A stretch of 64,000 nt of DNA from an uncultured Desulfobacter sp. (GTDB lineage Bacteria > Desulfobacterota > Desulfobacteria > Desulfobacterales > Desulfobacteraceae). A program made the position numbers and the translations under genes. The stretch spans positions 682,001 to 746,000 of the forward strand of contig NZ_OY762229.1 of the NCBI RefSeq assembly GCF_963665355.1, in the 5' to 3' direction. Within the stretch, counting starts at the first letter, position 1. Each line of letters starts with the position of its first letter. The notes under the pieces were generated by a model. The model was not told where the DNA came from, ran no database searches, and was given only the letters and a program-made list of their open reading frames with translations. Positions 1 to 64,000 of this stretch are shown here, piece after piece.

Positions 1-122
1 GTGTGGTGATTGTGGCGGACAAGGAGAGCAAAACCGGTATAGTGATCTCGGTCATGGATGCCTGCAAACTGGCCGGGGCGGAAAACGTGGCCATTGCCGC
101 AAGCCAGCCCCAGGGTGAATAA
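1..122 (+). CDS. exbD: ExbD/TolR biopolymer transport protein, C-terminal part (cut by window start)
   Basis: The last 39 or so codons of an ExbD-type proton-channel subunit, ending in TAA directly before the tonB start. They match the end of the complete exbD at 42781-43200 almost base for base, differing at the first codon visible here and around the last few codons. ExbD is an inner-membrane protein with a periplasmic C-terminal domain that works with ExbB to energise TonB. The rest of the gene, and presumably ExbB and DUF3450 genes, lie upstream of the window. Identity rests on the duplicate and on gene order. Confidence 0.9.
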   Translation, partial: VVIVADKESKTGIVISVMDACKLAGAENVAIAASQPQGE

Positions 123-854
123 ATGACCGGTACTGCCCATACGCCATACAGGATATCATACAGGGAAAAGCCCCGAACATTGTATGCGGGTACGATCCTG
201 GCCTGGACAGGAGCCATTGTCCTGGCCCTGGGGCTTAATCTGTTCATTTTCGGAATTCTGCCCACCTTTATCCAAAGGGTGCCGGATGCTCCGGAGAACA
301 CCGAACCCATCCAGGCCATCCAGGTTGTCCGGATCAAGCGTCCGGAGACGCCGCCACGCAAAAAAGAGCCGCCCAAACCCCATGAACAGCCCAGGGAAAT
401 GGTGTCAGCCGCCAAAATTGTGCAGAAACAAATTCAAAAACCCACCATTGACAGGCCGAATCTGTCTTTGGAGTTAAATCCCAACCTGCCCCAGCTGCCC
501 AACAGTATTGCCCTGGGCCCGCTGTCAGATTTTTCCATGACAGCAGAAATGCCCCAGGGGCTGTTTTCCACGTCAGAGTTAGACCAGCCCCTGCAGACAC
601 TGGTCCGGATGCCGGCCGCCTATCCCATGCGGGCCAGAAGACTTGGCATAGAAGGCTGGGTCAAAGTGGACTTCATTGTCACAAGAGAAGGCCTTGTCAG
701 GGATATTACGGTGGTTGATGCTGAACCCAAAGGGGTATTTGATTCCAGTGTAACCCGGTCCGTATCCCAGTACCGGTTCAAGCCGGGAACTGTTGACGGC
801 AGCATTGTGGAGGTGCGTGTCATAACCACCATCCGGTTTAAAATGGAGGAGTGA
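123..854 (+). CDS. tonB: TonB family energy-transducing protein (copy 1)
   Basis: A 243-residue TonB homologue. It has an N-terminal cytoplasmic stretch, one membrane anchor at about residues 24-46, a Pro/Lys-rich periplasmic linker (RRKKEPPKPHEQPRE type, about 75-95) and a C-terminal TonB domain from about residue 150 with the typical YPMRARRLGIEGWV motif. It transmits the ExbB/ExbD proton-motive energy to outer-membrane receptors. The ATG directly follows the exbD stop, and the stop overlaps the start of the TPR gene, so all three are translationally coupled. The linker is identical at DNA level to that of the copy at 43201, but the membrane anchor differs. Confidence 0.93.
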   Translation: MTGTAHTPYRISYREKPRTLYAGTILAWTGAIVLALGLNLFIFGILPTFIQRVPDAPENTEPIQAIQVVRIKRPETPPRKKEPPKPHEQPREMVSAAKIVQKQIQKPTIDRPNLSLELNPNLPQLPNSIALGPLSDFSMTAEMPQGLFSTSELDQPLQTLVRMPAAYPMRARRLGIEGWVKVDFIVTREGLVRDITVVDAEPKGVFDSSVTRSVSQYRFKPGTVDGSIVEVRVITTIRFKMEE

Positions 855-2236
855 TGGCAAAAGTATTATGGGCTTGCCTTGTGTCTCTTTTAACGGTTCT
901 TTCAGTCTGTGCCCCTCTGTCGGCGGACCCGCAGAAAGATCCTCTTCCGGTTGCCGCAGGCATGTGTGCAAACAAGGTGAGCGCGCTTATGGACAAAGGA
1001 AACTATGCCGATGCTGTCCGGCACATTGAATCCTTCCAGGCCAAGGCCAAAACTGTTGATCCGGATACGGCACACAGCAAGGGCTACACCCACTATTACC
1101 TGGATTTTCTTCTGGGCAACTGCTGCATGATGATGGAAAAACAAGGGGCTGGCTATGTGAAAAAAGCTGTGTCGGCCTATGAACAGGCCGTTAAAAAATA
1201 TGACGGGTTTTACCAGGCATGGCTGAATTTAGGTCATTGCCGGTATTCCCTTGAACAGATGGACAAAGCGGCCCTGGCCCTTATCCGGGGATATGACACG
1301 GCCCCGGAAAAAAAAGGGGTGTACCTTTATCAGGCTGCGACATGTTATTATTTAAATGCCGATTATCAAAAAGCCCTTGATGCCTTCAGCAGGCTGCAGA
1401 AAGACCATCCCGCCGAAGTCACACTCGACAGAACCGAGGTTCTGGTCAACATTCTTTTTTCTTTGAAAAAAAACCGGCAGGCCCTGCCCTATCTCAGGGA
1501 ACTGGCTGAAAAATCCAAGGCCGAAAAGAAAAAGACCTGGCAGGAGGTGCTGCTGTACCAGTACATGGAACTTGGCATGGAGAAACAGGCCCTGGACTAT
1601 GCGGTGACCCTGACCCGGCAGGAACCGGAAGAACCCAAGTGGTGGCGGGCCCTGGCACATATCCATCTTGATAAAAACCGCCTTGAAAAAGGGCTTGAGG
1701 CGTTCATGATTTACAGCTTCACCACGCCTTTGTCCGCATCCGAAACCAAACTTCTGGCAGACCTGTTTGCCGGGTGCAATATTCCCCTGGAAGCGGCCAG
1801 GGTGTATGAAGCATGGCTGGAAAAAATTCAGAAAGACCCGACAGATCCAACCGATATCAAAGGAAAAAAGATGACAGACCGCTTCCTTGCCATAGCCCAG
1901 GCCTACCTGCAGGGCAGGGATTACGAAACAGCCCTTAAATGGGCGGAGACCGGCCTTTCCCAAGGATGTGATGCAAGGCTTTTAGCCTTTAAGGCGGACC
2001 TGCTGTTCCGGGAAAAAAAATACCAACCGGCATATATCGCATATAAGGAACTGGCGGATCGCGGCAATTCCCCGGGCCGCTCCTGGCTCATGGCCGGATA
2101 TGCAGCCTTGAGCAGCGATAACCCGGAACAGGCAAAACAGGCCTTTTCCCGGGCCTGTAAATATCCCAAGGAAAAACCAACAGCCCTGGCTGCCCTGAAA
2201 CAAATCCGGGCAAGGCTGGCAGCAGAAGAAATTTAA
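854..2236 (+). CDS. Secreted TPR-repeat protein of a TonB2-type system (copy 1)
   Basis: 460 residues starting at an ATG that overlaps the tonB stop (TGATG). A GTG one codon upstream is possible. A cleavable signal peptide is visible (hydrophobic stretch ending near CAPLSA), followed by TPR-like helical repeats over most of the length, so it is probably periplasmic. TPR proteins commonly close TonB2-type operons (DUF3450, ExbB-like, ExbB, ExbD, TonB, TPR), and their exact role there is unclear. The paralogue at 43920-45302 is closely similar along its whole length. No enzyme motif was seen. Confidence 0.85.
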   Translation: MAKVLWACLVSLLTVLSVCAPLSADPQKDPLPVAAGMCANKVSALMDKGNYADAVRHIESFQAKAKTVDPDTAHSKGYTHYYLDFLLGNCCMMMEKQGAGYVKKAVSAYEQAVKKYDGFYQAWLNLGHCRYSLEQMDKAALALIRGYDTAPEKKGVYLYQAATCYYLNADYQKALDAFSRLQKDHPAEVTLDRTEVLVNILFSLKKNRQALPYLRELAEKSKAEKKKTWQEVLLYQYMELGMEKQALDYAVTLTRQEPEEPKWWRALAHIHLDKNRLEKGLEAFMIYSFTTPLSASETKLLADLFAGCNIPLEAARVYEAWLEKIQKDPTDPTDIKGKKMTDRFLAIAQAYLQGRDYETALKWAETGLSQGCDARLLAFKADLLFREKKYQPAYIAYKELADRGNSPGRSWLMAGYAALSSDNPEQAKQAFSRACKYPKEKPTALAALKQIRARLAAEEI

Positions 2237-2703
2237 GGGGCTGGCACAGCATATGGGACTGGATAACTTCAGAAAAAGTATTCGATTATACCAAATAATC
2301 GCTCGATCATAAATTGCGTTTTAGTTATCTTCTGAATTCAACGATAAAATACTCTGAAAAACAAATACGGTTGAAAAGTGGTCTTGTATGACCATTGATC
2401 ATATATGATCATTCCTTGATTCCATATTTAACTCTCATGCAGATCCGTCATATAAAGATTTTTGCGTATAAAACAGCCTGTTGTACAAAAAAAAAAAGAT
2501 TTTTCCACCTGGTATGAAACTTGAATATATTATGTCGATCAAGATGAAAAAAATATTGCGATGTCTGCAGCAACCCCTTTTTCATATATAGGGACACTAT
2601 GCGGACCCGTTGATTAAATTGTTAGACGCATCCATTGAATGGGTTTCATTGGATGCAGCCGTTAATTACAATTACACCAACCCAAAGTCACAAGGAGTTT
2701 AAG
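2237..2703. other. Intergenic region with palindromes, no gene seen
   Basis: The end of the exbD-tonB-TPR repeat occupies the first 50 bases. A perfect 16-base palindrome lies at 2396-2411 (TGATCATATATGATCA). A 12-bp near-perfect inverted repeat lies at about 2629-2657, with one mismatch, just upstream of the next gene. An A-tract sits near 2489. No convincing ORF or terminator was found. Confidence 0.5.
2396..2411. promoter_or_regulatory. Perfect 16-bp palindrome, operator-like
   Basis: TGATCATATATGATCA reads the same on both strands and sits in the non-coding region 290 bases before the Gly-rich protein gene. Its symmetry suits a dimeric regulator site, but no matching regulator or promoter is evident nearby, so function is only inferred. 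Confidence 0.3.
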
Positions 2704-3024
2704 ATGATGAAACGAACACTGATGATGTCTACCTTGGTTGCTGCCTTGGTTTTGTTTAGTGGATTCGCGTTCGCGGCCGACCAGGACGAACAAATCTACG
2801 GCAGCCAACTCATGACGCAACAAGAGCGAGCTGAGTATCACGCAAAAATGCGTGCCGTAAAAACAGTCCAGGAACGAGAGCAAATCCGGAATGAGCATCA
2901 CGAGCAGATGCAAGAGCGAGCCAAGGAACGCGGTTTAACACTGCCCGACGAGCCACCTTGTAGAGGGGGGGGTATGGGTCGCAGTGGCGGAGGTATGGGA
3001 CCGGGTGGTGGTCGTGCCCTCTGA
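2704..3024 (+). CDS. Small secreted protein with Gly/Met-rich tail
   Basis: 106 residues. The start was chosen at 2704 because AAGGAG lies just upstream and a clear signal peptide follows (hydrophobic core, cleavage near FAFAA). The mature part is a charged helical segment rich in Glu, Arg and His (about residues 30-85, with YGSQLMTQQERAEYHAKMR), then a Cys-containing Gly/Met-rich tail. Proteins with this helical motif are common small periplasmic unknowns, and the repeated His/Met/Glu hints at metal contact, which is inference. The following NifX-like protein also ends in a Gly/Met-rich tail. Confidence 0.75.
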   Translation: MMKRTLMMSTLVAALVLFSGFAFAADQDEQIYGSQLMTQQERAEYHAKMRAVKTVQEREQIRNEHHEQMQERAKERGLTLPDEPPCRGGGMGRSGGGMGPGGGRAL

Positions 3025-3042
3025 CATCGCGTGTACGATAAG

Positions 3043-3090
3043 AATCGTTGGTGGGTTGGTTGACAGACCAAGTCAGTCCATGGCTGTTAT
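3043..3090 (+). repeat. Dispersed intergenic repeat, copy A
   Basis: The core at 3061-3090 (TGACAGAC... then CCATGGCTGTTAT) aligns with copies at 49264-49329 (+) and 56304-56372 (-), and partly with 30563-30580 (+). The upstream part with CGTTG and GGGTT is shared as well. All copies are in intergenic DNA. Confidence 0.65.
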
Positions 3091-3092
3091 AG

Positions 3093-3212
3093 CACTACAG
3101 CGACACTTGTTTTTTTCACACAAAAAAGGGTGGAGAATCACCATATTTTAGCTGATTTAGAGCTATAAAATGCTCCATCGACAGGGGCGATTTCGGAAGT
3201 GTCGCTGTAGTG
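3093..3212. repeat. Inverted repeat, 16-bp perfect arms about 88 bases apart
   Basis: CACTACAGCGACACTT at 3093-3108 is the exact reverse complement of 3197-3212. The spacer holds a smaller symmetric segment around 3145-3170. The element lies between the two Gly-tailed genes, immediately after repeat copy A. It could be a small non-autonomous mobile element or an RNA fold in the leader of the NifX-like gene. Confidence 0.6.
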
Positions 3213-3307
3213 ATAGGAAGCTTCAGTTGAACATAAACAACGCCGAATTTTATTCGGTACATAAGACAGATAGCCCATTATCTTCATGGGTATTCGAGGA
3301 GAAAAAG

Positions 3308-3805
3308 ATGAAACTTTGCATAACATCAACAGGGAAAGAGATTAATGCCAATGTTGACCCCCGATTTGGCAGGGCACCTTGGTTTTTAATTATCGATACA
3401 GACACTGGCAATATCATTGAGGCCGTTGAAAATCATGCTGCCACCCAGGGGCAGGGGGCAGGAATCTCTGCGACCAACCTTTTGTCAGATAAAAATATTG
3501 ATGCGATTCTCACCGGCGCTGTCGGCCCCAATGCTGCCCAGGTATTTCAAACAACCGGGATCTCTCTTGTGGAGGGTTTATCACCCCAGGATACGGTACA
3601 AGAGGCCTTGGCCAAATTCAAACAAGGTTCTTATGCCCAGGCTAAGACCTCCCAATCAACTGATGCACCCCAGGGTCAGGGTGGAATGAAAGGGCGGGGG
3701 ATTGCTGGCGGCGGCCGTGGTATGGGCGGTGGTGGTGGTATGGGTATGGGCGGCGGAAGCGGTCAAGGCAGAGGTAAGGGGGGTGGCGGGGGACAACGCA
3801 GATAA
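3308..3805 (+). CDS. NifX/NifB-type dinitrogenase iron-molybdenum cofactor domain protein with Gly-rich tail
   Basis: 165 residues. The ATG at 3308 follows GAGGAG closely; longer in-frame starts lack a binding site. Residues 1-115 form a NifX/NafY-like cofactor-binding domain (VDPRFGRAPWFLIID, then GAGISATNLL and TGAVGPNAAQVF). Such small domains bind metal clusters or sit in the Mrp/NBP35-linked families of anaerobes. The last 40 or so residues are a Gly/Met/Arg-rich low-complexity tail like that of the gene upstream. No nif genes are near, so a nitrogenase role is unlikely. Confidence 0.85.
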   Translation: MKLCITSTGKEINANVDPRFGRAPWFLIIDTDTGNIIEAVENHAATQGQGAGISATNLLSDKNIDAILTGAVGPNAAQVFQTTGISLVEGLSPQDTVQEALAKFKQGSYAQAKTSQSTDAPQGQGGMKGRGIAGGGRGMGGGGGMGMGGGSGQGRGKGGGGGQRR

Positions 3806-4242
3806 TCCCGAATATCGGGTTGATGGGTTCAATTAAACATTTAGGGGAAAAGCCCCACATAATTTTTGGAAAACTTTTGAATTTATTAGATTTTGTTGAA
3901 GTTCATACTTCCCGATTTTTATCCATTTATTAACCGGGGTTTTTTGCCCATCCCCCCGAAATCTGCAACAAGCCATTTAGTTGAACAACAAATTAGCCTT
4001 CAATTCCGCAATTCCAAGTCCGCCGATGGAATCAATTATTTTCTCTAAGTCCAAACGATGCTTCTGTTTTTTAAACTGAGATCAGCCACGGAGGTTAATA
4101 TGCTGCCAGGCCACAGGAGACACCCTCTTGATTAGGTCGGCCTCATCGTGCTGCCCATTTTCCTCTTTAATGCTCAGTAAGATAGATAAACGAGAATCAG
4201 GAATTTATCACGGCATTCAAAGCTGGGAGTTTTGCTAACGCC

Positions 4243-4395
4243 ATGATTAAAATCAATAACGATCCCGGTTCAGCACAGGGCAGGTTTGGCGTCGGGCAAA
4301 TCGCCAGCATTCATGAATTTCTGATATCCATGGAAAAGGGAACCGCAGCGCATATGAGATCCATCTGGCCTGAAGGCAGTTGGTCCGATGAATGA
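4243..4395 (+). CDS. Possible short ORF or gene remnant, 50 codons
   Basis: The open frame begins ATGATTAAAATC and ends in TGA inside the left arm of the hairpin at 4384. Its composition looks coding (residues such as GQIASIHEFLISMEKG), and the frame stays open a short way upstream of the ATG, so it may be the tail of a lost gene. No ribosome binding site was seen and the family is not recognised. Confidence 0.25.
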   Translation: MIKINNDPGSAQGRFGVGQIASIHEFLISMEKGTAAHMRSIWPEGSWSDE

Positions 4396-4432
4396 TAACA
4401 CATGTTCCGGCCATGTGTTATCATTCATCGGA
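4384..4432. repeat. Perfect 21-bp stem, 7-base loop hairpin
   Basis: 4384-4404 (TCCGATGAATGATAACACATG) is exactly complementary to 4412-4432, with loop 4405-4411. There is no T-run after it, so it is not a typical terminator. It sits inside the element bounded by the 26-bp inverted repeats. Confidence 0.75.
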
Positions 4433-4776
4433 AATTTTGCGGTTTTGGACAAAAACCCCCGGTTCTCAAGAATTCAAATACGATCATTGCTGTTCAAATT
4501 TTTATCGAGTTTGGAGAAAAAGCCCCTTATTGCACTTTTCGGGGGGATGGGCAAAAAACCCCAACATGTGAAATGCTGCGGGTAAACCGCATATTTTAAA
4601 AGTTATATTCGTCCGTTTTCAGAAATTTTTAAGGAGTCAATTACCCCACAATATGTCTATGATTTGTCACTTTTTGCTCGATTCGTCCCACTACAACATG
4701 TTGTATTTGGAAACCTCAGAAAGTCTGAATTTATACCGGCATTATAAACAAAATTATTAAAAAGGTTATTTTACTT

Positions 4777-5079
4777 ATGAAAAAAAACAAATTAGTTCCA
4801 ATTACATTTTTTATAATGTTCATTATTGCGGGTTGTGCGGCAAGCTTGGAAAACTATAATAGAGAATCTTGTAAAAACATTCCGGATGATCAAATATTTA
4901 ATGTGTTAAAAAATAACTGTGTCCGGTGTCACAAAAATGATTTTCAAACCAAATTTGATATTTGCAGCAGAAAAACGATCATTATTGATGCCGTAAAAAA
5001 TGGTAGAATGCCCAAGTATGGTTCGATTTCTGAGAATGACAAGAATACTATTCTTGAATGGCCTGCTGACAAAAAATAA
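4777..5079 (+). CDS. Mono-heme c-type cytochrome-like lipoprotein
   Basis: 100 residues. The signal peptide ends in a lipobox (FIIAGC, Cys at about residue 20). A single CXXCH heme motif (CVRCH, near residue 49) follows the pattern of class I-like domains, and a later Met (GRMPKYGSIS) is a candidate axial ligand. The likely location is the outer face of a membrane, carrying electrons or sensing redox state. The gene is AT-rich compared with the receptor operons and stands alone between non-coding stretches. The electron partner is unknown. Confidence 0.75.
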   Translation: MKKNKLVPITFFIMFIIAGCAASLENYNRESCKNIPDDQIFNVLKNNCVRCHKNDFQTKFDICSRKTIIIDAVKNGRMPKYGSISENDKNTILEWPADKK

Positions 5080-5319
5080 TATAGTCTGTTTCACCTAAAT
5101 AAAACCTTGCCAGCAAAAGCTTATGATCAGTGGTTTTGGTAAATTTCAGGTCAATGAAAAAAAACCAGAAAGGGACGGAACCCAGCCACCGGGAAATAAA
5201 TAATGCTGGACAAGAGACGGGTAGTTATTTTTAAATGTGCCGGGCAATTGAAGGACCGGATCAACGACTGAGAATCCGCCGCCGGAAATAATTTAACAAT
5301 CAACTTTATGGAATATAAT

Positions 5320-6072
5320 ATGAAAAAACTTTCAAAAGGCATTTTAATTGGTATCATAATTTTGGGTTGTTCTGCCACCTGCTCAGCGAGTCCTCTATCC
5401 AATTTATTTTCAATTTTCCAAAGGGATTTAGTGATCAATGTTCAATACAAAGATCACAAAAATCTTATCCAAGGAAGTGAAGTATATCTGGCTAAAGATC
5501 CCAAAGGACAGAAAACTCTAATTGGTAATGTTAAGAAAATTTCGTTTGTTGAACCAAAAGCATCGAATGTCGAAATCAGTATAGATAAAGAATACAAAGA
5601 AAAGATATATGAAACAACACGCTTTGTATTGATACCCGGACTTTTCGCTGAAAATTCGAAACCATATATTATTGCTATTCCCTCCCTGGATTCATCTCCT
5701 CAAACACCTTTAAAGTCAGGAGCTTCAGTTAAAGGGTTCACTTTTTTGGAGTATACACTTGCTGTCGCCGGGGAAGAGTTAACGGAATTGATGGACAGCT
5801 TCAGAAAACAAAACGAAGAAATTTTAAATCAATTTGAACAATATATTAAAAATTTTGATACAGACGCTTTTCAAAAACAAATGGATGATTTCATCGTTAA
5901 AATCTCAAATTTTTCAGCAGAACAAAAAGAAACGTTTAAAAAGGAAGTACTCCCATCTCTAAGAAAAATGTTTGAATCAATGATGGAAAAACTCGAAGAG
6001 CAAAATAATATTGAAAAATCAAAAGAGTTAGAAAAACAGTTAACGAAAATTGAAAAGTCCGTCAACGTGTGA
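5320..6072 (+). CDS. Secreted MCE/MlaD-like domain protein
   Basis: 250 residues from the ATG at 5320 (GGAA six bases upstream); the ATG at 5308 is an alternative. The signal peptide has a hydrophobic core near IGIIILG, with Cys nearby. Residues about 35-105 resemble an MCE (MlaD-type) beta-barrel domain, with a GS-V pattern, an IGNV turn and alternating strands. The remaining half is charged and helical, probably coiled coil (about 140-250). MCE proteins carry lipids between membranes, but here no MlaE/MlaF permease or ATPase is adjacent. AT-rich. The assignment is by pattern only. Confidence 0.5.
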   Translation: MKKLSKGILIGIIILGCSATCSASPLSNLFSIFQRDLVINVQYKDHKNLIQGSEVYLAKDPKGQKTLIGNVKKISFVEPKASNVEISIDKEYKEKIYETTRFVLIPGLFAENSKPYIIAIPSLDSSPQTPLKSGASVKGFTFLEYTLAVAGEELTELMDSFRKQNEEILNQFEQYIKNFDTDAFQKQMDDFIVKISNFSAEQKETFKKEVLPSLRKMFESMMEKLEEQNNIEKSKELEKQLTKIEKSVNV

Positions 6073-6329
6073 TTTTCTATCTCTGAGGGGAGTGGTAGAG
6101 CCCAAATACAGTTACCCCGCAGAAACAAGGTCATCCGAATTTTCGATTTGATTTTGTTTGCCGGCAAAGGTATTATCCTTTTCTACGAATTTCCTTTTTT
6201 TTGAGGTTTTTGTTTGCCGACTTAACCATATAAAAAAATGTAAAATTCGTTGATTTTTATAGTATTTTGAACAGTTGTTTTTCAATTAACTACCGTTTTT
6301 GATCATCGAAAGTTAAGTTAAGGATTATA

Positions 6330-6890
6330 ATGAATATCAACGAAAATTTGTTACAAAAAATAAAACACAAAGTGACCGGCATAACCGCTGCACCTGAAAC
6401 ATCAAAGGAAAAAAGTTTGCAACCGCCTGAAAAGGAAATCGGCAAAACCGCAGAAATAATCGAGGTGATTAAGGCGGCGGATGAAACACTTTACAAGAAC
6501 AAAACCCCGCATTATGAAGAAAAGCTGGCCCAAACCCTTTTGGCATCCCCGAATGAGACTATTCGTGTAATTAACGACAGGGGATGGCAAATGCGTGGAA
6601 ATGCCGAAGAGACCAATCTTTTTTTGATCAGGGTGTTGTCAAGGATCTTGAATGAAAACGAAGAAACGCTCAAAGAAAAAGCTCTCGAAACACTGATTAA
6701 CATATTGGCCGTCCCGGATGATAATACAACAGGATGGGTCTGCATTCTTGAACAATCAGCCAATGAAATTGCCAAATCCAATATGCCCGGTGTAAAGGCT
6801 AAACTCGAAACGCTGAAATCTAAGGTTTCCGGGAATAATATAGACGCAATTGACTATACCCTGAATCTTTTAAAAAAATTGGATAAATAA
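6330..6890 (+). CDS. Hypothetical protein
   Basis: 186 residues, ATG preceded by AAGGA at good spacing. No signal peptide or membrane segment. It is predominantly helical and charged, with a disordered Lys/Glu/Pro-rich part at about 15-40 and a repeated-helix look after residue 60 (LLASPNETIRVINDRGW, LSRILNENEETLKEKALE), which recalls a HEAT-like fold. Not recognised. It follows the MCE-like gene by 257 bases and may be part of the same accessory segment. Confidence 0.6.
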   Translation: MNINENLLQKIKHKVTGITAAPETSKEKSLQPPEKEIGKTAEIIEVIKAADETLYKNKTPHYEEKLAQTLLASPNETIRVINDRGWQMRGNAEETNLFLIRVLSRILNENEETLKEKALETLINILAVPDDNTTGWVCILEQSANEIAKSNMPGVKAKLETLKSKVSGNNIDAIDYTLNLLKKLDK

Positions 6891-6991
6891 GCAGAATTTA
6901 TCATCAACATTCTTATTTTTAAATTGTGCTTCCTCCTGAATCGTCCATAGGGACTGTTTAGCAGATTACGTTTAAGGCCTAAATAATAAGA

Positions 6992-7020
6992 TTGATAAAA
7001 TAAATTATTATAAATATAAT
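6992..7020 (+). promoter_or_regulatory. Promoter of the AraC regulator gene, overlapped by a palindrome
   Basis: TTGATA (6992-6997) and a perfect TATAAT (7015-7020) are 17 bases apart, giving a start site near 7027 and a leader of about 35 bases. The inverted repeat 6997-7008/7016-7027 covers the spacer and -10 box, so a repressor or autoregulator could block it. Confidence 0.6.
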
Positions 7021-7027
7021 TTATTTT
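6997..7027. promoter_or_regulatory. 12-bp inverted repeat operator over the -10 box
   Basis: AAAATAAATTAT (6997-7008) is the exact reverse complement of 7016-7027, with a 7-base spacer. The AT-rich symmetry and its place on the promoter suggest a Fur-like or autoregulatory site. The regulator is not identified. Confidence 0.45.
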
Positions 7028-7061
7028 TACATTGCAACTATCTTAGCAAGGCCTTATTGAT

Positions 7062-8000
7062 ATGAAAAAAATTTTCCCTGCACCATCACTGTTAACTGAA
7101 GTTGCCGACCCAATTATTTACCATCTTCCCGAACAGGTGGGCAGTGGTACAGTACGCATTGACACCTTTTCCTCCGGCCTGCGGCTGATGATCCTCGATC
7201 TGCAGTTCCAGGAAAGAGTCAGCTTTGTCACCGGACCATCGAATTGGGGATTTGGGATCGGTTTCAGCTTAAAAGGCCATTCCATAGTAAGCGCCTCGAC
7301 GCTTCAGGACGACTTTCATATCGAAGCCGGGAAAAGCGGCCACTTTTTCTTTCCCGACACGACGGTCCTGACAGAGGACATCTGTTCTGATCAACGTGTT
7401 AAAATCAATGTTTTTTTTGACGCCAACGCATTGTCGGATTTCGCAAAGGATGATGAAGAGGCATTTCTCCCCTTTTTACAGGGGGTTAAAAATCAGGTTC
7501 CTTTTTCAGATCTCGACGGAATCCTGCCCCAGATGCACCAGGTCTTGAATCAAATCCTCACCTGCCCCTACACAGGGAAAACCCGTGCCTTGTTTATGGA
7601 GGGCAAAGCCCTGGAACTTTTGGCCTACAAATTGGAACAGATCCGGTCCAGGACCCGCTCTTCTTTCGGGCAGAACGGTATTACGCCCTACGATATCGAA
7701 CAAATACGCCAGGCTGCCGGACGTTTGCGCCAGGATCCGGTTAATCCCCCGGATATCACAACCCTTGCCGCAGGAGCAGGAATGAGCCGCAGCAAATTTT
7801 ATCGGTGCTTTAAGCAGGTTTTCGGACACTCTCCCCTGGATCACCTGCGCAGCCACCGCCTCCACCTGGCCAAACATTTTTTGGCCCAAAAAAAACACAA
7901 CGTCACCGAGGCCGCTTTTGCGGTGGGCTACAATAATCTGAGCCATTTTACCAAAATTTTCACTGCCGAATTCGGGGTTACCCCCCATAAAGTATTCTGA
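7062..8000 (+). CDS. AraC family transcriptional regulator, PchR-like
   Basis: 312 residues. The C-terminal 100 or so residues hold two helix-turn-helix motifs (TTLAAGAGMSRSKFYRCFK and VTEAAFAVGYNNLSHFTKIF) typical of AraC proteins. The middle (near 165-190) has the CPYTGKTRALFMEGKALELL segment seen in PchR-type regulators that sense ferri-siderophores. Two more regulators in the window (20474-19398 and 25330-26148) share it in weaker form. It lies 191 bases upstream of a TonB-dependent receptor and probably activates it. Its own promoter carries a palindrome. Confidence 0.88.
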   Translation: MKKIFPAPSLLTEVADPIIYHLPEQVGSGTVRIDTFSSGLRLMILDLQFQERVSFVTGPSNWGFGIGFSLKGHSIVSASTLQDDFHIEAGKSGHFFFPDTTVLTEDICSDQRVKINVFFDANALSDFAKDDEEAFLPFLQGVKNQVPFSDLDGILPQMHQVLNQILTCPYTGKTRALFMEGKALELLAYKLEQIRSRTRSSFGQNGITPYDIEQIRQAAGRLRQDPVNPPDITTLAAGAGMSRSKFYRCFKQVFGHSPLDHLRSHRLHLAKHFLAQKKHNVTEAAFAVGYNNLSHFTKIFTAEFGVTPHKVF

Positions 8001-8180
8001 TCCATCCGACCTAATCCTGATACCAGACCACCTCTGATTGTTAGAGGCACCCGTCAGATTGACACAATACCGTTAAAATTTGGGACAAATACATTAGCAC
8101 GGCTTTTATAGTTAGGCTATTTAGAGTTTTATCGCTATAACAAATAAGACTTTAATGAACTAACAAAAAGAGAGCAAAGG

Positions 8181-8195
8181 ATGAAAAAAAGATGA
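8181..8195 (+). other. Four-codon leader ORF overlapping the receptor start
   Basis: AAAGG precedes ATG AAA AAA AGA TGA. The stop overlaps the receptor ATG at 8192 as ATGA, so re-initiation could couple translation of the receptor to this mini-ORF. It may be chance. Confidence 0.3.
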
Positions 8196-10243
8196 ATTTT
8201 TTGCGAGGCTGGATGTTGAAAAGTCTTCTCATCGCTTGGTGCATGACAATTTCGGGGATTACCCAGGCACAGGACACCCTGAGTTTAGAAGAGATAACGG
8301 TAACGGCACAAAAACAGGAGGAAAATGTTCAGAACGTATCCATGGGGATCACGGTATTCACAGGCCAGGCCATCGAGGACGCAAAAATTGAATCCATGTC
8401 GGATCTGGCAGATCTTGTCCCCAGCTTAATGGTATTTAACGAAGGCGGGGCCGGCATGAATACACCATCCATGAGAGGTATTCATGCCCCCTTTGACACA
8501 ATGGCGCTCTCCACCGGACTATTTATAGACGGTGTCCCGATCCAGTCTATTCTTGGGTTCGAGAGTACATTTCTTGATATTGAACGGGTGGAGGTGCTCA
8601 GGGGACCCCAGGGCACATTGTACGGGAAAAACACAGAAGCCGGTGTAATCAATATCATTACCCGGCAACCGGACAATGATTTCAGGGGCAGCGTCTCCGC
8701 CAATATTGGCACATGGCTCTCTTCCGAGAACGATGACCGTTTGCTGCAAGCCTACACCGTCAAACTCAGCGCTCCCATTCAAACAGATAAACTTTTTTTA
8801 GGTATTGCCGGAAAGTTCACCCAAAAAGACGGCATCATCAAAAACACAGAAACCGGGCAGGCTGCCGACGACAGAGAGCACTGGTTTGGCAGGGCACATC
8901 TGCGCTGGACACCCGCAGATCAATTGGATATCTCTTTTATCGCATCACAGCTCCAATACAACGGCGGCGCGGCCCATATGAACTGGGGAGAATATGGCGC
9001 GCTGGCATACGGCCTGCCTTCGCCCGAGTATCGAAAGGTCTCTTCCAATTTGCAGGGGGAAAACAATGGTTCAGATCAATCCCAATCCCTTAAAATCGAT
9101 TTTGAAATCAACGACGCGTTTGAATTAACGTCTGTGACATCGAGAAGAGTCTATGATGACGAGGCCACCAGTGATTTTGATTTCACCAGCGCAACGTTAA
9201 TGCACACAAAAAAAGACAACCAGTTCTCCACATTGTCCCAGGAACTGCGATTGAGCTATGACAATGGCGGCGTGAAATGGGTGGCAGGCGTCTACGGTGA
9301 TAAGGAAGAGATGAATTACGATGTTGAGATGGCCTATGGCAGCATGACCAGTACCACGGACAGGGATATCGATGGAAGCTCCTATGCCGTTTTTACCAAT
9401 TTGACCTGGCCATTGTCCCGGCAGTTCAGCCTGGTCGGCGGTCTGCGCTATGAAACAACGGAAAAGGACTTTCAAGATCATATCAACGCAAAGGATGCCG
9501 ATGATTCATGGGATGCCGTAACGCCCAAGCTTGCCCTGGAATACCGTCCTTTGCCGGGAACCATGACGTACCTGAGCGTATCCAAAGGCTACCGCGCCGG
9601 CGGATTTAATTTTCAAGCCACAGATGAACAATACTACACCTTTGATGAAGAGGACCTGTGGTCCTATGAAATCGGAGTGAAAAACACCTTATTCAATAAC
9701 AGATTGATCGTGAACGCCAGTATTTACAAAATGGATATTTCCGATATGCAGGTGTCGGAAAAAATTTCATCTCTTGTGTCTTATATAACCAACGCAGCCG
9801 AAGCTACCGGCAAGGGGGTTGAGTTGGAACTGGTGGGCAAAATAACCACCGGACTGACCATGACGGCCGGTTTCGGCTACACCCAGATTGAATTTGACGA
9901 ATTCAAGGATAGTGACGGAGATTACCAGGGCAACAAAACCACCTACGCACCGGAATATACATTTAATATCGGCGCCCAATACCGTTGGGAAAACGGCTTT
10001 TATGCCAGGGCCGACCTGATCGGTTATGGTGACATGTACTTTGACAAAGCCAACAAATACAAACGGGATGCCTATGAAATCGTCAATGCCAAAATCGGGT
10101 ATGAGACGGAGCATTTTGATGTCTACCTGTACGGTAAAAATATTTTTGATGAAAAATATGATTCCTACGGCTACTACAGCGGTTATTACACCATCTACAG
10201 TGATCCGGGCGAGGTGGGCCTCCAGGTAACTTACCGCATTTAA
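8192..10243 (+). CDS. TonB-dependent outer-membrane receptor, FyuA-like
   Basis: 683 residues. A signal peptide (cleavage near GITQAQ) is followed by a TonB box-like EEITVTAQ, a plug domain at about 40-150 containing RGPQGTLYGKNTEAGVINI, and a 22-strand-type barrel ending in VGLQVTYRI. It imports large chelates across the outer membrane using TonB. Placement after a PchR-like regulator and in the same region as a YbtP/YbtQ-like ABC pair points to a siderophore. A second, related receptor lies at 17203-19344. The substrate cannot be told from sequence. Confidence 0.92.
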   Translation: MNFLRGWMLKSLLIAWCMTISGITQAQDTLSLEEITVTAQKQEENVQNVSMGITVFTGQAIEDAKIESMSDLADLVPSLMVFNEGGAGMNTPSMRGIHAPFDTMALSTGLFIDGVPIQSILGFESTFLDIERVEVLRGPQGTLYGKNTEAGVINIITRQPDNDFRGSVSANIGTWLSSENDDRLLQAYTVKLSAPIQTDKLFLGIAGKFTQKDGIIKNTETGQAADDREHWFGRAHLRWTPADQLDISFIASQLQYNGGAAHMNWGEYGALAYGLPSPEYRKVSSNLQGENNGSDQSQSLKIDFEINDAFELTSVTSRRVYDDEATSDFDFTSATLMHTKKDNQFSTLSQELRLSYDNGGVKWVAGVYGDKEEMNYDVEMAYGSMTSTTDRDIDGSSYAVFTNLTWPLSRQFSLVGGLRYETTEKDFQDHINAKDADDSWDAVTPKLALEYRPLPGTMTYLSVSKGYRAGGFNFQATDEQYYTFDEEDLWSYEIGVKNTLFNNRLIVNASIYKMDISDMQVSEKISSLVSYITNAAEATGKGVELELVGKITTGLTMTAGFGYTQIEFDEFKDSDGDYQGNKTTYAPEYTFNIGAQYRWENGFYARADLIGYGDMYFDKANKYKRDAYEIVNAKIGYETEHFDVYLYGKNIFDEKYDSYGYYSGYYTIYSDPGEVGLQVTYRI

Positions 10244-10294
10244 CCATTTGAAAATTTTTATACCGGGCTACAAAGAAAGGAGCAAGGAAAACCA

Positions 10295-11311
10295 ATGCAA
10301 CTACCTGATATCTCAATAAAGCCTGAAATGCTTTACAAACTTGTTTACGGCACGACTAAGTCGTGGCTGCTGATTACGGCAATTGAATTTGAAGTATTCG
10401 ATCTGACGGCTGAATACAGGGCAGCGGATGAAATCGCGGCAATACTGAAAACCCATAAGGCAAATACCATACTTTTTTTAAATGCCCTGTGCGCCATTGA
10501 TCTTCTTGAAAAAAAGGACCAGGCCTATCGAAATACCCCACTATCCGACACCTTCCTTGTCCGGGGAAAGGATTGTTATCTCGGACAGTTCCTTACCATA
10601 TCAGAACAATGGAATTTTCAGACCCGGGAACAAATGAAAGAGTCCATTAAAAACGGTCCTGCTCCCCACACAGATAAAATCGGTGACCGGGAGGATATGT
10701 TTGCGCCCCATGTGAACGCCATGAGAAATTATGCCCGAAGCGGCATTTCCCAATTTATGGCAAAACAGATCAGCAGGTTGCCCGAATTTGCCGGGATGAA
10801 AAAAATGCTTGAGCTCGGCGGTGCCCACGGCATGGATTGCATTGCCGTTACCCAGAAAAGTGCAGAGCTTCAAGGCATTGTATTTGACACCCCGTCAGTG
10901 ATCAAGACGACCCGGAACATCATCTCCGGATATGGAATGGAAAAAAGGGTCACCGTTATGGAAGGAGACTATACAACAGACCCCATTGGCGTGGGTTATG
11001 ACCTTATTTACGCCAAAGCGACGTTGAACTTTTTTAAAGACAATCTTGATCCTTTATTTACAAAGATTCATGGGGCCCTTAATCCCGGGGGCCTTTTCAT
11101 CTCTGTCCATGACGGCCTCACCAACGAAGGGACAACACCCCCGCACATGGTGATCAGCTGGCTTCCCACCGGACTGTCTTCCCGGGATCTGTCCCTTGAC
11201 CGGGACGTTATACCCGATGCCATGCTCCGGGCCGGGTTTAAAACGGTAAAGATAACCCCCCTGTCCTTTTCCATGGGTGATTCCATGGATATGTGCATCG
11301 GCAGAAAATAG
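10295..11311 (+). CDS. SAM-dependent O-methyltransferase (plant/antibiotic OMT type)
   Basis: 338 residues, strong AAGGAG-type binding site upstream. The N-terminal winged-helix dimerisation domain (about 10-95, with FLNALCAIDLLEKK) precedes a Rossmann methyltransferase domain with motif I LELGGAHG near residue 170 and GDYTTDP and NPGGLFISVHDG motifs. This architecture methylates small hydroxylated molecules. It lies 51 bases after the receptor, so it may modify the imported chelate or a derived product, which is inference. Confidence 0.85.
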   Translation: MQLPDISIKPEMLYKLVYGTTKSWLLITAIEFEVFDLTAEYRAADEIAAILKTHKANTILFLNALCAIDLLEKKDQAYRNTPLSDTFLVRGKDCYLGQFLTISEQWNFQTREQMKESIKNGPAPHTDKIGDREDMFAPHVNAMRNYARSGISQFMAKQISRLPEFAGMKKMLELGGAHGMDCIAVTQKSAELQGIVFDTPSVIKTTRNIISGYGMEKRVTVMEGDYTTDPIGVGYDLIYAKATLNFFKDNLDPLFTKIHGALNPGGLFISVHDGLTNEGTTPPHMVISWLPTGLSSRDLSLDRDVIPDAMLRAGFKTVKITPLSFSMGDSMDMCIGRK

Positions 11312-11318
11312 ACCCCTG

Positions 11319-11397
11319 ATTAGAAGCCTTCCCCAAACAATCTTTTGGGCCACATTCTTGGCTGAAGTAAACGCCTTATTTTGAGAAGGCTTCTAAT
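11319..11397. repeat. Inverted repeat with 13-bp perfect arms
   Basis: ATTAGAAGCCTTC at 11319-11331 is the reverse complement of 11385-11397. The arms are 53 bases apart in the gap between the methyltransferase and the LolA-like gene. It could be an mRNA fold separating expression of the two units, or a small repeat element. Confidence 0.55.
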
Positions 11398-11398
11398 T

Positions 11399-11430
11399 CC
11401 CGATCCGGGCATAAATGCTCCCGATCCGGG
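11399..11430. promoter_or_regulatory. Tandem CCCGATCCGGG sites
   Basis: The 11-base word CCCGATCCGGG occurs at 11399-11409 and again at 11420-11430, two helical turns apart, 60-90 bases before the LolA-like gene. Face-to-face spacing is typical of paired regulator sites. No factor is assigned. Confidence 0.35.
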
Positions 11431-11492
11431 TAGAAGTTTTCGCGAAGGCGTGTTAGTGCTATCTAACTTTAACTACAAACAAAGGAATTATT

Positions 11493-12320
11493 ATGCTGAC
11501 AAGCATAGAAAAACCGTGTGATTTTTGTTTCCTGGTCTGCCTTTCTGCTGCTGCAATTTTTAGTTTCACTTCCCTTGTCTGCTATGTGGGCTCTGCCCGG
11601 GCCGCTTCTCTTACAGGCCGGGATATCATGGTCATGGTGGATGAAGCCCCGGACGGGGATGACCGGAAATCAACCATAGAGATGGTGCTGGTTAACCGCC
11701 GGAATAAAAAACGGGTCCGGATGATGTCATCTTTTAGCAAGGATTACGGCAAGGACACCAAAAAACTGATGGCATTTAAGCAACCCATGGATATCAAGGG
11801 CACCGCCTTTTTGTCCTGGGAGTATGATGATCCGTCCCAAGACGATGATAAGTGGCTTTACATGCCGGCCCTGAGAAAGGTCCGGCGCATTTCAGGGGCA
11901 AGCACCAACGACTATTTCATGGGATCTGATTTCACCTATGACGATATGGGCGACCGCAACGTGGATGAAGATGACCACACACTGCTGGGCGAAGAGACAT
12001 TGAACGGCCAGGCGTGCTGGAAAATCAAATCCATACCCAAAGAGGACGACTCGCTCTATGACGAAAAAATCATCTGGGTCTCCCGGGCCGCCCGTAAAAC
12101 AATCAAGGCTGAATATTACGACGCCCAGGGCCTGATCAAGACATTTACCGTGGAAGATTTCCATGAGCACCAGGGATTCTGGACCATATTCAAAATGAAG
12201 ATGGAAAATCACCGGGAACAGCACACCACCCTGATGACCTTGTCCGATGTGACGTACAACACCGGCGTGGATGACGGTTTTTTCAGCGTGAACACCATAT
12301 CCCGGGGACATCTGCGGTGA
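11493..12320 (+). CDS. Outer membrane lipoprotein-sorting (LolA-like) protein
   Basis: 275 residues, ATG after AAAGGA. A long signal peptide (to about residue 37, SARAAS) is followed by a LolA/LolB-like half-barrel of the type usually annotated as outer membrane lipoprotein-sorting protein (DDKWLYMPALRKVRRIS and a SDFTYDD-type segment). Genes of this type commonly sit with an outer-membrane DUF1302-like protein and an MMPL/RND exporter, as here, and are thought to hand lipidic cargo through the periplasm. It overlaps the next gene by four bases. Confidence 0.85.
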   Translation: MLTSIEKPCDFCFLVCLSAAAIFSFTSLVCYVGSARAASLTGRDIMVMVDEAPDGDDRKSTIEMVLVNRRNKKRVRMMSSFSKDYGKDTKKLMAFKQPMDIKGTAFLSWEYDDPSQDDDKWLYMPALRKVRRISGASTNDYFMGSDFTYDDMGDRNVDEDDHTLLGEETLNGQACWKIKSIPKEDDSLYDEKIIWVSRAARKTIKAEYYDAQGLIKTFTVEDFHEHQGFWTIFKMKMENHREQHTTLMTLSDVTYNTGVDDGFFSVNTISRGHLR

Positions 12321-13534
12321 ATATGATTTCTGCGGTCATTTTCAGCCTGGCCGTACTGCTGGTCCAGGTTTTGCCGGGACCCCGGTCCCTGATGGCCATG
12401 GACACCGAATTTTCAGGTTTCCTGGAGACCCGCCACAACGTCCAGGTCAAATCTCCCAACGATATTCTGGCCTCGGAAACCCTGGCCCGCCTGGAACTGA
12501 CCGCCGTCCAGGGAGGTTTTACGGCCTTTGGAGCGGTCAATCTGTCTGCCAACCATCTGCTGGAGGAGGAATCGGGGGTCAGCCTGCACGAAGGATATCT
12601 GGATTATGTACGGGGCAATGCCACGCTGCGGGCCGGCCGCCAGATCATTATCTGGGGCCAGGCAGACGGCATTCGGATCGTGGACAATGTATCCCCCCTG
12701 GACTACTCCGAAACCATCACCCGGGACTTTGACGAAATGCGCATGGCCGTGGATGCCTTCAATTTCAAGTATGCATCCGGGTGGGGAGACCTGCAAATTC
12801 TGTGGATTCCGGTTTATAAATCCGGGGAACAGCCGTCCACGGACAGCCCCTGGTACCTGGGCGGCTATGGCGACAATACGGTGGCACCGGCCAACGAACC
12901 CGATGACCCGTTCAAAGACAGTGAACTGGCATTGCGGTATACCCGTTACCTGTCCGGCATGGACCTGGCCCTTTCCTATTTGTACGCCTGGAACGATTTC
13001 CCCTGTTACCAGCAGTCCGGTACTGTCCTGGAGCCGGTGTACGACCGGGTTCATATTCTGGGCGCAGAATTTTCAAAACCCTGGGGGGAATTTGTTTTCA
13101 GGGCAGAAGCGGCCTGGTTTGCGGGGAGCCTGGTCCAGGGATATGACAGCGATTATTTTACCGCACAAAAGGATCGTATCAAATGGCTCGCCGGTTTGGA
13201 CTGGTACCCGGGAGGTGACTGGACCCTGTCCTGGCAGTATTCCCAGGACCATATCCTGAACGCCGGAACAAATCTGACCGAAAGCGGCTGTGCCAAAACA
13301 GCAACCATGAGCCTCTCAAAGGATCTGTTCAGGGAAAAGCTGACCCTGTCGGCCTTTGGATACATGGATGTTGACAAAAAGGACTATCTGGTCCGTCTGA
13401 CCGGGGAATACCAGTTCATTGACAACCTGGAAATTTTTCTGGGGACAGACATTTTCGCAGGCGACCGGAAGGGAAGCTTTGGGCGGTATAAAGACAACAC
13501 CCAGGCCTGGACAAAGATAAAGTATCATTTTTAA
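12317..13534 (+). CDS. Outer-membrane beta-barrel protein, DUF1302-like
   Basis: 405 residues. The GTG at 12317 overlaps the previous stop (GTGA); the ATG at 12323 is an equally good start. A signal peptide is followed by alternating strands rich in aromatic residues throughout (LRAGRQIIIWGQADGIRI, then many Y/W-ended strands) and a final strand ending YHF, typical of an outer-membrane barrel. It sits between the LolA-like protein and the MMPL transporter and probably forms the outer-membrane part of that export set. Confidence 0.75.
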   Translation: MNMISAVIFSLAVLLVQVLPGPRSLMAMDTEFSGFLETRHNVQVKSPNDILASETLARLELTAVQGGFTAFGAVNLSANHLLEEESGVSLHEGYLDYVRGNATLRAGRQIIIWGQADGIRIVDNVSPLDYSETITRDFDEMRMAVDAFNFKYASGWGDLQILWIPVYKSGEQPSTDSPWYLGGYGDNTVAPANEPDDPFKDSELALRYTRYLSGMDLALSYLYAWNDFPCYQQSGTVLEPVYDRVHILGAEFSKPWGEFVFRAEAAWFAGSLVQGYDSDYFTAQKDRIKWLAGLDWYPGGDWTLSWQYSQDHILNAGTNLTESGCAKTATMSLSKDLFREKLTLSAFGYMDVDKKDYLVRLTGEYQFIDNLEIFLGTDIFAGDRKGSFGRYKDNTQAWTKIKYHF

Positions 13535-13550
13535 GGAATTGGATTTGATT

Positions 13551-15923
13551 ATGATTAACATCAATAAAATCAACATGATATTTGAAAAATTCGGCAGCCT
13601 GATTATCCGGTTGCGTTATGGGGTGGTGGCCGTGTTTATCCTGGCCCTGGTGTTCGGGGGTGCCGGTTTAAAACGAATTCAGACCGATGCGGGCTGGGAT
13701 AAGTGGCTTTTGGACTCCTCCGAACTGAAAATGGCCGAGGATGAGTTTAAAGAAATTTTCGGCAACAACGACTATGTGGGGGTGCTGGTCCAACCGGACA
13801 ATATGTTTGATCCGGATAGCCTGGCCCTGATCCGCAGCCTGGGCAAGGAGTTGAAAACCAAGGTGCCCTTTGCCGATGACACCATGTCCATCACGGACTG
13901 CGAATTCTCCCAGGGGCATGAAGGGGGTATTGAGATCATTACACCGGTGCCTGATCCGATTCCCGAAGACAGTGAATCCCTTGCAGCCATCCGGGACCAG
14001 ATTCTGTCCAAAAAACTGCTCAATGGCAAATTGATTTCGGCTGACGGCCGGTTTTCCTGGATTATTTTAAGGCTGACCCCCTTCCCCGACGGATGGCGAA
14101 GCAAGGACAACAAGTCCGCTGAGATGGTGGTGGGAAAAGTGGCGGCAGAAATCATTCGCCAGGACAAGTATGCGCCCCTGAACCCGAAATCCTCGGGCAT
14201 GCCCATCATCGCCCATGACAAAACCGCATTTTTTAAAAAAGAGATGTCCCGGACCATGGGGTTGTCCCTGATCGTCTCCCTGGTGGTGCTTTCCCTGGCC
14301 CTGCGTTCCATCAAGGGTATCATCATGACGGTAATTGTCACAGCCGGATCGGTGATCTTGACCTTCGGCATCCTTGGATGGATCGGAAAACCCATTGACG
14401 TGGGCATGATCATGGTGCCGCTCTACCTTGGCATTGCCGTATCCATCGGGTACTCCATCCATATTTTCTCCTTTTTTAAACGCCGTTTCATTGAAACCGG
14501 TAAAAGAAAAGAATCGGTCCGCCTGGCCGTAAAAGAAACGGGCTGGCCCATATTGTTTACGGCACTGACCACGGTGGGGGCGCTTTTTTCCTTCCACTTT
14601 GTGGATGTCAAGCCGGTGCGCTGGATCGGATCATCCACCTCTTTACTGGTTTCCATCATTTTCCTCATGGTGATCATCATGATTCCGGCCCTGCTTAGTT
14701 TTGGAAGGGACCGGGATGAAAAACAGATCCGGCGTAACGCCAATCTTTGGCTGGAAAACCTCATGGCAAAGCTGGCCGACCTGGTTCTGGGCTACCCGGT
14801 TCCCATCATGATTGTATTTATCCTGGGCATTGTAACAGCCGTGACAGGGCTGCGCCATTTTGAAGTTAACTTTGATATCCGCAAGAACATGGGACTTAAG
14901 GTGCCTTACGTAAATCGCCTGGATCAGGTGTGCAACTCACCTTTGGGCGCACTTTACTCTTATAACCTGGTGGTGGAATTTCCCCGGGAGAACATGGCCC
15001 GGGAACCGGAAAATTTAAAAAAGCTGGATCTTTTGGAACAGGATGCAAAAACCTATCCCCTGACCAAAAAGATTACCTCCATTACCGAGATCATCAAGGA
15101 TATGAACCAGGTGCTCCACGACGGCGATCCTCAATTTTTCGCCATCCCCGATACCCGGGAGATGGTGGCCCAGGTCATGCTCCTGTACGAAAATGCCGGG
15201 GGACGGGAGGCCGAAAAATGGATCGATTACGAATACCGCCGCCTGCGCATGACCGTGGATGTCAAGGATTACAATACTGCGGAGATATACCGGGAGCTGC
15301 AGCGGATCACAGATAAAGCCCACCTGCTTTTCCCGGGCGCACAAGTGACCCTGGCAGGCTCCGTGGCCCAATTCACCGTCATGCAGGATATTGTGTCCAA
15401 GGGCCAACTCACCTCGTTTCTCATCGCCATCTGCGTGATTACAGGGCTGATGGTCCTGGTGTTCGGCAGCTTTAAAATCGGTTTGATCGCCATGATTCCC
15501 AACATCACCCCGGCACTGGCCGTGGGCGGGCTCATGGGATGGATGCGGGTTCCCATGGACATGATGACCATCACCATTATGCCCATGCTGCTGGGCCTTG
15601 CCGTGGACGACACCATCCATTTTATCAACCACGCCAAGCTGTCCTTTGAGCGGAATCATGACTATGATTCCGCCATACGCCACACATTCAGCGCCATCGG
15701 CATTCCGCTTTTGTTCACCTCCGTGATCCTGACGGCCAATTTCAGCGTCTATTTAAGCTCCCCTGCCAAGGTTCTTATTTTCATGGGTGTTTTCACCGGC
15801 ACAGGCATCATGACCGCCCTGCTGTCCGATTATTTTGTCACCCCGGTCCTGCTTCGGGCCATGAAGGCCTTTGGCTTGGGGACACAGTACCAATATCATT
15901 TAAACAAAGAGGTAACCCAATGA
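13551..15923 (+). CDS. MMPL/RND family transporter
   Basis: 790 residues. The ATG at 13551 is preferred because the upstream TTG at 13539 is too close to AAGGA. There are two MMPL modules, each with a membrane segment, a periplasmic domain and five more segments, about 12 membrane helices in all. TM10 carries LAVDDTIHFINHAK with acidic residues that fit proton relay. This family moves lipids or hydrophobic compounds using the proton gradient. The stop overlaps the next start (ATGA), so the LolA-like/DUF1302-like/MMPL/DUF4198 genes appear co-transcribed. Confidence 0.9.
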   Translation: MININKINMIFEKFGSLIIRLRYGVVAVFILALVFGGAGLKRIQTDAGWDKWLLDSSELKMAEDEFKEIFGNNDYVGVLVQPDNMFDPDSLALIRSLGKELKTKVPFADDTMSITDCEFSQGHEGGIEIITPVPDPIPEDSESLAAIRDQILSKKLLNGKLISADGRFSWIILRLTPFPDGWRSKDNKSAEMVVGKVAAEIIRQDKYAPLNPKSSGMPIIAHDKTAFFKKEMSRTMGLSLIVSLVVLSLALRSIKGIIMTVIVTAGSVILTFGILGWIGKPIDVGMIMVPLYLGIAVSIGYSIHIFSFFKRRFIETGKRKESVRLAVKETGWPILFTALTTVGALFSFHFVDVKPVRWIGSSTSLLVSIIFLMVIIMIPALLSFGRDRDEKQIRRNANLWLENLMAKLADLVLGYPVPIMIVFILGIVTAVTGLRHFEVNFDIRKNMGLKVPYVNRLDQVCNSPLGALYSYNLVVEFPRENMAREPENLKKLDLLEQDAKTYPLTKKITSITEIIKDMNQVLHDGDPQFFAIPDTREMVAQVMLLYENAGGREAEKWIDYEYRRLRMTVDVKDYNTAEIYRELQRITDKAHLLFPGAQVTLAGSVAQFTVMQDIVSKGQLTSFLIAICVITGLMVLVFGSFKIGLIAMIPNITPALAVGGLMGWMRVPMDMMTITIMPMLLGLAVDDTIHFINHAKLSFERNHDYDSAIRHTFSAIGIPLLFTSVILTANFSVYLSSPAKVLIFMGVFTGTGIMTALLSDYFVTPVLLRAMKAFGLGTQYQYHLNKEVTQ

Positions 15924-16249
15924 AGAAACATCTATGGCCTTTGCTTGCAGTCCTTGCTGCCCTGGTGCTTGTCACAAGCCCGGCCTTTGGCCACACCCTT
16001 TTCATGAATCTGACAGACAACCAGGACGGCACAGCATCCGTGGAAGGGATGTTCTCCACCGGCGCTGTGGCCGCAAACCTGCCCCTGTACCTGCTGGATG
16101 AAAATGAAAAACAGATTTTAAAGATCAAACTGGATGAAAACGGGGAAGCCGAATTTACAATTCCGGATCTACCCTACACCGTGTTTCTGGATGGCGGTCC
16201 GGGACATACCGTGCGTGAAGACGGCCCCATGAAATCTAAAAAACAATAA
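15920..16249 (+). CDS. Small secreted protein, possible NikN/CbiN-like accessory
   Basis: 109 residues, start overlapping the MMPL stop. A clear signal peptide (to about residue 24, PAFGHT) leaves a small beta-rich domain (GTASVEGMFSTGAVAANLPL) with His at the mature N-terminus. It resembles the short partner of DUF4198 proteins found with nickel/cobalt importers, and the next gene is DUF4198. This is suggestive only, and it could be a generic periplasmic beta-sandwich. Confidence 0.6.
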   Translation: MKKHLWPLLAVLAALVLVTSPAFGHTLFMNLTDNQDGTASVEGMFSTGAVAANLPLYLLDENEKQILKIKLDENGEAEFTIPDLPYTVFLDGGPGHTVREDGPMKSKKQ

Positions 16250-16272
16250 CAACAACTAAAAGGAAAGATCAC

Positions 16273-17169
16273 ATGTTACACAAGTTAAAAACAACCGGTT
16301 TAGCCCTTGTCCTGACTTTACTTTCATCGAACTTAATCCATGCGCACTCATTGTGGGTCAACATCAACGAGTCCCTTGCCCATCCCCCGGGACATGTCAT
16401 CACAAGCCTGGGATGGGGACATGCCCTGCCCCTGGATGATTTTCTGGTCTCCGAGGCCGGTGCCATCGAAATTGAGAGATACAGCCTGGTGGGGCCGGAC
16501 AATTCCATATCCCCCATTGCTTTGCCTGTCTTGAACCAGGAACATGCCAATAACTCCAAAACCGGAATGACTATTGTGCCCGGAGACCTGGGTTTGCGTA
16601 AAATTTCCCTGACGGATAAGACCATGCCCGGTACCTACCAGGTTGCGGTTGAATCCAAAGCCACCTATTTTACCGGCTATATGGATGCCAAGGGTAAGCA
16701 AAAGATGATTACCAAACCCATGGACGAAATAAAAGGGGCGAAATCCTTTAACTTCAGCACCCGATATAAAGCCGTGGGCAAATCCTATTTCGGCATTGAA
16801 AAATGGACCCAGCCCCAACCCATGGGATATGATCTTGAAATTATGCCCGACACCGACATGAGCAATGTCAAGGCCGGTGACCTGGTGAAATTCACGGTCA
16901 CGCTCAAGGGAAAACCTTTGACCTGCGATATGCAGGGCATGAATTATCTTCACATGACCTCCAATACTTTCGGCGGCCCGGACAAATACATGCTCGCAGC
17001 ATATATCATGGATGGCAAGGCCCAAATTCGGGTGCCAACCCCCGGAGCCTGGGTCGCCTCGGTCATGGTCAAAAAAGTGGTGACAAAGGACAATGAACTC
17101 AAAGATCTGGCCTCGAAGTGCCAGTCCATTTACTACGGATCCACGGTGTCATTTACGGCAAAGCCCTGA
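16273..17169 (+). CDS. DUF4198 periplasmic protein
   Basis: 298 residues, ATG after AAAGGA. A signal peptide ends at about residue 24 (LIHAHS), so the mature protein begins with His (HSLWVNINES), as in DUF4198/NikK-like proteins. It is beta-rich, with two domains. DUF4198 proteins are often encoded next to TonB-dependent receptors and linked to nickel, cobalt or iron uptake. Here the next gene, 33 bases on, is such a receptor. The metal is not known. Confidence 0.82.
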   Translation: MLHKLKTTGLALVLTLLSSNLIHAHSLWVNINESLAHPPGHVITSLGWGHALPLDDFLVSEAGAIEIERYSLVGPDNSISPIALPVLNQEHANNSKTGMTIVPGDLGLRKISLTDKTMPGTYQVAVESKATYFTGYMDAKGKQKMITKPMDEIKGAKSFNFSTRYKAVGKSYFGIEKWTQPQPMGYDLEIMPDTDMSNVKAGDLVKFTVTLKGKPLTCDMQGMNYLHMTSNTFGGPDKYMLAAYIMDGKAQIRVPTPGAWVASVMVKKVVTKDNELKDLASKCQSIYYGSTVSFTAKP

Positions 17170-17202
17170 TAACAACTGAATTTGGAAATTATAGGAAAAA
17201 AG

Positions 17203-19344
17203 ATGAACCGGAAAAAAAGTGTGCTGTTCTTATGTCTGCTGGGCTGGGGGCTATTTTTGCCGGCCAACCTGTGGAGTGAAGAGACAGGGCAGGAAAAACA
17301 GGCGACCAAACATGAAACCATCACTGTTACAGCCAATAAAATGGAAGAAGATGTCCAGGATGTTCCCCAAAGCATAACGATTCTGGATGAGGTGGTTCTG
17401 GAAGAAAAAGGCATTACCGATATCCCGGATGTGATCAGAAATATCCCCAACATGTATGTTTCCGAAGGGGTTCATGGAAACGCTGTGAGTTTCAGGGGGC
17501 TGAATCCGTCCATGTTTACAAACAACAATCCGGTGGTCATTTATCTGGATGGCGTACCCATTATCAACCGGTATGGCTTTGACGCCTCCCTGGCCAATGT
17601 GGAACGGGTTGAAATCTTGCGCGGCCCCCAGGGAACGCTTTACGGCAAGGATGCCATCGGCGGGGTAATCAATATCGTTACCAAGCAACCGGAGAATGCG
17701 TGGCATGGCATGGCAGGCGCCGAATACGGCAGTTACAACTATATGCAGGGGATCTTCAACCTGAACGGCTCTCTGGTTGAAAATAAACTTTTCGCCGGAA
17801 TTAACGGCAAATACGAACAGGATGACGGCTGGATCGAAAATACCTACCCCGGCATGGATTCCGCCGGCAATGAAGCGGAAAATATGCAGTTAAGCGGTTA
17901 TTTTCTGTATACCCCCACTGACCGGTTGACCGCCAGAGTGACACTTGCCATGAACAACCAGAGTGATTCATGGTGCAATGGATATGCGCTGCCCGGCGGA
18001 TCTTTCTTGAGCGATTTCAGCCGGGATGATGCCGAAAACGTCAGTTATGACGTGCCCACCACCGTTGATAAGGACACTTTTTCCCAGAGCCTGCATGTGA
18101 GCTATGCCTTTGACGCCATGACCCTGACATCAACCACCACCCACAGTTTTCTGGATATAGACGGTGATCACGATGCCGATTACGGCGACAACCCCGATTA
18201 TGCCGGACTCAAACAGTATAGTTACAACGAGGTGGATGGCTATACCCAGGAACTGCGCCTGTCCAGCAACAATGACAGCGGTATCCGCTGGGTAGGCGGT
18301 CTCTATTGCGACATTGAAAATGAAGATACAGGCCCGTATGGTATGGAGTTCCCCTATTATGACACCACCGGGACAATCTTTTACGGAAATTATGAAATGA
18401 ATGCCGTATCTGAAACGGACAGCAGCACCCGTGCCGTATTTGGCCAGGCCATGGTGCCCCTGGGGGAACGGTTTGAATTGACCGTGGGCGGCCGGTACCA
18501 GCATATTGAAAAGGAAATGGATTTCAATATGTATTACCTGCCGGTGGGAACCACCGGACCCGCTTCTTTTTCTTACAACGCCGAAAAAACCTGGGATGTT
18601 TTTCTGCCCAAGGCAGCTCTGAAATACAGTCTGAGTAAAGACTGGAATACCTATGTATCCTATTCCCACGGCTATATGCCCGGCGGATTTAATTACTTTG
18701 CCTCCTCGGGTACGGGGGAAGAAAACAGCTTTGAGCCCGAAAAGTCGGTAAACTACGAGCTTGGTGTCAAGGGAAACATTGACCGATTCCGGATGTCTGT
18801 TGCCGTGTTTTACATGGATATCGAAGATATTCATGTATACAAATCCGTGGGGACAGGCCTTTTTTATACATCCAATGCCGACAGTGCCCATTCCCAGGGA
18901 ATTGAACTGGAGGTTGCCTATCGGCTCACAGATACCATTGAGCTGAACGGCGCTTTTAGCGTGATCGAAGCGGAATATGACACCTATGACGCCGGGGGCG
19001 GGATCGTCCATGACGGAGAGGATATCCCCTCAACACCGGCCTATACTGCAACGGCCGGTATTTCTTTCCGGCATCCCGGTGGCTTTTATTCCCGTGTGGA
19101 TTTGCGGGCAGTGGGAGAAACTTCTTTCTATGATGATGTCAACAACACAAGTGTAACAGAAGATGAGTATATCGTCCTGGATGCCAAGGTGGGATATCAG
19201 ACCGGGGCCTGGGATTTTTATGTGTATGGAAAAAATCTCACCGATGAGGCCTATGTGGAGGATTTCATGTCCACTACGTCAATGGCGATGGTTGACTACG
19301 GTGATCCCCTCACCGTTGGTGCCGGTATCCGGTATCGGTTTTAG
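17203..19344 (+). CDS. TonB-dependent outer-membrane receptor, second FyuA-like copy
   Basis: 713 residues. The ATG at 17203 follows AGGAAAAA; a longer TTG form is less likely. It has a signal peptide, the TonB box-like ETITVTANK, a plug with RGPQGTLYGKDAIGGVINIV and FRGLNPSMF, then the barrel ending in GAGIRYRF with the terminal Phe typical of outer-membrane proteins. It is clearly related to the receptor at 8192 (shared VTA-K, plug and late PGGFNY motifs). It follows DUF4198, so may serve a different substrate. A convergent terminator follows. Confidence 0.92.
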   Translation: MNRKKSVLFLCLLGWGLFLPANLWSEETGQEKQATKHETITVTANKMEEDVQDVPQSITILDEVVLEEKGITDIPDVIRNIPNMYVSEGVHGNAVSFRGLNPSMFTNNNPVVIYLDGVPIINRYGFDASLANVERVEILRGPQGTLYGKDAIGGVINIVTKQPENAWHGMAGAEYGSYNYMQGIFNLNGSLVENKLFAGINGKYEQDDGWIENTYPGMDSAGNEAENMQLSGYFLYTPTDRLTARVTLAMNNQSDSWCNGYALPGGSFLSDFSRDDAENVSYDVPTTVDKDTFSQSLHVSYAFDAMTLTSTTTHSFLDIDGDHDADYGDNPDYAGLKQYSYNEVDGYTQELRLSSNNDSGIRWVGGLYCDIENEDTGPYGMEFPYYDTTGTIFYGNYEMNAVSETDSSTRAVFGQAMVPLGERFELTVGGRYQHIEKEMDFNMYYLPVGTTGPASFSYNAEKTWDVFLPKAALKYSLSKDWNTYVSYSHGYMPGGFNYFASSGTGEENSFEPEKSVNYELGVKGNIDRFRMSVAVFYMDIEDIHVYKSVGTGLFYTSNADSAHSQGIELEVAYRLTDTIELNGAFSVIEAEYDTYDAGGGIVHDGEDIPSTPAYTATAGISFRHPGGFYSRVDLRAVGETSFYDDVNNTSVTEDEYIVLDAKVGYQTGAWDFYVYGKNLTDEAYVEDFMSTTSMAMVDYGDPLTVGAGIRYRF

Positions 19345-19360
19345 GTCATTCGGCTGAGGA

Positions 19361-19394
19361 CGGCCAGACAGATTCAGTTTTGTCTGTCTGGCCG
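19361..19394. terminator. Bidirectional hairpin between receptor and AraC gene
   Basis: CGGCCAGACAGA (19361-19372) pairs exactly with 19383-19394 across a 10-base loop. It lies between two convergent genes (receptor stop 19344, regulator stop 19398). The T-run is short, so strength is uncertain. Confidence 0.6.
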
Positions 19395-19397
19395 CTT

Positions 19398-20474
19398 TCA
19401 GCCCATCAGCCTCACCGAATCACTGGGGGAAGCGCCGAATTGTTTTTTATAGGCCTGGGAAAAATGGCTCACCGAATCGTATCCCACATGAAATGCCGTT
19501 TCCGTCACTGAATACCCGTCCTGCTGGAGCATGCTTTTTGCCCTGTTAAGCCGCTCGGTCCGGATGTACTGGAAAACCGTCATCCCATACATCTCTTTGA
19601 AACACCGGTTGAGTTTGGGATGGGACATTCCGGCTGTTCTTGCCAGATCCTTCAGGCAGGGCGGAGCTTCCAGGCTTTTGTCAAGAATCTGTCGAACGTC
19701 TGCGATCTGTCTTTTATCCTGGGGGTGCATTCTCGGGCACGAATGGTCTAAAGAAGAGCTGTCGCATATCTGATGCAGTTGAAGAGAAAGAAGTTCCAAC
19801 GCTTTGCTTTCAAAAAACAGCTTGCGGGCAATGCCATGGTAAGGGCACCCGAGGATCTGATGTATGACCTCCCGAATGGCCGGTATGATTGCGCTTTGGT
19901 ACAGATAACCGGTTTCCATATCCTGGGTCATCATTTTGTGGATCACGGGCGGCATCAGTGTCATGTGGTCTTCAAAGCAGGATGCAAAAACATCCGGTTG
20001 AAGGGTTAGGGAGATGCTTCGTGCGGGAACATCATGGAGCACCTTGCAAAAGGAGCAGGGGGTGTTGTAAAAGCTGATGCCTTGAAATTCCCCGAAAAAC
20101 CGTTTGACATCCCGATCCCCGTCAAGACGGATACGATAGTGGCCGGACAGGGTAAAGTTGAACTGGATGGTTACCGGGGTCTTATAATTTTGAAAAATGA
20201 TATCCCGGCAAAAGGCACAGTCTGTCAGCCACAGGTCAAATCCGGGCCGTATCTTTATCCTCTGGAAACTGCCGCACCCAAGTTCCCGTGGACAGTGCCA
20301 GAATAATTCATTGGGCTCGGGTTCGGTATGGGAAAATAATTTTTCTCCGTGATAGGTGATAAAATCGTCATAGTTGAACTCCAGGGCGATTGTATCAAAG
20401 TTCAGGGGTATTGCTTGGTCCAAGGTCTTTCCCTTTCCGGATAAAAAGTTAATCGAACAAAAAAATAAAAGCAT
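19398..20474 (-). CDS. AraC family transcriptional regulator, PchR-like
   Basis: 358 residues on the minus strand. Two helix-turn-helix motifs are near the end (LARTAGMSHPKLNRCFKEM and VTETAFHVGYDSVSHFSQAY). The mid-protein CPYHGIARKLFFESKALELL segment matches the PchR group. It is divergent from the ABC pair at 20716 (241-base shared upstream region) and convergent with the receptor, so it probably controls both. The start at 20474 has only AGAAG close upstream, so the N-terminus may be shorter. Confidence 0.87.
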   Translation of the reverse strand: MLLFFCSINFLSGKGKTLDQAIPLNFDTIALEFNYDDFITYHGEKLFSHTEPEPNELFWHCPRELGCGSFQRIKIRPGFDLWLTDCAFCRDIIFQNYKTPVTIQFNFTLSGHYRIRLDGDRDVKRFFGEFQGISFYNTPCSFCKVLHDVPARSISLTLQPDVFASCFEDHMTLMPPVIHKMMTQDMETGYLYQSAIIPAIREVIHQILGCPYHGIARKLFFESKALELLSLQLHQICDSSSLDHSCPRMHPQDKRQIADVRQILDKSLEAPPCLKDLARTAGMSHPKLNRCFKEMYGMTVFQYIRTERLNRAKSMLQQDGYSVTETAFHVGYDSVSHFSQAYKKQFGASPSDSVRLMG

Positions 20475-20715
20475 CTTCTAAGTTTATATTCATACAAAAA
20501 CTAAGTACCTGTGTCAATATGATACGGACAACCATAAACAGAGGAATTACCGGCTGTTTTACCCCGATCAACGGATCTATCTCTGCAGTTTTTCGATCAA
20601 GTTTTCTTTTACAGACATAATTTGTTCTGCATTCGACAGCATTTTCCTTTTTTTCATAGTAGGTTATCTGCGTTGGATTTCAGGATAGGAACAGTTAAAA
20701 AATAATTATAGCTGG

Positions 20716-22494
20716 ATGAACACAATGAAAAAAAACGAAATAAAACGGGGGCTGTGGGCGATCATGAATCCGGTCATGCCCTGGATTTATACGGCAATGG
20801 GTGCCGCCGCCCTGGGCACCATCAGTTCCATTGTCAGTATCTATTTCATGGCAGGCGCTTTGAACGCCGTTATGATGAAAAGTCCTGCGGCGGTATTGGG
20901 ACACAGCTTTGATCTCTGGCTGCTGCTGATTCTGATTGCCGTTCTGGTCATCGTCAGTTTTACGTGCCGGCAGGCAGGTTTTCTTATTTCCCACCTGGGC
21001 GCTTTCCGGCTTGAGCAGATTCTTAGAACCCGGCTCTCGGACCATCTGGCCAAACTGCCCCTGGGGTTTATTACCAACAGCGGTTCAGGCACACTGAAAA
21101 AAGTCATTGTGGACGATGTGAACATGCTCCACGCCTTTGTAGCGGACAGCACTCCTTTTGTGGGCAAAAGCCTTGCCGGGCCGGTGATGTCTCTTGTCAT
21201 GATGTTCATCATTGACTGGCGGCTCGCCCTGGTCAGCATCGCTGTTCTGCTTTTTGGCGGGATCTTCATGGCTCTGTCCATGCGGGACAGTGAAGCGCTC
21301 AGAAACAGGTATGATGAAAGCCAGGAGATGATCAACTCGGCTGTTATTGAGTTTGTCCAGGCCATGCCGGTGGTCAGGACCTTTGATGTGGGAACAAGTT
21401 CCTTTAAGCGGTACACAAAGGCCCTGGAGGAGTTCAGGGCCGCGGTCAAGTCGTGGTATGACTATTCGGGAACCGCATCCAGGATGGGGATATTGATCTT
21501 AAGCCCCATGCCGACCCTTTTGGCGGTAACAGCCGCAGGTATCTATTTTATCTCCATAGGAACCCTTGCCTTCCCCTATTTCATTGCGCTCTTGATGATC
21601 AGCACCGGTATGGCCGATGCCATGATGCCGCTGATGTGGCTTAATAACTTTATTAAAAAATCCGAAGCCGGCGCTTTCAGGATTCAGGACATCATGGCCA
21701 TGAAAACCATGCCGGCGGCGGAGCAGCCCCAGAAGCCCGAAGATGCATCCGTGGTCTTTGACAAGGTCTGCTTCAGGTACGAAAACAGGGACCGCTATGC
21801 CCTGCAGGATGTCAGCTTTGAAGTCCCGGAAGGCACGGTAACCGCTCTTGTCGGGCCTTCCGGTGCCGGCAAAACCACCGTGGCAAGATTGATACCCAGA
21901 TTCTGGGATGTTGAAAAGGGAAGTATCCGGATCGGCGGTACCGACATACGCAATATGCGCGCCGAAACATTGATGAGCCATGCCTCCTTTGTATTCCAGG
22001 ATACCTTTTTATTCAATGACACCATTGCAAATAATATCCGGCTTGCCAAACCGGATGCCTCTGACCAAGAGATCCATGGGGCGGCAAAGGCATCACAGAT
22101 CCATGATTTTATCTGTTCACTTCCCGACGGCTATGAAACCGTTGCCGGGGACAGGGGATTGCGGCTTTCAGGCGGGCAGAAGCAGAGAATCACCATAGCA
22201 AGGGCAATTTTACGAAACGCACCCATCGTCGTGCTTGACGAGGCCACGGCCTTTGCCGATCCGGAAAACGAGGAGGAGATCATCAGGGCGGTTTCAAGCC
22301 TGATGAAAGGCAAAACCGTTATCATCATCGCCCACAGACTGTCCACCATAAGAGATGTGGACCAGATCGTTGTTTTTGACAAAGGCATGATTGCCGAAAA
22401 GGGGCGTCATGAAGAGCTGATCGACAACAATGGTATCTACGCAGTGCTCTGGAAAAACTACGAGCAGGCCCAGGCGTGGAACCTTCACCAATAA
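20716..22494 (+). CDS. ABC transporter, fused permease-ATPase, YbtP/YbtQ-like (first subunit)
   Basis: 592 residues: six membrane helices in about 1-320, then an ATPase with Walker A GPSGAGKTT (near 378), signature LSGGQKQR and Walker B VVLDEATAFADPENE. The DEATAFADPENE form is typical of the YbtP/YbtQ/IrtA-type exporters that act as siderophore importers. It forms a heterodimer with the next gene, 10 bases on. The start lacks a strong binding site; an in-frame ATG at 20725 is an alternative. Located between PchR-like regulators and receptors. Confidence 0.88.
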   Translation: MNTMKKNEIKRGLWAIMNPVMPWIYTAMGAAALGTISSIVSIYFMAGALNAVMMKSPAAVLGHSFDLWLLLILIAVLVIVSFTCRQAGFLISHLGAFRLEQILRTRLSDHLAKLPLGFITNSGSGTLKKVIVDDVNMLHAFVADSTPFVGKSLAGPVMSLVMMFIIDWRLALVSIAVLLFGGIFMALSMRDSEALRNRYDESQEMINSAVIEFVQAMPVVRTFDVGTSSFKRYTKALEEFRAAVKSWYDYSGTASRMGILILSPMPTLLAVTAAGIYFISIGTLAFPYFIALLMISTGMADAMMPLMWLNNFIKKSEAGAFRIQDIMAMKTMPAAEQPQKPEDASVVFDKVCFRYENRDRYALQDVSFEVPEGTVTALVGPSGAGKTTVARLIPRFWDVEKGSIRIGGTDIRNMRAETLMSHASFVFQDTFLFNDTIANNIRLAKPDASDQEIHGAAKASQIHDFICSLPDGYETVAGDRGLRLSGGQKQRITIARAILRNAPIVVLDEATAFADPENEEEIIRAVSSLMKGKTVIIIAHRLSTIRDVDQIVVFDKGMIAEKGRHEELIDNNGIYAVLWKNYEQAQAWNLHQ

Positions 22495-22504
22495 GAGGAG
22501 TGTC

Positions 22505-24280
22505 ATGGATTCGAAACAAAAACCTGTCACCATTATGGAATCATATAAGGCCGCTCAAACTGTAGCAGGCGAGAACAGTCCCGAATACAAAAAAAGCATG
22601 CTCTTGTTTGTAGCCGCTTTTACGGCCGAAGGACTGGCATATCTGTGTTTTTTCCCGCTGCTCGCCTGCCTTTCCGATGCAAAGCCGTTGATTGGCAGTG
22701 CTGCATTATGGCTTTGTGTCATGTTTGTAATGGTGGTTTTGGAGCTGTATTTCAGATGGCGCGGGCATGACTTTGATTTTAAGGGAACCATCGTGGATGT
22801 TGCCCACAGGCTGCGCCTTAATCTGGGAGAAAAACTTAAGGTGATGCCCCAGGAAAGGCTCTATTCGTATAAAACCGGGACATTGAATAATATATTTTCC
22901 GTTGGTGTTGAATACTGTGTACTGTCCATGGGGATTGTCAGTTCCGTTATCATACAGACGGTTATTCCGCCGGTTCTTTTAATTGTTGTCACCTTTTTTA
23001 TTGAATGGCGGCTGGCCGTGGCCATGCTTGTGCTTTTCTGTATTGCCGTACCGGTTCAAAAGTGGCAGAGAAGCGGATCAAGCAAAGGGAAAAAAGCGTG
23101 TGGCCTAGCCTTGGCACGGGTGGAGTCCGATGTGCTTGAATATGTCCAGGGCCTGCCGGTTCTGCGTTCTGCAAACCAGACCGGGGAACGCTCCGCCAGC
23201 CTGCAAAGCGCGTTGCAGAACCACAGAAATGTGCAGACAAAGGTGGCTCTTGAGATTGTCGCACCCATGGTTCTGATGGCCGGAATCGTGGAGATCGGCC
23301 TTCTGGCGGTTTTGACCATGGGCGTGTTTTTGATAACAAAAGGCAGTCTGACGCTGTCTGTGGCCGCTGCACTGCTGGTGATTATCTCGCGTTTCAGCGA
23401 ACCCCTGTCTTTATTTTCAAGCCTGACCCAGGTTTTTGATATTGTGGATGCAGCTTTAGTCCGAATCACCGAACTGCTTTCGATAAAACCATTGGAGGTC
23501 TCTTCTGAGCCAACCGTTCCCGGACAATTTGACATTGAGTTCAAACAGGTTTCTTTTGCCTATGCCGGGCAGGATCAATATGCCCTGCAGGATGTCTCGT
23601 TCTTTATTCCCGCCGGAAAGCTTACGGCGCTTGTGGGCCCGTCCGGTTCCGGAAAAACCACCATCACCAAGCTGATCATGCGTTACGCCGATCCCCGGAA
23701 AGGTACCGTGAAAATAGGCGGTATCGATCTCAGACAGATCAGACAGGAAGATTTAATGAAAAACGTGTCAGTGGTGTTCCAGGATGTTTATCTGTTTGAT
23801 GATACGATCCTGAACAATATCAGGATGGGAAACCCGGATGCGTCGGACGAACAGGTGCGGGCAGCGGCACAAAAGGCGTTCTGCCATGAGTTCATTGACC
23901 GTTTGCCAAACGGATATAATACGGTGGTGGGGGATATCGGAGGCGCCCTGTCCGGCGGGGAAAAGCAGCGGATAAGCATCGCAAGGGCCATACTCAAAGA
24001 TGCCGCCATTGTCATGCTGGACGAACCGACTGCCGCATTGGATACCCAAAGCGAAGTGGCCGTTCAAAAGGCCATCAACACACTGGTTGCAGACAAAACC
24101 GTGATTGTGATTGCCCACCGCCTGTCCACCATTGCCGGGGCCGACAACATCCTGGTGGTGGAAAACGGCACCATCGCAGAACAGGGAACACACACCCAAT
24201 TAATGACACTGCAAAAACGGTACGCGTCCATGTGGGATGCCCAACAGAGAACAAAGCAGTGGAATATCGCCGCCGCTTGA
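22505..24280 (+). CDS. ABC transporter, fused permease-ATPase, YbtP/YbtQ-like (second subunit)
   Basis: 591 residues, ATG at 22505 after AGAGGAG. Same layout as the preceding gene: six helices then an ATPase with GPSGSGKTT (near 376), LSGGEKQR and VMLDEPTAALDTQSE. Both nucleotide sites appear complete in the two subunits. Acting as a pair, they would carry a ferri-siderophore or a released iron complex across the inner membrane. Importer direction is inferred from context, because the fold alone does not tell it from an exporter. Confidence 0.88.
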   Translation: MDSKQKPVTIMESYKAAQTVAGENSPEYKKSMLLFVAAFTAEGLAYLCFFPLLACLSDAKPLIGSAALWLCVMFVMVVLELYFRWRGHDFDFKGTIVDVAHRLRLNLGEKLKVMPQERLYSYKTGTLNNIFSVGVEYCVLSMGIVSSVIIQTVIPPVLLIVVTFFIEWRLAVAMLVLFCIAVPVQKWQRSGSSKGKKACGLALARVESDVLEYVQGLPVLRSANQTGERSASLQSALQNHRNVQTKVALEIVAPMVLMAGIVEIGLLAVLTMGVFLITKGSLTLSVAAALLVIISRFSEPLSLFSSLTQVFDIVDAALVRITELLSIKPLEVSSEPTVPGQFDIEFKQVSFAYAGQDQYALQDVSFFIPAGKLTALVGPSGSGKTTITKLIMRYADPRKGTVKIGGIDLRQIRQEDLMKNVSVVFQDVYLFDDTILNNIRMGNPDASDEQVRAAAQKAFCHEFIDRLPNGYNTVVGDIGGALSGGEKQRISIARAILKDAAIVMLDEPTAALDTQSEVAVQKAINTLVADKTVIVIAHRLSTIAGADNILVVENGTIAEQGTHTQLMTLQKRYASMWDAQQRTKQWNIAAA

Positions 24281-24316
24281 TCCTTCAAGATGGCCTTTAA
24301 TGGAAAGGAAAAAATA

Positions 24317-25159
24317 ATGACCCAGAAAATACGAATTAAAACAGGTACTGTTGAGGAGACGCTTTTACTGCCTTTATGGGGCCGGGCATATGAAACGCAA
24401 AAAAGCGACCCGCAGCTGGTTGATGAAAACGCTGTAAAGATTATCGGTCAAATTGATTATGATTTTTCAGATATAGAAAAGACCCAGGCCATGTCCCAGC
24501 ATGGCTGGGTCGCACGCAGCCTGCACACAGACAAAATGGCTCTTGAATTTATAGAAAAATACCCTGAAGCGACAATTGTCAATATCGGCTGCGGGCTGGA
24601 CACCACCTTCAGCCGAATCGACAATGGCAGGATGATGTATTACGAGCTTGACCTGCCCGATGTGATTGCACTGAGAAACAATTTTTATGAAGACAGCGAC
24701 AGACATAAAAGCATTGCGTCTTCATTTCTGGATACCCGGTGGTTTGAACAGATAAGAGTCCGGGACGGTTTACTGTTTCTGGCCGGCGGCGTGTTCTGCT
24801 ATTTCGAAGAAAAACAGATCAAAGACTTTTTTATTAAAGTGGCGGATTATTTCAAGCAGTGTGATTTCTTCTTTGATGTGCTGTCACCCATGGGAATGAA
24901 ATTTGCGAAAAAGCAGGTTCTCAAAAAAGGCGGCATGGGGATGTCCATGGAGGGCGGATGGGGACTGAAACCTGTATCATCCCTTGAAAATTGGGATGAA
25001 AGGATAAAAGTAATTGACACCTTCTCCATGTCCAAAGGGATAAAAAAAGGCGTTCCCCTGTCGTTTAAACTCATGTCGGCCATCTCGGATATGCTGGGTG
25101 TATGCGCCATGGTGCATATGAGAATTCAGACAAGAATCAGTCAAGAAAAAAACACCTGA
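24317..25159 (+). CDS. Class I methyltransferase, LCM/TcmP-like
   Basis: 280 residues from the ATG at 24317 (AAAGGAAAAA upstream). SAM-binding motif NIGCGLDTTFSRI at about residue 95 and the following YELDLPDVIALR are characteristic of the leucine carboxyl methyltransferase/TcmP family, which methylates carboxyl or hydroxyl groups of small molecules. It ends the ABC operon. Together with the OMT at 10295 it makes a second, unrelated methyltransferase in this uptake region. Its substrate may be the imported siderophore, which is inference. Confidence 0.83.
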   Translation: MTQKIRIKTGTVEETLLLPLWGRAYETQKSDPQLVDENAVKIIGQIDYDFSDIEKTQAMSQHGWVARSLHTDKMALEFIEKYPEATIVNIGCGLDTTFSRIDNGRMMYYELDLPDVIALRNNFYEDSDRHKSIASSFLDTRWFEQIRVRDGLLFLAGGVFCYFEEKQIKDFFIKVADYFKQCDFFFDVLSPMGMKFAKKQVLKKGGMGMSMEGGWGLKPVSSLENWDERIKVIDTFSMSKGIKKGVPLSFKLMSAISDMLGVCAMVHMRIQTRISQEKNT

Positions 25160-25209
25160 AAACGCCATAATCCCCAAATGCGATGGTTCCATTAGTCTGC
25201 TTGAAAAAA

Positions 25210-25224
25210 TGACATTGAGTGTCA
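25210..25224. promoter_or_regulatory. TGACA-N5-TGTCA inverted repeat upstream of AraC gene
   Basis: TGACATTGAGTGTCA is symmetric with 5-bp arms and a 5-base spacer, 106 bases before the AraC start at 25330. It could be an operator for that gene. Confidence 0.3.
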
Positions 25225-25329
25225 ATTTAGGCCAGGCAAAATCATTAACCAGACTAAACCATATTTTGACATGGACAAACTTATCATTGTTGTATGTAGA
25301 TTAGCAATGTCTTGGAAAGAAGCCGTTCA

Positions 25330-26148
25330 ATGACCGATTGCATTCAGACAAAAGCCGATGTTATCTATCCGGTTGCCGGACAGTTGGGCGAACTTGTTTT
25401 TAAAATTAATGGTAAGGAAAAAAAATACTGCATTGGACCCAACGCCAATACCATTGGATTCCTTAAAGGAGTATGGGGACGGATGGACATTGATTCCGGC
25501 CTGCCTGTCACCTGTGTGGAACTGCACATTGATCCACGTCTTCTGAGCAGTTATCTGCCTGAACAGCTTATTGATGATGCACCGGGGGACAAACAGATCC
25601 GGCTTTTGCAAAAACAGGAATTTATATCTTTCCCTCTGGATCCGCAGTTGAGAAAAATCGCTCTGGAAATCCTGAATCCGCCGCCGGTTAATGGCCCTGC
25701 CCTTGAGTTATTTTATCAAAGCCGGGCTATGCTTCTTCTCTCCCGACAGGTGGAATTGTTCTGCCAAAATCTCCCAAAGTGTCAGGCAGGCCCTTCAAAG
25801 CCCGAAATCAAAGGCGGACTGGCCCAGGCAAAATCTATTTTGACGGCGGATTTCCTGAATCCGCCCACCATCCCTGTGCTGGCCAGGCGCTGCGGCCTCA
25901 ATGAATTCACCTTGAAAAAAGAGTTCAAACGGACCTTTAATTCCACCATTTTCACCTTTGTCCAAAAGTTGAAAATGGAACAGGCCTGGACCCTGATCAA
26001 AGAGGAAAACCATTCAGTGTCCCAAGCGGCAAATGCTGTTGGGTATGTCAATGTCAGCCATTTTGCACATGCCTTTAAAAAACATTTCAACATCAACCCC
26101 GGAGCACTGAAAAAAGAATGTGCAACCGGAGTATACTCAAGTATGTGA
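25330..26148 (+). CDS. AraC family transcriptional regulator
   Basis: 272 residues. The ATG at 25330 has GGAAAG upstream; an in-frame TTG at 25312 is less likely. The C-terminal double helix-turn-helix (LARRCGLNEFTLKKEFKR and VSQAANAVGYVNVSHFAHAF) is clear. The middle GPALELFYQSRAMLLLSRQ is a weak match to the PchR segment in the other two AraC proteins. It closes the 7-26 kb uptake region. The N-terminal sensing domain is shorter than in the other two, so it may sense a different ligand. Confidence 0.85.
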   Translation: MTDCIQTKADVIYPVAGQLGELVFKINGKEKKYCIGPNANTIGFLKGVWGRMDIDSGLPVTCVELHIDPRLLSSYLPEQLIDDAPGDKQIRLLQKQEFISFPLDPQLRKIALEILNPPPVNGPALELFYQSRAMLLLSRQVELFCQNLPKCQAGPSKPEIKGGLAQAKSILTADFLNPPTIPVLARRCGLNEFTLKKEFKRTFNSTIFTFVQKLKMEQAWTLIKEENHSVSQAANAVGYVNVSHFAHAFKKHFNINPGALKKECATGVYSSM

Positions 26149-26275
26149 GGAGTGCTCATTTTCCTGGAACACCGCAGATGGGTGACATTGTGGGCATTTG
26201 CCCCTCGTCAAGCCGTTCAAACGCCAATTAAAAGAAGACTTGTGATTGCCGCAGCAGTGCTGAGTCACTGATCAC
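26137..26275 (-). pseudogene. Remnant with zinc-ribbon-like Cys pairs
   Basis: A minus-strand open frame ends at 26137-26139 and has coding-like content: HCCGNHKSSFNWRLN then GLTRGKCPQCHPS. Two Cys pairs about 25 residues apart resemble a zinc ribbon, perhaps from a transposase. No start or complete domain. It overlaps the 3' end of the AraC gene. Confidence 0.3.
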
Positions 26276-26291
26276 TTGTTTGACTTCCCGT

Positions 26292-26513
26292 TTAAAGGTT
26301 GTCCAATTTTTGCAGGAAATACATGCGTTTAGACGCCGGTTCATCCTTTGCCAGGGCCAGTACCAGTTCAAGCAGTTCTTCCCTGGACAACCGGCTGCAA
26401 AAGTCCTCAATGGTTTCCAGATAAGGTTTCAACGAAATTCGGTTGCCGTTATTTTCAATCTGATCCAAATATTCAAATACAGCCTGCTGGAGTAGAATTG
26501 ATGAATCACGCTG
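26292..26513 (-). pseudogene. C-terminal gene fragment, unknown family
   Basis: A minus-strand frame of at least 74 codons, ending in TAA at 26292-26294, without a plausible start. The sequence is protein-like (QQAVFEYLDQIENNGNRISL, then SRLSREELLELVLALAKDEP), helical and acidic. It looks like the tail of a truncated gene. Confidence 0.4.
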
Positions 26514-26632
26514 TACACAACAAGATCGTTTCCTTAAGACCGGGGAGCTGGATCATCCATTTCATACTCTTTTCTTTGGATAAAAATATAGGACTTGTGC
26601 TATACCTAATAAAATTTGAATTGGCATTGGTG

Positions 26633-26648
26633 TTAGCACCAGTGCTAA
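26633..26648. promoter_or_regulatory. Inverted repeat TTAGCAC-N2-GTGCTAA
   Basis: Perfect 7-bp arms with a 2-base spacer, 214 bases before the response-regulator gene. The form resembles a LacI-type operator, but no such regulator is in the window. Confidence 0.3.
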
Positions 26649-26861
26649 AATGAATAAAATCCAACGAGTTCAAACTGTTCATATCCAAGGCTCATGTTCC
26701 ACGCATAGTTGGGAATTAACCTTCCGGAATAATGCAGAATACAAAAAGATGATGATGAACATAATTTTAAATGGTTATTTTTACGAAGAAGATACAACAG
26801 TTTCACACCGGTAATTTTATGACATATTCAGATCACCGCTGACAGGCATTGGAGGAAAACT

Positions 26862-27221
26862 ATGAAAATTTTGATTGTTGACGATACGAAACTATCAAGA
26901 GCTATGATTTTAAAACGCATCCCTGACAATGTGAAAAACAGTTCAAAAATTTTCCTGGGAACGAATGGCAGGGAAGCTGTGGAATTATACAAGGAGATCA
27001 AACCCGATATTACTTTTTTAGATTTGACCATGCCGGAAATGGATGGTTTCGAAGCCCTTGAAATCATCCGCGCCCACGATCCGGATGCTCAAGTCTATGT
27101 TATCACAGCCGATATCCAGGCTAAGGCCAGGGAGCGAATTATGGCATTAGGCGCAAAAGGCATCGAAAAAAAACCCATAGATGAAAGTCGTATAGTACAA
27201 ATCCTTGCTACTATTCAATGA
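26862..27221 (+). CDS. Stand-alone CheY-like receiver protein
   Basis: 119 residues with only a receiver domain: acidic pair DD at residues 7-8, phospho-acceptor Asp at about 54 (FLDLTMPEMDGFEAL), Thr in VITAD and Lys in IEKKPID. GGAGG precedes the ATG. It is followed by a CheC-type phosphatase and a diguanylate cyclase with overlapping or close starts. As an isolated receiver it could be dephosphorylated by the CheC-like neighbour. Its kinase is not adjacent; a hybrid kinase is at 53183-54904. Confidence 0.9.
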   Translation: MKILIVDDTKLSRAMILKRIPDNVKNSSKIFLGTNGREAVELYKEIKPDITFLDLTMPEMDGFEALEIIRAHDPDAQVYVITADIQAKARERIMALGAKGIEKKPIDESRIVQILATIQ

Positions 27222-27234
27222 AGGATTTCTGAAA

Positions 27235-27849
27235 ATGATTGACAGTGATATTAAAGAAGCATTGGGAGAATTGATCAATATTTCATATGGATCCGCCACG
27301 GCGGCAATTGCAGATCTATTTGACAGCTTCGCTCGATTGAAGGTTCCCGGAATTCAGATCGTTTCTGTGGAAGAAGTGGAACATGCAGTTCTCGGTAAAA
27401 TCAATAATGAAGCAAACCTCTACATCACCACACAGATGTTTAAAGGCGCTTTTGAAGGCGAAATCCTGTTTATCATAGACCAGCAAAGCGCTTATAATAT
27501 GCAAAACGTAATTTGTCTGCTGGAAGGAGTATGCACAGACCAGGAAGAAGATGATACAGAAACCCGGCAGAGCATCTTGGAAATTGCCAATATACTGGGA
27601 GCTTCTTGCATTGGCAAACTGGCCGAGCTTTTGGATTCGGTCGTCTCGTTTTTACCGCCCAGCATCGAATTAAACAACCGGCTACTTATAGCCCGGGAAA
27701 AAGCTGGCTATAGTAAGGTGCTTATTATTTCCACCCTCCTGGAGTTCGAGAAGGAGCAGATCACCGGTCATCTGTTCATTCTGTTCGATGATGAAATGTT
27801 TATCTGGCTAAAGAAAAGCCTATATGCGTTCATAGAGGATAATACGTGA
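27235..27849 (+). CDS. CheC/CheX-like phosphatase of phospho-receivers
   Basis: 204 residues, ATG at 27235 with AAGGA nine bases upstream. Both half-sites of the CheC family are present: ELINISYGSA near residue 10 and EIANILGASCIG near 115, each with the E-x2-N pattern used for hydrolysing phospho-CheY. Located 13 bases after the receiver gene and overlapping the GGDEF gene by four bases. The natural substrate is probably the neighbouring receiver. Confidence 0.85.
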   Translation: MIDSDIKEALGELINISYGSATAAIADLFDSFARLKVPGIQIVSVEEVEHAVLGKINNEANLYITTQMFKGAFEGEILFIIDQQSAYNMQNVICLLEGVCTDQEEDDTETRQSILEIANILGASCIGKLAELLDSVVSFLPPSIELNNRLLIAREKAGYSKVLIISTLLEFEKEQITGHLFILFDDEMFIWLKKSLYAFIEDNT

Positions 27850-28775
27850 CCTTTGTAAAAACTGACATTCTTGATGCTCTGGAAAATGGGGTTATCATTA
27901 CAGATAAGGATTTGAAGTTACTGTTCTGGAATAGGTGGCTGTCCGTTCGTACAGGGATCAGTCAAGAAAAAGCACAAGGAAAGAGCTTGCCAGAATTGTT
28001 TCCAGATACTTCATTTTCCATCCTAAAACGAAAAATCCGTATCGCGTTCACTCTAAAATCCCCGTCTTTCATGAACGCATCCGTGGAAAAATACGTTATT
28101 CCAATCAAACTGAAAAAAATTACTAAATCTATTTTTCGCTTCATGCGCCAGGATTGCGTTATCAATACCCTGGATGACACCCACGTTGCCATTCTGATAT
28201 ATGATGCCACTCCATTACTGGAAGCAAATGCAATTATTGAGACTCAACTCAAGATAGAGGAAAAACAGGCTCGTACTGACGGTCTTACCCAATGTTACAA
28301 CAAAACAATGTTTAATAAGCTTCTATCTATAGAAATAAAAAAAGGGAACCGTCATGGCTACACCTTTTCCATGATTATTTTAGACATTGATAATTTTAAA
28401 TCAGTGAATGACACTTTTGGACATTTGGTTGGGGATTATGTTCTTAAACAGGTAGCAACCATTTGCTCCCAAAACATCAGGGAAGGAGATGTCTTTGCCA
28501 GATGGGGAGGAGAAGAGTTTTGTATTCTACTTCCTCAAACCACGTTAAAAAATGCGATTGCCGTAGCAGACAAGCTCAGACGGATTGTGGACGCCCACGA
28601 TTTTGGAGAAGCAGGTCGTCAGCAATGCAGTTTTGGTGTGGCTGAATATCCCAAGAATAACCAGCAAGCCGCTCTGGTTCGCCAAGCTGATGAAGCTTTA
28701 TACCATGCCAAACACAATGGAAAAAATCGGGTAGCCGCATACCTGGACGACCAAAATTTTACCCTAACGCCCTGA
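27846..28775 (+). CDS. Diguanylate cyclase with N-terminal PAS domain
   Basis: 309 residues from a GTG overlapping the CheC-like stop (GTGA). PAS domain at about 5-125 (ILDALENGVIITDKDLKLLF), then a GGDEF domain with active-site GGEEF at about 221-225 and an RxxD inhibitory site (REGD) five residues before it. It should make c-di-GMP and be product-inhibited. No membrane segment. The trio with a receiver and a CheC-type phosphatase suggests a signalling module linking phosphorylation to c-di-GMP. Confidence 0.92.
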   Translation: MTFVKTDILDALENGVIITDKDLKLLFWNRWLSVRTGISQEKAQGKSLPELFPDTSFSILKRKIRIAFTLKSPSFMNASVEKYVIPIKLKKITKSIFRFMRQDCVINTLDDTHVAILIYDATPLLEANAIIETQLKIEEKQARTDGLTQCYNKTMFNKLLSIEIKKGNRHGYTFSMIILDIDNFKSVNDTFGHLVGDYVLKQVATICSQNIREGDVFARWGGEEFCILLPQTTLKNAIAVADKLRRIVDAHDFGEAGRQQCSFGVAEYPKNNQQAALVRQADEALYHAKHNGKNRVAAYLDDQNFTLTP

Positions 28776-28832
28776 TCGTTAATCAAAATACAACTGGATC
28801 CGAACGTTCTTGACGCCTGCGCCGCCGCCGAG

Positions 28833-28866
28833 AATCGCGGTGCTGAATGCGTCCAGCACCGCGATT
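28833..28866. repeat. 13-bp perfect stem hairpin after the GGDEF gene
   Basis: AATCGCGGTGCTG (28833-28845) pairs with 28854-28866 around an 8-base loop. No T-run follows. On the minus strand the same segment reads as an open, hydrophobic frame (AVLDAFSTAILGGGAG) ending at about 28785, so it may be a gene remnant rather than a terminator. Confidence 0.5.
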
Positions 28867-28983
28867 ATGCTCTTCATAAGGCCTAAACCGAATTTTCCTT
28901 TAGTTGTAAAGAGATCCGTTCAAATTTCATAATTCACTGCTTCCCCCCTCCAAAGCTCAGGAAATAATTCTCATAATTTTTTC

Positions 28984-29012
28984 TTGATAAATCTGTTTAG
29001 CACATATACACT
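28984..29012 (+). promoter_or_regulatory. Promoter of the MarR gene, giving a leaderless transcript
   Basis: TTGATA (28984-28989) and TACACT (29007-29012) are separated by 17 bases. The start site would fall at about 29018-29019, on the A of the MarR ATG, and no ribosome binding site is present, so the mRNA may be leaderless. Confidence 0.45.
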
Positions 29013-29021
29013 ACGTATATG
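29003..29021. promoter_or_regulatory. MarR operator candidate overlapping the start codon
   Basis: CATATAC (29003-29009) and GTATATG (29015-29021) are exact reverse complements with a 5-base spacer. The palindrome covers the -10 box and the ATG of the MarR gene, a position suited to autorepression. Confidence 0.5.
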
Positions 29022-29465
29022 GAAAAAATAAAGCAAAAACTTCACTCTGTATTGAAATTGGCCCAGCAAATGGAGACTGAACCGAAAAAGTATGGCACTG
29101 ATATAATGCTTACCGGCGTAGAAATCCATCTCATTGAGCTTGTCGGAGATAACGAAAGCTCCAGTGTGACCGATGTCGCAAAATTGTTTGGAGTGACTAA
29201 AGGCGCGGTCTCACAACGTTTCAAAAAGCTTGAGCATAAAGGACTCATTAAAAAAAATATCGACCCGGCCAACGCATCCCGGACAGTTGTAACCCTTACA
29301 TCAAAAGGCAAGGTAGCGTATTTTGCCCATAAGCACTGGCATGAAACCATGGATGGTGGTTACACCGAGTATTGGAAAACCCTTGGGCCAGAAAAAGTTG
29401 CTACCATAGAGGAATTTTTAACCAAAATCGAATATTTCTTTCAACGCATGCTCGCAAAAGAATAG
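29019..29465 (+). CDS. MarR family transcriptional regulator
   Basis: 148 residues with a MarR winged helix: recognition region SVTDVAKLFGVTKGAVSQRFK (here given in part) and wing segment ASRTVVTLTSKGK. The ATG lies inside a palindrome and lacks a ribosome binding site, so a leaderless transcript is possible. A methyltransferase gene follows 57 bases later in the same direction and is probably co-regulated. The ligand is unknown. Confidence 0.87.
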   Translation: MEKIKQKLHSVLKLAQQMETEPKKYGTDIMLTGVEIHLIELVGDNESSSVTDVAKLFGVTKGAVSQRFKKLEHKGLIKKNIDPANASRTVVTLTSKGKVAYFAHKHWHETMDGGYTEYWKTLGPEKVATIEEFLTKIEYFFQRMLAKE

Positions 29466-29522
29466 TTTTTTTCTTTAAAGTGTATATCAATTAAACGCTT
29501 AAATAAATACAGGAGAGACATC

Positions 29523-30086
29523 ATGATCTATGAAAACAAACAACGTATATGCCCGGTAGAAAATGCGGGCAGCTTGGACAATGTCATCAGAAAATGGCTT
29601 CAGAACCCTGGAAAAATCCTCCGGCCCTATATACAACCCGGCATGTCGGTGATGGATTTTGGCTGCGGCCCTGGTTTTTTCACAATGAAAATGGCTCAAA
29701 TGGTAAAGGAAGGTGGGACGGTGTTTGCCGTAGACCTTCAGGAAGGCATGCTCCAGAAACTCAAAGAAAAAATTCAGTCAACTGAGTTGGAAGATCGTAT
29801 TAAGCTACATCAATGCAAAGAGAGCGGCATTGGAGTATCAGAATCGCTCGATTTTGTGCTGGCGTTTTATGTCGTTCATGAAGTGCCGGACCAGGAGACC
29901 TTTTTTTATGAGCTTAAATCCATTGTTAAACCAGGTGGCACAGTACTGATTGCAGAGCCTCCGTTTCATGTATCAAAAAAGGCGTTTCAAAAATGCATTC
30001 AAAAAGCTCGAAAAGCTGGCTTCAATGCCGAAAAGGGACCGAGTGTTATACTGAGCAAGACAGCTTTGTTGAGCACTGGTCAATAG
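29523..30086 (+). CDS. Class I SAM-dependent methyltransferase
   Basis: 187 residues, ATG after AGGAGAGA. SAM motif I VMDFGCGPGFFTMKMAQ near residue 42, acidic end of strand 2 (FAVDLQEGML), and the GGTVLIAEPPFHVSK post-motif segment. Ubiquinone/menaquinone-type class I fold. Paired with a MarR regulator, as often seen for small-molecule methyltransferases in anaerobes. The end is abrupt, so slight C-terminal truncation is possible. The substrate is unknown. Confidence 0.82.
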   Translation: MIYENKQRICPVENAGSLDNVIRKWLQNPGKILRPYIQPGMSVMDFGCGPGFFTMKMAQMVKEGGTVFAVDLQEGMLQKLKEKIQSTELEDRIKLHQCKESGIGVSESLDFVLAFYVVHEVPDQETFFYELKSIVKPGGTVLIAEPPFHVSKKAFQKCIQKARKAGFNAEKGPSVILSKTALLSTGQ

Positions 30087-30169
30087 CCATATAAGCACCT
30101 GCAATAACAAACGGATTATACTTCATACCCCCATATGACCATCCAAAATCTAAAGCAAACTATGGACAA

Positions 30170-30493
30170 GTGACAGGCGAGCACCATTCCTTCATCCTTT
30201 TGATTCCGCCAGAAACAAATGAAGAAAGCACGACCCGGGCTTTGCGGCAACTTAATCCCCAGGATCAGGAACTGCTTTTTACGGTCTCTTCACAAAACCG
30301 GACCTGCGCGCAGATTGGAAAGCATTTAGGATTAAGTGAAGGCAATGTCAAAGTCAAGGTTCATCGGGCTAGAATCCGGCACAACAGAATAATATATATC
30401 TTCTGCCGTGCCGAGAATTATCAGATCAATCAGCAGCAGCACGACCCGTTCCCCGTAAAGTCTTTAGGTCCGGTGCCGTCGCCTGGTTCATAG
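30170..30493 (+). pseudogene. Truncated ECF sigma factor, region 4 only
   Basis: The open frame contains a region 4 helix-turn-helix (LNPQDQELLFTV, then CAQIGKHLGLSEGNVKVKVH) at about residues 27-70, but no region 2, so core binding and -10 recognition are lost. After the RAR motif the frame runs into the palindromic element at 30375, giving an unrelated tail. This indicates a gene broken at both ends. Confidence 0.6.
30375..30414. repeat. Palindromic element, copy 1
   Basis: CGGCACAACAGAA (30377-30389) pairs, with two mismatches, with 30401-30413 around an AT-rich loop. The same stem and loop sequence recurs at 30914-30956. This copy is inserted at the 3' end of the sigma-factor fragment. 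Confidence 0.6.
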
Positions 30494-30562
30494 CCGCCCC
30501 GGGCCACCCTCATTAACACAATTTTGTCCGGCTTGTCCGGCAAAAAGTTGCATGGGATCAGC

Positions 30563-30580
30563 TCAGCCCATGGCTGTTAT
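30563..30580 (+). repeat. Dispersed intergenic repeat, copy B (partial)
   Basis: TCAGCCCATGGCTGTTAT is the core shared with the copies at 3043, 49264 and 56304. The left half of the element is not recognisable here. Confidence 0.5.
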
Positions 30581-30615
30581 TGAAATCAATACGATCATGC
30601 GGCATTGATAAGTTT

Positions 30616-30729
30616 TTAAATGCTGTCCCTTTGAGACTTCTTTTCTTTTTTTTCGTTGCGCTTTTCTTTCAATGTTTTTTCCGATTTTTTCTTAACCGAT
30701 TTTTGCGCATCTCTTCCTTTGTTCGCCAT
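30616..30729 (-). CDS. Tiny basic protein, 37 residues
   Basis: ATG at 30729 with an AAAGGTG-type binding site; stop at 30616. The peptide begins MANKGRDAQKSVKKKSEKTL and stays almost wholly Lys/Glu/Arg. Short Lys-rich proteins of this form occur widely in proteobacteria as unannotated genes and may bind nucleic acid, which is inference. The gene is on the opposite strand to its neighbours and surrounded by repeats. Confidence 0.65.
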   Translation of the reverse strand: MANKGRDAQKSVKKKSEKTLKEKRNEKKEKKSQRDSI

Positions 30730-30913
30730 TTTTTACACCTTTATTTAGATTGATTAATCTGACGGGTCAAACACACACATTTATTGTATTGCCATTATGT
30801 ACGGAACACAAGCGGTCATCATAGAAAGTTGTCAGGACAAGGAGGTCGGTTCGTCATAAAGCATATATCAAAAATCCACAATCAGGGTCGGCTTTTCTAT
30901 TAATTGTCAACAG

Positions 30914-30956
30914 TGTCCGGCACAGCAGAACAATATATCTTCTGCTGTGCCGGACA
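30914..30956. repeat. Palindromic element, copy 2 (17-bp perfect stem)
   Basis: TGTCCGGCACAGCAGAA (30914-30930) pairs exactly with 30940-30956; the loop is CAATATATC. It is a clear relative of the element at 30375-30414, 540 bases upstream. Confidence 0.7.
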
Positions 30957-31108
30957 GTATCTCCACTTAACTTTAATAACGAATCTGTAATGAAAAGGTT
31001 ACATCTTTCGTTAAAAAATTAGTTCCCGGGTTAATCTTGTCATGAATCCACTTTCTTTTCTTTTATTAATCAGCCGTTGCGTTTTAAATTCTTTAAGCAT
31101 GACAACTA

Positions 31109-31132
31109 GTTAAAAAAATTAATTTTTTTAAC
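31109..31132. promoter_or_regulatory. Perfect 24-bp AT-rich palindrome upstream of the 13-gene operon
   Basis: GTTAAAAAAATT is followed directly by its reverse complement. It lies 207 bases before the band-7 gene. It may be a metal-responsive regulator site, but the true promoter was not found, so this is a guess from symmetry and position. Confidence 0.35.
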
Positions 31133-31338
31133 GGAAAGACGTCAGCAAAATCTTTAAAAAAAAGGGTTGACGGTCCCATCATCCGTATTGTAACTGATCA
31201 ACCTTACATGTTTAAACGACATAAGACGTTTTTAAATGTCGATAAAAAAATTAAACCAGGCTGTGGCCGATTTGGCGGCAGAGCAGGACGGGCCAGACAG
31301 AGCAGTACCCCCAAAGGTCCGGTGTAAGGGATATTGAG

Positions 31339-32097
31339 ATGATCTCATTTTGGAAAATTGGATTTGCTTTTCTTACCGCTGTATTCATGCTGTCATCCAT
31401 CAGAATTAACCGTCAATATGTCCGGTCAGTTGTTTTCAGGTTCGGCCGCCTCAAGGGGGTAAAAGGCCCGGGAATTTTTTGGATAATTCCGGTCGTGGAT
31501 CAAATTGTCCGGGTGGATTTAAGAACCCGGCAGCTTGACGTTCCCAAACAGACCATCATCACCCGGGACAATATCAGCGTGGATGTGGATGCCGTTATTT
31601 ATTACCACGTCATTGATCCGGCCCAGGCCGTGGTGGAGGTTGAAGACTATGAAGGAGCCACGGCGCTCATTGCCCAGACCATGCTCCGGGATGTTCTGGG
31701 GCAGAACGAACTGGATTCGATCCTCTCGGACAGAGAAGTTCTTAACCAGAAAATTCAGGCCCTTCTTGAAACCGTGACCGCGCCCTGGGGTATCCGTGTG
31801 GAGATCGTCACCATCCGGGACATTGCCCTGCCCGAAAACATGCTTCGGGCCATTGCACGCCAGGCCGAGGCTGAACGGGAAAGACGGGCCCGGGTTATTC
31901 TCGCGGACGGAGAGTTCCAGGCATCACAACGGATGAGCGATGCGGCCAAAATTTACGAAACCACACCGGCCGCACTCAAGCTTCGGGAGTTTCAGACCCT
32001 GTCTGAAATCGCAAAGGAACGTAACCTGATCGTGGTCACCGGCGGCACAGATTCCACCGGCGCCATGATCGGATGCGCAAAGGCCCTTGACCGATGA
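31339..32097 (+). CDS. Band-7/SPFH (slipin-type) membrane protein
   Basis: 252 residues. One N-terminal membrane segment (about 5-22) then an SPFH domain (VFRFGRLKGVKGPGIFWIIP, DVDAVIYYHV) and an Arg/Glu/Ala-rich coiled coil (RQAEAERERRARVILADGE). Slipins form membrane microdomain scaffolds. It is the first gene of the operon that continues to 45302; its stop overlaps the permease start (ATGA). No NfeD partner is adjacent, unlike many slipin loci, so it may organise the import machinery. Confidence 0.88.
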   Translation: MISFWKIGFAFLTAVFMLSSIRINRQYVRSVVFRFGRLKGVKGPGIFWIIPVVDQIVRVDLRTRQLDVPKQTIITRDNISVDVDAVIYYHVIDPAQAVVEVEDYEGATALIAQTMLRDVLGQNELDSILSDREVLNQKIQALLETVTAPWGIRVEIVTIRDIALPENMLRAIARQAEAERERRARVILADGEFQASQRMSDAAKIYETTPAALKLREFQTLSEIAKERNLIVVTGGTDSTGAMIGCAKALDR

Positions 32098-33221
32098 GAC
32101 AGGCGCTTTTACGCACCACGCCGGCACTCTCCTGGCAGGTTGCCGGGAAAACCCGCACCGGGAAAATAACGCAGACGCGGCAGGCCCACGCCCGCTCCGT
32201 TCAGGCAAAATTCTTTTTTCTGGGGACCCTGCTCCTGCTGCTGATCATTTCGGCAAGTGTCATCATCACCCTGGGACAGGTTCCCATGACGGTCCGCCAG
32301 GTCTATCTCACCCTGTTTAACCGGTTGATCCCGGGCGGACTTGATATTGATCCCATTATCTCCCATGTCGTCTGGCACATCCGTATGCCGCTTATTACAG
32401 GAACCGTAATTTGCGGCGTGGGCTTAGGGATATGCGGATGTGTGATGCAGGCGGTTTTAAAAAATCCCATGGCAAGCCCCTTCACGTTAGGAATCTCCTC
32501 GGGTGCCCATTTCGGTGTCTCACTGGCCGCAGTTTTCGGCATCACCATTCTGGACGGGCCCTACTTTCTGGTGGGAAATGCCTTCCTTTGCGCCACGCTT
32601 TGTTCAGGCTTCATCATTGCCCTTTCAGCCCTGAAGGGCGCCACCTCGGAAACCCTGATCCTTGCCGGTATTGCCGTCAACTATCTGTTCCAGGCCGGCA
32701 ACCAGCTTTTAACCTACATTGCCGATGATGAACAGCGCACAGTCATGTCGTACTGGGGCATGGGATCTCTTTCGGATCTCAACGGAAACAGTCTGCTGTT
32801 TTTGGGCGTAATCTGTCTGATCTGCCTGCCGGCGCTCTATCGCAAGGCCTGGGATCTGAACCTGATGACCACGGGGGATGACTGTGCAAAAAGCTTAGGC
32901 GTGGATGCCAACAGGGTCCGCATGATGGTGATGGTGGCGGCAAGCCTGCTGGTTGCCGCCATTGTCGCCTTTACCGGTGTCATCGGATTTGTGGGGCTTG
33001 TGGCCCCCCACATCACCCGGATCATCATCGGCAATGACCACCGCTTCCTGATCCCGGCATCCGGCGGCATCGGCGGGGCACTGCTTTTGATTGCCAATGC
33101 CGTATCCATGAATATGCTGGGCGGCGTTGTCATACCTGTAGGCATCATCATGTCCATGCTGGGCATTCCCTTGTTTCTCTATCTGATCATCAGGGGCAAA
33201 CGCCGGGAGTTCTGGTCATGA
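32094..33221 (+). CDS. FecCD/BtuC-type ABC permease
   Basis: 375 residues with a basic cytoplasmic N-terminal extension of about 35 residues, then about ten membrane helices. Family motifs include ISSGAHFGVSLAAVFG and the GVIGFVGLVAPHITR segment that contacts the ATPase. It transports iron chelates, heme or corrinoids. Start and stop overlap the neighbouring genes, giving coupled translation with the band-7 protein and the ATPase. Confidence 0.92.
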   Translation: MRQALLRTTPALSWQVAGKTRTGKITQTRQAHARSVQAKFFFLGTLLLLLIISASVIITLGQVPMTVRQVYLTLFNRLIPGGLDIDPIISHVVWHIRMPLITGTVICGVGLGICGCVMQAVLKNPMASPFTLGISSGAHFGVSLAAVFGITILDGPYFLVGNAFLCATLCSGFIIALSALKGATSETLILAGIAVNYLFQAGNQLLTYIADDEQRTVMSYWGMGSLSDLNGNSLLFLGVICLICLPALYRKAWDLNLMTTGDDCAKSLGVDANRVRMMVMVAASLLVAAIVAFTGVIGFVGLVAPHITRIIIGNDHRFLIPASGGIGGALLLIANAVSMNMLGGVVIPVGIIMSMLGIPLFLYLIIRGKRREFWS

Positions 33222-34015
33222 TCACCAAGCTTACGGTTAAAAACCTTTGTTTTGGCTATGCCGATACCGATGTGCTGCACGACTTTTTCATGTCTGTGGA
33301 AGACGGCCGGATCGCCAGTATTGTGGGACCCAACGGGTCCGGCAAATCAACCCTGATCAAATGCATTGACCGGATTATTAAACCCCGTTCCGGCGGTGTG
33401 ATGGTAGCGCGCCGGGATCTGTTGAAAATGAACAGAAAGGAAGCGGCCCGCCTGATCGCCTATGTTCCCCAGAACTCTGTCAGGGTATTTGCCCATACGG
33501 TCTTTGACGTGGTGCTGATGGGGCGAAGACCCCACCTGGGATGGCGGGCAGATGAACACGATGAGGGCAAAGTCTGGGAAGTGCTCAGGCTTTTGGGCAT
33601 CGAAGAGCTGGCGCTGGCATTTTTCAGCGAGCTGTCCGGGGGCCAGCAGCAAAAGGTGTTGATCGCCCGGGCCCTGGCCCAGGATACAGGTCTGCTGCTT
33701 TTGGATGAACCCACCAGTAATCTGGATATCTGGCACCAGATCGATGTGATGGAAATTTTGCGCACCCTTGTCCGTAAACAGCGGATTACAGCCATTATCG
33801 CCATCCATGACCTGAACATGGCCGCCCGGTATTCCGACAGGATGCTGATGATGAAAAAAGGAAAAATACTGGCAAGCGGAACTCCGGAAGAGGTGCTGAC
33901 CCCGGAGAACCTTGAGGCGGTTTACGGGATCAAGGCCACGGTGAAACGCATCGGGGATTGCCCGTTCGTGATTCCGTTGTCACGGGTCTTGCCAAGCAGC
34001 CGGAGCAGAATGTGA
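33218..34015 (+). CDS. FecE/BtuD-type ABC ATPase
   Basis: 265 residues with Walker A GPNGSGKST (near residue 38), a Q-loop in VPQNSVRVFAH, signature LSGGQQQKV, Walker B LLLLDEPTSNLD and the switch His in AIHDLN. Start overlaps the permease stop (ATGA). It supplies energy to the preceding permease. Length and motifs are normal for the family. Confidence 0.94.
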   Translation: MITKLTVKNLCFGYADTDVLHDFFMSVEDGRIASIVGPNGSGKSTLIKCIDRIIKPRSGGVMVARRDLLKMNRKEAARLIAYVPQNSVRVFAHTVFDVVLMGRRPHLGWRADEHDEGKVWEVLRLLGIEELALAFFSELSGGQQQKVLIARALAQDTGLLLLDEPTSNLDIWHQIDVMEILRTLVRKQRITAIIAIHDLNMAARYSDRMLMMKKGKILASGTPEEVLTPENLEAVYGIKATVKRIGDCPFVIPLSRVLPSSRSRM

Positions 34016-34050
34016 TGATCCATTGGAACAAGGAGGAAGGAAAAGAGAGG

Positions 34051-35103
34051 ATGATTCGAAAATTAGGCGTCTTAATCAGCATACTGATGCTGACAGCCCT
34101 TTTTCCGGCAGGGGGAAGCAGCAACCCGGCTGCCGGATTATACCGGGAAATAACGGACATGGCCGGCCGGAAGGTCAAAATACCGGCAAGCATAACCAAA
34201 GTGCTGACCACATCTCCGCCGCCGGCGACATTTGTCTACATGATCGCACCCGAAAAGCTGGGCGGATGGTTTATGCCCCCAACCGGCCAGGCCCGCAAGT
34301 ATATCCCGGAAAAATTTCACCATATCCCGGTGATGGGCAGGGAACGACAGGCCTCGAACTACGAAGCCTATATTGCCGCACGTCCCGACCTGGTGTTTGT
34401 GTCATATGAAGCCGGTACAGATCCTTCAAATATCGACCTGATTCAGGAGAAGTTCGGCATGATCCCGGTTGTCTGTGTGGAAAATACCAGAAACGCGGTG
34501 GGTTATGCCGACACCCTGCGGTTCATGGGAGAGGTTCTCGGTGTACCGGCGCGGGGCAACGCTCTGGTTGACTACTATCTCAAGGTATTGCAGGAGGTGC
34601 AGCAAAAGGTTTCCGGCGTGCCGGAAAAGAAAAGAAAACGGGTCTATTATGCCGAAAAGGAGAACGGGCTTGCCACCGATCCTGCCGGCTCCTGTCATTC
34701 CCAGCTGATCGATGTGTGTGGCGGCATCAACGTCGCCCAATGTCAATTTTCATCCGGGCGCGGCATGACCCAGGTGACAATGGAATCGATATTGATGTGG
34801 AATCCTGAGATTATCATCACCACAAGTTCGGAATTTGTCCGGCATGCCTATGGTGACGGAACCTGGAAAAAGATTCCCGCCGTACAAAACCGCCGGATCC
34901 ATTGCGCCCCCCGGATACCGTTTAACTGGTTTGACCGCCCCCCCGGGGTCAACCGCATCGCGGGCATTCCCTGGACAGCCCATGTTCTGTATCCAAAGCT
35001 TTTCCCGGAAAACTGGGCCAAAACAAAGGTGAAGACCTTTTTCTCCCTGTTTTACCATTATGACCTAAGCGAAGATGAGCTTTCCTCGCTGATAAGCAGT
35101 TGA
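34051..35103 (+). CDS. Periplasmic substrate-binding protein of the FecCD-type importer
   Basis: 350 residues from the ATG at 34051, chosen because a signal peptide begins there (MIRKLGVLISILMLTALF) and AGGAGG lies upstream; an ATG at 34015 overlaps the ATPase stop. TroA/FecB-like fold: N-lobe REITDMAGRKVKIPASITKV and C-lobe CGGINVAQ with a late PFNWFDRPPGVNRIAG segment common in metal-chelate binders. The C-lobe resembles the C-terminal part of the radical SAM protein at 37329. Confidence 0.9.
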   Translation: MIRKLGVLISILMLTALFPAGGSSNPAAGLYREITDMAGRKVKIPASITKVLTTSPPPATFVYMIAPEKLGGWFMPPTGQARKYIPEKFHHIPVMGRERQASNYEAYIAARPDLVFVSYEAGTDPSNIDLIQEKFGMIPVVCVENTRNAVGYADTLRFMGEVLGVPARGNALVDYYLKVLQEVQQKVSGVPEKKRKRVYYAEKENGLATDPAGSCHSQLIDVCGGINVAQCQFSSGRGMTQVTMESILMWNPEIIITTSSEFVRHAYGDGTWKKIPAVQNRRIHCAPRIPFNWFDRPPGVNRIAGIPWTAHVLYPKLFPENWAKTKVKTFFSLFYHYDLSEDELSSLISS

Positions 35104-35139
35104 AAAGACGACACCGTTACCACAATCAAAGGAAAAAAG

Positions 35140-37317
35140 ATGAGAAGAGTGAACTATTGGGCTGAAAAGTTGATGAATTACGGCGAAATGAAATTATGGA
35201 AACTTGTTTGTGTTACGGGGTTATTGTTGATCCTGATTCTGAACACCTCCCATGTCATGGGTGCTGAAACCGAAACAGTTGTAAGCGAAGGCGAAGATAC
35301 GGCGGCCGTGACAGACGATAAACAGCAAAAATCAGACGTTGAGGAACTTGCACCGCTCACCGTGACAGGATCAAAAAGATCGACCCGGCCGGATCTTCAC
35401 CCCCACAGCCTGACCAATCTCTACAGGACTGAAGTCAGCACCGAATTTGCCTCGGAGGTGTTCACCCGGCAGGATATTCAAAACTTCAAACCCAAAGACT
35501 TAAACGATCTGATCGACAAAGCCGCCGGGATTAATATCACATACCAGGGCCGGAAAAGCCCTTATATGATTCAAATGAGAGGCGGCGGAACGTTTACCTA
35601 CATTATCGACGGCGCTGTTCTGCCCAAATCCGTCAACCGGATTCTGTATAAATTCCCGGTCGCTTCCATTGAAGAGCTGAAAATAGTCAGGGGCGCCACC
35701 TCGCTGACCCTGGGGCCGACGATCCCCATTGGCTCATCCGGTTCGGGATCAGGTATAAACACCGGATTCATCATCATCCGGACCCGGCAGCCGGAAAAAA
35801 CCGAAGGCACCTTGCGCGCCAACGTGGAAAAGTCCATAGGCGGACACCCGGCGGGTTATTCAACCGACCTGTTTGTGGGTACCCGCATGAAAAACCAAGC
35901 CGGTACCGAGGCTTATGTCAGCGCCCTGGCATCAAAAATGGACCGCCCGAGCCAGGATACATGGTTTGACGGACAGGAATCCCATGGGGGAATGGCCAAT
36001 ACCGGATTCACATCAGGGAAATTCAACTTCAACATGATGGTGTACAAGGACTCCGGAGAATTCGAAATGCAGCGCGGCGTCAAGGAAGACGGAAGCCTGG
36101 ACACTGCCAAATGGTACTACGATCCCCTGGAGGTCAAGATATTGTCAACGGACGGGAGCCTGCAATGGACTCCCGATCAGGTAACGCTGTTCAACGTATT
36201 CAAAACCGACTATGAGCAGCATGAGCATAACGAAACCTTCGGTTCCACAAGCGGTACGGATAGAGACCAGTACAACGAGGATACGTCCGGATTCGGCCTG
36301 CGGCACAATGCCCGGTTTGCAGACACCCTGATACAGGCAGGGTTCCAGATGTCCAGCAGCACGGGATACGGCCCCAACTTAAAAACCAGTTACAACAGAT
36401 ACGATACAACCGTCACAGGGTTCTCGGCCTCGGTGGAGCAATCCCTTTTCAACAACAGTCTGGTTCTGGATCTTGGCGGGCGCTGGGATGAAAAACACAT
36501 CGACAACACCAGTTCCGCCAGGAGCGCCAGCCTTGCCACCGATGATGCCAATAATGATGTGGATATGGCCCCGGCAAAGGTGGTTGCCTTCGGTGCCCAT
36601 TGGAAGGTGACGGACCGGGTCACCCTGGACGGCCGGTATTTTTACGGGGATCAGGGAACATCCGGGGATTTTGATATGCGCCTGGAAGACGACGCCACCC
36701 CCCATGCCGAAAAGCAGGAACGTGTTGAAATCGGTTTAGGCGTGGCGATTGCTTCCTTTTTCAACCCGACGCTAACCTGGTTTAACATTGATACGGAAAA
36801 TGAAAAAACAGCCACCACCGCCACCTACGAACTGGACTCCGGCACCTATTACTATTACACCGAATCCGATGAACTCAGACGGGGAATTGAGCTGGCGATT
36901 CAGGGAACGATCTTGAAAAACACTTTTTACAAGGCCAGTTGGACCCGCATGATCAAAAGTGAAAGCACCAGCGACGGCGTCACCACCGATGCCATCGGCG
37001 TCTCCATACCCGAAAATATCTTCGGGCTGACCCTGACCCACCACTGGAACGCTTACCGGTTTAATATATCCGTCAAACAGGTGGACGAATGGATCGAAAC
37101 CACCAGTGGCATGGGAACCGCCTCAACCGGCGGGCTTGGCGATTATACCCGGGTGGATGCCAACATCTCCAGGGATTTTGCGTTAAAAAACATAATCATA
37201 AACGCAGCGATTTTCGGACGGAATCTGGGAGACGAAAATTATTCCACACGCTACGCCACCGGATACTACCCGGATCGCGGGCGAACCCTTGGTATGGAAG
37301 TCTCATTCTCTTTTTAA
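35140..37317 (+). CDS. TonB-dependent outer-membrane receptor of the 13-gene operon
   Basis: 725 residues with AAAGGAAAA upstream. A long signal region (hydrophobic core about 20-40) and an acidic stretch lead to the TonB box-like ELAPLTVTGSKR, a plug at about 85-210 (GINITYQGRKSPYMIQMRGG, VRGATSLTLGP) and a barrel ending in MEVSFSF with terminal Phe. It is distant from the two FyuA-like receptors. It lies with its own ABC importer and TonB complex, so its substrate should be the one handled by those genes. Confidence 0.92.
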   Translation: MRRVNYWAEKLMNYGEMKLWKLVCVTGLLLILILNTSHVMGAETETVVSEGEDTAAVTDDKQQKSDVEELAPLTVTGSKRSTRPDLHPHSLTNLYRTEVSTEFASEVFTRQDIQNFKPKDLNDLIDKAAGINITYQGRKSPYMIQMRGGGTFTYIIDGAVLPKSVNRILYKFPVASIEELKIVRGATSLTLGPTIPIGSSGSGSGINTGFIIIRTRQPEKTEGTLRANVEKSIGGHPAGYSTDLFVGTRMKNQAGTEAYVSALASKMDRPSQDTWFDGQESHGGMANTGFTSGKFNFNMMVYKDSGEFEMQRGVKEDGSLDTAKWYYDPLEVKILSTDGSLQWTPDQVTLFNVFKTDYEQHEHNETFGSTSGTDRDQYNEDTSGFGLRHNARFADTLIQAGFQMSSSTGYGPNLKTSYNRYDTTVTGFSASVEQSLFNNSLVLDLGGRWDEKHIDNTSSARSASLATDDANNDVDMAPAKVVAFGAHWKVTDRVTLDGRYFYGDQGTSGDFDMRLEDDATPHAEKQERVEIGLGVAIASFFNPTLTWFNIDTENEKTATTATYELDSGTYYYYTESDELRRGIELAIQGTILKNTFYKASWTRMIKSESTSDGVTTDAIGVSIPENIFGLTLTHHWNAYRFNISVKQVDEWIETTSGMGTASTGGLGDYTRVDANISRDFALKNIIINAAIFGRNLGDENYSTRYATGYYPDRGRTLGMEVSFSF

Positions 37318-37328
37318 GGAAAATTGTC

Positions 37329-39119
37329 ATGGTTAATATAGCTTGCCATATCTGTGAACAAGGATGCGTACTGGCCGAAGGGAAAACAGGAGTGTGCGGC
37401 ATGTATGAACAAAAAGACGGACGCATTGAAGAGCGGTTCGCCGACCGGTATCTGCTTGTCTGTCCCATCTCCATTGAAACCATGCCCATGCTGCACTATT
37501 TTCCCGGGGGAAAATTCCTCCAGATCAGCACCACCGGCTGCAATTTCAACTGCCCGGGCTGTATTTCCGCTGTCATTGTCCGGGAGATGCCCTCGGACAG
37601 CAAGGCGTTTCACACCCTGACACCGGAACAGATCGTTGAAAAAGCGATTGAGGAAAACTGTGAGGGCATCGCGTTTTTAATGAATGATCCTCTGGCATCC
37701 TTTCCGACATTCCTGGGCGTGGCAAAACTGGCACGGTCCAAAGGGCTTAAGGTCGGCTGTTCTTCAAACACCTATTTTACCCCAAAGGCACTGGACCTGC
37801 TTGTGCCTTATCTGGATTTCATCAACATCGGCATGAAGGGATTTACAGACAAAGCCTATTACGCCTGTGGTGCGTCTTCCGGCATCGCCCCGGTTCTGCG
37901 CAATATCCGGGCACTGGTCTGTGCAGGGGTTCATGTGGAGATCTCGTCCATCCTGATGAAAGATAATGCCCGGGACCTGCTGGATCTGGCGAAATTTATT
38001 GCACAGCTGTCCCCTGCCATTCCATTGCAGGTGATGCGGTTCATTCCCTTTGAAAGTGCCGATATTTCACAGGAGCCCGGTGTGCGGGAAGCCGAAGCGT
38101 TCTGCTTTGAACTTCGCAAAACTCTTCCCTTTGTTTATCTTTTCAATACCCCCGGGACAACGCTTCTCCATACGGCCTGCCCCAATTGTAACCACACGGT
38201 GTATAAGCGCAACTTTCACGGCCCCATGGGTGCCAAACCCTATGAAGTGCCCGAGGCATCCCTGCAAGACGGATTGTGTCCCCAATGCCGGCAGGGTTTG
38301 AATATGATGGGTGTTTCTCCGCAAACCCCGTACCAGGAAAGAGACTTTCAAGGCGGATACCCCTTTACCCGGGCCCTGGAAATGGTGGAAGCCATGCTCA
38401 TCGCCATGGGGGTGAAGGAAAAAAGCAAACTTGCAACGGCATGGGAGTCCCTGCTTGGAAAGGAGGGGTTGAAAAAACTGCATCATACCATCCAGACGCC
38501 TTACACCTATATCCAGGGGCTGCGCCATTTCGGAAAAATTGTCCAGGTCCCGGATGCCGCAGAAGAACTGGCCGTATACCTGGAAGAAAAACTTTTGGCC
38601 ATTGAATCGGGGGTTGCATCGGTGACGACATCTCCTCTGGTCTATTACACCATGGCAAAGCCGATGTTTTACCTGAATTACAGCCGCTTGGAAAACCAGC
38701 TCATAGAAACGGCCGGCGGAACCAGTGTGAACAAATACCTTGAATCCGGGGGAAGGCCGGGCCTAAGTCTTACCGTTGAAAAACTTAACGAGCTGAATCC
38801 GGATATTATTTTTATTTCCGCGTTTATTTCCAACTCCGTGACTGATTTTTACCAGGATTGCATAGAGCTTGGTATTGAGGTCAATGCGGTAAAAAACCGT
38901 CAAATTTTTACCCCGCCCTGTCCGGGATGGGATTTTGGCAGTCCCCGCTGGATATTGGGACTGATGTACATGGCCAATGTACTGCATCCGCAAATTTTTG
39001 ATTTCAATGTCATGGAAGAGGCAACATATTTTTACCGTAAATTTTATCACATGGAATTTTCACCATCCCGGATTAACCGCTCTTTCAGTAAACCGGACAG
39101 AGAATGGCAATGGAGATAA
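37329..39119 (+). CDS. Radical SAM protein fused to a binding-protein-like C-terminal domain
   Basis: 596 residues, ATG at 37329 after AAGGAAAA. Residues 1-35 carry a Cys cluster (CHICEQGC at 6-13 and C23). The radical SAM domain has CNFNCPGC at 71-78 (CX3CX2C), with the SIETMPMLHYFPGG lead-in typical of AmmeMemoRadiSam/PflA-like enzymes. A Cys-rich pair (CPNC ... CPQC, about 280-325) follows. From about residue 430 to the end it resembles the C-lobe of the periplasmic binding protein encoded by the same operon (VYYTMAKPMF, LIETAGGTSVNKY, LNPDIIFIS). No signal peptide, so cytoplasmic. It could bind and modify the imported ligand. Confidence 0.85.
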   Translation: MVNIACHICEQGCVLAEGKTGVCGMYEQKDGRIEERFADRYLLVCPISIETMPMLHYFPGGKFLQISTTGCNFNCPGCISAVIVREMPSDSKAFHTLTPEQIVEKAIEENCEGIAFLMNDPLASFPTFLGVAKLARSKGLKVGCSSNTYFTPKALDLLVPYLDFINIGMKGFTDKAYYACGASSGIAPVLRNIRALVCAGVHVEISSILMKDNARDLLDLAKFIAQLSPAIPLQVMRFIPFESADISQEPGVREAEAFCFELRKTLPFVYLFNTPGTTLLHTACPNCNHTVYKRNFHGPMGAKPYEVPEASLQDGLCPQCRQGLNMMGVSPQTPYQERDFQGGYPFTRALEMVEAMLIAMGVKEKSKLATAWESLLGKEGLKKLHHTIQTPYTYIQGLRHFGKIVQVPDAAEELAVYLEEKLLAIESGVASVTTSPLVYYTMAKPMFYLNYSRLENQLIETAGGTSVNKYLESGGRPGLSLTVEKLNELNPDIIFISAFISNSVTDFYQDCIELGIEVNAVKNRQIFTPPCPGWDFGSPRWILGLMYMANVLHPQIFDFNVMEEATYFYRKFYHMEFSPSRINRSFSKPDREWQWR

Positions 39120-39121
39120 AG

Positions 39122-39751
39122 ATGGATGTTTCTAAATATGACCATAGCGCCAGGGGTAAAAACGCCCCCTTGTATGCGTACTACGCAAAGAAAATAAAAG
39201 ATGAAACAGGTGTCGTGTCGGGCCGCTGCCTTGATGTGGGCTGCGGCGGCGGGTATCTTGGACTGGCCCTTGCCGGCATAACGGATCTTGAATTTACCTT
39301 TCTTGATATTTCAGCTCAAATGCTTGAAAAGGCAGACGCCCATATCATTGAAGACGGTCTTCAAAACAGGGCCAGAACCCTGCAGGGCGATGTCCACCAG
39401 ATTCCTTTGCCGGACCAATGCATGGATCTGGTAATCAGCCGCGGATCAATTCCGTTCTGGGAAAATCCGGGCAAAGCGCTGTCGGAAATATACCGGTTGC
39501 TGGCACCCCATGGGAAAGCATTTGTCGGCGGCGGCAGGGGAACGCCTGAAATGCGCAAGCAGTTTGAAAAAAATATGAAAAAGGATGGTTTCTCAAAACC
39601 GGGAGGCAAAAAACGGCGCCCCGGTGGCCCGGACGATCCCTGGAAAATAATGAAAAGCCGTAACTTTGACCAAATTTTAAAGGATGTGGGAATTACCCGT
39701 TTTTCCGCCCCTATAGAAGAGGATGGTCGATGGATACGGTTATGGAAATAA
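39122..39751 (+). CDS. Class I SAM-dependent methyltransferase
   Basis: 209 residues. The start at 39122 has GGAG six bases upstream; an ATG at 39104 inside the previous gene is an alternative. Motif I CLDVGCGGGYLGLALAG near residue 35, then TFLDISAQML and VISRGSIPFWENPGKAL. It lies two bases after the radical SAM fusion, so the two enzymes are probably translated together and may act in turn on the imported molecule. The Lys/Arg/Pro-rich stretch at about 155-180 is unusual. Confidence 0.85.
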   Translation: MDVSKYDHSARGKNAPLYAYYAKKIKDETGVVSGRCLDVGCGGGYLGLALAGITDLEFTFLDISAQMLEKADAHIIEDGLQNRARTLQGDVHQIPLPDQCMDLVISRGSIPFWENPGKALSEIYRLLAPHGKAFVGGGRGTPEMRKQFEKNMKKDGFSKPGGKKRRPGGPDDPWKIMKSRNFDQILKDVGITRFSAPIEEDGRWIRLWK

Positions 39752-39791
39752 TATTTCTGGTTTGAATTCAAGGTTGATGGAAGGAAAGATC

Positions 39792-40622
39792 ATGGGAAGC
39801 CCAAAGAATCTAAGATCCCAAGGTAATGGCAAAACATGGATGAAGTGCGCCGTCATTGTATCTCTGCTCATACTCCCGGCATGGACCGGATCTGGCGCCC
39901 TTGCCCAGGTATCGGTTCCAAAGGATATTGAAGCCCCGGTCGGCAATGCCGTGGATACCCGCCAGGCCACCCAGGAAACCAGGGAAAAATGGGATGCCCA
40001 GCGCCAGGCGCTTGCAGAGGAGTATGACCGCCTTAAAGAAGAAAATGAGCAACTTGCCTTTGCCAACGCCAATCTGACCCAAAAGCGTGGGGATCTGGAA
40101 AAATCAATTCAGGACCTGACCCGGGAAAAAGAAGAGGCCCAGCGGATCAGGACGGAACTGGCCCCATTCTTAAAAGAACTGCTTAACCGCCTGAAATCCC
40201 TTGTCACATCGGACATCCCGTTTTTATCCCGGGAGCGCAACGACCGTCTGGCCCGCCTGGAGGTGATCCTGGATGATCCTGATATCACCATCGCCGAAAA
40301 ATACAGAAAAATGATGGAAGCCCTGTTTGTGGAAGCCGAATACGGCAACACGGTGGAGGTGTACCGGGAAAAAATTGTTGTGGACGGCGCAGAAGTCCTT
40401 GCGGACATTTTCCGCATGGGCCGGGTGGCGCTGTTCTTCCTGGCCCTGGACCGGGAAAACGCAGGAATTTTTGACGTAGCGGCAAATCAATGGCACACCC
40501 TGGACAAAACCCGTGTGCCGGCCATTGAGGCTGTGGTGGAGATGGCGGCCAAACACAGGCCCATGGAGGTGGTGGCCCTGCCCCTGGGCGCCATTGCGCC
40601 GGAAGGAGAAGATCAGAAATGA
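39792..40622 (+). CDS. DUF3450 periplasmic coiled-coil protein of a TonB2-type system
   Basis: 276 residues, ATG at 39792 after AAGGAAAG. A signal peptide (cleavage near GALAQ) is followed by a long coiled coil (about 50-125, LKEENEQLAFANANLTQKR) and a compact C-terminal domain. DUF3450 genes typically begin TonB2-type clusters with ExbB-like TtpC. The stop overlaps the next start (ATGA). Confidence 0.87.
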   Translation: MGSPKNLRSQGNGKTWMKCAVIVSLLILPAWTGSGALAQVSVPKDIEAPVGNAVDTRQATQETREKWDAQRQALAEEYDRLKEENEQLAFANANLTQKRGDLEKSIQDLTREKEEAQRIRTELAPFLKELLNRLKSLVTSDIPFLSRERNDRLARLEVILDDPDITIAEKYRKMMEALFVEAEYGNTVEVYREKIVVDGAEVLADIFRMGRVALFFLALDRENAGIFDVAANQWHTLDKTRVPAIEAVVEMAAKHRPMEVVALPLGAIAPEGEDQK

Positions 40623-42151
40623 TACCGGCGAAACACATCTCCATTCATTTAAGGAAAGTAAAATTACTGATCAGCCTGGTCGTGGCCGCGGCAGCCGTCG
40701 GCCTGGCGGCCCCTGCCCCCAAAGCCCTGGCAGCTGATATGCGCAAGTCCTATGCGGATCTTGAACAAAAACGGGAAGCCATGGCTGCTGAAGCGGCAAA
40801 AGAACTGGCAGCCGCCAGGGCCGAGGCCCGGGAAGAGGCCCAGTCCATAAAAAATGATAAAGAGGCCCTTGTCTCGGCCATTGCAGCCCTGAAAGCCCGG
40901 AACGGCGTTCTTCAGGCCGCCAATGAAACCCTCAAGGAAAAAACGGATGCCCTGGCCAAGGAACAGGCCGAATTGCAGAGCACCCTTGAAGAGTCCAGAA
41001 TGGTAAACAAGGAACTGGCAGGCTTTGTGAGAACAGGGGCCAAGGATCTCAACAGCCTTCTGGTTCAAAGCCCCCAAAGCGCCTTTGACAAAAACCGGAA
41101 CAGTTTTCTTGGACCCGTCATCAACCAGGAGCGGTTCTGGTCCATGGACGACATCCGCGGGATGTCCGATATCCTGTTTGACGAAATCCTGGCGTCGGGG
41201 GAGGTCTGCCTGCGCCGGGGCATGGTGGTGGACCGCCAGGGAAAGGACAGAACCGCCCGGATTTTGAGCATCGGCAATTTCACCTCCCTTTACGTACTCA
41301 ATGATGATGCAGGCCGCAAATCGGAAACCGGTTTTCTGCTCTATTCGGATCAAAGCAGCCGGTTCTTTGCCCTGTCCAGACTGCCCTCAACGAAACTTGC
41401 GGACCAGATTGATGACTATATTGCAGGTCAAAGCGACTGTGTGCCTGTGGATATCTCCAAAGGCGGGGCTCTCAGGCGGTTTACCCACGAGTTGAACCTG
41501 ATGGATCAGATACCCAAAGGCGGCCCCCTTGTCTGGCCCATCCTCGCTCTATTGGCAGTAGCCGTTTTTATCCTGCTGGAGCGTGGGGTTTTCTTTTTCC
41601 GGCATCAGATCCGCATTGAGCCGTTTATGGCGAAACTTTCGCCTTTACTTGAATCCGGAAACTTCCAGGCCTGCCGGGATCTGCTGCAAGGCAACAAAAA
41701 CGGATTCATACCCCGGGTTCTGCTTAAAGCCCTGCCTGCCCGGGAGCAGAGCCGCATTGATATGGAAAATATACTCCAGGAAGCGATCCTGGCGGAAATC
41801 CCTGCCATTGAACGATTTCTCTCCACCCTGGGCATGCTGGCCGCCATTGCACCGCTCATGGGACTTCTGGGAACGGTGACCGGCATGATCAACACCTTCC
41901 ATGTGATCACCTATTACGGGGCCGGAGACCCCAGAATGATGTCCGGCGGCATCTCCGAGGCCCTTGTCACCACCATGCTCGGATTGACCGTGGCCATTCC
42001 CATCATGCTGTTCCACACCCTTCTGGCCCGGCAGGTGGAGACCCAGATCAGCACCATGGAGGAAAAAGCCGTGGCCTTTGTCAACATGGTGTTCAAGGCA
42101 AGGAACGGCTGCCGGTCCGCCGCCATGGACGATCAAAAAAGCCGGGATTAA
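40619..42151 (+). CDS. TtpC-like MotA/TolQ/ExbB protein with N-terminal periplasmic coiled coil
   Basis: 510 residues, clearly longer than ordinary ExbB. A signal-like first helix, a coiled-coil periplasmic region at about 40-130, a central domain, then membrane segments and the conserved MotA/TolQ/ExbB core at about 300-490 (IERFLSTLGMLAAIAPLMGL and TVTGMINTFHVI). TtpC-type proteins act with ExbB, ExbD and TonB in the TonB2 system described in Vibrio. Gap to the next ExbB is 12 bases. Confidence 0.88.
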   Translation: MIPAKHISIHLRKVKLLISLVVAAAAVGLAAPAPKALAADMRKSYADLEQKREAMAAEAAKELAAARAEAREEAQSIKNDKEALVSAIAALKARNGVLQAANETLKEKTDALAKEQAELQSTLEESRMVNKELAGFVRTGAKDLNSLLVQSPQSAFDKNRNSFLGPVINQERFWSMDDIRGMSDILFDEILASGEVCLRRGMVVDRQGKDRTARILSIGNFTSLYVLNDDAGRKSETGFLLYSDQSSRFFALSRLPSTKLADQIDDYIAGQSDCVPVDISKGGALRRFTHELNLMDQIPKGGPLVWPILALLAVAVFILLERGVFFFRHQIRIEPFMAKLSPLLESGNFQACRDLLQGNKNGFIPRVLLKALPAREQSRIDMENILQEAILAEIPAIERFLSTLGMLAAIAPLMGLLGTVTGMINTFHVITYYGAGDPRMMSGGISEALVTTMLGLTVAIPIMLFHTLLARQVETQISTMEEKAVAFVNMVFKARNGCRSAAMDDQKSRD

Positions 42152-42163
42152 GGAGCTGGCCGC

Positions 42164-42787
42164 ATGGACGAGCTTTTCTACCAGATGACCGCTTATATCC
42201 GTTCCGGCGGGGTGGTGATGGGGCCCATTTTGTGCGTCTCCCTTGTGATGTGGGTACTGATCTTCAACCGCCTGTTTTTTCTCCACCGCCTCTATGTGAA
42301 AAACATGCCCAGGGCCATGGCCGGGGAACTGGTCAGAGGAAACCTGTGGCCCGAAACAAAATATAAGGGTGCCAATGCCTTCCTGGTCCGGGCGTTTCTA
42401 TCCCGGCGCAGCCCGGTATCCGACCCGGAACTTGACGAGCGGATTCTTGATGAAACGGTTATGGCCTTGACCGCCTCTTTGGACCGGTACCTGGCCCTGA
42501 TCGGCGTGCTCTCTGCAGTGGCCCCCCTCATGGGTCTTCTGGGCACGGTGGTGGGCATGATGGAGACCTTTGATGTGATCACGGTCTTCGGCACGGGCAA
42601 TGTCCGGGCCATGGCATCGGGGATCTCCGTGGCCCTTGTGACCACCCAGACGGGCCTTATGATCTCCATTCCCGGACTTTACATGAGCGGGTGGCTGAAC
42701 AGGCGGGCCTCCAATCTGAAACACCGCATCGCCTCCACAGCCATGTATCTTAAACCCTTTATCCGCAACAGGAGTGTGTCATGCTGA
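42164..42787 (+). CDS. exbB: ExbB/TolQ proton-channel protein
   Basis: 207 residues, ATG after AAGGAG. Three membrane segments and the ExbB core (LSAVAPLMGLLGTVVGMMET). It forms the inner-membrane proton channel with ExbD. It overlaps exbD by seven bases. The preceding TtpC-like gene carries the same core, so the complex has two ExbB-type subunits. Confidence 0.92.
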   Translation: MDELFYQMTAYIRSGGVVMGPILCVSLVMWVLIFNRLFFLHRLYVKNMPRAMAGELVRGNLWPETKYKGANAFLVRAFLSRRSPVSDPELDERILDETVMALTASLDRYLALIGVLSAVAPLMGLLGTVVGMMETFDVITVFGTGNVRAMASGISVALVTTQTGLMISIPGLYMSGWLNRRASNLKHRIASTAMYLKPFIRNRSVSC

Positions 42788-43200
42788 ATATATCCGCGTC
42801 CAGGCGGGCCGCAAAAAAGAGCCTTGAACTCAATATCGCGCCTTTGATCGATATGGTGTTCATCCTTCTGATCTTTTTTCTGGTCACCACCTCCTTTGTC
42901 AAGGAGACCGGCGTGGACATCTCCCGGCCCACGGCCAGTACGGCTGTAGCCAAAACCAAATCCACCATTCTCATCGGCATCACCCAAGACAATACCATTC
43001 ATCTTGACCGCAGGGAAATCGATATCCGGGCCGTGCGCTCGGGTGTTGAGCGGGCCATGGCGGAAAATCCCGAAGCCTGCGTGGTGATTGTGGCGGACAA
43101 GGAGAGCAAAACCGGTATAGTGATCTCGGTCATGGATGCCTGCAAACTGGCCGGGGCGGAAAACGTGGCCATTGCCGCAAGCCGGCCGGAGGGTGAATAA
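42781..43200 (+). CDS. exbD: ExbD/TolR biopolymer transport protein
   Basis: 139 residues. A short cytoplasmic tail, one membrane helix (about 17-37, IAPLIDMVFILLIFFLV with the conserved Asp), then the periplasmic domain. It pairs with ExbB to convert proton-motive force. The last 120 or so bases are near-identical to the partial copy at the left edge of the window. Ends directly before tonB. Confidence 0.94.
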   Translation: MLNISASRRAAKKSLELNIAPLIDMVFILLIFFLVTTSFVKETGVDISRPTASTAVAKTKSTILIGITQDNTIHLDRREIDIRAVRSGVERAMAENPEACVVIVADKESKTGIVISVMDACKLAGAENVAIAASRPEGE

Positions 43201-43920
43201 ATGGCAAATACTGTTCAGATGACTTCCCGGGAAACATCCCGTACATCGTATTCAGGCATAATTCTGGTCTGGATCTCGGTCATAGCCCTGGCTTCAGGGC
43301 TTAATCTGTTTATCTTCGGAATATTGCCGGCCCTGATCCAAAGCATTCCCCATGCACCGGATGATACAAAGCTCATCCAGGCCATCCAGGTTGTCCGGAT
43401 CAAGCGTCCGGAGACGCCGCCACGCAAAAAAGAGCCGCCCAAACCCCATGAACAGCCCAGGGAAATGGTGTCAGCCGCCAAAATTGTGCAGAAACAAATT
43501 CAAAAACCCACCATTGACAGGCCGAATCTGTCTGTGGCGTTAAATCCCAATTTGCCAGAGCTGCCTAACAGTATTGCTTTGGGCCAGTTAGCAAATTTTA
43601 CCATGAAAACACAGATGCCCCCGGGTCTGTTTTCCACGTCACAGCTTGATTATCCTTTGCAGACGCTGGTGCGTTTACCTGCCTCCTATCCCATGCGGGC
43701 CAGAAGACTTGGCATCGAAGGCTGGGTCAAAGTGGAATTTGTTGTCACAAGAGAAGGCCTGGTAAGGGATATAAAGGTGGTGGGAGCCCAGCCCAAGGGT
43801 GTGTTTGAATCCAGTGTAACCCAATCCGTATCCCAGTACCGGTTCAAGCCGGGAACCGTGGACGGAAACACCGTTGAGGTGCGTGTCGTGACCACCATCC
43901 GGTTTAAAATGGAGGCGTGA
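43201..43920 (+). CDS. tonB: TonB family energy-transducing protein (copy 2)
   Basis: 239 residues with anchor at about 22-44, Pro/Lys-rich linker and C-terminal TonB domain. Compared with copy 1 the linker is identical, but the membrane anchor differs and four residues are missing, mainly in the N-terminal region. It starts at the base after the exbD stop and overlaps the TPR gene by one base. It should energise the receptor at 35140 and perhaps others. Confidence 0.94.
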   Translation: MANTVQMTSRETSRTSYSGIILVWISVIALASGLNLFIFGILPALIQSIPHAPDDTKLIQAIQVVRIKRPETPPRKKEPPKPHEQPREMVSAAKIVQKQIQKPTIDRPNLSVALNPNLPELPNSIALGQLANFTMKTQMPPGLFSTSQLDYPLQTLVRLPASYPMRARRLGIEGWVKVEFVVTREGLVRDIKVVGAQPKGVFESSVTQSVSQYRFKPGTVDGNTVEVRVVTTIRFKMEA

Positions 43921-45302
43921 TGACCAGATTATTGCGGGCTTGTCTTGTGTCAATTTTATTGGTTTTTTCTGAGAATGCACCTTTGTGGGCCGGCCAGAAT
44001 GAAGATCCGCTTCCGTTTGCCGCTGGAATCTGTGCAAACAAAATTGTGGGGCTCATGGAAAAGAAAAGCTATGCCGATGCTGTCCGGCACATTGAAGCCT
44101 TCCAGGCCAAGGCAGAAACCGTTGAGCCTGATACGGCAGACAAAAAGGGCTACACCCACTATTACCTGGATTTTCTTCTGGGCAACTGCTGCATGATGAT
44201 GGAAAAACAAGGGATCGGCTATGTGAAAAAAGCAGCGTCGGCCTATGAACAGGCCGTTAAAAAATATGACGGGTTTTACCAGGCATGGGTGAACCTGGGC
44301 CAGTGCCGGTATACCCTTAAACAGATGGATAAAGCTGCCCTGTCCTTTATCCGGGCCTATGATACTGCCCCGGAAAAAAAGGGAGTATACCTTTATCAGG
44401 CAGCGGCATCTTATTATTTTAACGCCGATTATCAGAACGCCTTTGATACCTTTAACAGGCTGCAGAAAAACCATCCTGCCGAAGTGACCCTTGACAGAAC
44501 AGAGGTGCTGGTCAACATTCTTTTTTCTTTGAAAAAAAACCGGCAGGCCCTGCCCTATCTTAAAGAACTGGCTGAAAAATCCACGATAGAGAAAAAAAAG
44601 ACATGGCAGGAGGTGCTGCTGTACCAGTACATGGAACTTGGCATGGATAAACAGGCCCTGGACTATGCCTGCACACTGACCTGTCAGGAACCCGAAGAAC
44701 CTAAGTGGTGGCGGGCCTTAGCACATATCCATCTTGATAAAAACCGCCTTGAAAAAGGGCTTGAGGCGTTCATGGTTTACAGTTTCACCACGCCCTTGTC
44801 CGCATCCGAAACCAAACTTCTGGCTGATCTGTACGCCGGGTGCAATATTCCCCTGGAAGCGGCCAGGGTGTATGAAGCATGGCTGGAAAAGATTCAGAAA
44901 GACCCGACAGATCCAACCGATGTCAAAGGAAAAAAAATGACAGACCGCTTCCTTGCCATAGCCCAGGCCTACCTGCAGGGCAGGGATTACGAGACAGCCC
45001 TCAAGTGGGCAGACACAGGCCTTTCCCAGGGATGTGATGCAAGGCTTTTAGCCTTTAAGGCGGACCTGCTGTTCCGGGGGAAAAAATACAAACCAGCATA
45101 TAGCGCATACAAGGAGCTGGCCGATCGCGGCAATTCCCCGGGCCGGTCCTGGCTCATGGCCGGATATGCAGCCCTGAGCAGCGAGAATCCGGAACAGGCA
45201 AAACAGGCTTTTTCCCGGGCCTGTAAATATCCCAAGGAAAAGCCGACAGCCCTGGTTGTCCTCAAACAAATTCAGGTAAGGCAGGCAGAAGAAGAACTTT
45301 AA
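43920..45302 (+). CDS. Secreted TPR-repeat protein of a TonB2-type system (copy 2)
   Basis: 460 residues from the ATG at 43920 overlapping the tonB stop. Signal peptide, then TPR helices throughout; close paralogue of 854-2236 with substitutions spread along the length. It is the last gene of the operon that starts at 31339. No terminator hairpin was recognised after it. Confidence 0.86.
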   Translation: MTRLLRACLVSILLVFSENAPLWAGQNEDPLPFAAGICANKIVGLMEKKSYADAVRHIEAFQAKAETVEPDTADKKGYTHYYLDFLLGNCCMMMEKQGIGYVKKAASAYEQAVKKYDGFYQAWVNLGQCRYTLKQMDKAALSFIRAYDTAPEKKGVYLYQAAASYYFNADYQNAFDTFNRLQKNHPAEVTLDRTEVLVNILFSLKKNRQALPYLKELAEKSTIEKKKTWQEVLLYQYMELGMDKQALDYACTLTCQEPEEPKWWRALAHIHLDKNRLEKGLEAFMVYSFTTPLSASETKLLADLYAGCNIPLEAARVYEAWLEKIQKDPTDPTDVKGKKMTDRFLAIAQAYLQGRDYETALKWADTGLSQGCDARLLAFKADLLFRGKKYKPAYSAYKELADRGNSPGRSWLMAGYAALSSENPEQAKQAFSRACKYPKEKPTALVVLKQIQVRQAEEEL

Positions 45303-45474
45303 GGGATTGGTACAACATATTGGACTGGATAATTTCAGAAGAAATATTCGACCATGCCATAAATGATTTTTCTTACCGTTCAAAGCTAAAGTGAACAAAA
45401 ACGTTTCCGATAACATTCAAAGAGCAGTATTGATCGACCATTTTCCAAATCTTTTTCTACAGAAAGGAAAGGGT

Positions 45475-46062
45475 ATGAGCCTATCTATTAACCAATCCAA
45501 TACCATGCCGTCCATTGGTCCCACACTTGTCACAGCAGATGACATCGCACAAATGGTGCCGGAGGGATACTTTGCGACCCGGCAACTTGCCAGTGTAACC
45601 ACAAACGAAACTACTGTTGAAGTGACCACAACCAAGGGAGATCAGGTAACCTTGACCCGGAGCTCTTCCCTGATTAATTACACATATCTGAGACCTGAAG
45701 GCATGGATGTCCCGGAGCTAATTGATGCCCAGGTTTTAAGTGAAAACGTGTCCATAGAGATCCAAGGAGAACTGAGCCAGGAAGAGCAGGATGATATTGC
45801 AGCCCTTCAAAAAGACCTGGTCCATTCCATTGCCAACAATTCAGAAACGAACAACACGTCCCAACCACGGCTTTCCGACTATGAGACTTTAAGCCGCCTC
45901 TCCCTTAATGCCCAGGTAGAAAAAATCAAAGCAAGCGCCAGGGAAATGACCATTGTACCAGAATCTGGCAACACGGCCCGAAACGTAAAACAGGCCGATG
46001 GCTTCCTTGTAAATTCGTTCCAGACCATCGCTGCCGCCACGTACCTTTCCCTAATTGTATAA
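45475..46062 (+). CDS. Hypothetical protein
   Basis: 195 residues, ATG at 45475 with AAAGGAAAGG upstream; the open frame extends further but lacks a better start. Thr/Ser-rich N-terminal half, then a charged helical part (LSQEEQDDIAALQKDLVH) and a short hydrophobic C-terminus. No signal peptide. Not recognised. It lies 172 bases after the TonB operon and converges on the TetR gene. Confidence 0.6.
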   Translation: MSLSINQSNTMPSIGPTLVTADDIAQMVPEGYFATRQLASVTTNETTVEVTTTKGDQVTLTRSSSLINYTYLRPEGMDVPELIDAQVLSENVSIEIQGELSQEEQDDIAALQKDLVHSIANNSETNNTSQPRLSDYETLSRLSLNAQVEKIKASAREMTIVPESGNTARNVKQADGFLVNSFQTIAAATYLSLIV

Positions 46063-46206
46063 TAACTTCTTGTTCGAAATTATAATCTGCTCAATCGGCA
46101 TGCTTATTACGGAAAATTCAGATTTATGGATGGCGTGGCTATGTTGGCGACCCTTCCCGGGCAACCGGATCACGACGCGGGTTTTGCGCGTTTTTATGGG
46201 GATACG

Positions 46207-46932
46207 CTAGCTGTCCAGCTTGCCGATCAAACGATTCATATTTTTAAGATTGACCTTTAATTCTGATATAATCGTCTGTTTTTCTTCATCTTTTTGATTT
46301 GAAGCGTTGAGGGTATCCCGATGGTGAGATTTCAACAACCCGCCCTCTATCAGACCTGTGAACTGCTCAATAATCTCATCCGCTGAAAAAGTGCTGTTTT
46401 CAGGCGAATACCACCGGTATAACCAATTACACATGCCAATGACGGCATTGGCGTACAGCTTGGAATTGACTTTCCGAAAGTATCCTTGAGTTATACCATC
46501 TTCGATAATGGAGGTGACAACTTTGGTAAATTTTAGTTTTTCTTTATGGATTTTGTCAAAATCTGTTTTGGGCAATTGATTCTCTTCACTGAAAAATACC
46601 GTGAACATGGTTAAATTCTGAATAACGACGGTCTTGAGATGCCGGTGAATAAAGAGCCTCATTTTTTCAGGAGGAGATAGATCCATTTCATTGATTTCAT
46701 AAATCGTATCAAAAAAGCTCTCCAGCGCTTGAAGATAAATCTCGGACAAGACCTCTTCCTTTGAAGAGACATAGTGATAAAGTGCCGGTTTGGTCACTCC
46801 CAGCGCTTTGGCAACGTCATCAAGGGTTGCCGATCGATATCCTTTTTGGTGAAACAGTTTGGCGGCAGTCTCTATGATCACCTGTTTTCGAAGGCTTTTA
46901 TCAAGACCTTTGAAACGCTTTTGTTTATTCAT
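46207..46932 (-). CDS. TetR family transcriptional regulator
   Basis: 241 residues from the ATG at 46932, just before the helix-turn-helix (TLDDVAKALGVTKPALYHYVSSKEEVLSE); an upstream ATG at 47016 in the same frame is possible, and neither has a good binding site. The C-terminal half is the helical ligand domain. It is divergent from the reductase at 47278, with an inverted repeat in the shared region at 47209-47222 as the likely operator. Confidence 0.87.
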   Translation of the reverse strand: MNKQKRFKGLDKSLRKQVIIETAAKLFHQKGYRSATLDDVAKALGVTKPALYHYVSSKEEVLSEIYLQALESFFDTIYEINEMDLSPPEKMRLFIHRHLKTVVIQNLTMFTVFFSEENQLPKTDFDKIHKEKLKFTKVVTSIIEDGITQGYFRKVNSKLYANAVIGMCNWLYRWYSPENSTFSADEIIEQFTGLIEGGLLKSHHRDTLNASNQKDEEKQTIISELKVNLKNMNRLIGKLDS

Positions 46933-47208
46933 TTTTATTAATGGTGTGTTCACAATTTGAATCCTGAGACATCCTTTAATTTGGCGCGTCAATTGATCCG
47001 AACAGTCAACGGTCAATTATTCCAACGTCTTGCTTGACGGCTTTTTTTTAACTCATTATTAACATAATTGCATTTGCGGGCAAAGTTTAATTGCTGTTTC
47101 CAACGCCATCTGATGCCTGATAAACCGGAACGATTTTGCGGAACTGTTTGAGGGTTTTTAAATTCGTTTTCTTTTAAAAAATATGGTTGACTTGTCGGTA
47201 GAAAAAAA

Positions 47209-47222
47209 TTACCTACGGGTAA
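47209..47222. promoter_or_regulatory. TetR operator candidate
   Basis: TTACC and GGTAA (47209-47222, TTACCTACGGGTAA) are exact inverted arms with a 4-base spacer. They cover the -35 region of the reductase promoter. Confidence 0.4.
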
Positions 47223-47235
47223 AATATTTGTTGGG

Positions 47236-47244
47236 TGCTATAAT
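47236..47244 (+). promoter_or_regulatory. Extended -10 promoter of the reductase gene
   Basis: TGCTATAAT is a TG-n extended -10 with a perfect TATAAT at 47239-47244; the -35 is poor and overlaps the inverted repeat. Start site near 47251, with a leader of about 27 bases containing AAAGGAG. Confidence 0.5.
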
Positions 47245-47277
47245 TTTGACCTTAAAACGGGAAAGGAGTTTCAACCG

Positions 47278-49203
47278 ATGCTATCCCATCTATTCCAGCC
47301 TATTCAAATTGGAAATATGACCATAAAAAACAGACTGCTCATGTCTGCCATGAGTATCAATTTCGGAGTCGATGAAAACTGTCATGTAACGGATCAACTC
47401 ATCGAATATTTTGTGGAACGGGCAAAAGGCGGTGTCGGAATGATGCTGGTAGGGGGGGGAGGTGTTCATCCGAGCGGTCAGGAGCTACCTGATCTGCCTG
47501 AAATTTATACCGATTCCTGTATTCCCTCTTTGAAAAAGATGGTGGAGAGAATCAAGCCCTATGATGTGAAATTCGGAGTTCAGCTGATGCATGGCGGGCG
47601 TCAATCCTATCTGCCGGAAAAAGTGGCCCCTTCGGCCATTCCTGCCCCTGCGGTGGTTAAGGGAGAGGTTCGTGCACTTGGCATTGAAGAGATTCATGAA
47701 CTGGCAGTCTGTTTTGGAGAATCGGCCCGGCGCTGCCGGGAAGCGGGATTTGATTTCATTGAAATCCACGCTGCCCATGGGTATCTCATCAACCAGTTTT
47801 TCGCTCCCAACTCAAATATCCGGACGGATGAGTATGGCGGATCATTTGAAAACCGAACCCGTTTTCTGTTTGAGATTCTGGATGAGATTAAAAAAAGGGC
47901 CGGCGATGATTTTCCCATTGGCGTTCGCATTAACGGCAATGATTACATTGAAAACGGTTGGGAACTGAAAGACACCCTTAAGCTGGCCCCGGAAATTGAA
48001 AAGGCGGGGACGGCATACCTGCATGTTTCAGGCGGTGTGTACGGTTCCACCGAGTTGACCATCCCATCCATGTATACGCCGCATGGCTGCTTCGTTCACA
48101 TGGCGGAAGCTGTTAAAAAGCGGGTGACGATCCCTGTAATCACCGTGGGACGGATTAAAAAACCGGAGCATGCCAATCAGATCATTGAGGAAGGAAAGGC
48201 AGATATGGTCGCCCTCGGCCGCTCCATAATCGCCGACCCACACTACCCCAATAAAGCCAAAGCGGGTAATTTTTCACAAATCCGGCCTTGTGTGGGATGC
48301 TGCCTTGGTTGCATTCATGCCGTTCTTGCCAAGGAACCGGGGGGATGTGTCGTCAATCCCGATGTGGGCCGGGAGTATAAACTGAGTCAGGACCCTTTGC
48401 CGACGTCAAAGAAAAAAGTTCTAGTGGTGGGAGCCGGGCCTTCCGGAATGGCCGCAGCAAGACTTTTTGCCATTCGCGGTCATGAAACCCGGATTTGCGA
48501 AAAGGAATCAAATAGTGGCGGGCTTCTCCAGCTTGCGGCAAAAGCTCCGGGACGGGGGGAACTTGGTGACATTCTCAATTTTTTCCACGAAGAGCTAAAC
48601 CGCCTGGGAATTGAAATTCAATATAATACGCCCCTGTCCCATGAATTGATCCGGAAGTTATCTCCGGACCTGGTCATCCTTGCCACCGGATCCCTGCCGG
48701 AGATGCCCATGATCAAAGGGCTGTTTCAATCGGACATGGCAGTTGTCACCAATGTGGATCTTCTCAAGGGGAACGAGGCTGCCGGAGACCGGGTCATTGT
48801 CCTCGGGGGGGGGATGACCGGGCTGGTTACAGCCGATTTTCTAGCTGATCAGGGTAAGGAGGTGGTGGTTTTGAACCGTAAAAAGAGTTTTGCCGAGGAG
48901 ATGTCCTCCAATGATCGCTATTATCTTCGGGAACGGCTGAATTTAAACAATGTCGTTCTTTATAAAAATGTCAGTATTCAATCTTTTACATCTAATGGCG
49001 TTGAATTCAAAACCCAAGGAGAGAAGATGGGCTTGGCGGGGTTTGATACCGTGGTGCTCTCTGAAAAACATCAATCCATTCAGGACCTAAAAAAGTTCGA
49101 AAAAGACAGCCGGGCCAGTTTCCATCTCATTGGAGATGCCAAAACACCGCGGCATCTGATGTACTGTATCAGCGAAGCCGAAGAGATCGCCAGATCAATC
49201 TAA
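47278..49203 (+). CDS. NADH:flavin oxidoreductase/2,4-dienoyl-CoA reductase-type enzyme
   Basis: 641 residues. N-terminal old-yellow-enzyme TIM barrel (about 1-340; GVQLMHGGRQS and EIHAAHGYLINQFF), a 4Fe-4S cluster motif CVGCCLGC followed by a distant Cys (about 340-360), then FAD/NAD domains (VLVVGAGPSGMAAARLFA and VIVLGGGMTGLVTADFLA). It reduces activated double bonds such as enoates or bile-acid-like compounds. Divergent TetR control suggests substrate-induced expression. The exact substrate is not predictable. Confidence 0.93.
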   Translation: MLSHLFQPIQIGNMTIKNRLLMSAMSINFGVDENCHVTDQLIEYFVERAKGGVGMMLVGGGGVHPSGQELPDLPEIYTDSCIPSLKKMVERIKPYDVKFGVQLMHGGRQSYLPEKVAPSAIPAPAVVKGEVRALGIEEIHELAVCFGESARRCREAGFDFIEIHAAHGYLINQFFAPNSNIRTDEYGGSFENRTRFLFEILDEIKKRAGDDFPIGVRINGNDYIENGWELKDTLKLAPEIEKAGTAYLHVSGGVYGSTELTIPSMYTPHGCFVHMAEAVKKRVTIPVITVGRIKKPEHANQIIEEGKADMVALGRSIIADPHYPNKAKAGNFSQIRPCVGCCLGCIHAVLAKEPGGCVVNPDVGREYKLSQDPLPTSKKKVLVVGAGPSGMAAARLFAIRGHETRICEKESNSGGLLQLAAKAPGRGELGDILNFFHEELNRLGIEIQYNTPLSHELIRKLSPDLVILATGSLPEMPMIKGLFQSDMAVVTNVDLLKGNEAAGDRVIVLGGGMTGLVTADFLADQGKEVVVLNRKKSFAEEMSSNDRYYLRERLNLNNVVLYKNVSIQSFTSNGVEFKTQGEKMGLAGFDTVVLSEKHQSIQDLKKFEKDSRASFHLIGDAKTPRHLMYCISEAEEIARSI

Positions 49204-49232
49204 AACTGGAAATCCGCAACCCATATCTTCTT

Positions 49233-49336
49233 TTATATGAAAGTCTGTGTAACCTACGCAGATCTTTCAACCTTTGTTGTGGGTCGAAGCCTGACAGATG
49301 ATATGTCTGGCTCGGCCCATGGCCGTTATATGAAAG
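49233..49336 (+). repeat. 11-bp direct repeats flanking an 82-bp segment
   Basis: TTATATGAAAG occurs at 49233-49243 and 49326-49336. The segment between ends with dispersed repeat copy C. This may mark an insertion, or be chance. Confidence 0.4.
49264..49329 (+). repeat. Dispersed intergenic repeat, copy C
   Basis: CTTTCAACCTTTGTTG, then CTGACAGATGATATG and GCCCATGGCCGTTAT match, in order, the element at 56304-56372 read on the opposite strand, and the one at 3043-3090. It sits exactly at the left edge of the PPK2 remnant. Confidence 0.65.
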
Positions 49337-49628
49337 ATCTGATATATCCGAGACGCTCTGGTATATCGTCGAAGGTAATGATAAAAAGCGTGCCCGCCTT
49401 AACTGCATCCATCACCTGCTGGATCAACTTCCCTACGAGGAAGCCCCCTAAGAACCGGTCACCCTGCCGGATCGAAAACACAATCCTGACTATGAGCGCG
49501 CTGCGCGTCCACCAGAACTGTATGTCCCCAAACGATACAGCCTATTGCTTTTGAAGAAAAACAACTGGGCCGGAACAGCCCCTGCCTTTGCCACAACCTG
49601 CACCCCCTTTAAACGAATCGCCTCATAA
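49326..49628 (+). pseudogene. Polyphosphate kinase 2 (PPK2) C-terminal remnant
   Basis: Only the last part of a PPK2-type kinase is readable: WYIVEGNDKKRARLNCIHHL, then LLDQLPYEEAP, a stop codon at 49449, and in the same frame EPVTLPDR, DYERAARPPELYVPKRY. Homology starts abruptly near 49345, just after repeat copy C. The catalytic Walker regions are gone, so it cannot be functional. PPK2 enzymes make or use polyphosphate. Confidence 0.7.
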
Positions 49629-49754
49629 ACCTATCTGATGATTTTCCCACTTGCTTTATTTCAAAGATTTCCTTTCATAAGGCTTTGTGCTAATAAAATT
49701 GAGAGAAAGGCAGCGCTTTAATTTTTATGAAAAATTTAGGAAGACTGATCACAG

Positions 49755-50339
49755 ATGCCAATAAAATTCTGCACCCAATGCGGCCATTCCATAACACAGC
49801 AGGTCCCGGAGGATGATGACCATGTCCGGGCGGTATGTTCCTCATGCGGCCATGTCCACTATGAAAACCCCAAAATGGTTGTGGGAACAATTCCTGTTTT
49901 CCAGGACAGGATTTTAATGTGCAAACGCAATATTGAGCCGAAAAAAGGATACTGGACCCTTCCGGCAGGATACCTTGAAAATGCGGAATCCGTTCAGCAG
50001 GGTGCCGTGCGTGAGACGCTGGAGGAAACCCGCGCCCAGGTCCAAATATTGTCGCCGTACAGACTGTTCAATATCCTGTTTGTAAATCAGATTTACATGA
50101 TGTTTATTGCCGAACTGTTATCCCCCAATTTTGGCCCCACCTCGGAAAGTACTGATGTTCGCCTGTTTTCCCAATACGATATTCCATGGGATGACATTGC
50201 CTTTGACGTCATCCGTCAGACCCTGGAAGACTATTTCAAAGACCGGGGAAATGCGGGAAAGCATGCCTTTCAACCCCATGACTTCGGGTTTAAAATCAAA
50301 GATCTGGAAATTCACCCGCCAATCAGGGGGATTTTATAA
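49755..50339 (+). CDS. NUDIX hydrolase with N-terminal zinc ribbon
   Basis: 194 residues. Zinc ribbon of two Cys pairs at the start (FCTQCGHS ... CSSCGHVHYENPK), then a NUDIX domain with the box GYLENAESVQQGAVRETLEE (about residues 76-97). It hydrolyses a nucleotide diphosphate derivative, perhaps ADP-ribose or NADH-like. The ATG at 49755 lacks a strong binding site. It converges with the HD-GYP-like gene, 11 bases away. Confidence 0.9.
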   Translation: MPIKFCTQCGHSITQQVPEDDDHVRAVCSSCGHVHYENPKMVVGTIPVFQDRILMCKRNIEPKKGYWTLPAGYLENAESVQQGAVRETLEETRAQVQILSPYRLFNILFVNQIYMMFIAELLSPNFGPTSESTDVRLFSQYDIPWDDIAFDVIRQTLEDYFKDRGNAGKHAFQPHDFGFKIKDLEIHPPIRGIL

Positions 50340-50350
50340 TGGCCGATCAA

Positions 50351-51256
50351 TTATTTTAACAGACAGGTTGTAAATTCTTTAAAAAACTGCAAGTCGAACT
50401 TTCCTGCCAGAACTTCTTTTTTCATAAGGTTCAATGTGTCATAGGGCTTTTTTGCCTTACGAAAGGCTTTATTCCTGAACGTTAAAGCCTCAAAGGAGTC
50501 GATGAACCCGATGGCCTGACTCTGCCAGCAGATGATATTGGTTCCCGTAGGGTATCCGCTTTTATCCAGCCGCTCATGATGCTCCAATGCCACATTTGCC
50601 ACAGCAATATTAAAATCCGTGTGCATGATGAGCATATCATGGCCCAGTTCAGGATGGTTTTTATATTGTTCAAACTGGCTCTGGCTTAACCGTTCTCTTG
50701 TTTTAAGTATACCATGGTCTAAAAATGCAGTGCCCATGTCGTGGAGAAGACCACACAGTCCTAAAATCCGAGTCTCTTTTTCCGGCAGACGTTGACAGAA
50801 ACAATAGGCCAGGGCCAGGGCCATGACATTAATGGAATGCTCAACAATGGCCAGTTCTGTGTCTATGTGCTCTTCGGCCAACTCTTTCATGAACTTATAA
50901 TTACGTTTGGCACCCCGGATGATGATATCAATGGTGTCGTTAAGTGCCATTGCCGCTTTTTTCTGTTCGGGAAGCAACACTTCGTACATGATCTGACAAA
51001 TCACGGTTTTCAGCCGGAAAATATTGGGGGAATCAAACTGTCTTTCCAGTTCATAGTTCAGCCCTTTGGTGATTTGTGCAACAGCTTTACCCAGATTGTC
51101 TTTATGAACAAACAGCCTGGGCAGTCCATCTGTTGTCGAAAGATCTCTGCTTTCATGTTTAAACGGCGTGAGTTTGTTACCCTCACCCTGGTAATAAAGG
51201 GGAATAGCCTTTAAAAATTGGAGGTTTGATTCTCTGATTTTAAAAAAATCCGCCAT
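50351..51256 (-). CDS. HD-GYP-like domain protein
   Basis: 301 residues. The C-terminal half keeps the HD-GYP order: LCGLLHDMGTAFLDHGIL, KNHPELGHDML, VALEHHERLDKSGYPTG and DSFEALTFRNKAF. The canonical HDxGK is HDMGT and the GYP loop is DKSGYP rather than DGSGYP, so activity may be altered. The N-terminal part is unassigned. HD-GYP proteins degrade c-di-GMP; two diguanylate cyclases are in this window. Confidence 0.82.
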   Translation of the reverse strand: MADFFKIRESNLQFLKAIPLYYQGEGNKLTPFKHESRDLSTTDGLPRLFVHKDNLGKAVAQITKGLNYELERQFDSPNIFRLKTVICQIMYEVLLPEQKKAAMALNDTIDIIIRGAKRNYKFMKELAEEHIDTELAIVEHSINVMALALAYCFCQRLPEKETRILGLCGLLHDMGTAFLDHGILKTRERLSQSQFEQYKNHPELGHDMLIMHTDFNIAVANVALEHHERLDKSGYPTGTNIICWQSQAIGFIDSFEALTFRNKAFRKAKKPYDTLNLMKKEVLAGKFDLQFFKEFTTCLLK

Positions 51257-51369
51257 GAGATGCTATATTCCAATGGTAACAATTTGAAAATGATTATGAA
51301 CTTATGGGAATTCTCTGTACTCTAAAGTATTAGTTCCGGAATGTCAAACACTCCCGATGGACACGCTTC

Positions 51370-51398
51370 TTGACTTTGGTACAGGTGCATCTTATATC
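51370..51398 (+). promoter_or_regulatory. Possible promoter of the 51455 gene
   Basis: TTGACT (51370-51375) and TATATC (51393-51398) with a 17-base spacer give a start near 51405. The -10 is imperfect. Confidence 0.35.
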
Positions 51399-51454
51399 TG
51401 AACAATATTTCAAACTTTACTCTTTCTTTACAATCAGGCTGTGGAGCTTAACCA

Positions 51455-52321
51455 ATGAAAATTCACCAAATAATAGTTGTGCTGGGCACAGTACTTTTAA
51501 GCATGGCAACCTTTCCGGAAAAAGCCCTGCCCCATTGTCTTCAACCCCTTGAAAACGGAGACATAGACTGGACTGTCGGCCTTGTGACGGCCACAGGCCA
51601 TGCAGATCCTGAAATCAATGCCGAAGGCAAAGCTGTGCCCATGCCGGGGTCTGCCAGAGCGAATGCAGTTCGAAACCTGATCGACATACTTAAACAGATG
51701 AAAATTTCCGGTGATCTGACAGTTGGAGAATACGCGTCAAACCAGGATGCCATTCTTTCCGGAATTGAGAAAATTGCCCAGGATGCCAGGATTGTCCGTC
51801 AACGGTATACATCGGGTCTGGATGTGGAAATCCAGATACAAACCCCGATCTGTGGCGGGTTTCTTCAGCTGGTGCTCCCGGACCACATCCGGCAGATTCC
51901 TAAAATCAGCGAACTGAGGCAGGGTCCGGCCAGCCCGGTTCACGATACAGCCGCGGACGTTGGCGGAACAAAACCATACACAGGACTGATTGTAGATGCC
52001 AGGACATTGAATCTTGATCCCGTGCTTTATCCCACCATTGTCAGTGAACAGGGAAAAGAAATATACTCATCTGTTTTCGTAAGTCGGGAATTTGCCGTTC
52101 AATACGGAGTCGTCACCTATTTATGCGACATGGACCAGGCCCTTGACTCTGACAGGGCCGGATCAAATCCTCTGGTGTTCAAGGCCTTGAGAAAAACCGG
52201 AGATAAAACGGCGGCCATTGTGATGAGCATGGCAGACGCCAAAACCCTGGACAGAGCCACCGAACGCCACATCTTTTTAAAGGAGTGCCGGGTGATAGTC
52301 GTGGTAAAGCCGCCGTTGTAA
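51455..52321 (+). CDS. Secreted protein, LPP20/FlgT-like region
   Basis: 288 residues with a signal peptide (to about residue 28, EKALPHC). The segment SARANAVRNLIDILKQMKIS and following TVGEYA recall the LPP20/FlgT-type domain that recurs in secreted and flagellar accessory proteins. The C-terminal half (about 165-285, PYTGLIVDARTLNLDPVLYP) is beta-rich. No ribosome binding site stands out. It converges with panC. Confidence 0.6.
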   Translation: MKIHQIIVVLGTVLLSMATFPEKALPHCLQPLENGDIDWTVGLVTATGHADPEINAEGKAVPMPGSARANAVRNLIDILKQMKISGDLTVGEYASNQDAILSGIEKIAQDARIVRQRYTSGLDVEIQIQTPICGGFLQLVLPDHIRQIPKISELRQGPASPVHDTAADVGGTKPYTGLIVDARTLNLDPVLYPTIVSEQGKEIYSSVFVSREFAVQYGVVTYLCDMDQALDSDRAGSNPLVFKALRKTGDKTAAIVMSMADAKTLDRATERHIFLKECRVIVVVKPPL

Positions 52322-52328
52322 AAAAAGG

Positions 52329-53183
52329 TTAGTTCGACTCCGGTTCAATAAGGGCATTATCAATCAGCCTTGATTTGCCCACCTGGACGGCCAGGGCCAC
52401 AAGGGTTTCTTCCAGGATGGTTTCCACCGGCTCAAGGGTGTGGGGATGGCACAATTCAATGTAGTCAATCCGGGTGTGGTCAAATGAATGGATAAAGGCC
52501 TCCATTTCCCTGACAAGATCCGGAACAGACCGGACGCCCTGGGCAACCCGTTGTTTCAAAAGGCCGATGGCCCGGGAAAGGCAGACGGCTGAAGCACGCT
52601 GCTCCGGCGTAAGATAGGCATTTCTGGAACTCATGGCCAGGCCGTCTTCTTCCCTGATAATCTCGCCTCCGACGATGCGGATATTGAAATCCAGATCCTT
52701 GACCATCTGCCTGATGACGGCAAGCTGCTGAAAGTCTTTTTTCCCAAAAACCGCCACATCGGGCATGACAATGTTGAACAGTTTGGTCACCACTGTGGCC
52801 ACGCCTCCGAAATGCACAGGCCGGGACCGGCCGCACAGATACTGGGGAAGACGGTCCAAAGAGACATGAGTCTGGTAGCCCGGGCCGTACATTTCGTTTT
52901 TATCCGGGAGGAAAACGGCCGTCACACCAGCCTTGAGAGCCATGTCAAGGTCGTTTTGGATGTTGCTGGGATAGGCGTCCAGGTCCTCATTAGGGCCAAA
53001 CTGGGTGGGATTGACAAAAATGCTTAAGACCAGTTCATCACTTAAGGGCCGGCCTATTTCAAGCAGCGAAACATGACCTTTGTGAAGGTAGCCCATTGTA
53101 GGTACGAAACTGATGGTTTTTCCCTGCTTTTTTTTGCCAGCAGACCAGGCCTGCATATCTGCTTTTGTTTTTAAAATATCCAT
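52329..53183 (-). CDS. panC: Pantothenate synthetase
   Basis: 284 residues. Joins pantoate and beta-alanine using ATP, the last step of pantothenate synthesis. The nucleotidyl-transfer motif MGYLHKGHVSLLE near residue 31, the pantoate loop region FVNPTQFGPNEDLDAYP and the KMSKS-equivalent MSSRNAYLTPEQR are all present. Length is normal. Its ATG overlaps the stop of the upstream hybrid kinase by one base (TAATG). No panB or panD is adjacent in the window. Confidence 0.96.
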   Translation of the reverse strand: MDILKTKADMQAWSAGKKKQGKTISFVPTMGYLHKGHVSLLEIGRPLSDELVLSIFVNPTQFGPNEDLDAYPSNIQNDLDMALKAGVTAVFLPDKNEMYGPGYQTHVSLDRLPQYLCGRSRPVHFGGVATVVTKLFNIVMPDVAVFGKKDFQQLAVIRQMVKDLDFNIRIVGGEIIREEDGLAMSSRNAYLTPEQRASAVCLSRAIGLLKQRVAQGVRSVPDLVREMEAFIHSFDHTRIDYIELCHPHTLEPVETILEETLVALAVQVGKSRLIDNALIEPESN

Positions 53184-54904
53184 TATCTGTCCAGTTCCTC
53201 TTTTACGGCAATGCCCATATCCAATATGGTGTAGGGTTTTTTAACAAAGGCGCCTGCGCCCTCAGACAGGGCTTTTAATACATCTTCTGACTGGGAATGT
53301 CCACTTGCAATAATGGCTTTCTGGTCCGGTCGTTTTTTTTTGACCTGTCTGTACGTCTCAAGCCCGGAAATGGACGGGGCCATGACCATATCTAAAATCA
53401 ACAGGTCCACAGGGGTCTGCATGATGAAATCAATGGCACTGATCCCATCTGCAACACTAAACACCTTGTATCCTAAATTTTTCAGGATGATTTCCGCAAT
53501 TTTGCGCTGGCTTGCCAGGTCATCCACAACCAGAATGGTTTCCCCGTTTCCCTGGATTTCTTCGATGGAGGCCGGTTGATCCGCCAGGGACATTTCCGGA
53601 CGAAGGGCCGGAAAGAGCAATGTGAACTTTGTGCCTTTTTCATCAGACGTTACAAAAATTTTTCCCCGATGGTTGAGAACCGTATTTTTCACCACGGTCA
53701 GGCCCAGTCCGGAGCCGGGTCTGCCCATTTCCTTCTGGATGAAGAAGGGCTCGAATATTTTGTTCAGGTATTCTTCGGGTATGCATTTACCTGTATCCAT
53801 CACCTCAAGCATTACATATTCACCAGGAGGCAACTTTATGTCTTTCTGACTGTCTGCATAATGGTTTGCAGTTGAAATCATGATTGTGCCGTTGCCGCCA
53901 TCGGCCGCCGCAGCCGATTCAAGGGCATTGAGCATAAGATACCGGATACTTTTTTCAACATGTATATAAGAACCGGATATGGTTAAGAGCTCTGGTTCCA
54001 GGTAGATGTCGATTTCCACCTGACTGTATGCGGTTTGCATTTTCTTAAACTCGGCGGCAGCCATGAACCGCTCAATTATTTTATTTATATTCAGGACCTG
54101 GCTCTCCTCTTTGATTCCCCGGGCAATGGTGAGAAGATCACTGACCACGGCAGAGGCGTTCTGACCGGATTCCTTGATAATGGTAAGACTTCTGCGGACC
54201 TCGGGGTCCAGGGTCGGGTTGAGAAGAAGGATTTCAGGATAGGTGGCCATGCCTGACAGAATGTTATTCAGGTCATGTACAATACTGCCGGCAAGAAGAC
54301 CGATCTTCTTCAATTTTTTTGAGCGGCTAAGTTCTGATTCAAGGACTTGAATTTTTTTTTGATTTGTTAAATCCGTTATAATCCCGTGAAAGGTATTATG
54401 CCCGGATAGATGAATGGGGAAGGCCTTTATCTCCACAGGCCGTGTCATATTTTCGCCGTTGGTAATACGGCACTCCATGGAGAAGGGAGCGTTATCCCGG
54501 ACAAGGGTGTTAAATCGGCTGCCTGCATCTTCGGGTAAAATAGACGCCAAAGGTTTGTTCAAAAGCCCCATGGCATCCGTACCGGCTATATGCCGGCAAT
54601 CTCCCCAGACCCCTGTGAGATTCAACCGGGAATCCATGGCCCACATCAAGTCCCTTGAGGAAGACATAATCAAAACGGTTTCAGTCAAAACCTTCTTAAT
54701 GCGGCTGAGCCAGGAAAGCATCAGGATAATAAATGCGCCGTTAAGTATAAAAAGACTCAGACAAAGAGGTTTGCCTGTCCGGGCGGGCAAAAAAAGAATC
54801 AACAGGGAAAAAATCATACACAGAACAGCACAGATCAGTAAAAACCCTGTCATGTTACGCAATAGCTTCGTACATCTGGGGGGAATGAGAATCGTATTAT
54901 CCAT
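53183..54904 (-). CDS. Hybrid sensor histidine kinase with C-terminal receiver
   Basis: 573 residues. Two membrane helices (about 17-65), a PAS-like domain (about 80-185), a HisKA-like dimerisation helix with the phospho-acceptor His in IVHDLNNILSG (near 215), an ATPase domain (NALESAAAA, MEVMDTGKCIPE-type G1, GSGLGLTVVKN) and a receiver (VVDDLASQRK, LLILDMVMAPSISG, VKKPY). It is a two-component sensor whose receiver may pass phosphate on. Partner unknown. Overlaps panC by one base. Confidence 0.9.
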   Translation of the reverse strand: MDNTILIPPRCTKLLRNMTGFLLICAVLCMIFSLLILFLPARTGKPLCLSLFILNGAFIILMLSWLSRIKKVLTETVLIMSSSRDLMWAMDSRLNLTGVWGDCRHIAGTDAMGLLNKPLASILPEDAGSRFNTLVRDNAPFSMECRITNGENMTRPVEIKAFPIHLSGHNTFHGIITDLTNQKKIQVLESELSRSKKLKKIGLLAGSIVHDLNNILSGMATYPEILLLNPTLDPEVRRSLTIIKESGQNASAVVSDLLTIARGIKEESQVLNINKIIERFMAAAEFKKMQTAYSQVEIDIYLEPELLTISGSYIHVEKSIRYLMLNALESAAAADGGNGTIMISTANHYADSQKDIKLPPGEYVMLEVMDTGKCIPEEYLNKIFEPFFIQKEMGRPGSGLGLTVVKNTVLNHRGKIFVTSDEKGTKFTLLFPALRPEMSLADQPASIEEIQGNGETILVVDDLASQRKIAEIILKNLGYKVFSVADGISAIDFIMQTPVDLLILDMVMAPSISGLETYRQVKKKRPDQKAIIASGHSQSEDVLKALSEGAGAFVKKPYTILDMGIAVKEELDR

Positions 54905-55215
54905 CCTTTACCTTACCATATCAATAAGTCAGCTTGGTGTTCGACTCGTTCTCCGGTTCAAGCTTTTTGACGCAATCATAAGGTTAAATTAAATTCCCTG
55001 CAATGACAGAAACATCATTGCAGGTGTCAGTTTGTTGGCGGGGCCGGCAAATGGCAGACGCAAGCCCTGCAAATTTTTCCCGGCTGTGGCAAACGAATCA
55101 CACACAATGTTCGATAACATACTGAAAAACAATACGATACAACCACAATAAAAAAATGGCATGCTTGTTGCTATGATCTCTTAACAGATTTCAATTATTC
55201 AAAAAAGGAAAAATC
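54905..55215. other. Divergent intergenic region, nothing specific found
   Basis: About 310 bases between the divergent kinase and diguanylate cyclase genes. AT-rich towards the right, with TATGAT near 55172, but no convincing -35 box or operator. Confidence 0.4.
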
Positions 55216-56307
55216 ATGAATAAGACCCTTGATAGATTCAGCCTTCGGTTATCAGATGTATTCGGCCTGGTATTCGGGTCTTCCCTGCACAGGGCCCAAA
55301 CACAGAATAAACTGGCCCGCCACATTGTGGCCCTGAATGGAAAAACATCCCCTGCAGAAATCATAAATGAAGTGGCGGACTGCCTGAAAGACATTCTTGG
55401 ATACAGGCTCTTTGCCTTTGTTAATAAAAAAAATGCCGGGGTGGATATCTGGCTGGACCCCCAAATGTATAAAGCCTCCATTGAAGAGATTATTATAAAG
55501 GACTTCCAGATTGAGGACATCAAGGATCTGACCTATCTTAACGCCCATAAAGACCAGGAAGAGTGCCGGGAAAAATTCAATCTGAATGCCCTGGTATACT
55601 ACGATCACAAAGAAGAAAATTGTTATTCACGGCTTTATATGCTGCCCGGCAGCCCCATAACAGCATTTCATGACGATGTGGTCAGTATTGTCCTCCAGGG
55701 CTGTTCTGCTGCCCTTTCAAGGCAGATTAAAATCCAGCGGCTCAAAGATGCCGCCGCCATTGATCCTTTAACCGGATGCTATAACCGCAGGGCGTTCGAG
55801 GTTCAACTCAAGGCATATGCCTCAGGTGCTGAGCGACACAGAAATCCATTGTCTGTTTTCATGTTTGATCTGGATCATTTTAAATCCGTCAACGACACAT
55901 ACGGCCATTTGGGAGGAGATGAAGTATTAAAGGAGGTCAGCCGGCTGATCCGCGAAAACATACGCACAGAGGATATCTTTGCCAGGTATGGCGGAGAAGA
56001 GTTTATCGTCATTCTGCCGGAAACCAATAAAACCCATGCCATTGAACTTGCAGACAGACTCAGGCAGAAAATCGGTGGCATGCGCATCCCCTTTAATAAT
56101 CAGACCATACGGGTAACGTCCAGCTTTGGCGTAGCGCAGCTGGGGGAGGATGCCGATATTGTAAAACTGGTTGAAGATGCCGATTCCATGCTTTACAAGG
56201 CAAAACTCAACGGCCGCAATACAGTTATGCCCGGCCTGATCAAAGTTCACAGAGATGAGCAGGCCCAGCCGGTGCCCCAGGTAAAAAGTTCACTAAACCT
56301 GCAATAA
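55216..56307 (+). CDS. Diguanylate cyclase with N-terminal sensory region
   Basis: 363 residues. N-terminal region of about 180 residues without a clear membrane segment (possible GAF-like sensor), then GGDEF domain DPLTGCYNRRAFEVQLK, active site GGEEFIVILPE and RxxD inhibitory site RTED just before it. AAAGGAAAAA precedes the ATG. It is a second c-di-GMP synthase in the window, divergent from the hybrid kinase. Confidence 0.92.
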   Translation: MNKTLDRFSLRLSDVFGLVFGSSLHRAQTQNKLARHIVALNGKTSPAEIINEVADCLKDILGYRLFAFVNKKNAGVDIWLDPQMYKASIEEIIIKDFQIEDIKDLTYLNAHKDQEECREKFNLNALVYYDHKEENCYSRLYMLPGSPITAFHDDVVSIVLQGCSAALSRQIKIQRLKDAAAIDPLTGCYNRRAFEVQLKAYASGAERHRNPLSVFMFDLDHFKSVNDTYGHLGGDEVLKEVSRLIRENIRTEDIFARYGGEEFIVILPETNKTHAIELADRLRQKIGGMRIPFNNQTIRVTSSFGVAQLGEDADIVKLVEDADSMLYKAKLNGRNTVMPGLIKVHRDEQAQPVPQVKSSLNLQ

Positions 56308-56372
56308 CAGCCATGGGCTGATATAGTCTGTCAGCCCCCCCCCGGGGTTAACCCGCAACGAAGGTTGTAAAG
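56304..56372 (-). repeat. Dispersed intergenic repeat, copy D
   Basis: Minus-strand copy, between the convergent cyclase and nuclease genes. It carries CAACCTTCGTTG (a small hairpin), GGGTTAACCC and the core ending CAGCCCATGGCTGTTAT. It overlaps the cyclase stop codon by a few bases. Confidence 0.65.
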
Positions 56373-56376
56373 GCCA

Positions 56377-56994
56377 TTATCTGGGATTTTCTTTTCGCCA
56401 TGTTTTTGGGCTCTTATAAGCCTTCCCCAGTGACCACATGCCTGCACGCCTGCGCCGGGCGGCAGCTTCAGCCTTTTCATAAGATCCGAAATCAAGACTT
56501 TCAGGTAATCTGCCCCGGTAGACTTCAGCAAGCCCCCGGCGGACCATGACCAGATTAATATTGACGTCCTGGGAAAAAATTTCCGCCAGAACCCGGTTGT
56601 ACCCACCGGTACCGTATTGCTTCAGCCGGACCTTTTTACCCTGGATAAGCTGCGTCAAAGCTTCTTTTGCCCTTTGGGAATATGGCTGACCATTTTTCTT
56701 TGATCCGCCCGTTTCCGGGGCATCAATGGCCACCATACGGATTCGAAACTCAAGCTCCCGGCCTTGAACCTGCACTGTGTCCCCGTCAAAAACCTTTGTG
56801 ACCAAAAAATTGGATTTATCTATGACAGAACTGACAGACTCCGGTATTTGTGTTGCTTTCTTCCCGTAAGGAGAACTGACATTGGAAAAGTGCCTGATTC
56901 CGTTTTCGTCTGTCCAGCTGTAAACATCACAGATAGCCTGGGAAGCGCTTAAAACCCAAAATACGATGACAAGGATGTGAATGACAGGGCGCAT
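56377..56994 (-). CDS. Secreted thermonuclease-like (SNase) protein with DUF4124
   Basis: 205 residues. Signal peptide (to about 20), a DUF4124 segment (DVYSWTDENGIRHFSN) and an SNase domain with FDGDTVQV, RMVAIDAPETG, YSQRAKEAL and YNRVLAEIF. The catalytic Asp/Glu/Arg pattern appears present. Secreted or periplasmic nuclease. GAGGAGGA overlaps the start region. It follows the prmA-like gene in the same direction. Confidence 0.88.
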   Translation of the reverse strand: MRPVIHILVIVFWVLSASQAICDVYSWTDENGIRHFSNVSSPYGKKATQIPESVSSVIDKSNFLVTKVFDGDTVQVQGRELEFRIRMVAIDAPETGGSKKNGQPYSQRAKEALTQLIQGKKVRLKQYGTGGYNRVLAEIFSQDVNINLVMVRRGLAEVYRGRLPESLDFGSYEKAEAAARRRRAGMWSLGKAYKSPKTWRKENPR

Positions 56995-57001
56995 ATCCTC
57001 C

Positions 57002-57814
57002 TCAAGCTTTTTTTGCCAGGGCCAGGGTCCCCCACATCTTTTCTTCCCGCTCCCAGTCCAGGGAAAATCCCATGGTCATGTAATGTTTTTTTAAATCATC
57101 CATTTCCCAGGCCCTGGCCCCTGAAAGAATCAGATACCCTCCGGGCACAAGGATTGAATAAATATCGCTGGCAATCTGTTTAAGGGTGGGAAACCGTAAA
57201 TTGGCCATAACAAGGGAAAGCTCTAAATCCTTTGGCCTCATGATGTCGTGGATAACATGTACTCTTGTTTCAAGGCCGTTGGCTGCAACATTTCTCAACG
57301 CCTCACACACAGCGTTGAGATCCGTTTCCCAAGCCATGCACCCGGACATACCGGCAAGGCAGGCTGCCATGGCGAGTACCCCCGAACCCGTACCGATGTC
57401 ACCAGCCTTCCCGCCTCGAAGATGGTCAGGTACGCCTTGTGAGAAAAAAAAACGGTCCAGGGCTGCCAGACAAAGCCGGGTGGTGGGATGGTGGCCGGTG
57501 CCAAAGGATATGCCCGGGCTTATCCGGATATCTATATCATTGGGTCCGGCAATGCTTGCAACATCCGGAGGAAGAATAAAAAACCGATCCGTAATCCGGA
57601 CCGGTTTCGAAAAACTTTCCATGACATAGGTGGACCCGTAAAGATCCTGGTAAGCCACATCCCGGCCATCCACCAGGTCTTTCAGCACATTTTTCGCCTT
57701 AATCGGCGTCAGGCCAAATTCCCGGCTGATTTCACGGATATAAGCCCGGGCTGTCAGACGTTCCGTGGCATTATTAAGAATATCCAGAGCACGGTCTTTG
57801 TCAAAGGGGATCAT
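57002..57814 (-). CDS. prmA: Ribosomal protein L11 methyltransferase-like protein
   Basis: 270 residues. The ATG at 57814 with AGAGGG just upstream is preferred over an in-frame start at 57886. The N-terminal 90 or so residues are a winged-helix-like domain rather than the usual PrmA N-domain. The methyltransferase domain carries SPGISFGTGHHPTTRLCLA, DIGTGSGVLAMAACLAG and VMANLRFPTL (NLRF in place of the usual NI/NPP-type motif). PrmA-like by pattern; a different protein substrate is possible. Confidence 0.75.
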   Translation of the reverse strand: MIPFDKDRALDILNNATERLTARAYIREISREFGLTPIKAKNVLKDLVDGRDVAYQDLYGSTYVMESFSKPVRITDRFFILPPDVASIAGPNDIDIRISPGISFGTGHHPTTRLCLAALDRFFFSQGVPDHLRGGKAGDIGTGSGVLAMAACLAGMSGCMAWETDLNAVCEALRNVAANGLETRVHVIHDIMRPKDLELSLVMANLRFPTLKQIASDIYSILVPGGYLILSGARAWEMDDLKKHYMTMGFSLDWEREEKMWGTLALAKKA

Positions 57815-58160
57815 GTCCCTCTTTTTCAAGCAGCCTTGCATACCAGTGGGCAAAGTCAAACATGCCTCTGATTTTCTCTTCGTCATTTATGATTCCCAGG
57901 CACATTTCAAGAGCGCCCTGGGCATAACTGTTGGAATAATCATCCGCATCAATGGCTGTGAGAAATTCCCGGATCAGCTCCTGGGATGTCCGCTTGGTTT
58001 TATCCTTACGAATATCAATGGGATCTTTGGGTTCCTGGAACGGATCCCATTTGTCATACCCGGTTTTCATAATTTGCCGCTGTCCGCGCTTGCCCATGGC
58101 ATCGAAAATGGCCTTTTTTCTTTCTGCAACCTCCTCTGGGGAGAAATGGGTCTCACTCAT
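57801..58160 (-). CDS. Hypothetical protein
   Basis: 119 residues, ATG at 58160 preferred (GGAG nine bases upstream) over an in-frame TTG at 58175. Charged, helical, no signal peptide; segment KTGYDKWDPFQEPKDPIDIR is distinctive. It overlaps the genes on both sides, so it is translated together with the YkgJ-type and PrmA-like proteins. Not recognised, but gene order suggests a shared role in the operon. Confidence 0.7.
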   Translation of the reverse strand: MSETHFSPEEVAERKKAIFDAMGKRGQRQIMKTGYDKWDPFQEPKDPIDIRKDKTKRTSQELIREFLTAIDADDYSNSYAQGALEMCLGIINDEEKIRGMFDFAHWYARLLEKEGHDPL

Positions 58161-58803
58161 TTTCTTTGACTCCAAGGAATTCTTTATTAAACAAAGTCAC
58201 CATGGCCATGGATACAGGGATAAGCAGTTCATGCATTCGGATGTTGGATGATTTGATGTCCTTTACAAGTTCCGCAGATAAAAGCTGGAGCTGGGTGTAA
58301 ATTTTGTCCATGTTCAGGGTGGGATAGGCCTTGCCCTGGACAAAATTGGTCCGTCCACAGATGTGGGAGACCCCTGCCGTGGAGGTGGGAATGCCGTAAA
58401 CCCTGCAGGTAATGGGACGATACTCGTACATCAGACACAGATTATTTTCCCCTAAAAGAGGACAGCGGACCCGTTCCTGGGACATTTTCCCCACAATTTC
58501 CAGCTGGTCAGCCCCGTCCTTGACTTTTTTATAGGCGTCCCGCTTCATCTTGGCCAGGGCACGGTCTGTCTTATCGGCAACGGCAATGAGATCAGCTTTT
58601 TCATTGCCTGAAAATTTTTCATTGAACTTGTGATTCAGGTACAAGGCTTCAATCAAGGTCAGATCAAAAATGGCATAGCAGCAGTCCGAACATTTTTCCC
58701 TGCAGAACACCTCTTTGGGGAATTCTTTTTTAACCCGGTCAAAAACCTGGTCCACCATGCCGACAACCGCTTCATATTTTACAAAATGTTTATCTAAATC
58801 CAT
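58153..58803 (-). CDS. YkgJ-family cysteine cluster protein
   Basis: 216 residues with the cluster CREKCSDCCYAIF (about 38-50) and later CPLLGENNLCLMYEYRPITC. This Cys pattern defines the YkgJ/YcgN-type zinc or iron-sulfur proteins of unknown function. No membrane segment. It overlaps the following hypothetical gene. Upstream to mnmE there are 107 bases. Confidence 0.85.
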   Translation of the reverse strand: MDLDKHFVKYEAVVGMVDQVFDRVKKEFPKEVFCREKCSDCCYAIFDLTLIEALYLNHKFNEKFSGNEKADLIAVADKTDRALAKMKRDAYKKVKDGADQLEIVGKMSQERVRCPLLGENNLCLMYEYRPITCRVYGIPTSTAGVSHICGRTNFVQGKAYPTLNMDKIYTQLQLLSAELVKDIKSSNIRMHELLIPVSMAMVTLFNKEFLGVKENE

Positions 58804-58910
58804 GGGTCTACCTTTTTTTAGATGAAAGTCACTCTTTGTTGTTACATTACTTTCATGTTTTGTTGTGGGGTTCAGACCTGTTATTTATAAACCAGGCCGG
58901 CCCGGAGCTG

Positions 58911-60287
58911 TTATTTCCCAATGCAGAAATTGTTAAAAACAGCATCAAGGATATCCAAAGACGCCGTATCTCCGGTAATTGTCCCCAGCTGGTCAATACA
59001 ATTTTTGGCATCCAGCGCCAGTGTCTCCTCTTCCTGGCCTTTATCAAGCCCTTCCATCATTGCTGTCATGTGCTCAAGGGCATGGACCAGGGCATTTTTA
59101 TGCCGCAGATTGGGAATGACCGCATCATTTCCAATCTCAAGATTGCCTATGCAGGTTTCCAGAAGTTTTGTTCTAAGGCCATTGATGCCATGTCCCGTGA
59201 GTGCAGAGATCTCCAGGGAACAAGAGCCTGCATATTGCTCAGGGAAATGGGGCAGATCAAGTCCATCCGCCAGATCCATTTTATTGATGGCAAAAATAAC
59301 CGGTTTATCCCTGGGAAGTGTCTTTGATGCAGTTTTTTCAGGAAAGGGTTTTCCCGGTTCAAGAACATACAGAACAATATCAGCAGCCTCTATCTGATCC
59401 TTGGCCTTTTCAATGCCGATAATCTCCACAAGATCGTCTGTCTGGTGGATGCCCGCCGTATCAACAATGACAAAGGGAATGCCTTCAATGGTCAGGCTGT
59501 CTTCAATGGGGTCCCGGGTGGTGCCGGGGATGTCCGTAATGATGGATTTCTCTTTTTCCAGAATCCGGTTCATGATACTGGATTTTCCAACATTGGGCTC
59601 CCCGCATATGGTCAGGCGTATGCCGGTTTTTAAAAAACAGGCATCTTTGTGCTGCCGGATAAGATCTCCGATTTTATCTGCAACGGATTGAAGCGCGGTC
59701 TTATCCTGGCTGGTGTAAAAAAATGCACCGGCTTCATCGGGAAAATCAATGGCAGCCTCAAGCCTGGCCAGGAAACCGGTCAAAATGGACACCATCTCCT
59801 GGATACTTTGACGCAATACCCCCACATTCTGAGAGGCGGCAAACTTAAGGGAGGCGTCTGATCTCGCATTGATAATGTCTGCAACGGCTTCGGCCTGGGT
59901 CAGGTCAATGCGGCCGTTTAAAAAGGCCCGCCGGGTAAATTCCCCGGGTTCTGCAGGGCGCACACCATGGCTGAACAGAAGATCTAAAATACGTCGCAGA
60001 ACGATGGTGCCCGAATGGGCCTGGATCTCCACAACATCTTCGGCAGTATAAGAGTGCGGGGCTTTCATGGGGATGACAAGCACTTCGTCAATGGTGGTAT
60101 CCCCGTCACATATAAAACCGTGGCTTACCCTGTGGGACACAAACTGCGGAACCTTTTTCCCCCCATCGGCCGGCGTCTTTGAAAAAATTTTCGCTGCCAG
60201 ATCAAATGAGCTGGGTCCTGAAATCCGTATGACGCCGATGCCGCCGCTTCCAAAAGGGGTGGCTATTGCGGCAATTGTATCTGTCAT
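58911..60287 (-). CDS. mnmE: tRNA modification GTPase MnmE
   Basis: 458 residues. With MnmG it installs the 5-carboxymethylaminomethyl group on wobble uridine of some tRNAs. N-terminal folate-binding domain (TIAAIATPFGSGGIGVIRIS), helical domain, and inserted G domain with GEPNVGKSS (near 225), DIPGTTRD, DTAGI and NKMD motifs; the C-terminus is FCIGK with the conserved Cys. It starts directly after the jag stop. Conserved neighbour order jag-yidC-yidD-rnpA-rpmH follows on the same strand. Confidence 0.97.
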   Translation of the reverse strand: MTDTIAAIATPFGSGGIGVIRISGPSSFDLAAKIFSKTPADGGKKVPQFVSHRVSHGFICDGDTTIDEVLVIPMKAPHSYTAEDVVEIQAHSGTIVLRRILDLLFSHGVRPAEPGEFTRRAFLNGRIDLTQAEAVADIINARSDASLKFAASQNVGVLRQSIQEMVSILTGFLARLEAAIDFPDEAGAFFYTSQDKTALQSVADKIGDLIRQHKDACFLKTGIRLTICGEPNVGKSSIMNRILEKEKSIITDIPGTTRDPIEDSLTIEGIPFVIVDTAGIHQTDDLVEIIGIEKAKDQIEAADIVLYVLEPGKPFPEKTASKTLPRDKPVIFAINKMDLADGLDLPHFPEQYAGSCSLEISALTGHGINGLRTKLLETCIGNLEIGNDAVIPNLRHKNALVHALEHMTAMMEGLDKGQEEETLALDAKNCIDQLGTITGDTASLDILDAVFNNFCIGK

Positions 60288-61292
60288 TTACTTTTTGAAC
60301 CGTTTTTTCCCTCGGTAGGTATTTCGTTTTTTGGGAAAAATCACCAGGCGTCTGTAATACCCGTCGCCCATACTCTGGGTGCGGACCTGATTATCTTCTT
60401 TGAGGGCAAGATGGACAATCCGGCGGTCCTGGGCACTCATCTGGTTAATGGTGGCAGGCCGTCCGGTTTTTTTGGCTTTTTCCGCCATTTTCAAAGCCAG
60501 GTGCTTTAAGTTGGCCTTCCGGGTTTCCATATAGCCTTCAATGTCAACTTTAACCCTGACACGGGCCTCACTCTGACGGTTGATGATCTTATCAGCAAGG
60601 AACTGCATGGCGTCCAGGGTCTGGCCCTTGCGACCGATGAGAATGCCGGTGTTTCCCCCGTTGATTTGAAGGGTAAGCCTGTCCTCATGGGTTATGGCTT
60701 CCACATGGGCGTCTTCGGTGATCAGGTCTGCCATTCTTTGCACCGCTTCAACACCCAGATCAATGGCGGCCTGGGATACAGGTACAGGCGGTGGTTCATT
60801 TTTGTCCGGACTTTCAGATCTGGGAGCCGGACGGTCGTCCCACCGGCCTGTATCTTCATCGTCAAATTCCGAATCTGATTCCGGTTCAATGTCAAAGCCC
60901 TGAAATTCCTCATCCAGGTTGTCAAGTTCTTCTTCCGGTTCTGGTTCTGGTTCTGGCTCTATTTCCGGTTCTATCTTTTGGGGCGGCTTGGGTTTAGGTG
61001 CGGGTTTTCTGGGTGCAGGGGCTGGGCTTGGGGGCTTGGGCTTGCTCTGGCCAAAGGCCTCATCCACAATGGAAAGGATGCCTTCTTTCTCTTCCTTGGT
61101 TTGCACGGCCTCTTTGGCAGGAACCGTTACCCGGATCCGGGCGTCCTTGCGGCCGACAATGCCAAAAATTCCGGTTGTTCCTGTTGAGATCACATCATAT
61201 CTTAATTCTTTTTTGGGGACACCAAGCTGCTTGCAGGCCGCTTCAACGGCAGAAGTAACATTCTTTCCTGTAAATTCAAGAGATTGGTTCAT
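60288..61292 (-). CDS. jag: Jag/KhpB RNA-binding protein
   Basis: 334 residues. Jag_N domain (about 1-55), a long acidic Pro/Glu-rich linker (about 80-165), a KH domain (GILIGRKGQTLDAMQFLA) and an R3H domain with RRIVHLALKED. It binds RNA and affects envelope and division in other bacteria. The linker is longer than in many homologues. It lies between yidC and mnmE, with spacings of 9 and 0 bases. Confidence 0.95.
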   Translation of the reverse strand: MNQSLEFTGKNVTSAVEAACKQLGVPKKELRYDVISTGTTGIFGIVGRKDARIRVTVPAKEAVQTKEEKEGILSIVDEAFGQSKPKPPSPAPAPRKPAPKPKPPQKIEPEIEPEPEPEPEEELDNLDEEFQGFDIEPESDSEFDDEDTGRWDDRPAPRSESPDKNEPPPVPVSQAAIDLGVEAVQRMADLITEDAHVEAITHEDRLTLQINGGNTGILIGRKGQTLDAMQFLADKIINRQSEARVRVKVDIEGYMETRKANLKHLALKMAEKAKKTGRPATINQMSAQDRRIVHLALKEDNQVRTQSMGDGYYRRLVIFPKKRNTYRGKKRFKK

Positions 61293-61301
61293 ATATACTC
61301 C

Positions 61302-62990
61302 TTAGGCTAAAATCTTTTGTGTGTAATACTGCTGGCCCATTGAGATGACGTTGTTGACAAACATGTACAGAACCAAACCTGCCGGGAAATTAATAAACAG
61401 GACTGTCATGAATATGGGCATAAGCATCATCATTTTTGCCTGCATGGGGTCCCCGCCCGTGGGGGTCATTTTTTGCTGAAGCAAAAACGATGCGCCCATT
61501 AAAAGTGTCAGCACAGGGATACCGTAGGGAGCTTCCATGAAGGGAATGGCGAAATTAAAGTGAAACAGCCGGTCAGGACCGGACAAATCGGTAATCCACC
61601 CCACAAATGGCGCGTGACGCAGTTCAATGGCCATATAAAGCATGCGGTACAGGGCAAAAAAGATGGGCATCTGCACCAGCAGAGGCAGGCACCCGGATGC
61701 AGGGTTGACTTTATACGTTTTGTACAATCCCATGATCTCCTGGTTCATGCGCTGCTTGTCGTTTTTGTATTTTTCCCGGATTTCCGTCATCAAAGGCTGC
61801 ACTTTTTTCATCTCATTCATGGACTTGTAGCTTTTGGTGCCCAAGGGCCAGAATATCAGCTTGATGAAGATGGTCAGAAGGATAATGGCCACCCCGTAAT
61901 TGGGAATAATGTCATGGATAAAATTCATGGCAATGAGCAGAGGCGTGGCCAGGATATCAAAGAAACCGAAATTGACGGATTTTTTCAAAAGGTTGTCGTA
62001 CTGGCTTAAAATTTTGTGGCTTTTGGGACCCATGTACAGGGTAAAAGACTGCAGATTTTGTTTTGCCGGATCCAGTCTCGGCATTTCGGCAATCAGCCTG
62101 CCGGTAACAACATTATCGGCAAAAGACAGTTTCAGGGTGGCGGCTTCCGGGGTGTCAGGCATAACGGCCGTCAGAAAATAACGGGTTGTGTAGCCGGCCC
62201 AGGCCACGGTCCCCGAGTAAGTGTCCTTGTCTACAATGTCTTTGACCTTGATCGTATTGAATTTATTGTCAATATAGGCCACAGGCCCTTCAAAGGCAAA
62301 CCGTGAGCGGTGCTTGACATCTTCATTGAAATATCCGGGAATATTAATGCCCATGGCGTCGTTGAGCGGCATCCCGGAATCATTCTGGACAATGATATCG
62401 CAATGGATAAGGTAGGAGTCGGCCTTGAAGGACAGCACTTTTTTTACGGTAATGCCGTCGGGGTTGGTCCACGAAAAGGTAATCTTTTTTTCCCCCTGGT
62501 TCAGGGAAATATCCGTACCGTCAACATCTGATGAAAAAACCGCATCTGCCAGCCCGCGGATACCGCCATGGGCCGAATCAATGGAGAAGATGCCTCCGGT
62601 AAGATCGGCCAGCTCCTTGGGGACCAGCTGCTTTGCGGGTGATCCTTCTTCATTGGTTTCCCTGTAATCTTTCAGGGTCAGACTTGTTACCGCAGCTTTG
62701 TATTCACTTACGGCAATGGTGTAATATGGGGTGGACAGCGTAATGGTGCGAAAATCCCGTAAAGCGGCCTGGGGTACCGGGGCAGGTGCGGGTACTGTCT
62801 CAGGGGTAAATTCCGAAACCTTGCTGGAATCTGATTCAGACGAACCCGTCGTCTGTAAGGGGGCTTCCTGGTTTTGAGTATTAAGGTTCTGATTATCCGG
62901 CTGGGGTGCGGGGGCGAAAAAGTACTGATAGCCAAAAATAACCGCAACCGACAGCACCACAGCTAAAAATAATCGTTTTTGCTCATCCAT
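61302..62990 (-). CDS. yidC: Membrane protein insertase YidC
   Basis: 562 residues from the ATG at 62990 (GGAGAGAAG upstream); a longer in-frame start at 63008 is unlikely. N-terminal membrane helix (MDEQKRLFLAVVLSVAVIFG), a Pro-rich stretch, the large periplasmic domain of Gram-negative YidC (about 80-330), then five membrane helices with VNPASGCLPLLVQMPIFFAL. It inserts and folds inner-membrane proteins. Part of the rpmH operon. Confidence 0.97.
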   Translation of the reverse strand: MDEQKRLFLAVVLSVAVIFGYQYFFAPAPQPDNQNLNTQNQEAPLQTTGSSESDSSKVSEFTPETVPAPAPVPQAALRDFRTITLSTPYYTIAVSEYKAAVTSLTLKDYRETNEEGSPAKQLVPKELADLTGGIFSIDSAHGGIRGLADAVFSSDVDGTDISLNQGEKKITFSWTNPDGITVKKVLSFKADSYLIHCDIIVQNDSGMPLNDAMGINIPGYFNEDVKHRSRFAFEGPVAYIDNKFNTIKVKDIVDKDTYSGTVAWAGYTTRYFLTAVMPDTPEAATLKLSFADNVVTGRLIAEMPRLDPAKQNLQSFTLYMGPKSHKILSQYDNLLKKSVNFGFFDILATPLLIAMNFIHDIIPNYGVAIILLTIFIKLIFWPLGTKSYKSMNEMKKVQPLMTEIREKYKNDKQRMNQEIMGLYKTYKVNPASGCLPLLVQMPIFFALYRMLYMAIELRHAPFVGWITDLSGPDRLFHFNFAIPFMEAPYGIPVLTLLMGASFLLQQKMTPTGGDPMQAKMMMLMPIFMTVLFINFPAGLVLYMFVNNVISMGQQYYTQKILA

Positions 62991-63074
62991 CTTCTCTCCT
63001 AAAAACAAGGTGGGTTGTTTAAACTACAAGAAGAGGAATACAGGAGCGGTTAACAGGTTGTTTTTAAAGCTGGT

Positions 63075-63287
63075 TTAAGGGACCGGATCATAACCTCCAG
63101 GCCGGAACGGGTGGCAACGCAATATTCTTTTGACTGCTAAAATCATGCCTTTTATACTGCCATATTTATGAATCGCTTCCAGGGCATAGTTCGAACATGA
63201 TGGTTCATACCTGCAATGGGTGCCAAGGAGCGGCGATATAAAAATCTGATAAAACCTGATCAATATGGATAACAGCTGTCTGCTCAT
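63075..63287 (-). CDS. yidD: Membrane protein insertion efficiency factor YidD
   Basis: 70 residues with the YidD signature ([20 protein letters not shown] and [10 protein letters not shown]), then [12 protein letters not shown]. Assists membrane insertion along with YidC. Its start abuts the rnpA stop. Normal length. Confidence 0.96.
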
Positions 63288-63635
63288 TTATGCCGATGCT
63301 ATCTTATTAAAAAGCTTATCAAGCTTTTCATTAATCTGTTTATTGGACAGTGTTGTCAGACCCTTCCGTGCAATTATGCTGATGTCGTTTGTTCCGGATA
63401 CAAAGTCTTTCCTGTGTCTGAAATACTCTCTTACAAGCCTTTTTACTCTGTTGCGCGCGACTGCATTCCCCACTTTTTTAGATACGGTAATTCCAATTCG
63501 ATTGTTTTTTTCTGTTCCCTTGGAAACAGCAGCTATAAAATAACTGGTTCGTATCTTTCTGCCATGTTGTGAAAGCTTTAAAAATTCGGCCCGTTTCCGG
63601 AGCCGAGCATCTTTGGGTAAAGAAAAGTTAGTCAA
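63288..63635 (-). CDS. rnpA: Ribonuclease P protein component
   Basis: 115 residues from a TTG at 63635 (AGGGG a few bases upstream). Basic protein that helps the RNase P RNA trim tRNA 5' ends. It has GITVSKKVGNAVARNRVKR, the RNR-type signature. Follows rpmH by 16 bases in the same transcript. Confidence 0.96.
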   Translation of the reverse strand: MTNFSLPKDARLRKRAEFLKLSQHGRKIRTSYFIAAVSKGTEKNNRIGITVSKKVGNAVARNRVKRLVREYFRHRKDFVSGTNDISIIARKGLTTLSNKQINEKLDKLFNKIASA

Positions 63636-63651
63636 TAAACCCCTGAAAGAT

Positions 63652-63789
63652 TTAAACCGTGGTCAGTCTTTTTCTTCCTTTGGCCCGCCTGGCATTAATG
63701 ACGCGCTTGCCGCCCGGAGTGGACATTCTTTTCAGGAATCCGTGAGTTCTGGTTCTTTTGCGGTTGCTTGGTTGATAAGTACGTTTCAT
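63652..63789 (-). CDS. rpmH: Ribosomal protein L34
   Basis: 45 residues, starting [20 protein letters not shown] and ending KGRKRLTTV, the conserved L34 sequence. AAGGA lies about 11 bases before the ATG. It is the first gene of the rnpA-yidD-yidC-jag-mnmE run, with its own promoter at 63862-63890. Confidence 0.97.
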
Positions 63790-63861
63790 AAAATCTTTGT
63801 TCCTTGTCCTGTGTGGTTATTATTTATCAATATCAATTGCATAAGCTACAATAAACATAGA

Positions 63862-63890
63862 ATACTAATCCATATATCCATTAATGTCAA
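63862..63890 (-). promoter_or_regulatory. Promoter of the rpmH operon
   Basis: On the minus strand TTGACA (63890-63885) and TAGTAT (63867-63862) are separated by exactly 17 bases. The start site would be near 63855, giving a leader of about 65 bases before rpmH. This is one of the best sigma-70-type promoter matches in the window. Confidence 0.7.
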
Positions 63891-63915
63891 TCAAACAAAT
63901 TTACCGCCGCTCTTC

Positions 63916-64000
63916 TCATTTTGAAGATTTCGGAATAAAGGACTCAAAAATATGGTATTCCTCAATATGGTAATTGGGTTCCGGATAAATGGAAATGGGT
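63916..64000 (-). CDS. C-terminal end of an unrecognised gene, cut by window end
   Basis: A minus-strand open frame reaches the right edge and ends in TGA at 63916-63918. Its last 27 codons look coding (PISIYPEPNYHIEEYHIF, then ESFIPKSSK). It lies upstream of the rpmH promoter, so it is transcribed separately. No family can be assigned. Confidence 0.5.
   Translation of the reverse strand, partial: PISIYPEPNYHIEEYHIFESFIPKSSK

Follow-up and report, generated by a model that had tools for sequence, protein, structure and literature searches.

The window analysed here, a stretch of 64,000 nucleotides from an uncultured Desulfobacter sp., carries an import operon that contains a radical SAM gene fused to a binding-protein lobe. 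The genes and the parts of the fusion are listed below.

31339..32097, + strand: SPFH/Band 7 membrane protein, likely first operon gene (Pfam Band_7, 6.5e-40), with a 4-bp overlap into the next gene
32094..33221, + strand: FecCD-type (type II importer) permease (Pfam FecCD, 2.9e-79)
33218..34015, + strand: ABC ATPase of the importer (Pfam ABC_tran, 9.3e-30)
34051..35103, + strand: periplasmic class III binding protein of the importer (Pfam Peripla_BP_2, 7.4e-18)
35140..37317, + strand: TonB-dependent outer-membrane receptor (Pfam Plug, 5.9e-11)
37329..39119, + strand: fusion of a radical SAM enzyme and a binding-protein C-lobe, open reading frame of 596 aa
37344..37397, + strand: N-terminal CX2CX3CX9C, residues 6-23, common to AmmeMemo-type radical SAM proteins (60/60 fusions, 23/23 plain relatives)
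37539..37562, + strand: radical SAM CX3CX2C, residues 71-78 (Cys 71, 75, and 78; 60/60 fusions)
38178..38288, + strand: Zn-ribbon-like Cys pairs, residues 284/287/317/320 (60, 60, 59, and 58 of 60 fusions)
38352..38504, + strand: helical linker with invariant GGY at 342-344, in the place of an N-lobe (alignment and predicted structure)
38505..39059, + strand: class III backbone helix, C-lobe, and C-terminal helices, residues 393-577 (Pfam; Foldseek 4hn9_A)
39104..39751, + strand: class I SAM-dependent methyltransferase, conserved partner (Pfam Methyltransf_11, 9.7e-21)
39723..43920, + strand: energy-transduction genes for DUF3450, MotA/ExbB, ExbB-like, ExbD-like, and TonB proteins (Pfam DUF3450, MotA_ExbB, TonB_C)

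The Band 7 gene has a 91% identical counterpart at the same position in Desulfobacter vibrioformis (locus L035), and the DNA before 31339 includes a block that is also found in that species and contains no nameable motif; a promoter scan was uninformative, with 13 sites compared to 14.9 in shuffles. Solved relatives of the operon's binding protein were 4pag (2e-51), 4ovk (8.6e-21), and, as the third best, MolA/HI_1472 (3psa, 4.9e-15), titled in the PDB as a Haemophilus molybdate-binding protein, with weaker scores for B12- and heme-binding proteins. The TonB receptor matched the NCBIfam TonB-hemin family only weakly (32.5 bits versus a cut-off of 316.85). The ExbB-like (42164) and ExbD-like (42781) genes were named by sequence and by likeness to neighbour clusters. 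The methyltransferase starts either at 39104, overlapping the fusion by 16 bases, or at 39122, two bases past the fusion stop, the latter being the spacing given in a preliminary description of this DNA.

Further analysis of the fusion protein supported its two-part make-up. By its CX3CX2C motif and profile score, it is a member of the radical SAM superfamily: Radical_SAM (PF04055) covers residues 67-224 at 3.1e-16, with 60.4 bits against a cut-off of 29.5. Both Pfam domains score above their own gathering cut-offs, the Peripla_BP_2 match (residues 393-528, starting at profile position 94 of 235) only narrowly, with 28.2 bits compared to 27.5. The six PDB chains found by phmmer at E up to 1 were all binding proteins, aligned within residues 384-584 (best, 4ovk, 6.8e-14), and Foldseek aligned the C-terminal part, modelled alone (pLDDT 93.3), with 4hn9_A, a class III binding protein (196 columns, 2.2 Å). 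Pfam, phmmer, and Foldseek agree on the binding-protein C-lobe that the preliminary description had proposed; together with the backbone helix and the C-terminal helices it spans residues 393-577 and has the predicted fold of a class III binding protein rather than an unrelated one. The whole chain was modelled by AlphaFold2 with a pLDDT of 94.4 and a pTM of 0.93. The N-lobe is absent from the predicted structure, residues ∼330-392 forming helices and coil only, and neither Pfam nor the model shows a pair of lobes connected through a backbone helix. The best radical SAM structural match of the barrel in Foldseek was PflA (3c8f), followed by QueE, viperin, and NifB. Judged from sequence and model, the fusion is therefore a PflA/AmmeMemo-type radical SAM barrel, a helical linker, and a FecB-type backbone helix and C-lobe in one chain.

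The Cys clusters, like the CX3CX2C motif, had already been read from this one gene, and both readings held across the family: none of Cys 6/9/13/23 and 284/287/317/320 is conserved in fewer than 58 of the 60 fusions in the alignment, which contains the window protein. No export leader was seen in the first 45 residues of the window protein, where the best 15-residue hydropathy mean was 1.22. In this crude test, with starts trimmed to the conserved part, none of the 60 fusions exceeded 1.6 compared to 52 of 64 binding proteins, in agreement with the earlier statement that a signal peptide is missing. These data support the prediction that the fusion is cytoplasmic, a radical SAM enzyme bearing a binding-protein C-lobe.

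A search for further fusions, which the preliminary description had proposed, yielded 73 called fusion ORFs, of which 70 were full-length, at 68 loci in nine phyla including methanogenic archaea; the other three were broken (L085) or short (L093 and L104). Eight of 79 loci lacked a called fusion ORF despite tblastn matches, and some of these may be sequencing breaks. The alignment of 60 fusions combined 56 of the 73 called ones with the window protein and its paralogue, plus two relatives from its phylum. Because 70 of the 73 called ORFs are full-length and the linker residues G342, G343, and Y344 are common to all 60 in the alignment, a missed stop between two genes or an assembly artefact was ruled out. 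The fusions formed one clade against four stand-alone relatives (SH-aLRT 99), in a tree made by a quick method from an alignment that takes in lobe columns missing from the outgroups, with long branches flagged. They have conserved residues of their own, namely, Gly77, Cys144, Cys180, Met236, Phe272, and GPM at 298-300. A good example is the pair Cys144 and Cys180, each found in 57 of 60 fusions, whereas among 23 plain relatives a Cys occurs in one and none, respectively. Searches of open PMC papers returned no description of the fusion, and as far as these papers show, this enzyme of anaerobic bacteria and methanogenic archaea is unstudied.

The neighbours of the fusion genes showed clear trends. 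Among the matches listed, a FecCD gene lay within 8 kb of 22 of the 34 fusions, compared to 0.64 expected, and near only 1 of 26 radical SAM genes of the plain AmmeMemo type. The 34 fusions include partial matches, and 120 of the 162 FecCD matches listed (162 being a lower bound) were used, weak and partial ones being excluded. The import-operon setting noticed in the window is thus a genetic linkage of the family, and importers adjoin fusions in archaea and Firmicutes too. A same-strand methyltransferase was found within 300 bp of 41 of the 70 full-length fusions and, by our own gene calls, was missing from that distance in the remaining 29, whereas only 3 of 27 plain radical SAM loci (∼4 kb) had a methyltransferase anywhere. 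FmdE and DUF364 were considered as Mo/W-specific evidence and rejected. Among the matches listed, FmdE adjoined 15 of 91 FecCD genes away from fusions and 3 of 34 fusions (the search did not include G000, the window's own genome, whose two fusions therefore had no chance of scoring), and DUF364 adjoined 10 of 91 and 5 of 34, or 6 of 34 with an excluded fragment (G201 C13 48842) that adjoins a fusion. This means that the two families, being equally frequent at control FecCD genes, do not single out the fusion enzyme. The neighbour counts took in 57 of 72 FmdE, 96 of 126 TOBE (usually a single one from each tandem pair), and 48 of 51 DUF364 matches.

In several relatives, the gene is preceded by RNA switches of the Mo/W type. 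Of 17 loci whose genomes carry riboswitches, 8 contained RF01055, compared to 0.57 expected (P about 3e-8); the test used 97 riboswitches (101 found, 98 above cut-off), its density counts the tested hits too, and P treats loci as independent, though two locus pairs share genomes. RF01055 precedes the fusion on the same strand in L044, L046, L049, L060, L098, and L099, as Moco-II RF01713 does in L055 and L057. Altogether, 10 of 49 loci scanned with Rfam contained RF01055 or RF01713 and 39 had no Mo/W RNA; the 49 come from 79 loci, with 28 archaeal loci, L093, and L108 set aside. On the tree, the rows led by RF01055, six in all, do not group together (5 label changes; shuffled mean, 5.8), and L044 falls into the same 12-row clade as the window protein. 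Stem P3 is missing from the RNAs of L044, L098, and L099, a form that PMC2408646 ties to the tungsten cofactor. In addition, a ModE-type regulator is present at three Sulfurospirillum loci, with a conserved palindrome in the gap. By sequence, some fusion loci of relatives appear to be under Mo/W-responsive control, through Moco/Tuco RNAs and ModE. Rfam gave no match of any kind in the window or at the paralogue locus (L114), and a genome search with stricter filters found no RF01055 in the window's own genome; a pattern search with the ModE-box consensus revealed no ModE site in the window beyond one three-mismatch match, at 63234, compared to 0.57 expected. Within five genomes, RF01055 lay within 10 kb of 2 of 6 fusions, 2 of 20 other FecCD genes, and 1 of 4 plain radical SAM genes (24 of 29 FecCD matches entered), counts so small that proximity cannot separate fusions from controls.

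The fused lobe was compared with 64 transport proteins, consisting of 63 of the 74 non-fusion cluster 0 members (300-420 aa, without CX3CX2C) and the window's binding protein. Column 455 is His in 44 of 64 transport proteins versus Glu in 57 of 60 fusions, column 541 is Arg in 41 of 64 versus Trp in 59 of 60, and Cys at column 511 is present in 3 of 64 versus 59 of 60. Conserved loops of the fused lobe lie at 442-447, 475-478, 497-499, and 532-541. The C-lobe Glu, to which we assign a permease-docking role presumed from work on BtuF/BtuC, is found in 61 of 64 transport proteins and 27 of 60 fusions, so it has been lost from most fusions; the window protein keeps it at position 484. With different conserved pocket residues and a presumed docking Glu that is often missing, the fused lobe need not bind the same ligand as the transport proteins. 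That the enzyme captures the very ligand delivered by the importer is a suggestion that these data do not demonstrate.

The data show the domain make-up, the single clade, the linkage to importers and methyltransferases, and, for several relatives, Mo/W-type RNAs that precede the gene. The reading we favour, held tentatively and at a little under even confidence, is that the fusion is a cytoplasmic radical SAM enzyme of a Mo/W-acquisition system of anaerobes and processes an imported Mo/W chelate. The TonB receptor (in Gram-negatives), the binding protein, and the FecCD-type importer would carry a Mo/W complex inward. The C-lobe would then hold the organic ligand or its metal complex beside the 5′-deoxyadenosyl radical, in a putative cleft between the lobe and the barrel, which would take the position of the N-lobe. 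The fusion would modify or open the held ligand, the neighbouring methyltransferase may share this small molecule as a substrate, and Moco/Tuco synthesis would receive the oxometalate. We infer both that Mo/W is the metal in the window's own species and that the ligand is processed rather than synthesised. The likeness of the operon's binding protein to MolA speaks for this reading. Against it count the lack of RF01055 in the window's own genome and of any Rfam match in the window and L114, the 39 scanned loci with no Mo/W RNA, the unspecific FmdE and DUF364 neighbours, the small RF01055 counts of the five genomes, the weaker B12 and heme likenesses of the binding protein, the deviating pocket residues, and the 29 full-length fusions with no methyltransferase close by.

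Processing is favoured over synthesis of a chelator, a possible but rather unlikely alternative in which the fusion, the methyltransferase, and sometimes a BioB-like protein would build a secreted Mo/W binder that is retrieved by TonB/FecCD, the lobe holding the growing or finished molecule. A second, BioB-like radical SAM gene (cluster 16, named from the Pfam result of its L043 member) is indeed present in two RNA-led operons, those of L060 and L046, and in L044 it immediately precedes the RNA. According to PMC2408646, the Moco RNA of E. coli works as an OFF switch, which is what scavenger synthesis would lead one to expect. Neighbours of the DUF364 type have been proposed as makers of pterin- or siderophore-like chelators (PMC2954201). 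In L039, a MATE-like transporter (cluster 24, read from sequence) lies two genes before the fusion on the same strand. However, this cluster is found in three loci and on the fusion's strand in only that one, no other exporter recurs among the nameable neighbour clusters, no assembly enzymes such as NRPS were recognised among the neighbours by inspection, and importers also adjoin fusions in archaea and Firmicutes.

Three other explanations were weighed. It is improbable that the lobe binds an importer-released oxo- or thiometalate as a metal chaperone while the radical domain acts, by analogy with NifB, on a cofactor precursor or protein. The place of NifB among the solved radical SAM neighbours and the nearly invariant Cys144, Cys180, and Cys511, which are rare in the comparison sets, would fit such a role, but Moco-synthesis genes are not constant neighbours (a MoeA-type cluster, 14, is present in four loci). 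Remodelling of a tetrapyrrole or corrinoid, by analogy with anaerobic heme breakdown by HutW/ChuW/HmuW, appears more improbable still. Its attractions are the weak heme-receptor scores of the TonB receptor, a very weak match to the heme d1 NirJ family (NCBIfam, 13.1 bits), a cobalamin riboswitch in L048, and the position of HmuW in a heme-uptake operon (PMC10404700). However, the cobalamin riboswitch of L048 follows the fusion stretch on its 3′ side and precedes other genes, the RNAs that precede fusions belong to the Mo/W type, and none of the 15 families that NCBIfam gave at E up to 0.1 is a heme-degrading radical SAM family. The missing heme-degrading match, together with the Mo/W-cofactor RNAs and ModE-type regulator of relatives, makes a Mo/W-acquisition enzyme likelier than a heme enzyme. 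Of the activities suggested earlier, metal release holds up as a candidate, with Mo/W as the likeliest metal, whereas tetrapyrrole remodelling has lost ground. Least credible of all is a glycyl-radical-enzyme activase that happens to bear a sensing lobe; PflA is the barrel's best structural match, but no glycyl radical enzyme was recognised among the annotated neighbour clusters, which are a minority.

Free molybdate and tungstate are scarce in sulfidic, anaerobic habitats, and formate dehydrogenases, formylmethanofuran dehydrogenases, and aldehyde oxidoreductases need Mo/W. To our knowledge, the Mo/W supply of anaerobes beyond ModABC, TupABC, and WtpABC is poorly known. A wider and somewhat doubtful picture is an organic Mo/W-chelate economy of anaerobes, in which bacteria and methanogens import Mo/W on a dedicated small molecule that the radical SAM-lobe enzyme, its barrel having replaced one binding-protein lobe, makes or breaks inside the cell, under Moco/Tuco/ModE signals. 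If true, anaerobic heme breakdown would have a Mo/W counterpart, and a lobe from an extracytoplasmic receptor would now serve a cytoplasmic enzyme as its substrate clamp. Being widespread, with Mo/W RNAs in several lineages, the fusion offers a gene for knockout and a domain for ligand tests.

Among known systems, the best NCBIfam match of the fusion is the AmmeMemoRadiSam radical SAM enzyme (TIGR04337; 2.6e-36, residues 4-324); the two have in common the N-terminal CX2CX3CX9C and the Zn-ribbon Cys pairs. However, at 125.2 bits it falls short of the curated cut-off of 220, it has its own conserved residues and a binding-protein lobe, and plain AmmeMemo-type relatives differ in FecCD linkage (1/26 versus 22/34 among the matches listed). 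HutW/ChuW/HmuW are anaerobic heme-degrading radical SAM enzymes. They may be likened to the fusion as radical SAM enzymes within a metal-uptake locus (PMC10404700 and PMC10035031), but their family profile does not match the fusion, which has a binding-protein lobe and, in relatives, Mo/W RNAs. Stand-alone radical SAM proteins of similar clusters (for example, L117 6249-7289 and L120 8542-9546) have a related barrel, with Cys111 and Cys144 in 2 of 2, but no fused lobe; the L117 gene lies beside FecCD, binding-protein, methyltransferase, FmdE, and DUF364 genes, and in L117 and L118 the stand-alone gene is followed by a ∼400-residue protein family, one checked member of which had no Pfam match. 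Finally, the fusion differs from class III binding proteins of FecCD importers (MolA HI1472 and CeuE HP1561 among them) in its missing N-lobe, the lack of a visible leader, its other pocket residues, the frequent loss of the presumed docking Glu, and Cys511, but its backbone helix, C-lobe, and last helices are predicted to fold like theirs.

The fusion of a radical SAM barrel to a binding-protein lobe represents a protein family linked to importers and to a methyltransferase; several lineages have RNAs of the molybdenum/tungsten (Mo/W)-cofactor type ahead of it. The window ORF at 37329-39119 (+ strand) encodes 596 residues with two Pfam domains:

Residues 67-224: Radical_SAM, scoring above the gathering cut-off
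Residues 393-528: Peripla_BP_2, barely exceeding the gathering cut-off

The top NCBIfam match was the AmmeMemoRadiSam radical SAM enzyme, with a score below the family cut-off, and the PDB sequence matches, found with the chain and with a family profile, were class III binding proteins aligned to the C-terminal part. AlphaFold2 modeled the fusion as one confident unit (pLDDT 94.4, pTM 0.93). When this model was searched whole with Foldseek, class III binding proteins ranked first, and PflA, QueE, viperin, and NifB were among the matches; the last 266 residues alone aligned with 4hn9_A over 196 columns at 2.2 Å. The preliminary description, which had placed a binding-protein lobe at the C terminus of a radical SAM enzyme, was right, and the combination is unusual; no paper on it was found in the open PMC literature searched. 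No binding-protein N-lobe is present; ahead of the backbone helix, its place is filled by a helical linker in which GGY is invariant.

Judged from an alignment of 60 fusions with 64 transport binding proteins, the fused lobe retains the fold residues but differs in the working residues. His at column 455 (44/64 transport proteins) is replaced by Glu in 57/60 fusions, and Arg at column 541 (41/64) by Trp in 59/60. Asn at column 468 and Cys511 are each found in 59/60 fusions compared to 3/64 transport proteins. The stretches conserved among fusions, MGKPLF, GRPG, and WDFGSPRW, come after strand ends, as do the inter-lobe loops of class III-type binding proteins. We infer that the fused lobe forms its own conserved cleft, which faces the barrel. 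The presumed permease-docking Glu is present in 61/64 transport proteins and in 27/60 fusions, including the window protein, and permease docking is probably not the task of the lobe in most fusions. In the barrel, Cys144 and Cys180 are near-invariant (57/60 fusions each), compared to 1/23 and 0/23, respectively, in plain AmmeMemo-type relatives that have no lobe.

In a tree, one branch (SH-aLRT 99) separated the 60 aligned fusions from four other radical SAM proteins, two of them plain and two of the stand-alone sister type. A scan of genome contigs gave 116 confirmed stretches, the best of which made up 79 loci; 71 of these loci contained 73 called fusion ORFs, 70 of them full length, in 68 loci. 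These 68 belong to Methanobacteriota (23), Thermodesulfobacteriota (17), Bacillota (15), Campylobacterota (4), Myxococcota (3), Deferribacterota (3), and Chlorobiota, Spirochaetota, and Pseudomonadota (1 each). By best score per genome, full-length matches occurred in 3 of 198 genomes of the phylum, the window genome counted. That genome holds two fusions, 36% identical, both accompanied by an ATPase, FecCD, a binding protein, a TonB receptor, and a methyltransferase. The second complete operon is as follows:

Paralogue locus L114, 7291-14727 (contig C2 of the window genome, ~5.33 Mb): ATPase, FecCD, binding protein, TonB receptor, fusion paralogue, methyltransferase

Some methanogen loci carry two diverged fusions, convergent in L090 (1468-5060) and divergent in L100 (4146-11737). 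A family of ~400-residue proteins was also seen (L117 5107-6312, L118 5329-6888, L083 5148-6326, L102 4646-5956); in L117, L118, and L102 it adjoins a radical SAM protein of the stand-alone sister type, and the single member searched had no Pfam or PDB match.

Gene neighbors were counted for 34 fusion matches from 28 genomes, part of each match list being entered (FecCD, 120 of 162; FmdE, 57 of 72; DUF364, 48 of 51; TOBE, 96 of 126). FecCD lay within 8 kb of 22/34 fusions (0.64 expected from density) and within 15 kb of 29/34 (1.21 expected), compared to 1/26 plain AmmeMemo-type genes. A same-strand methyltransferase (neighbor cluster 1 or 4) was found within 300 bp of 41/70 full-length fusions (43/73 overall); one occurred anywhere in 3/27 plain radical SAM loci of ~4 kb. 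FmdE (3/34 within 8 kb, 0.31 expected) and DUF364 (5/34, 0.26 expected) exceeded genome density near fusions but did so equally near FecCD genes located apart from fusions (15/91 and 10/91, respectively). This enrichment at FecCD genes in general is consistent with remarks in PMC2954224 and PMC2954201 that these families adjoin metal transporters. TOBE-domain genes lay within 8 kb of 4/34 fusions compared to 3/91 other FecCD genes, and three of the four were related Sulfurospirillum loci.

Other genes were noted nearby. A CobW/HypB-type GTPase and an SBP_bac_6 solute-binding protein occur near fusions in L041 (11818-12516), L085 (18684-19571), and L075; the latter protein has no signal peptide by eye and may be a further binding protein of the cytoplasm. 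Window positions 20716-26145, some 5 kb upstream of the operon, encode an ABC exporter-type half-transporter pair, an AraC regulator, and a leucine-carboxyl-methyltransferase-like protein, which may form a separate siderophore-type system. The TonB-like and TPR-like gene pair at 123-2233 closely resembles that at 43201-45299, which points to duplicated TonB modules.

Of the 79 loci, 49 were scanned with Rfam; eight carried the Mo/W-cofactor riboswitch RF01055 and two carried Moco-II (RF01713). The gene orders, from our own gene calls, were as follows:

L049: RF01055, then binding protein, fusion, methyltransferase
L044: RF01055, then TonB receptor, methyltransferase, fusion, binding proteins
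L046: RF01055, then BioB-like radical SAM gene, fusion
L060: RF01055, then FecCD, ATPase, binding protein, BioB-like protein, binding protein, fusion, methyltransferase
L098, L099: RF01055, then binding protein, fusion
L043: RF01055 immediately 3′ of the fusion
L053: two RF01055 copies 3 kb beyond the fusion, ahead of formate-dehydrogenase-type genes
L055: Moco-II, then methyltransferase, TonB receptor, binding protein, FecCD, ATPase, FmdE, methyltransferase, fusion
L057: on one strand, Moco-II, methyltransferase, and TonB receptor at one end, FmdE and fusion at the other; an operon is unsure because opposite-strand ORFs were called in between

RF01055 was present in 15 of 44 genomes searched. 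These 15 hold 17 scanned loci, of which 8 carried it (0.57 expected; P ~2.7e-8 assuming independence). In a five-genome control with numbers too small to separate the groups, it lay near 2/6 fusions, 2/20 other FecCD genes, and 1/4 plain radical SAM genes. Stem P3 is absent in L044, L098, and L099 and present in L043, L046, L049, and L060; Regulski et al. (PMC2408646) connect P3-less forms with the tungsten cofactor and P3-bearing forms with Moco. Since RF01055 was not found in the window genome, and the window and L114 gave no Rfam matches, the Mo/W reading there is by kinship. A cobalamin riboswitch occurred in one scanned locus, L048, 3′ of the fusion stretch. In genome G203 (C4 28773-29944), a Mo/W riboswitch begins 96 bases past a plain AmmeMemo-type gene on the same strand, which may be chance.

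A ModE-type protein (HTH_1 plus two TOBE stretches; Pfam was run on the L063 copy) is encoded in L059, L063, and L070, between an ExbB/TonB-receptor/binding-protein group and a globin/binding-protein/fusion group that includes one or two methyltransferases. The ExbB/ModE gap holds a conserved palindrome, which we take to resemble a ModE box. The globin, of the truncated-hemoglobin family (Bac_globin; Pfam on one L070 copy), lies in these Sulfurospirillum clusters, flanked by the ModE-type gene and the binding-protein gene, with two copies in L063 and L070. Ahead of the SPFH gene, window 30950-31340 and Desulfobacter vibrioformis L035 3520-3916 share strongly conserved stretches, AACTAGTTAAAAAAATTAA and GTTGACGG..CCCAT.ATCCGTATTGTAACTGATCAA, a candidate promoter/operator.

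We favor a mechanism in which the fusion would process an imported Mo/W chelate, because importers lie near most fusions and the nameable neighbor clusters include no recurrent exporter except a MATE-like one in three loci. An organic ligand, free or metal bound, would be presented by the lobe to the deoxyadenosyl radical, and the same molecule would be a substrate of the methyltransferase. The occurrence in some loci of two radical SAM genes together with one or two methyltransferases makes chelator synthesis a serious competing explanation. The earlier proposal that the lobe captures the ligand delivered by the importer is plausible, though hypothetical, and Mo/W is a likelier metal than heme iron.
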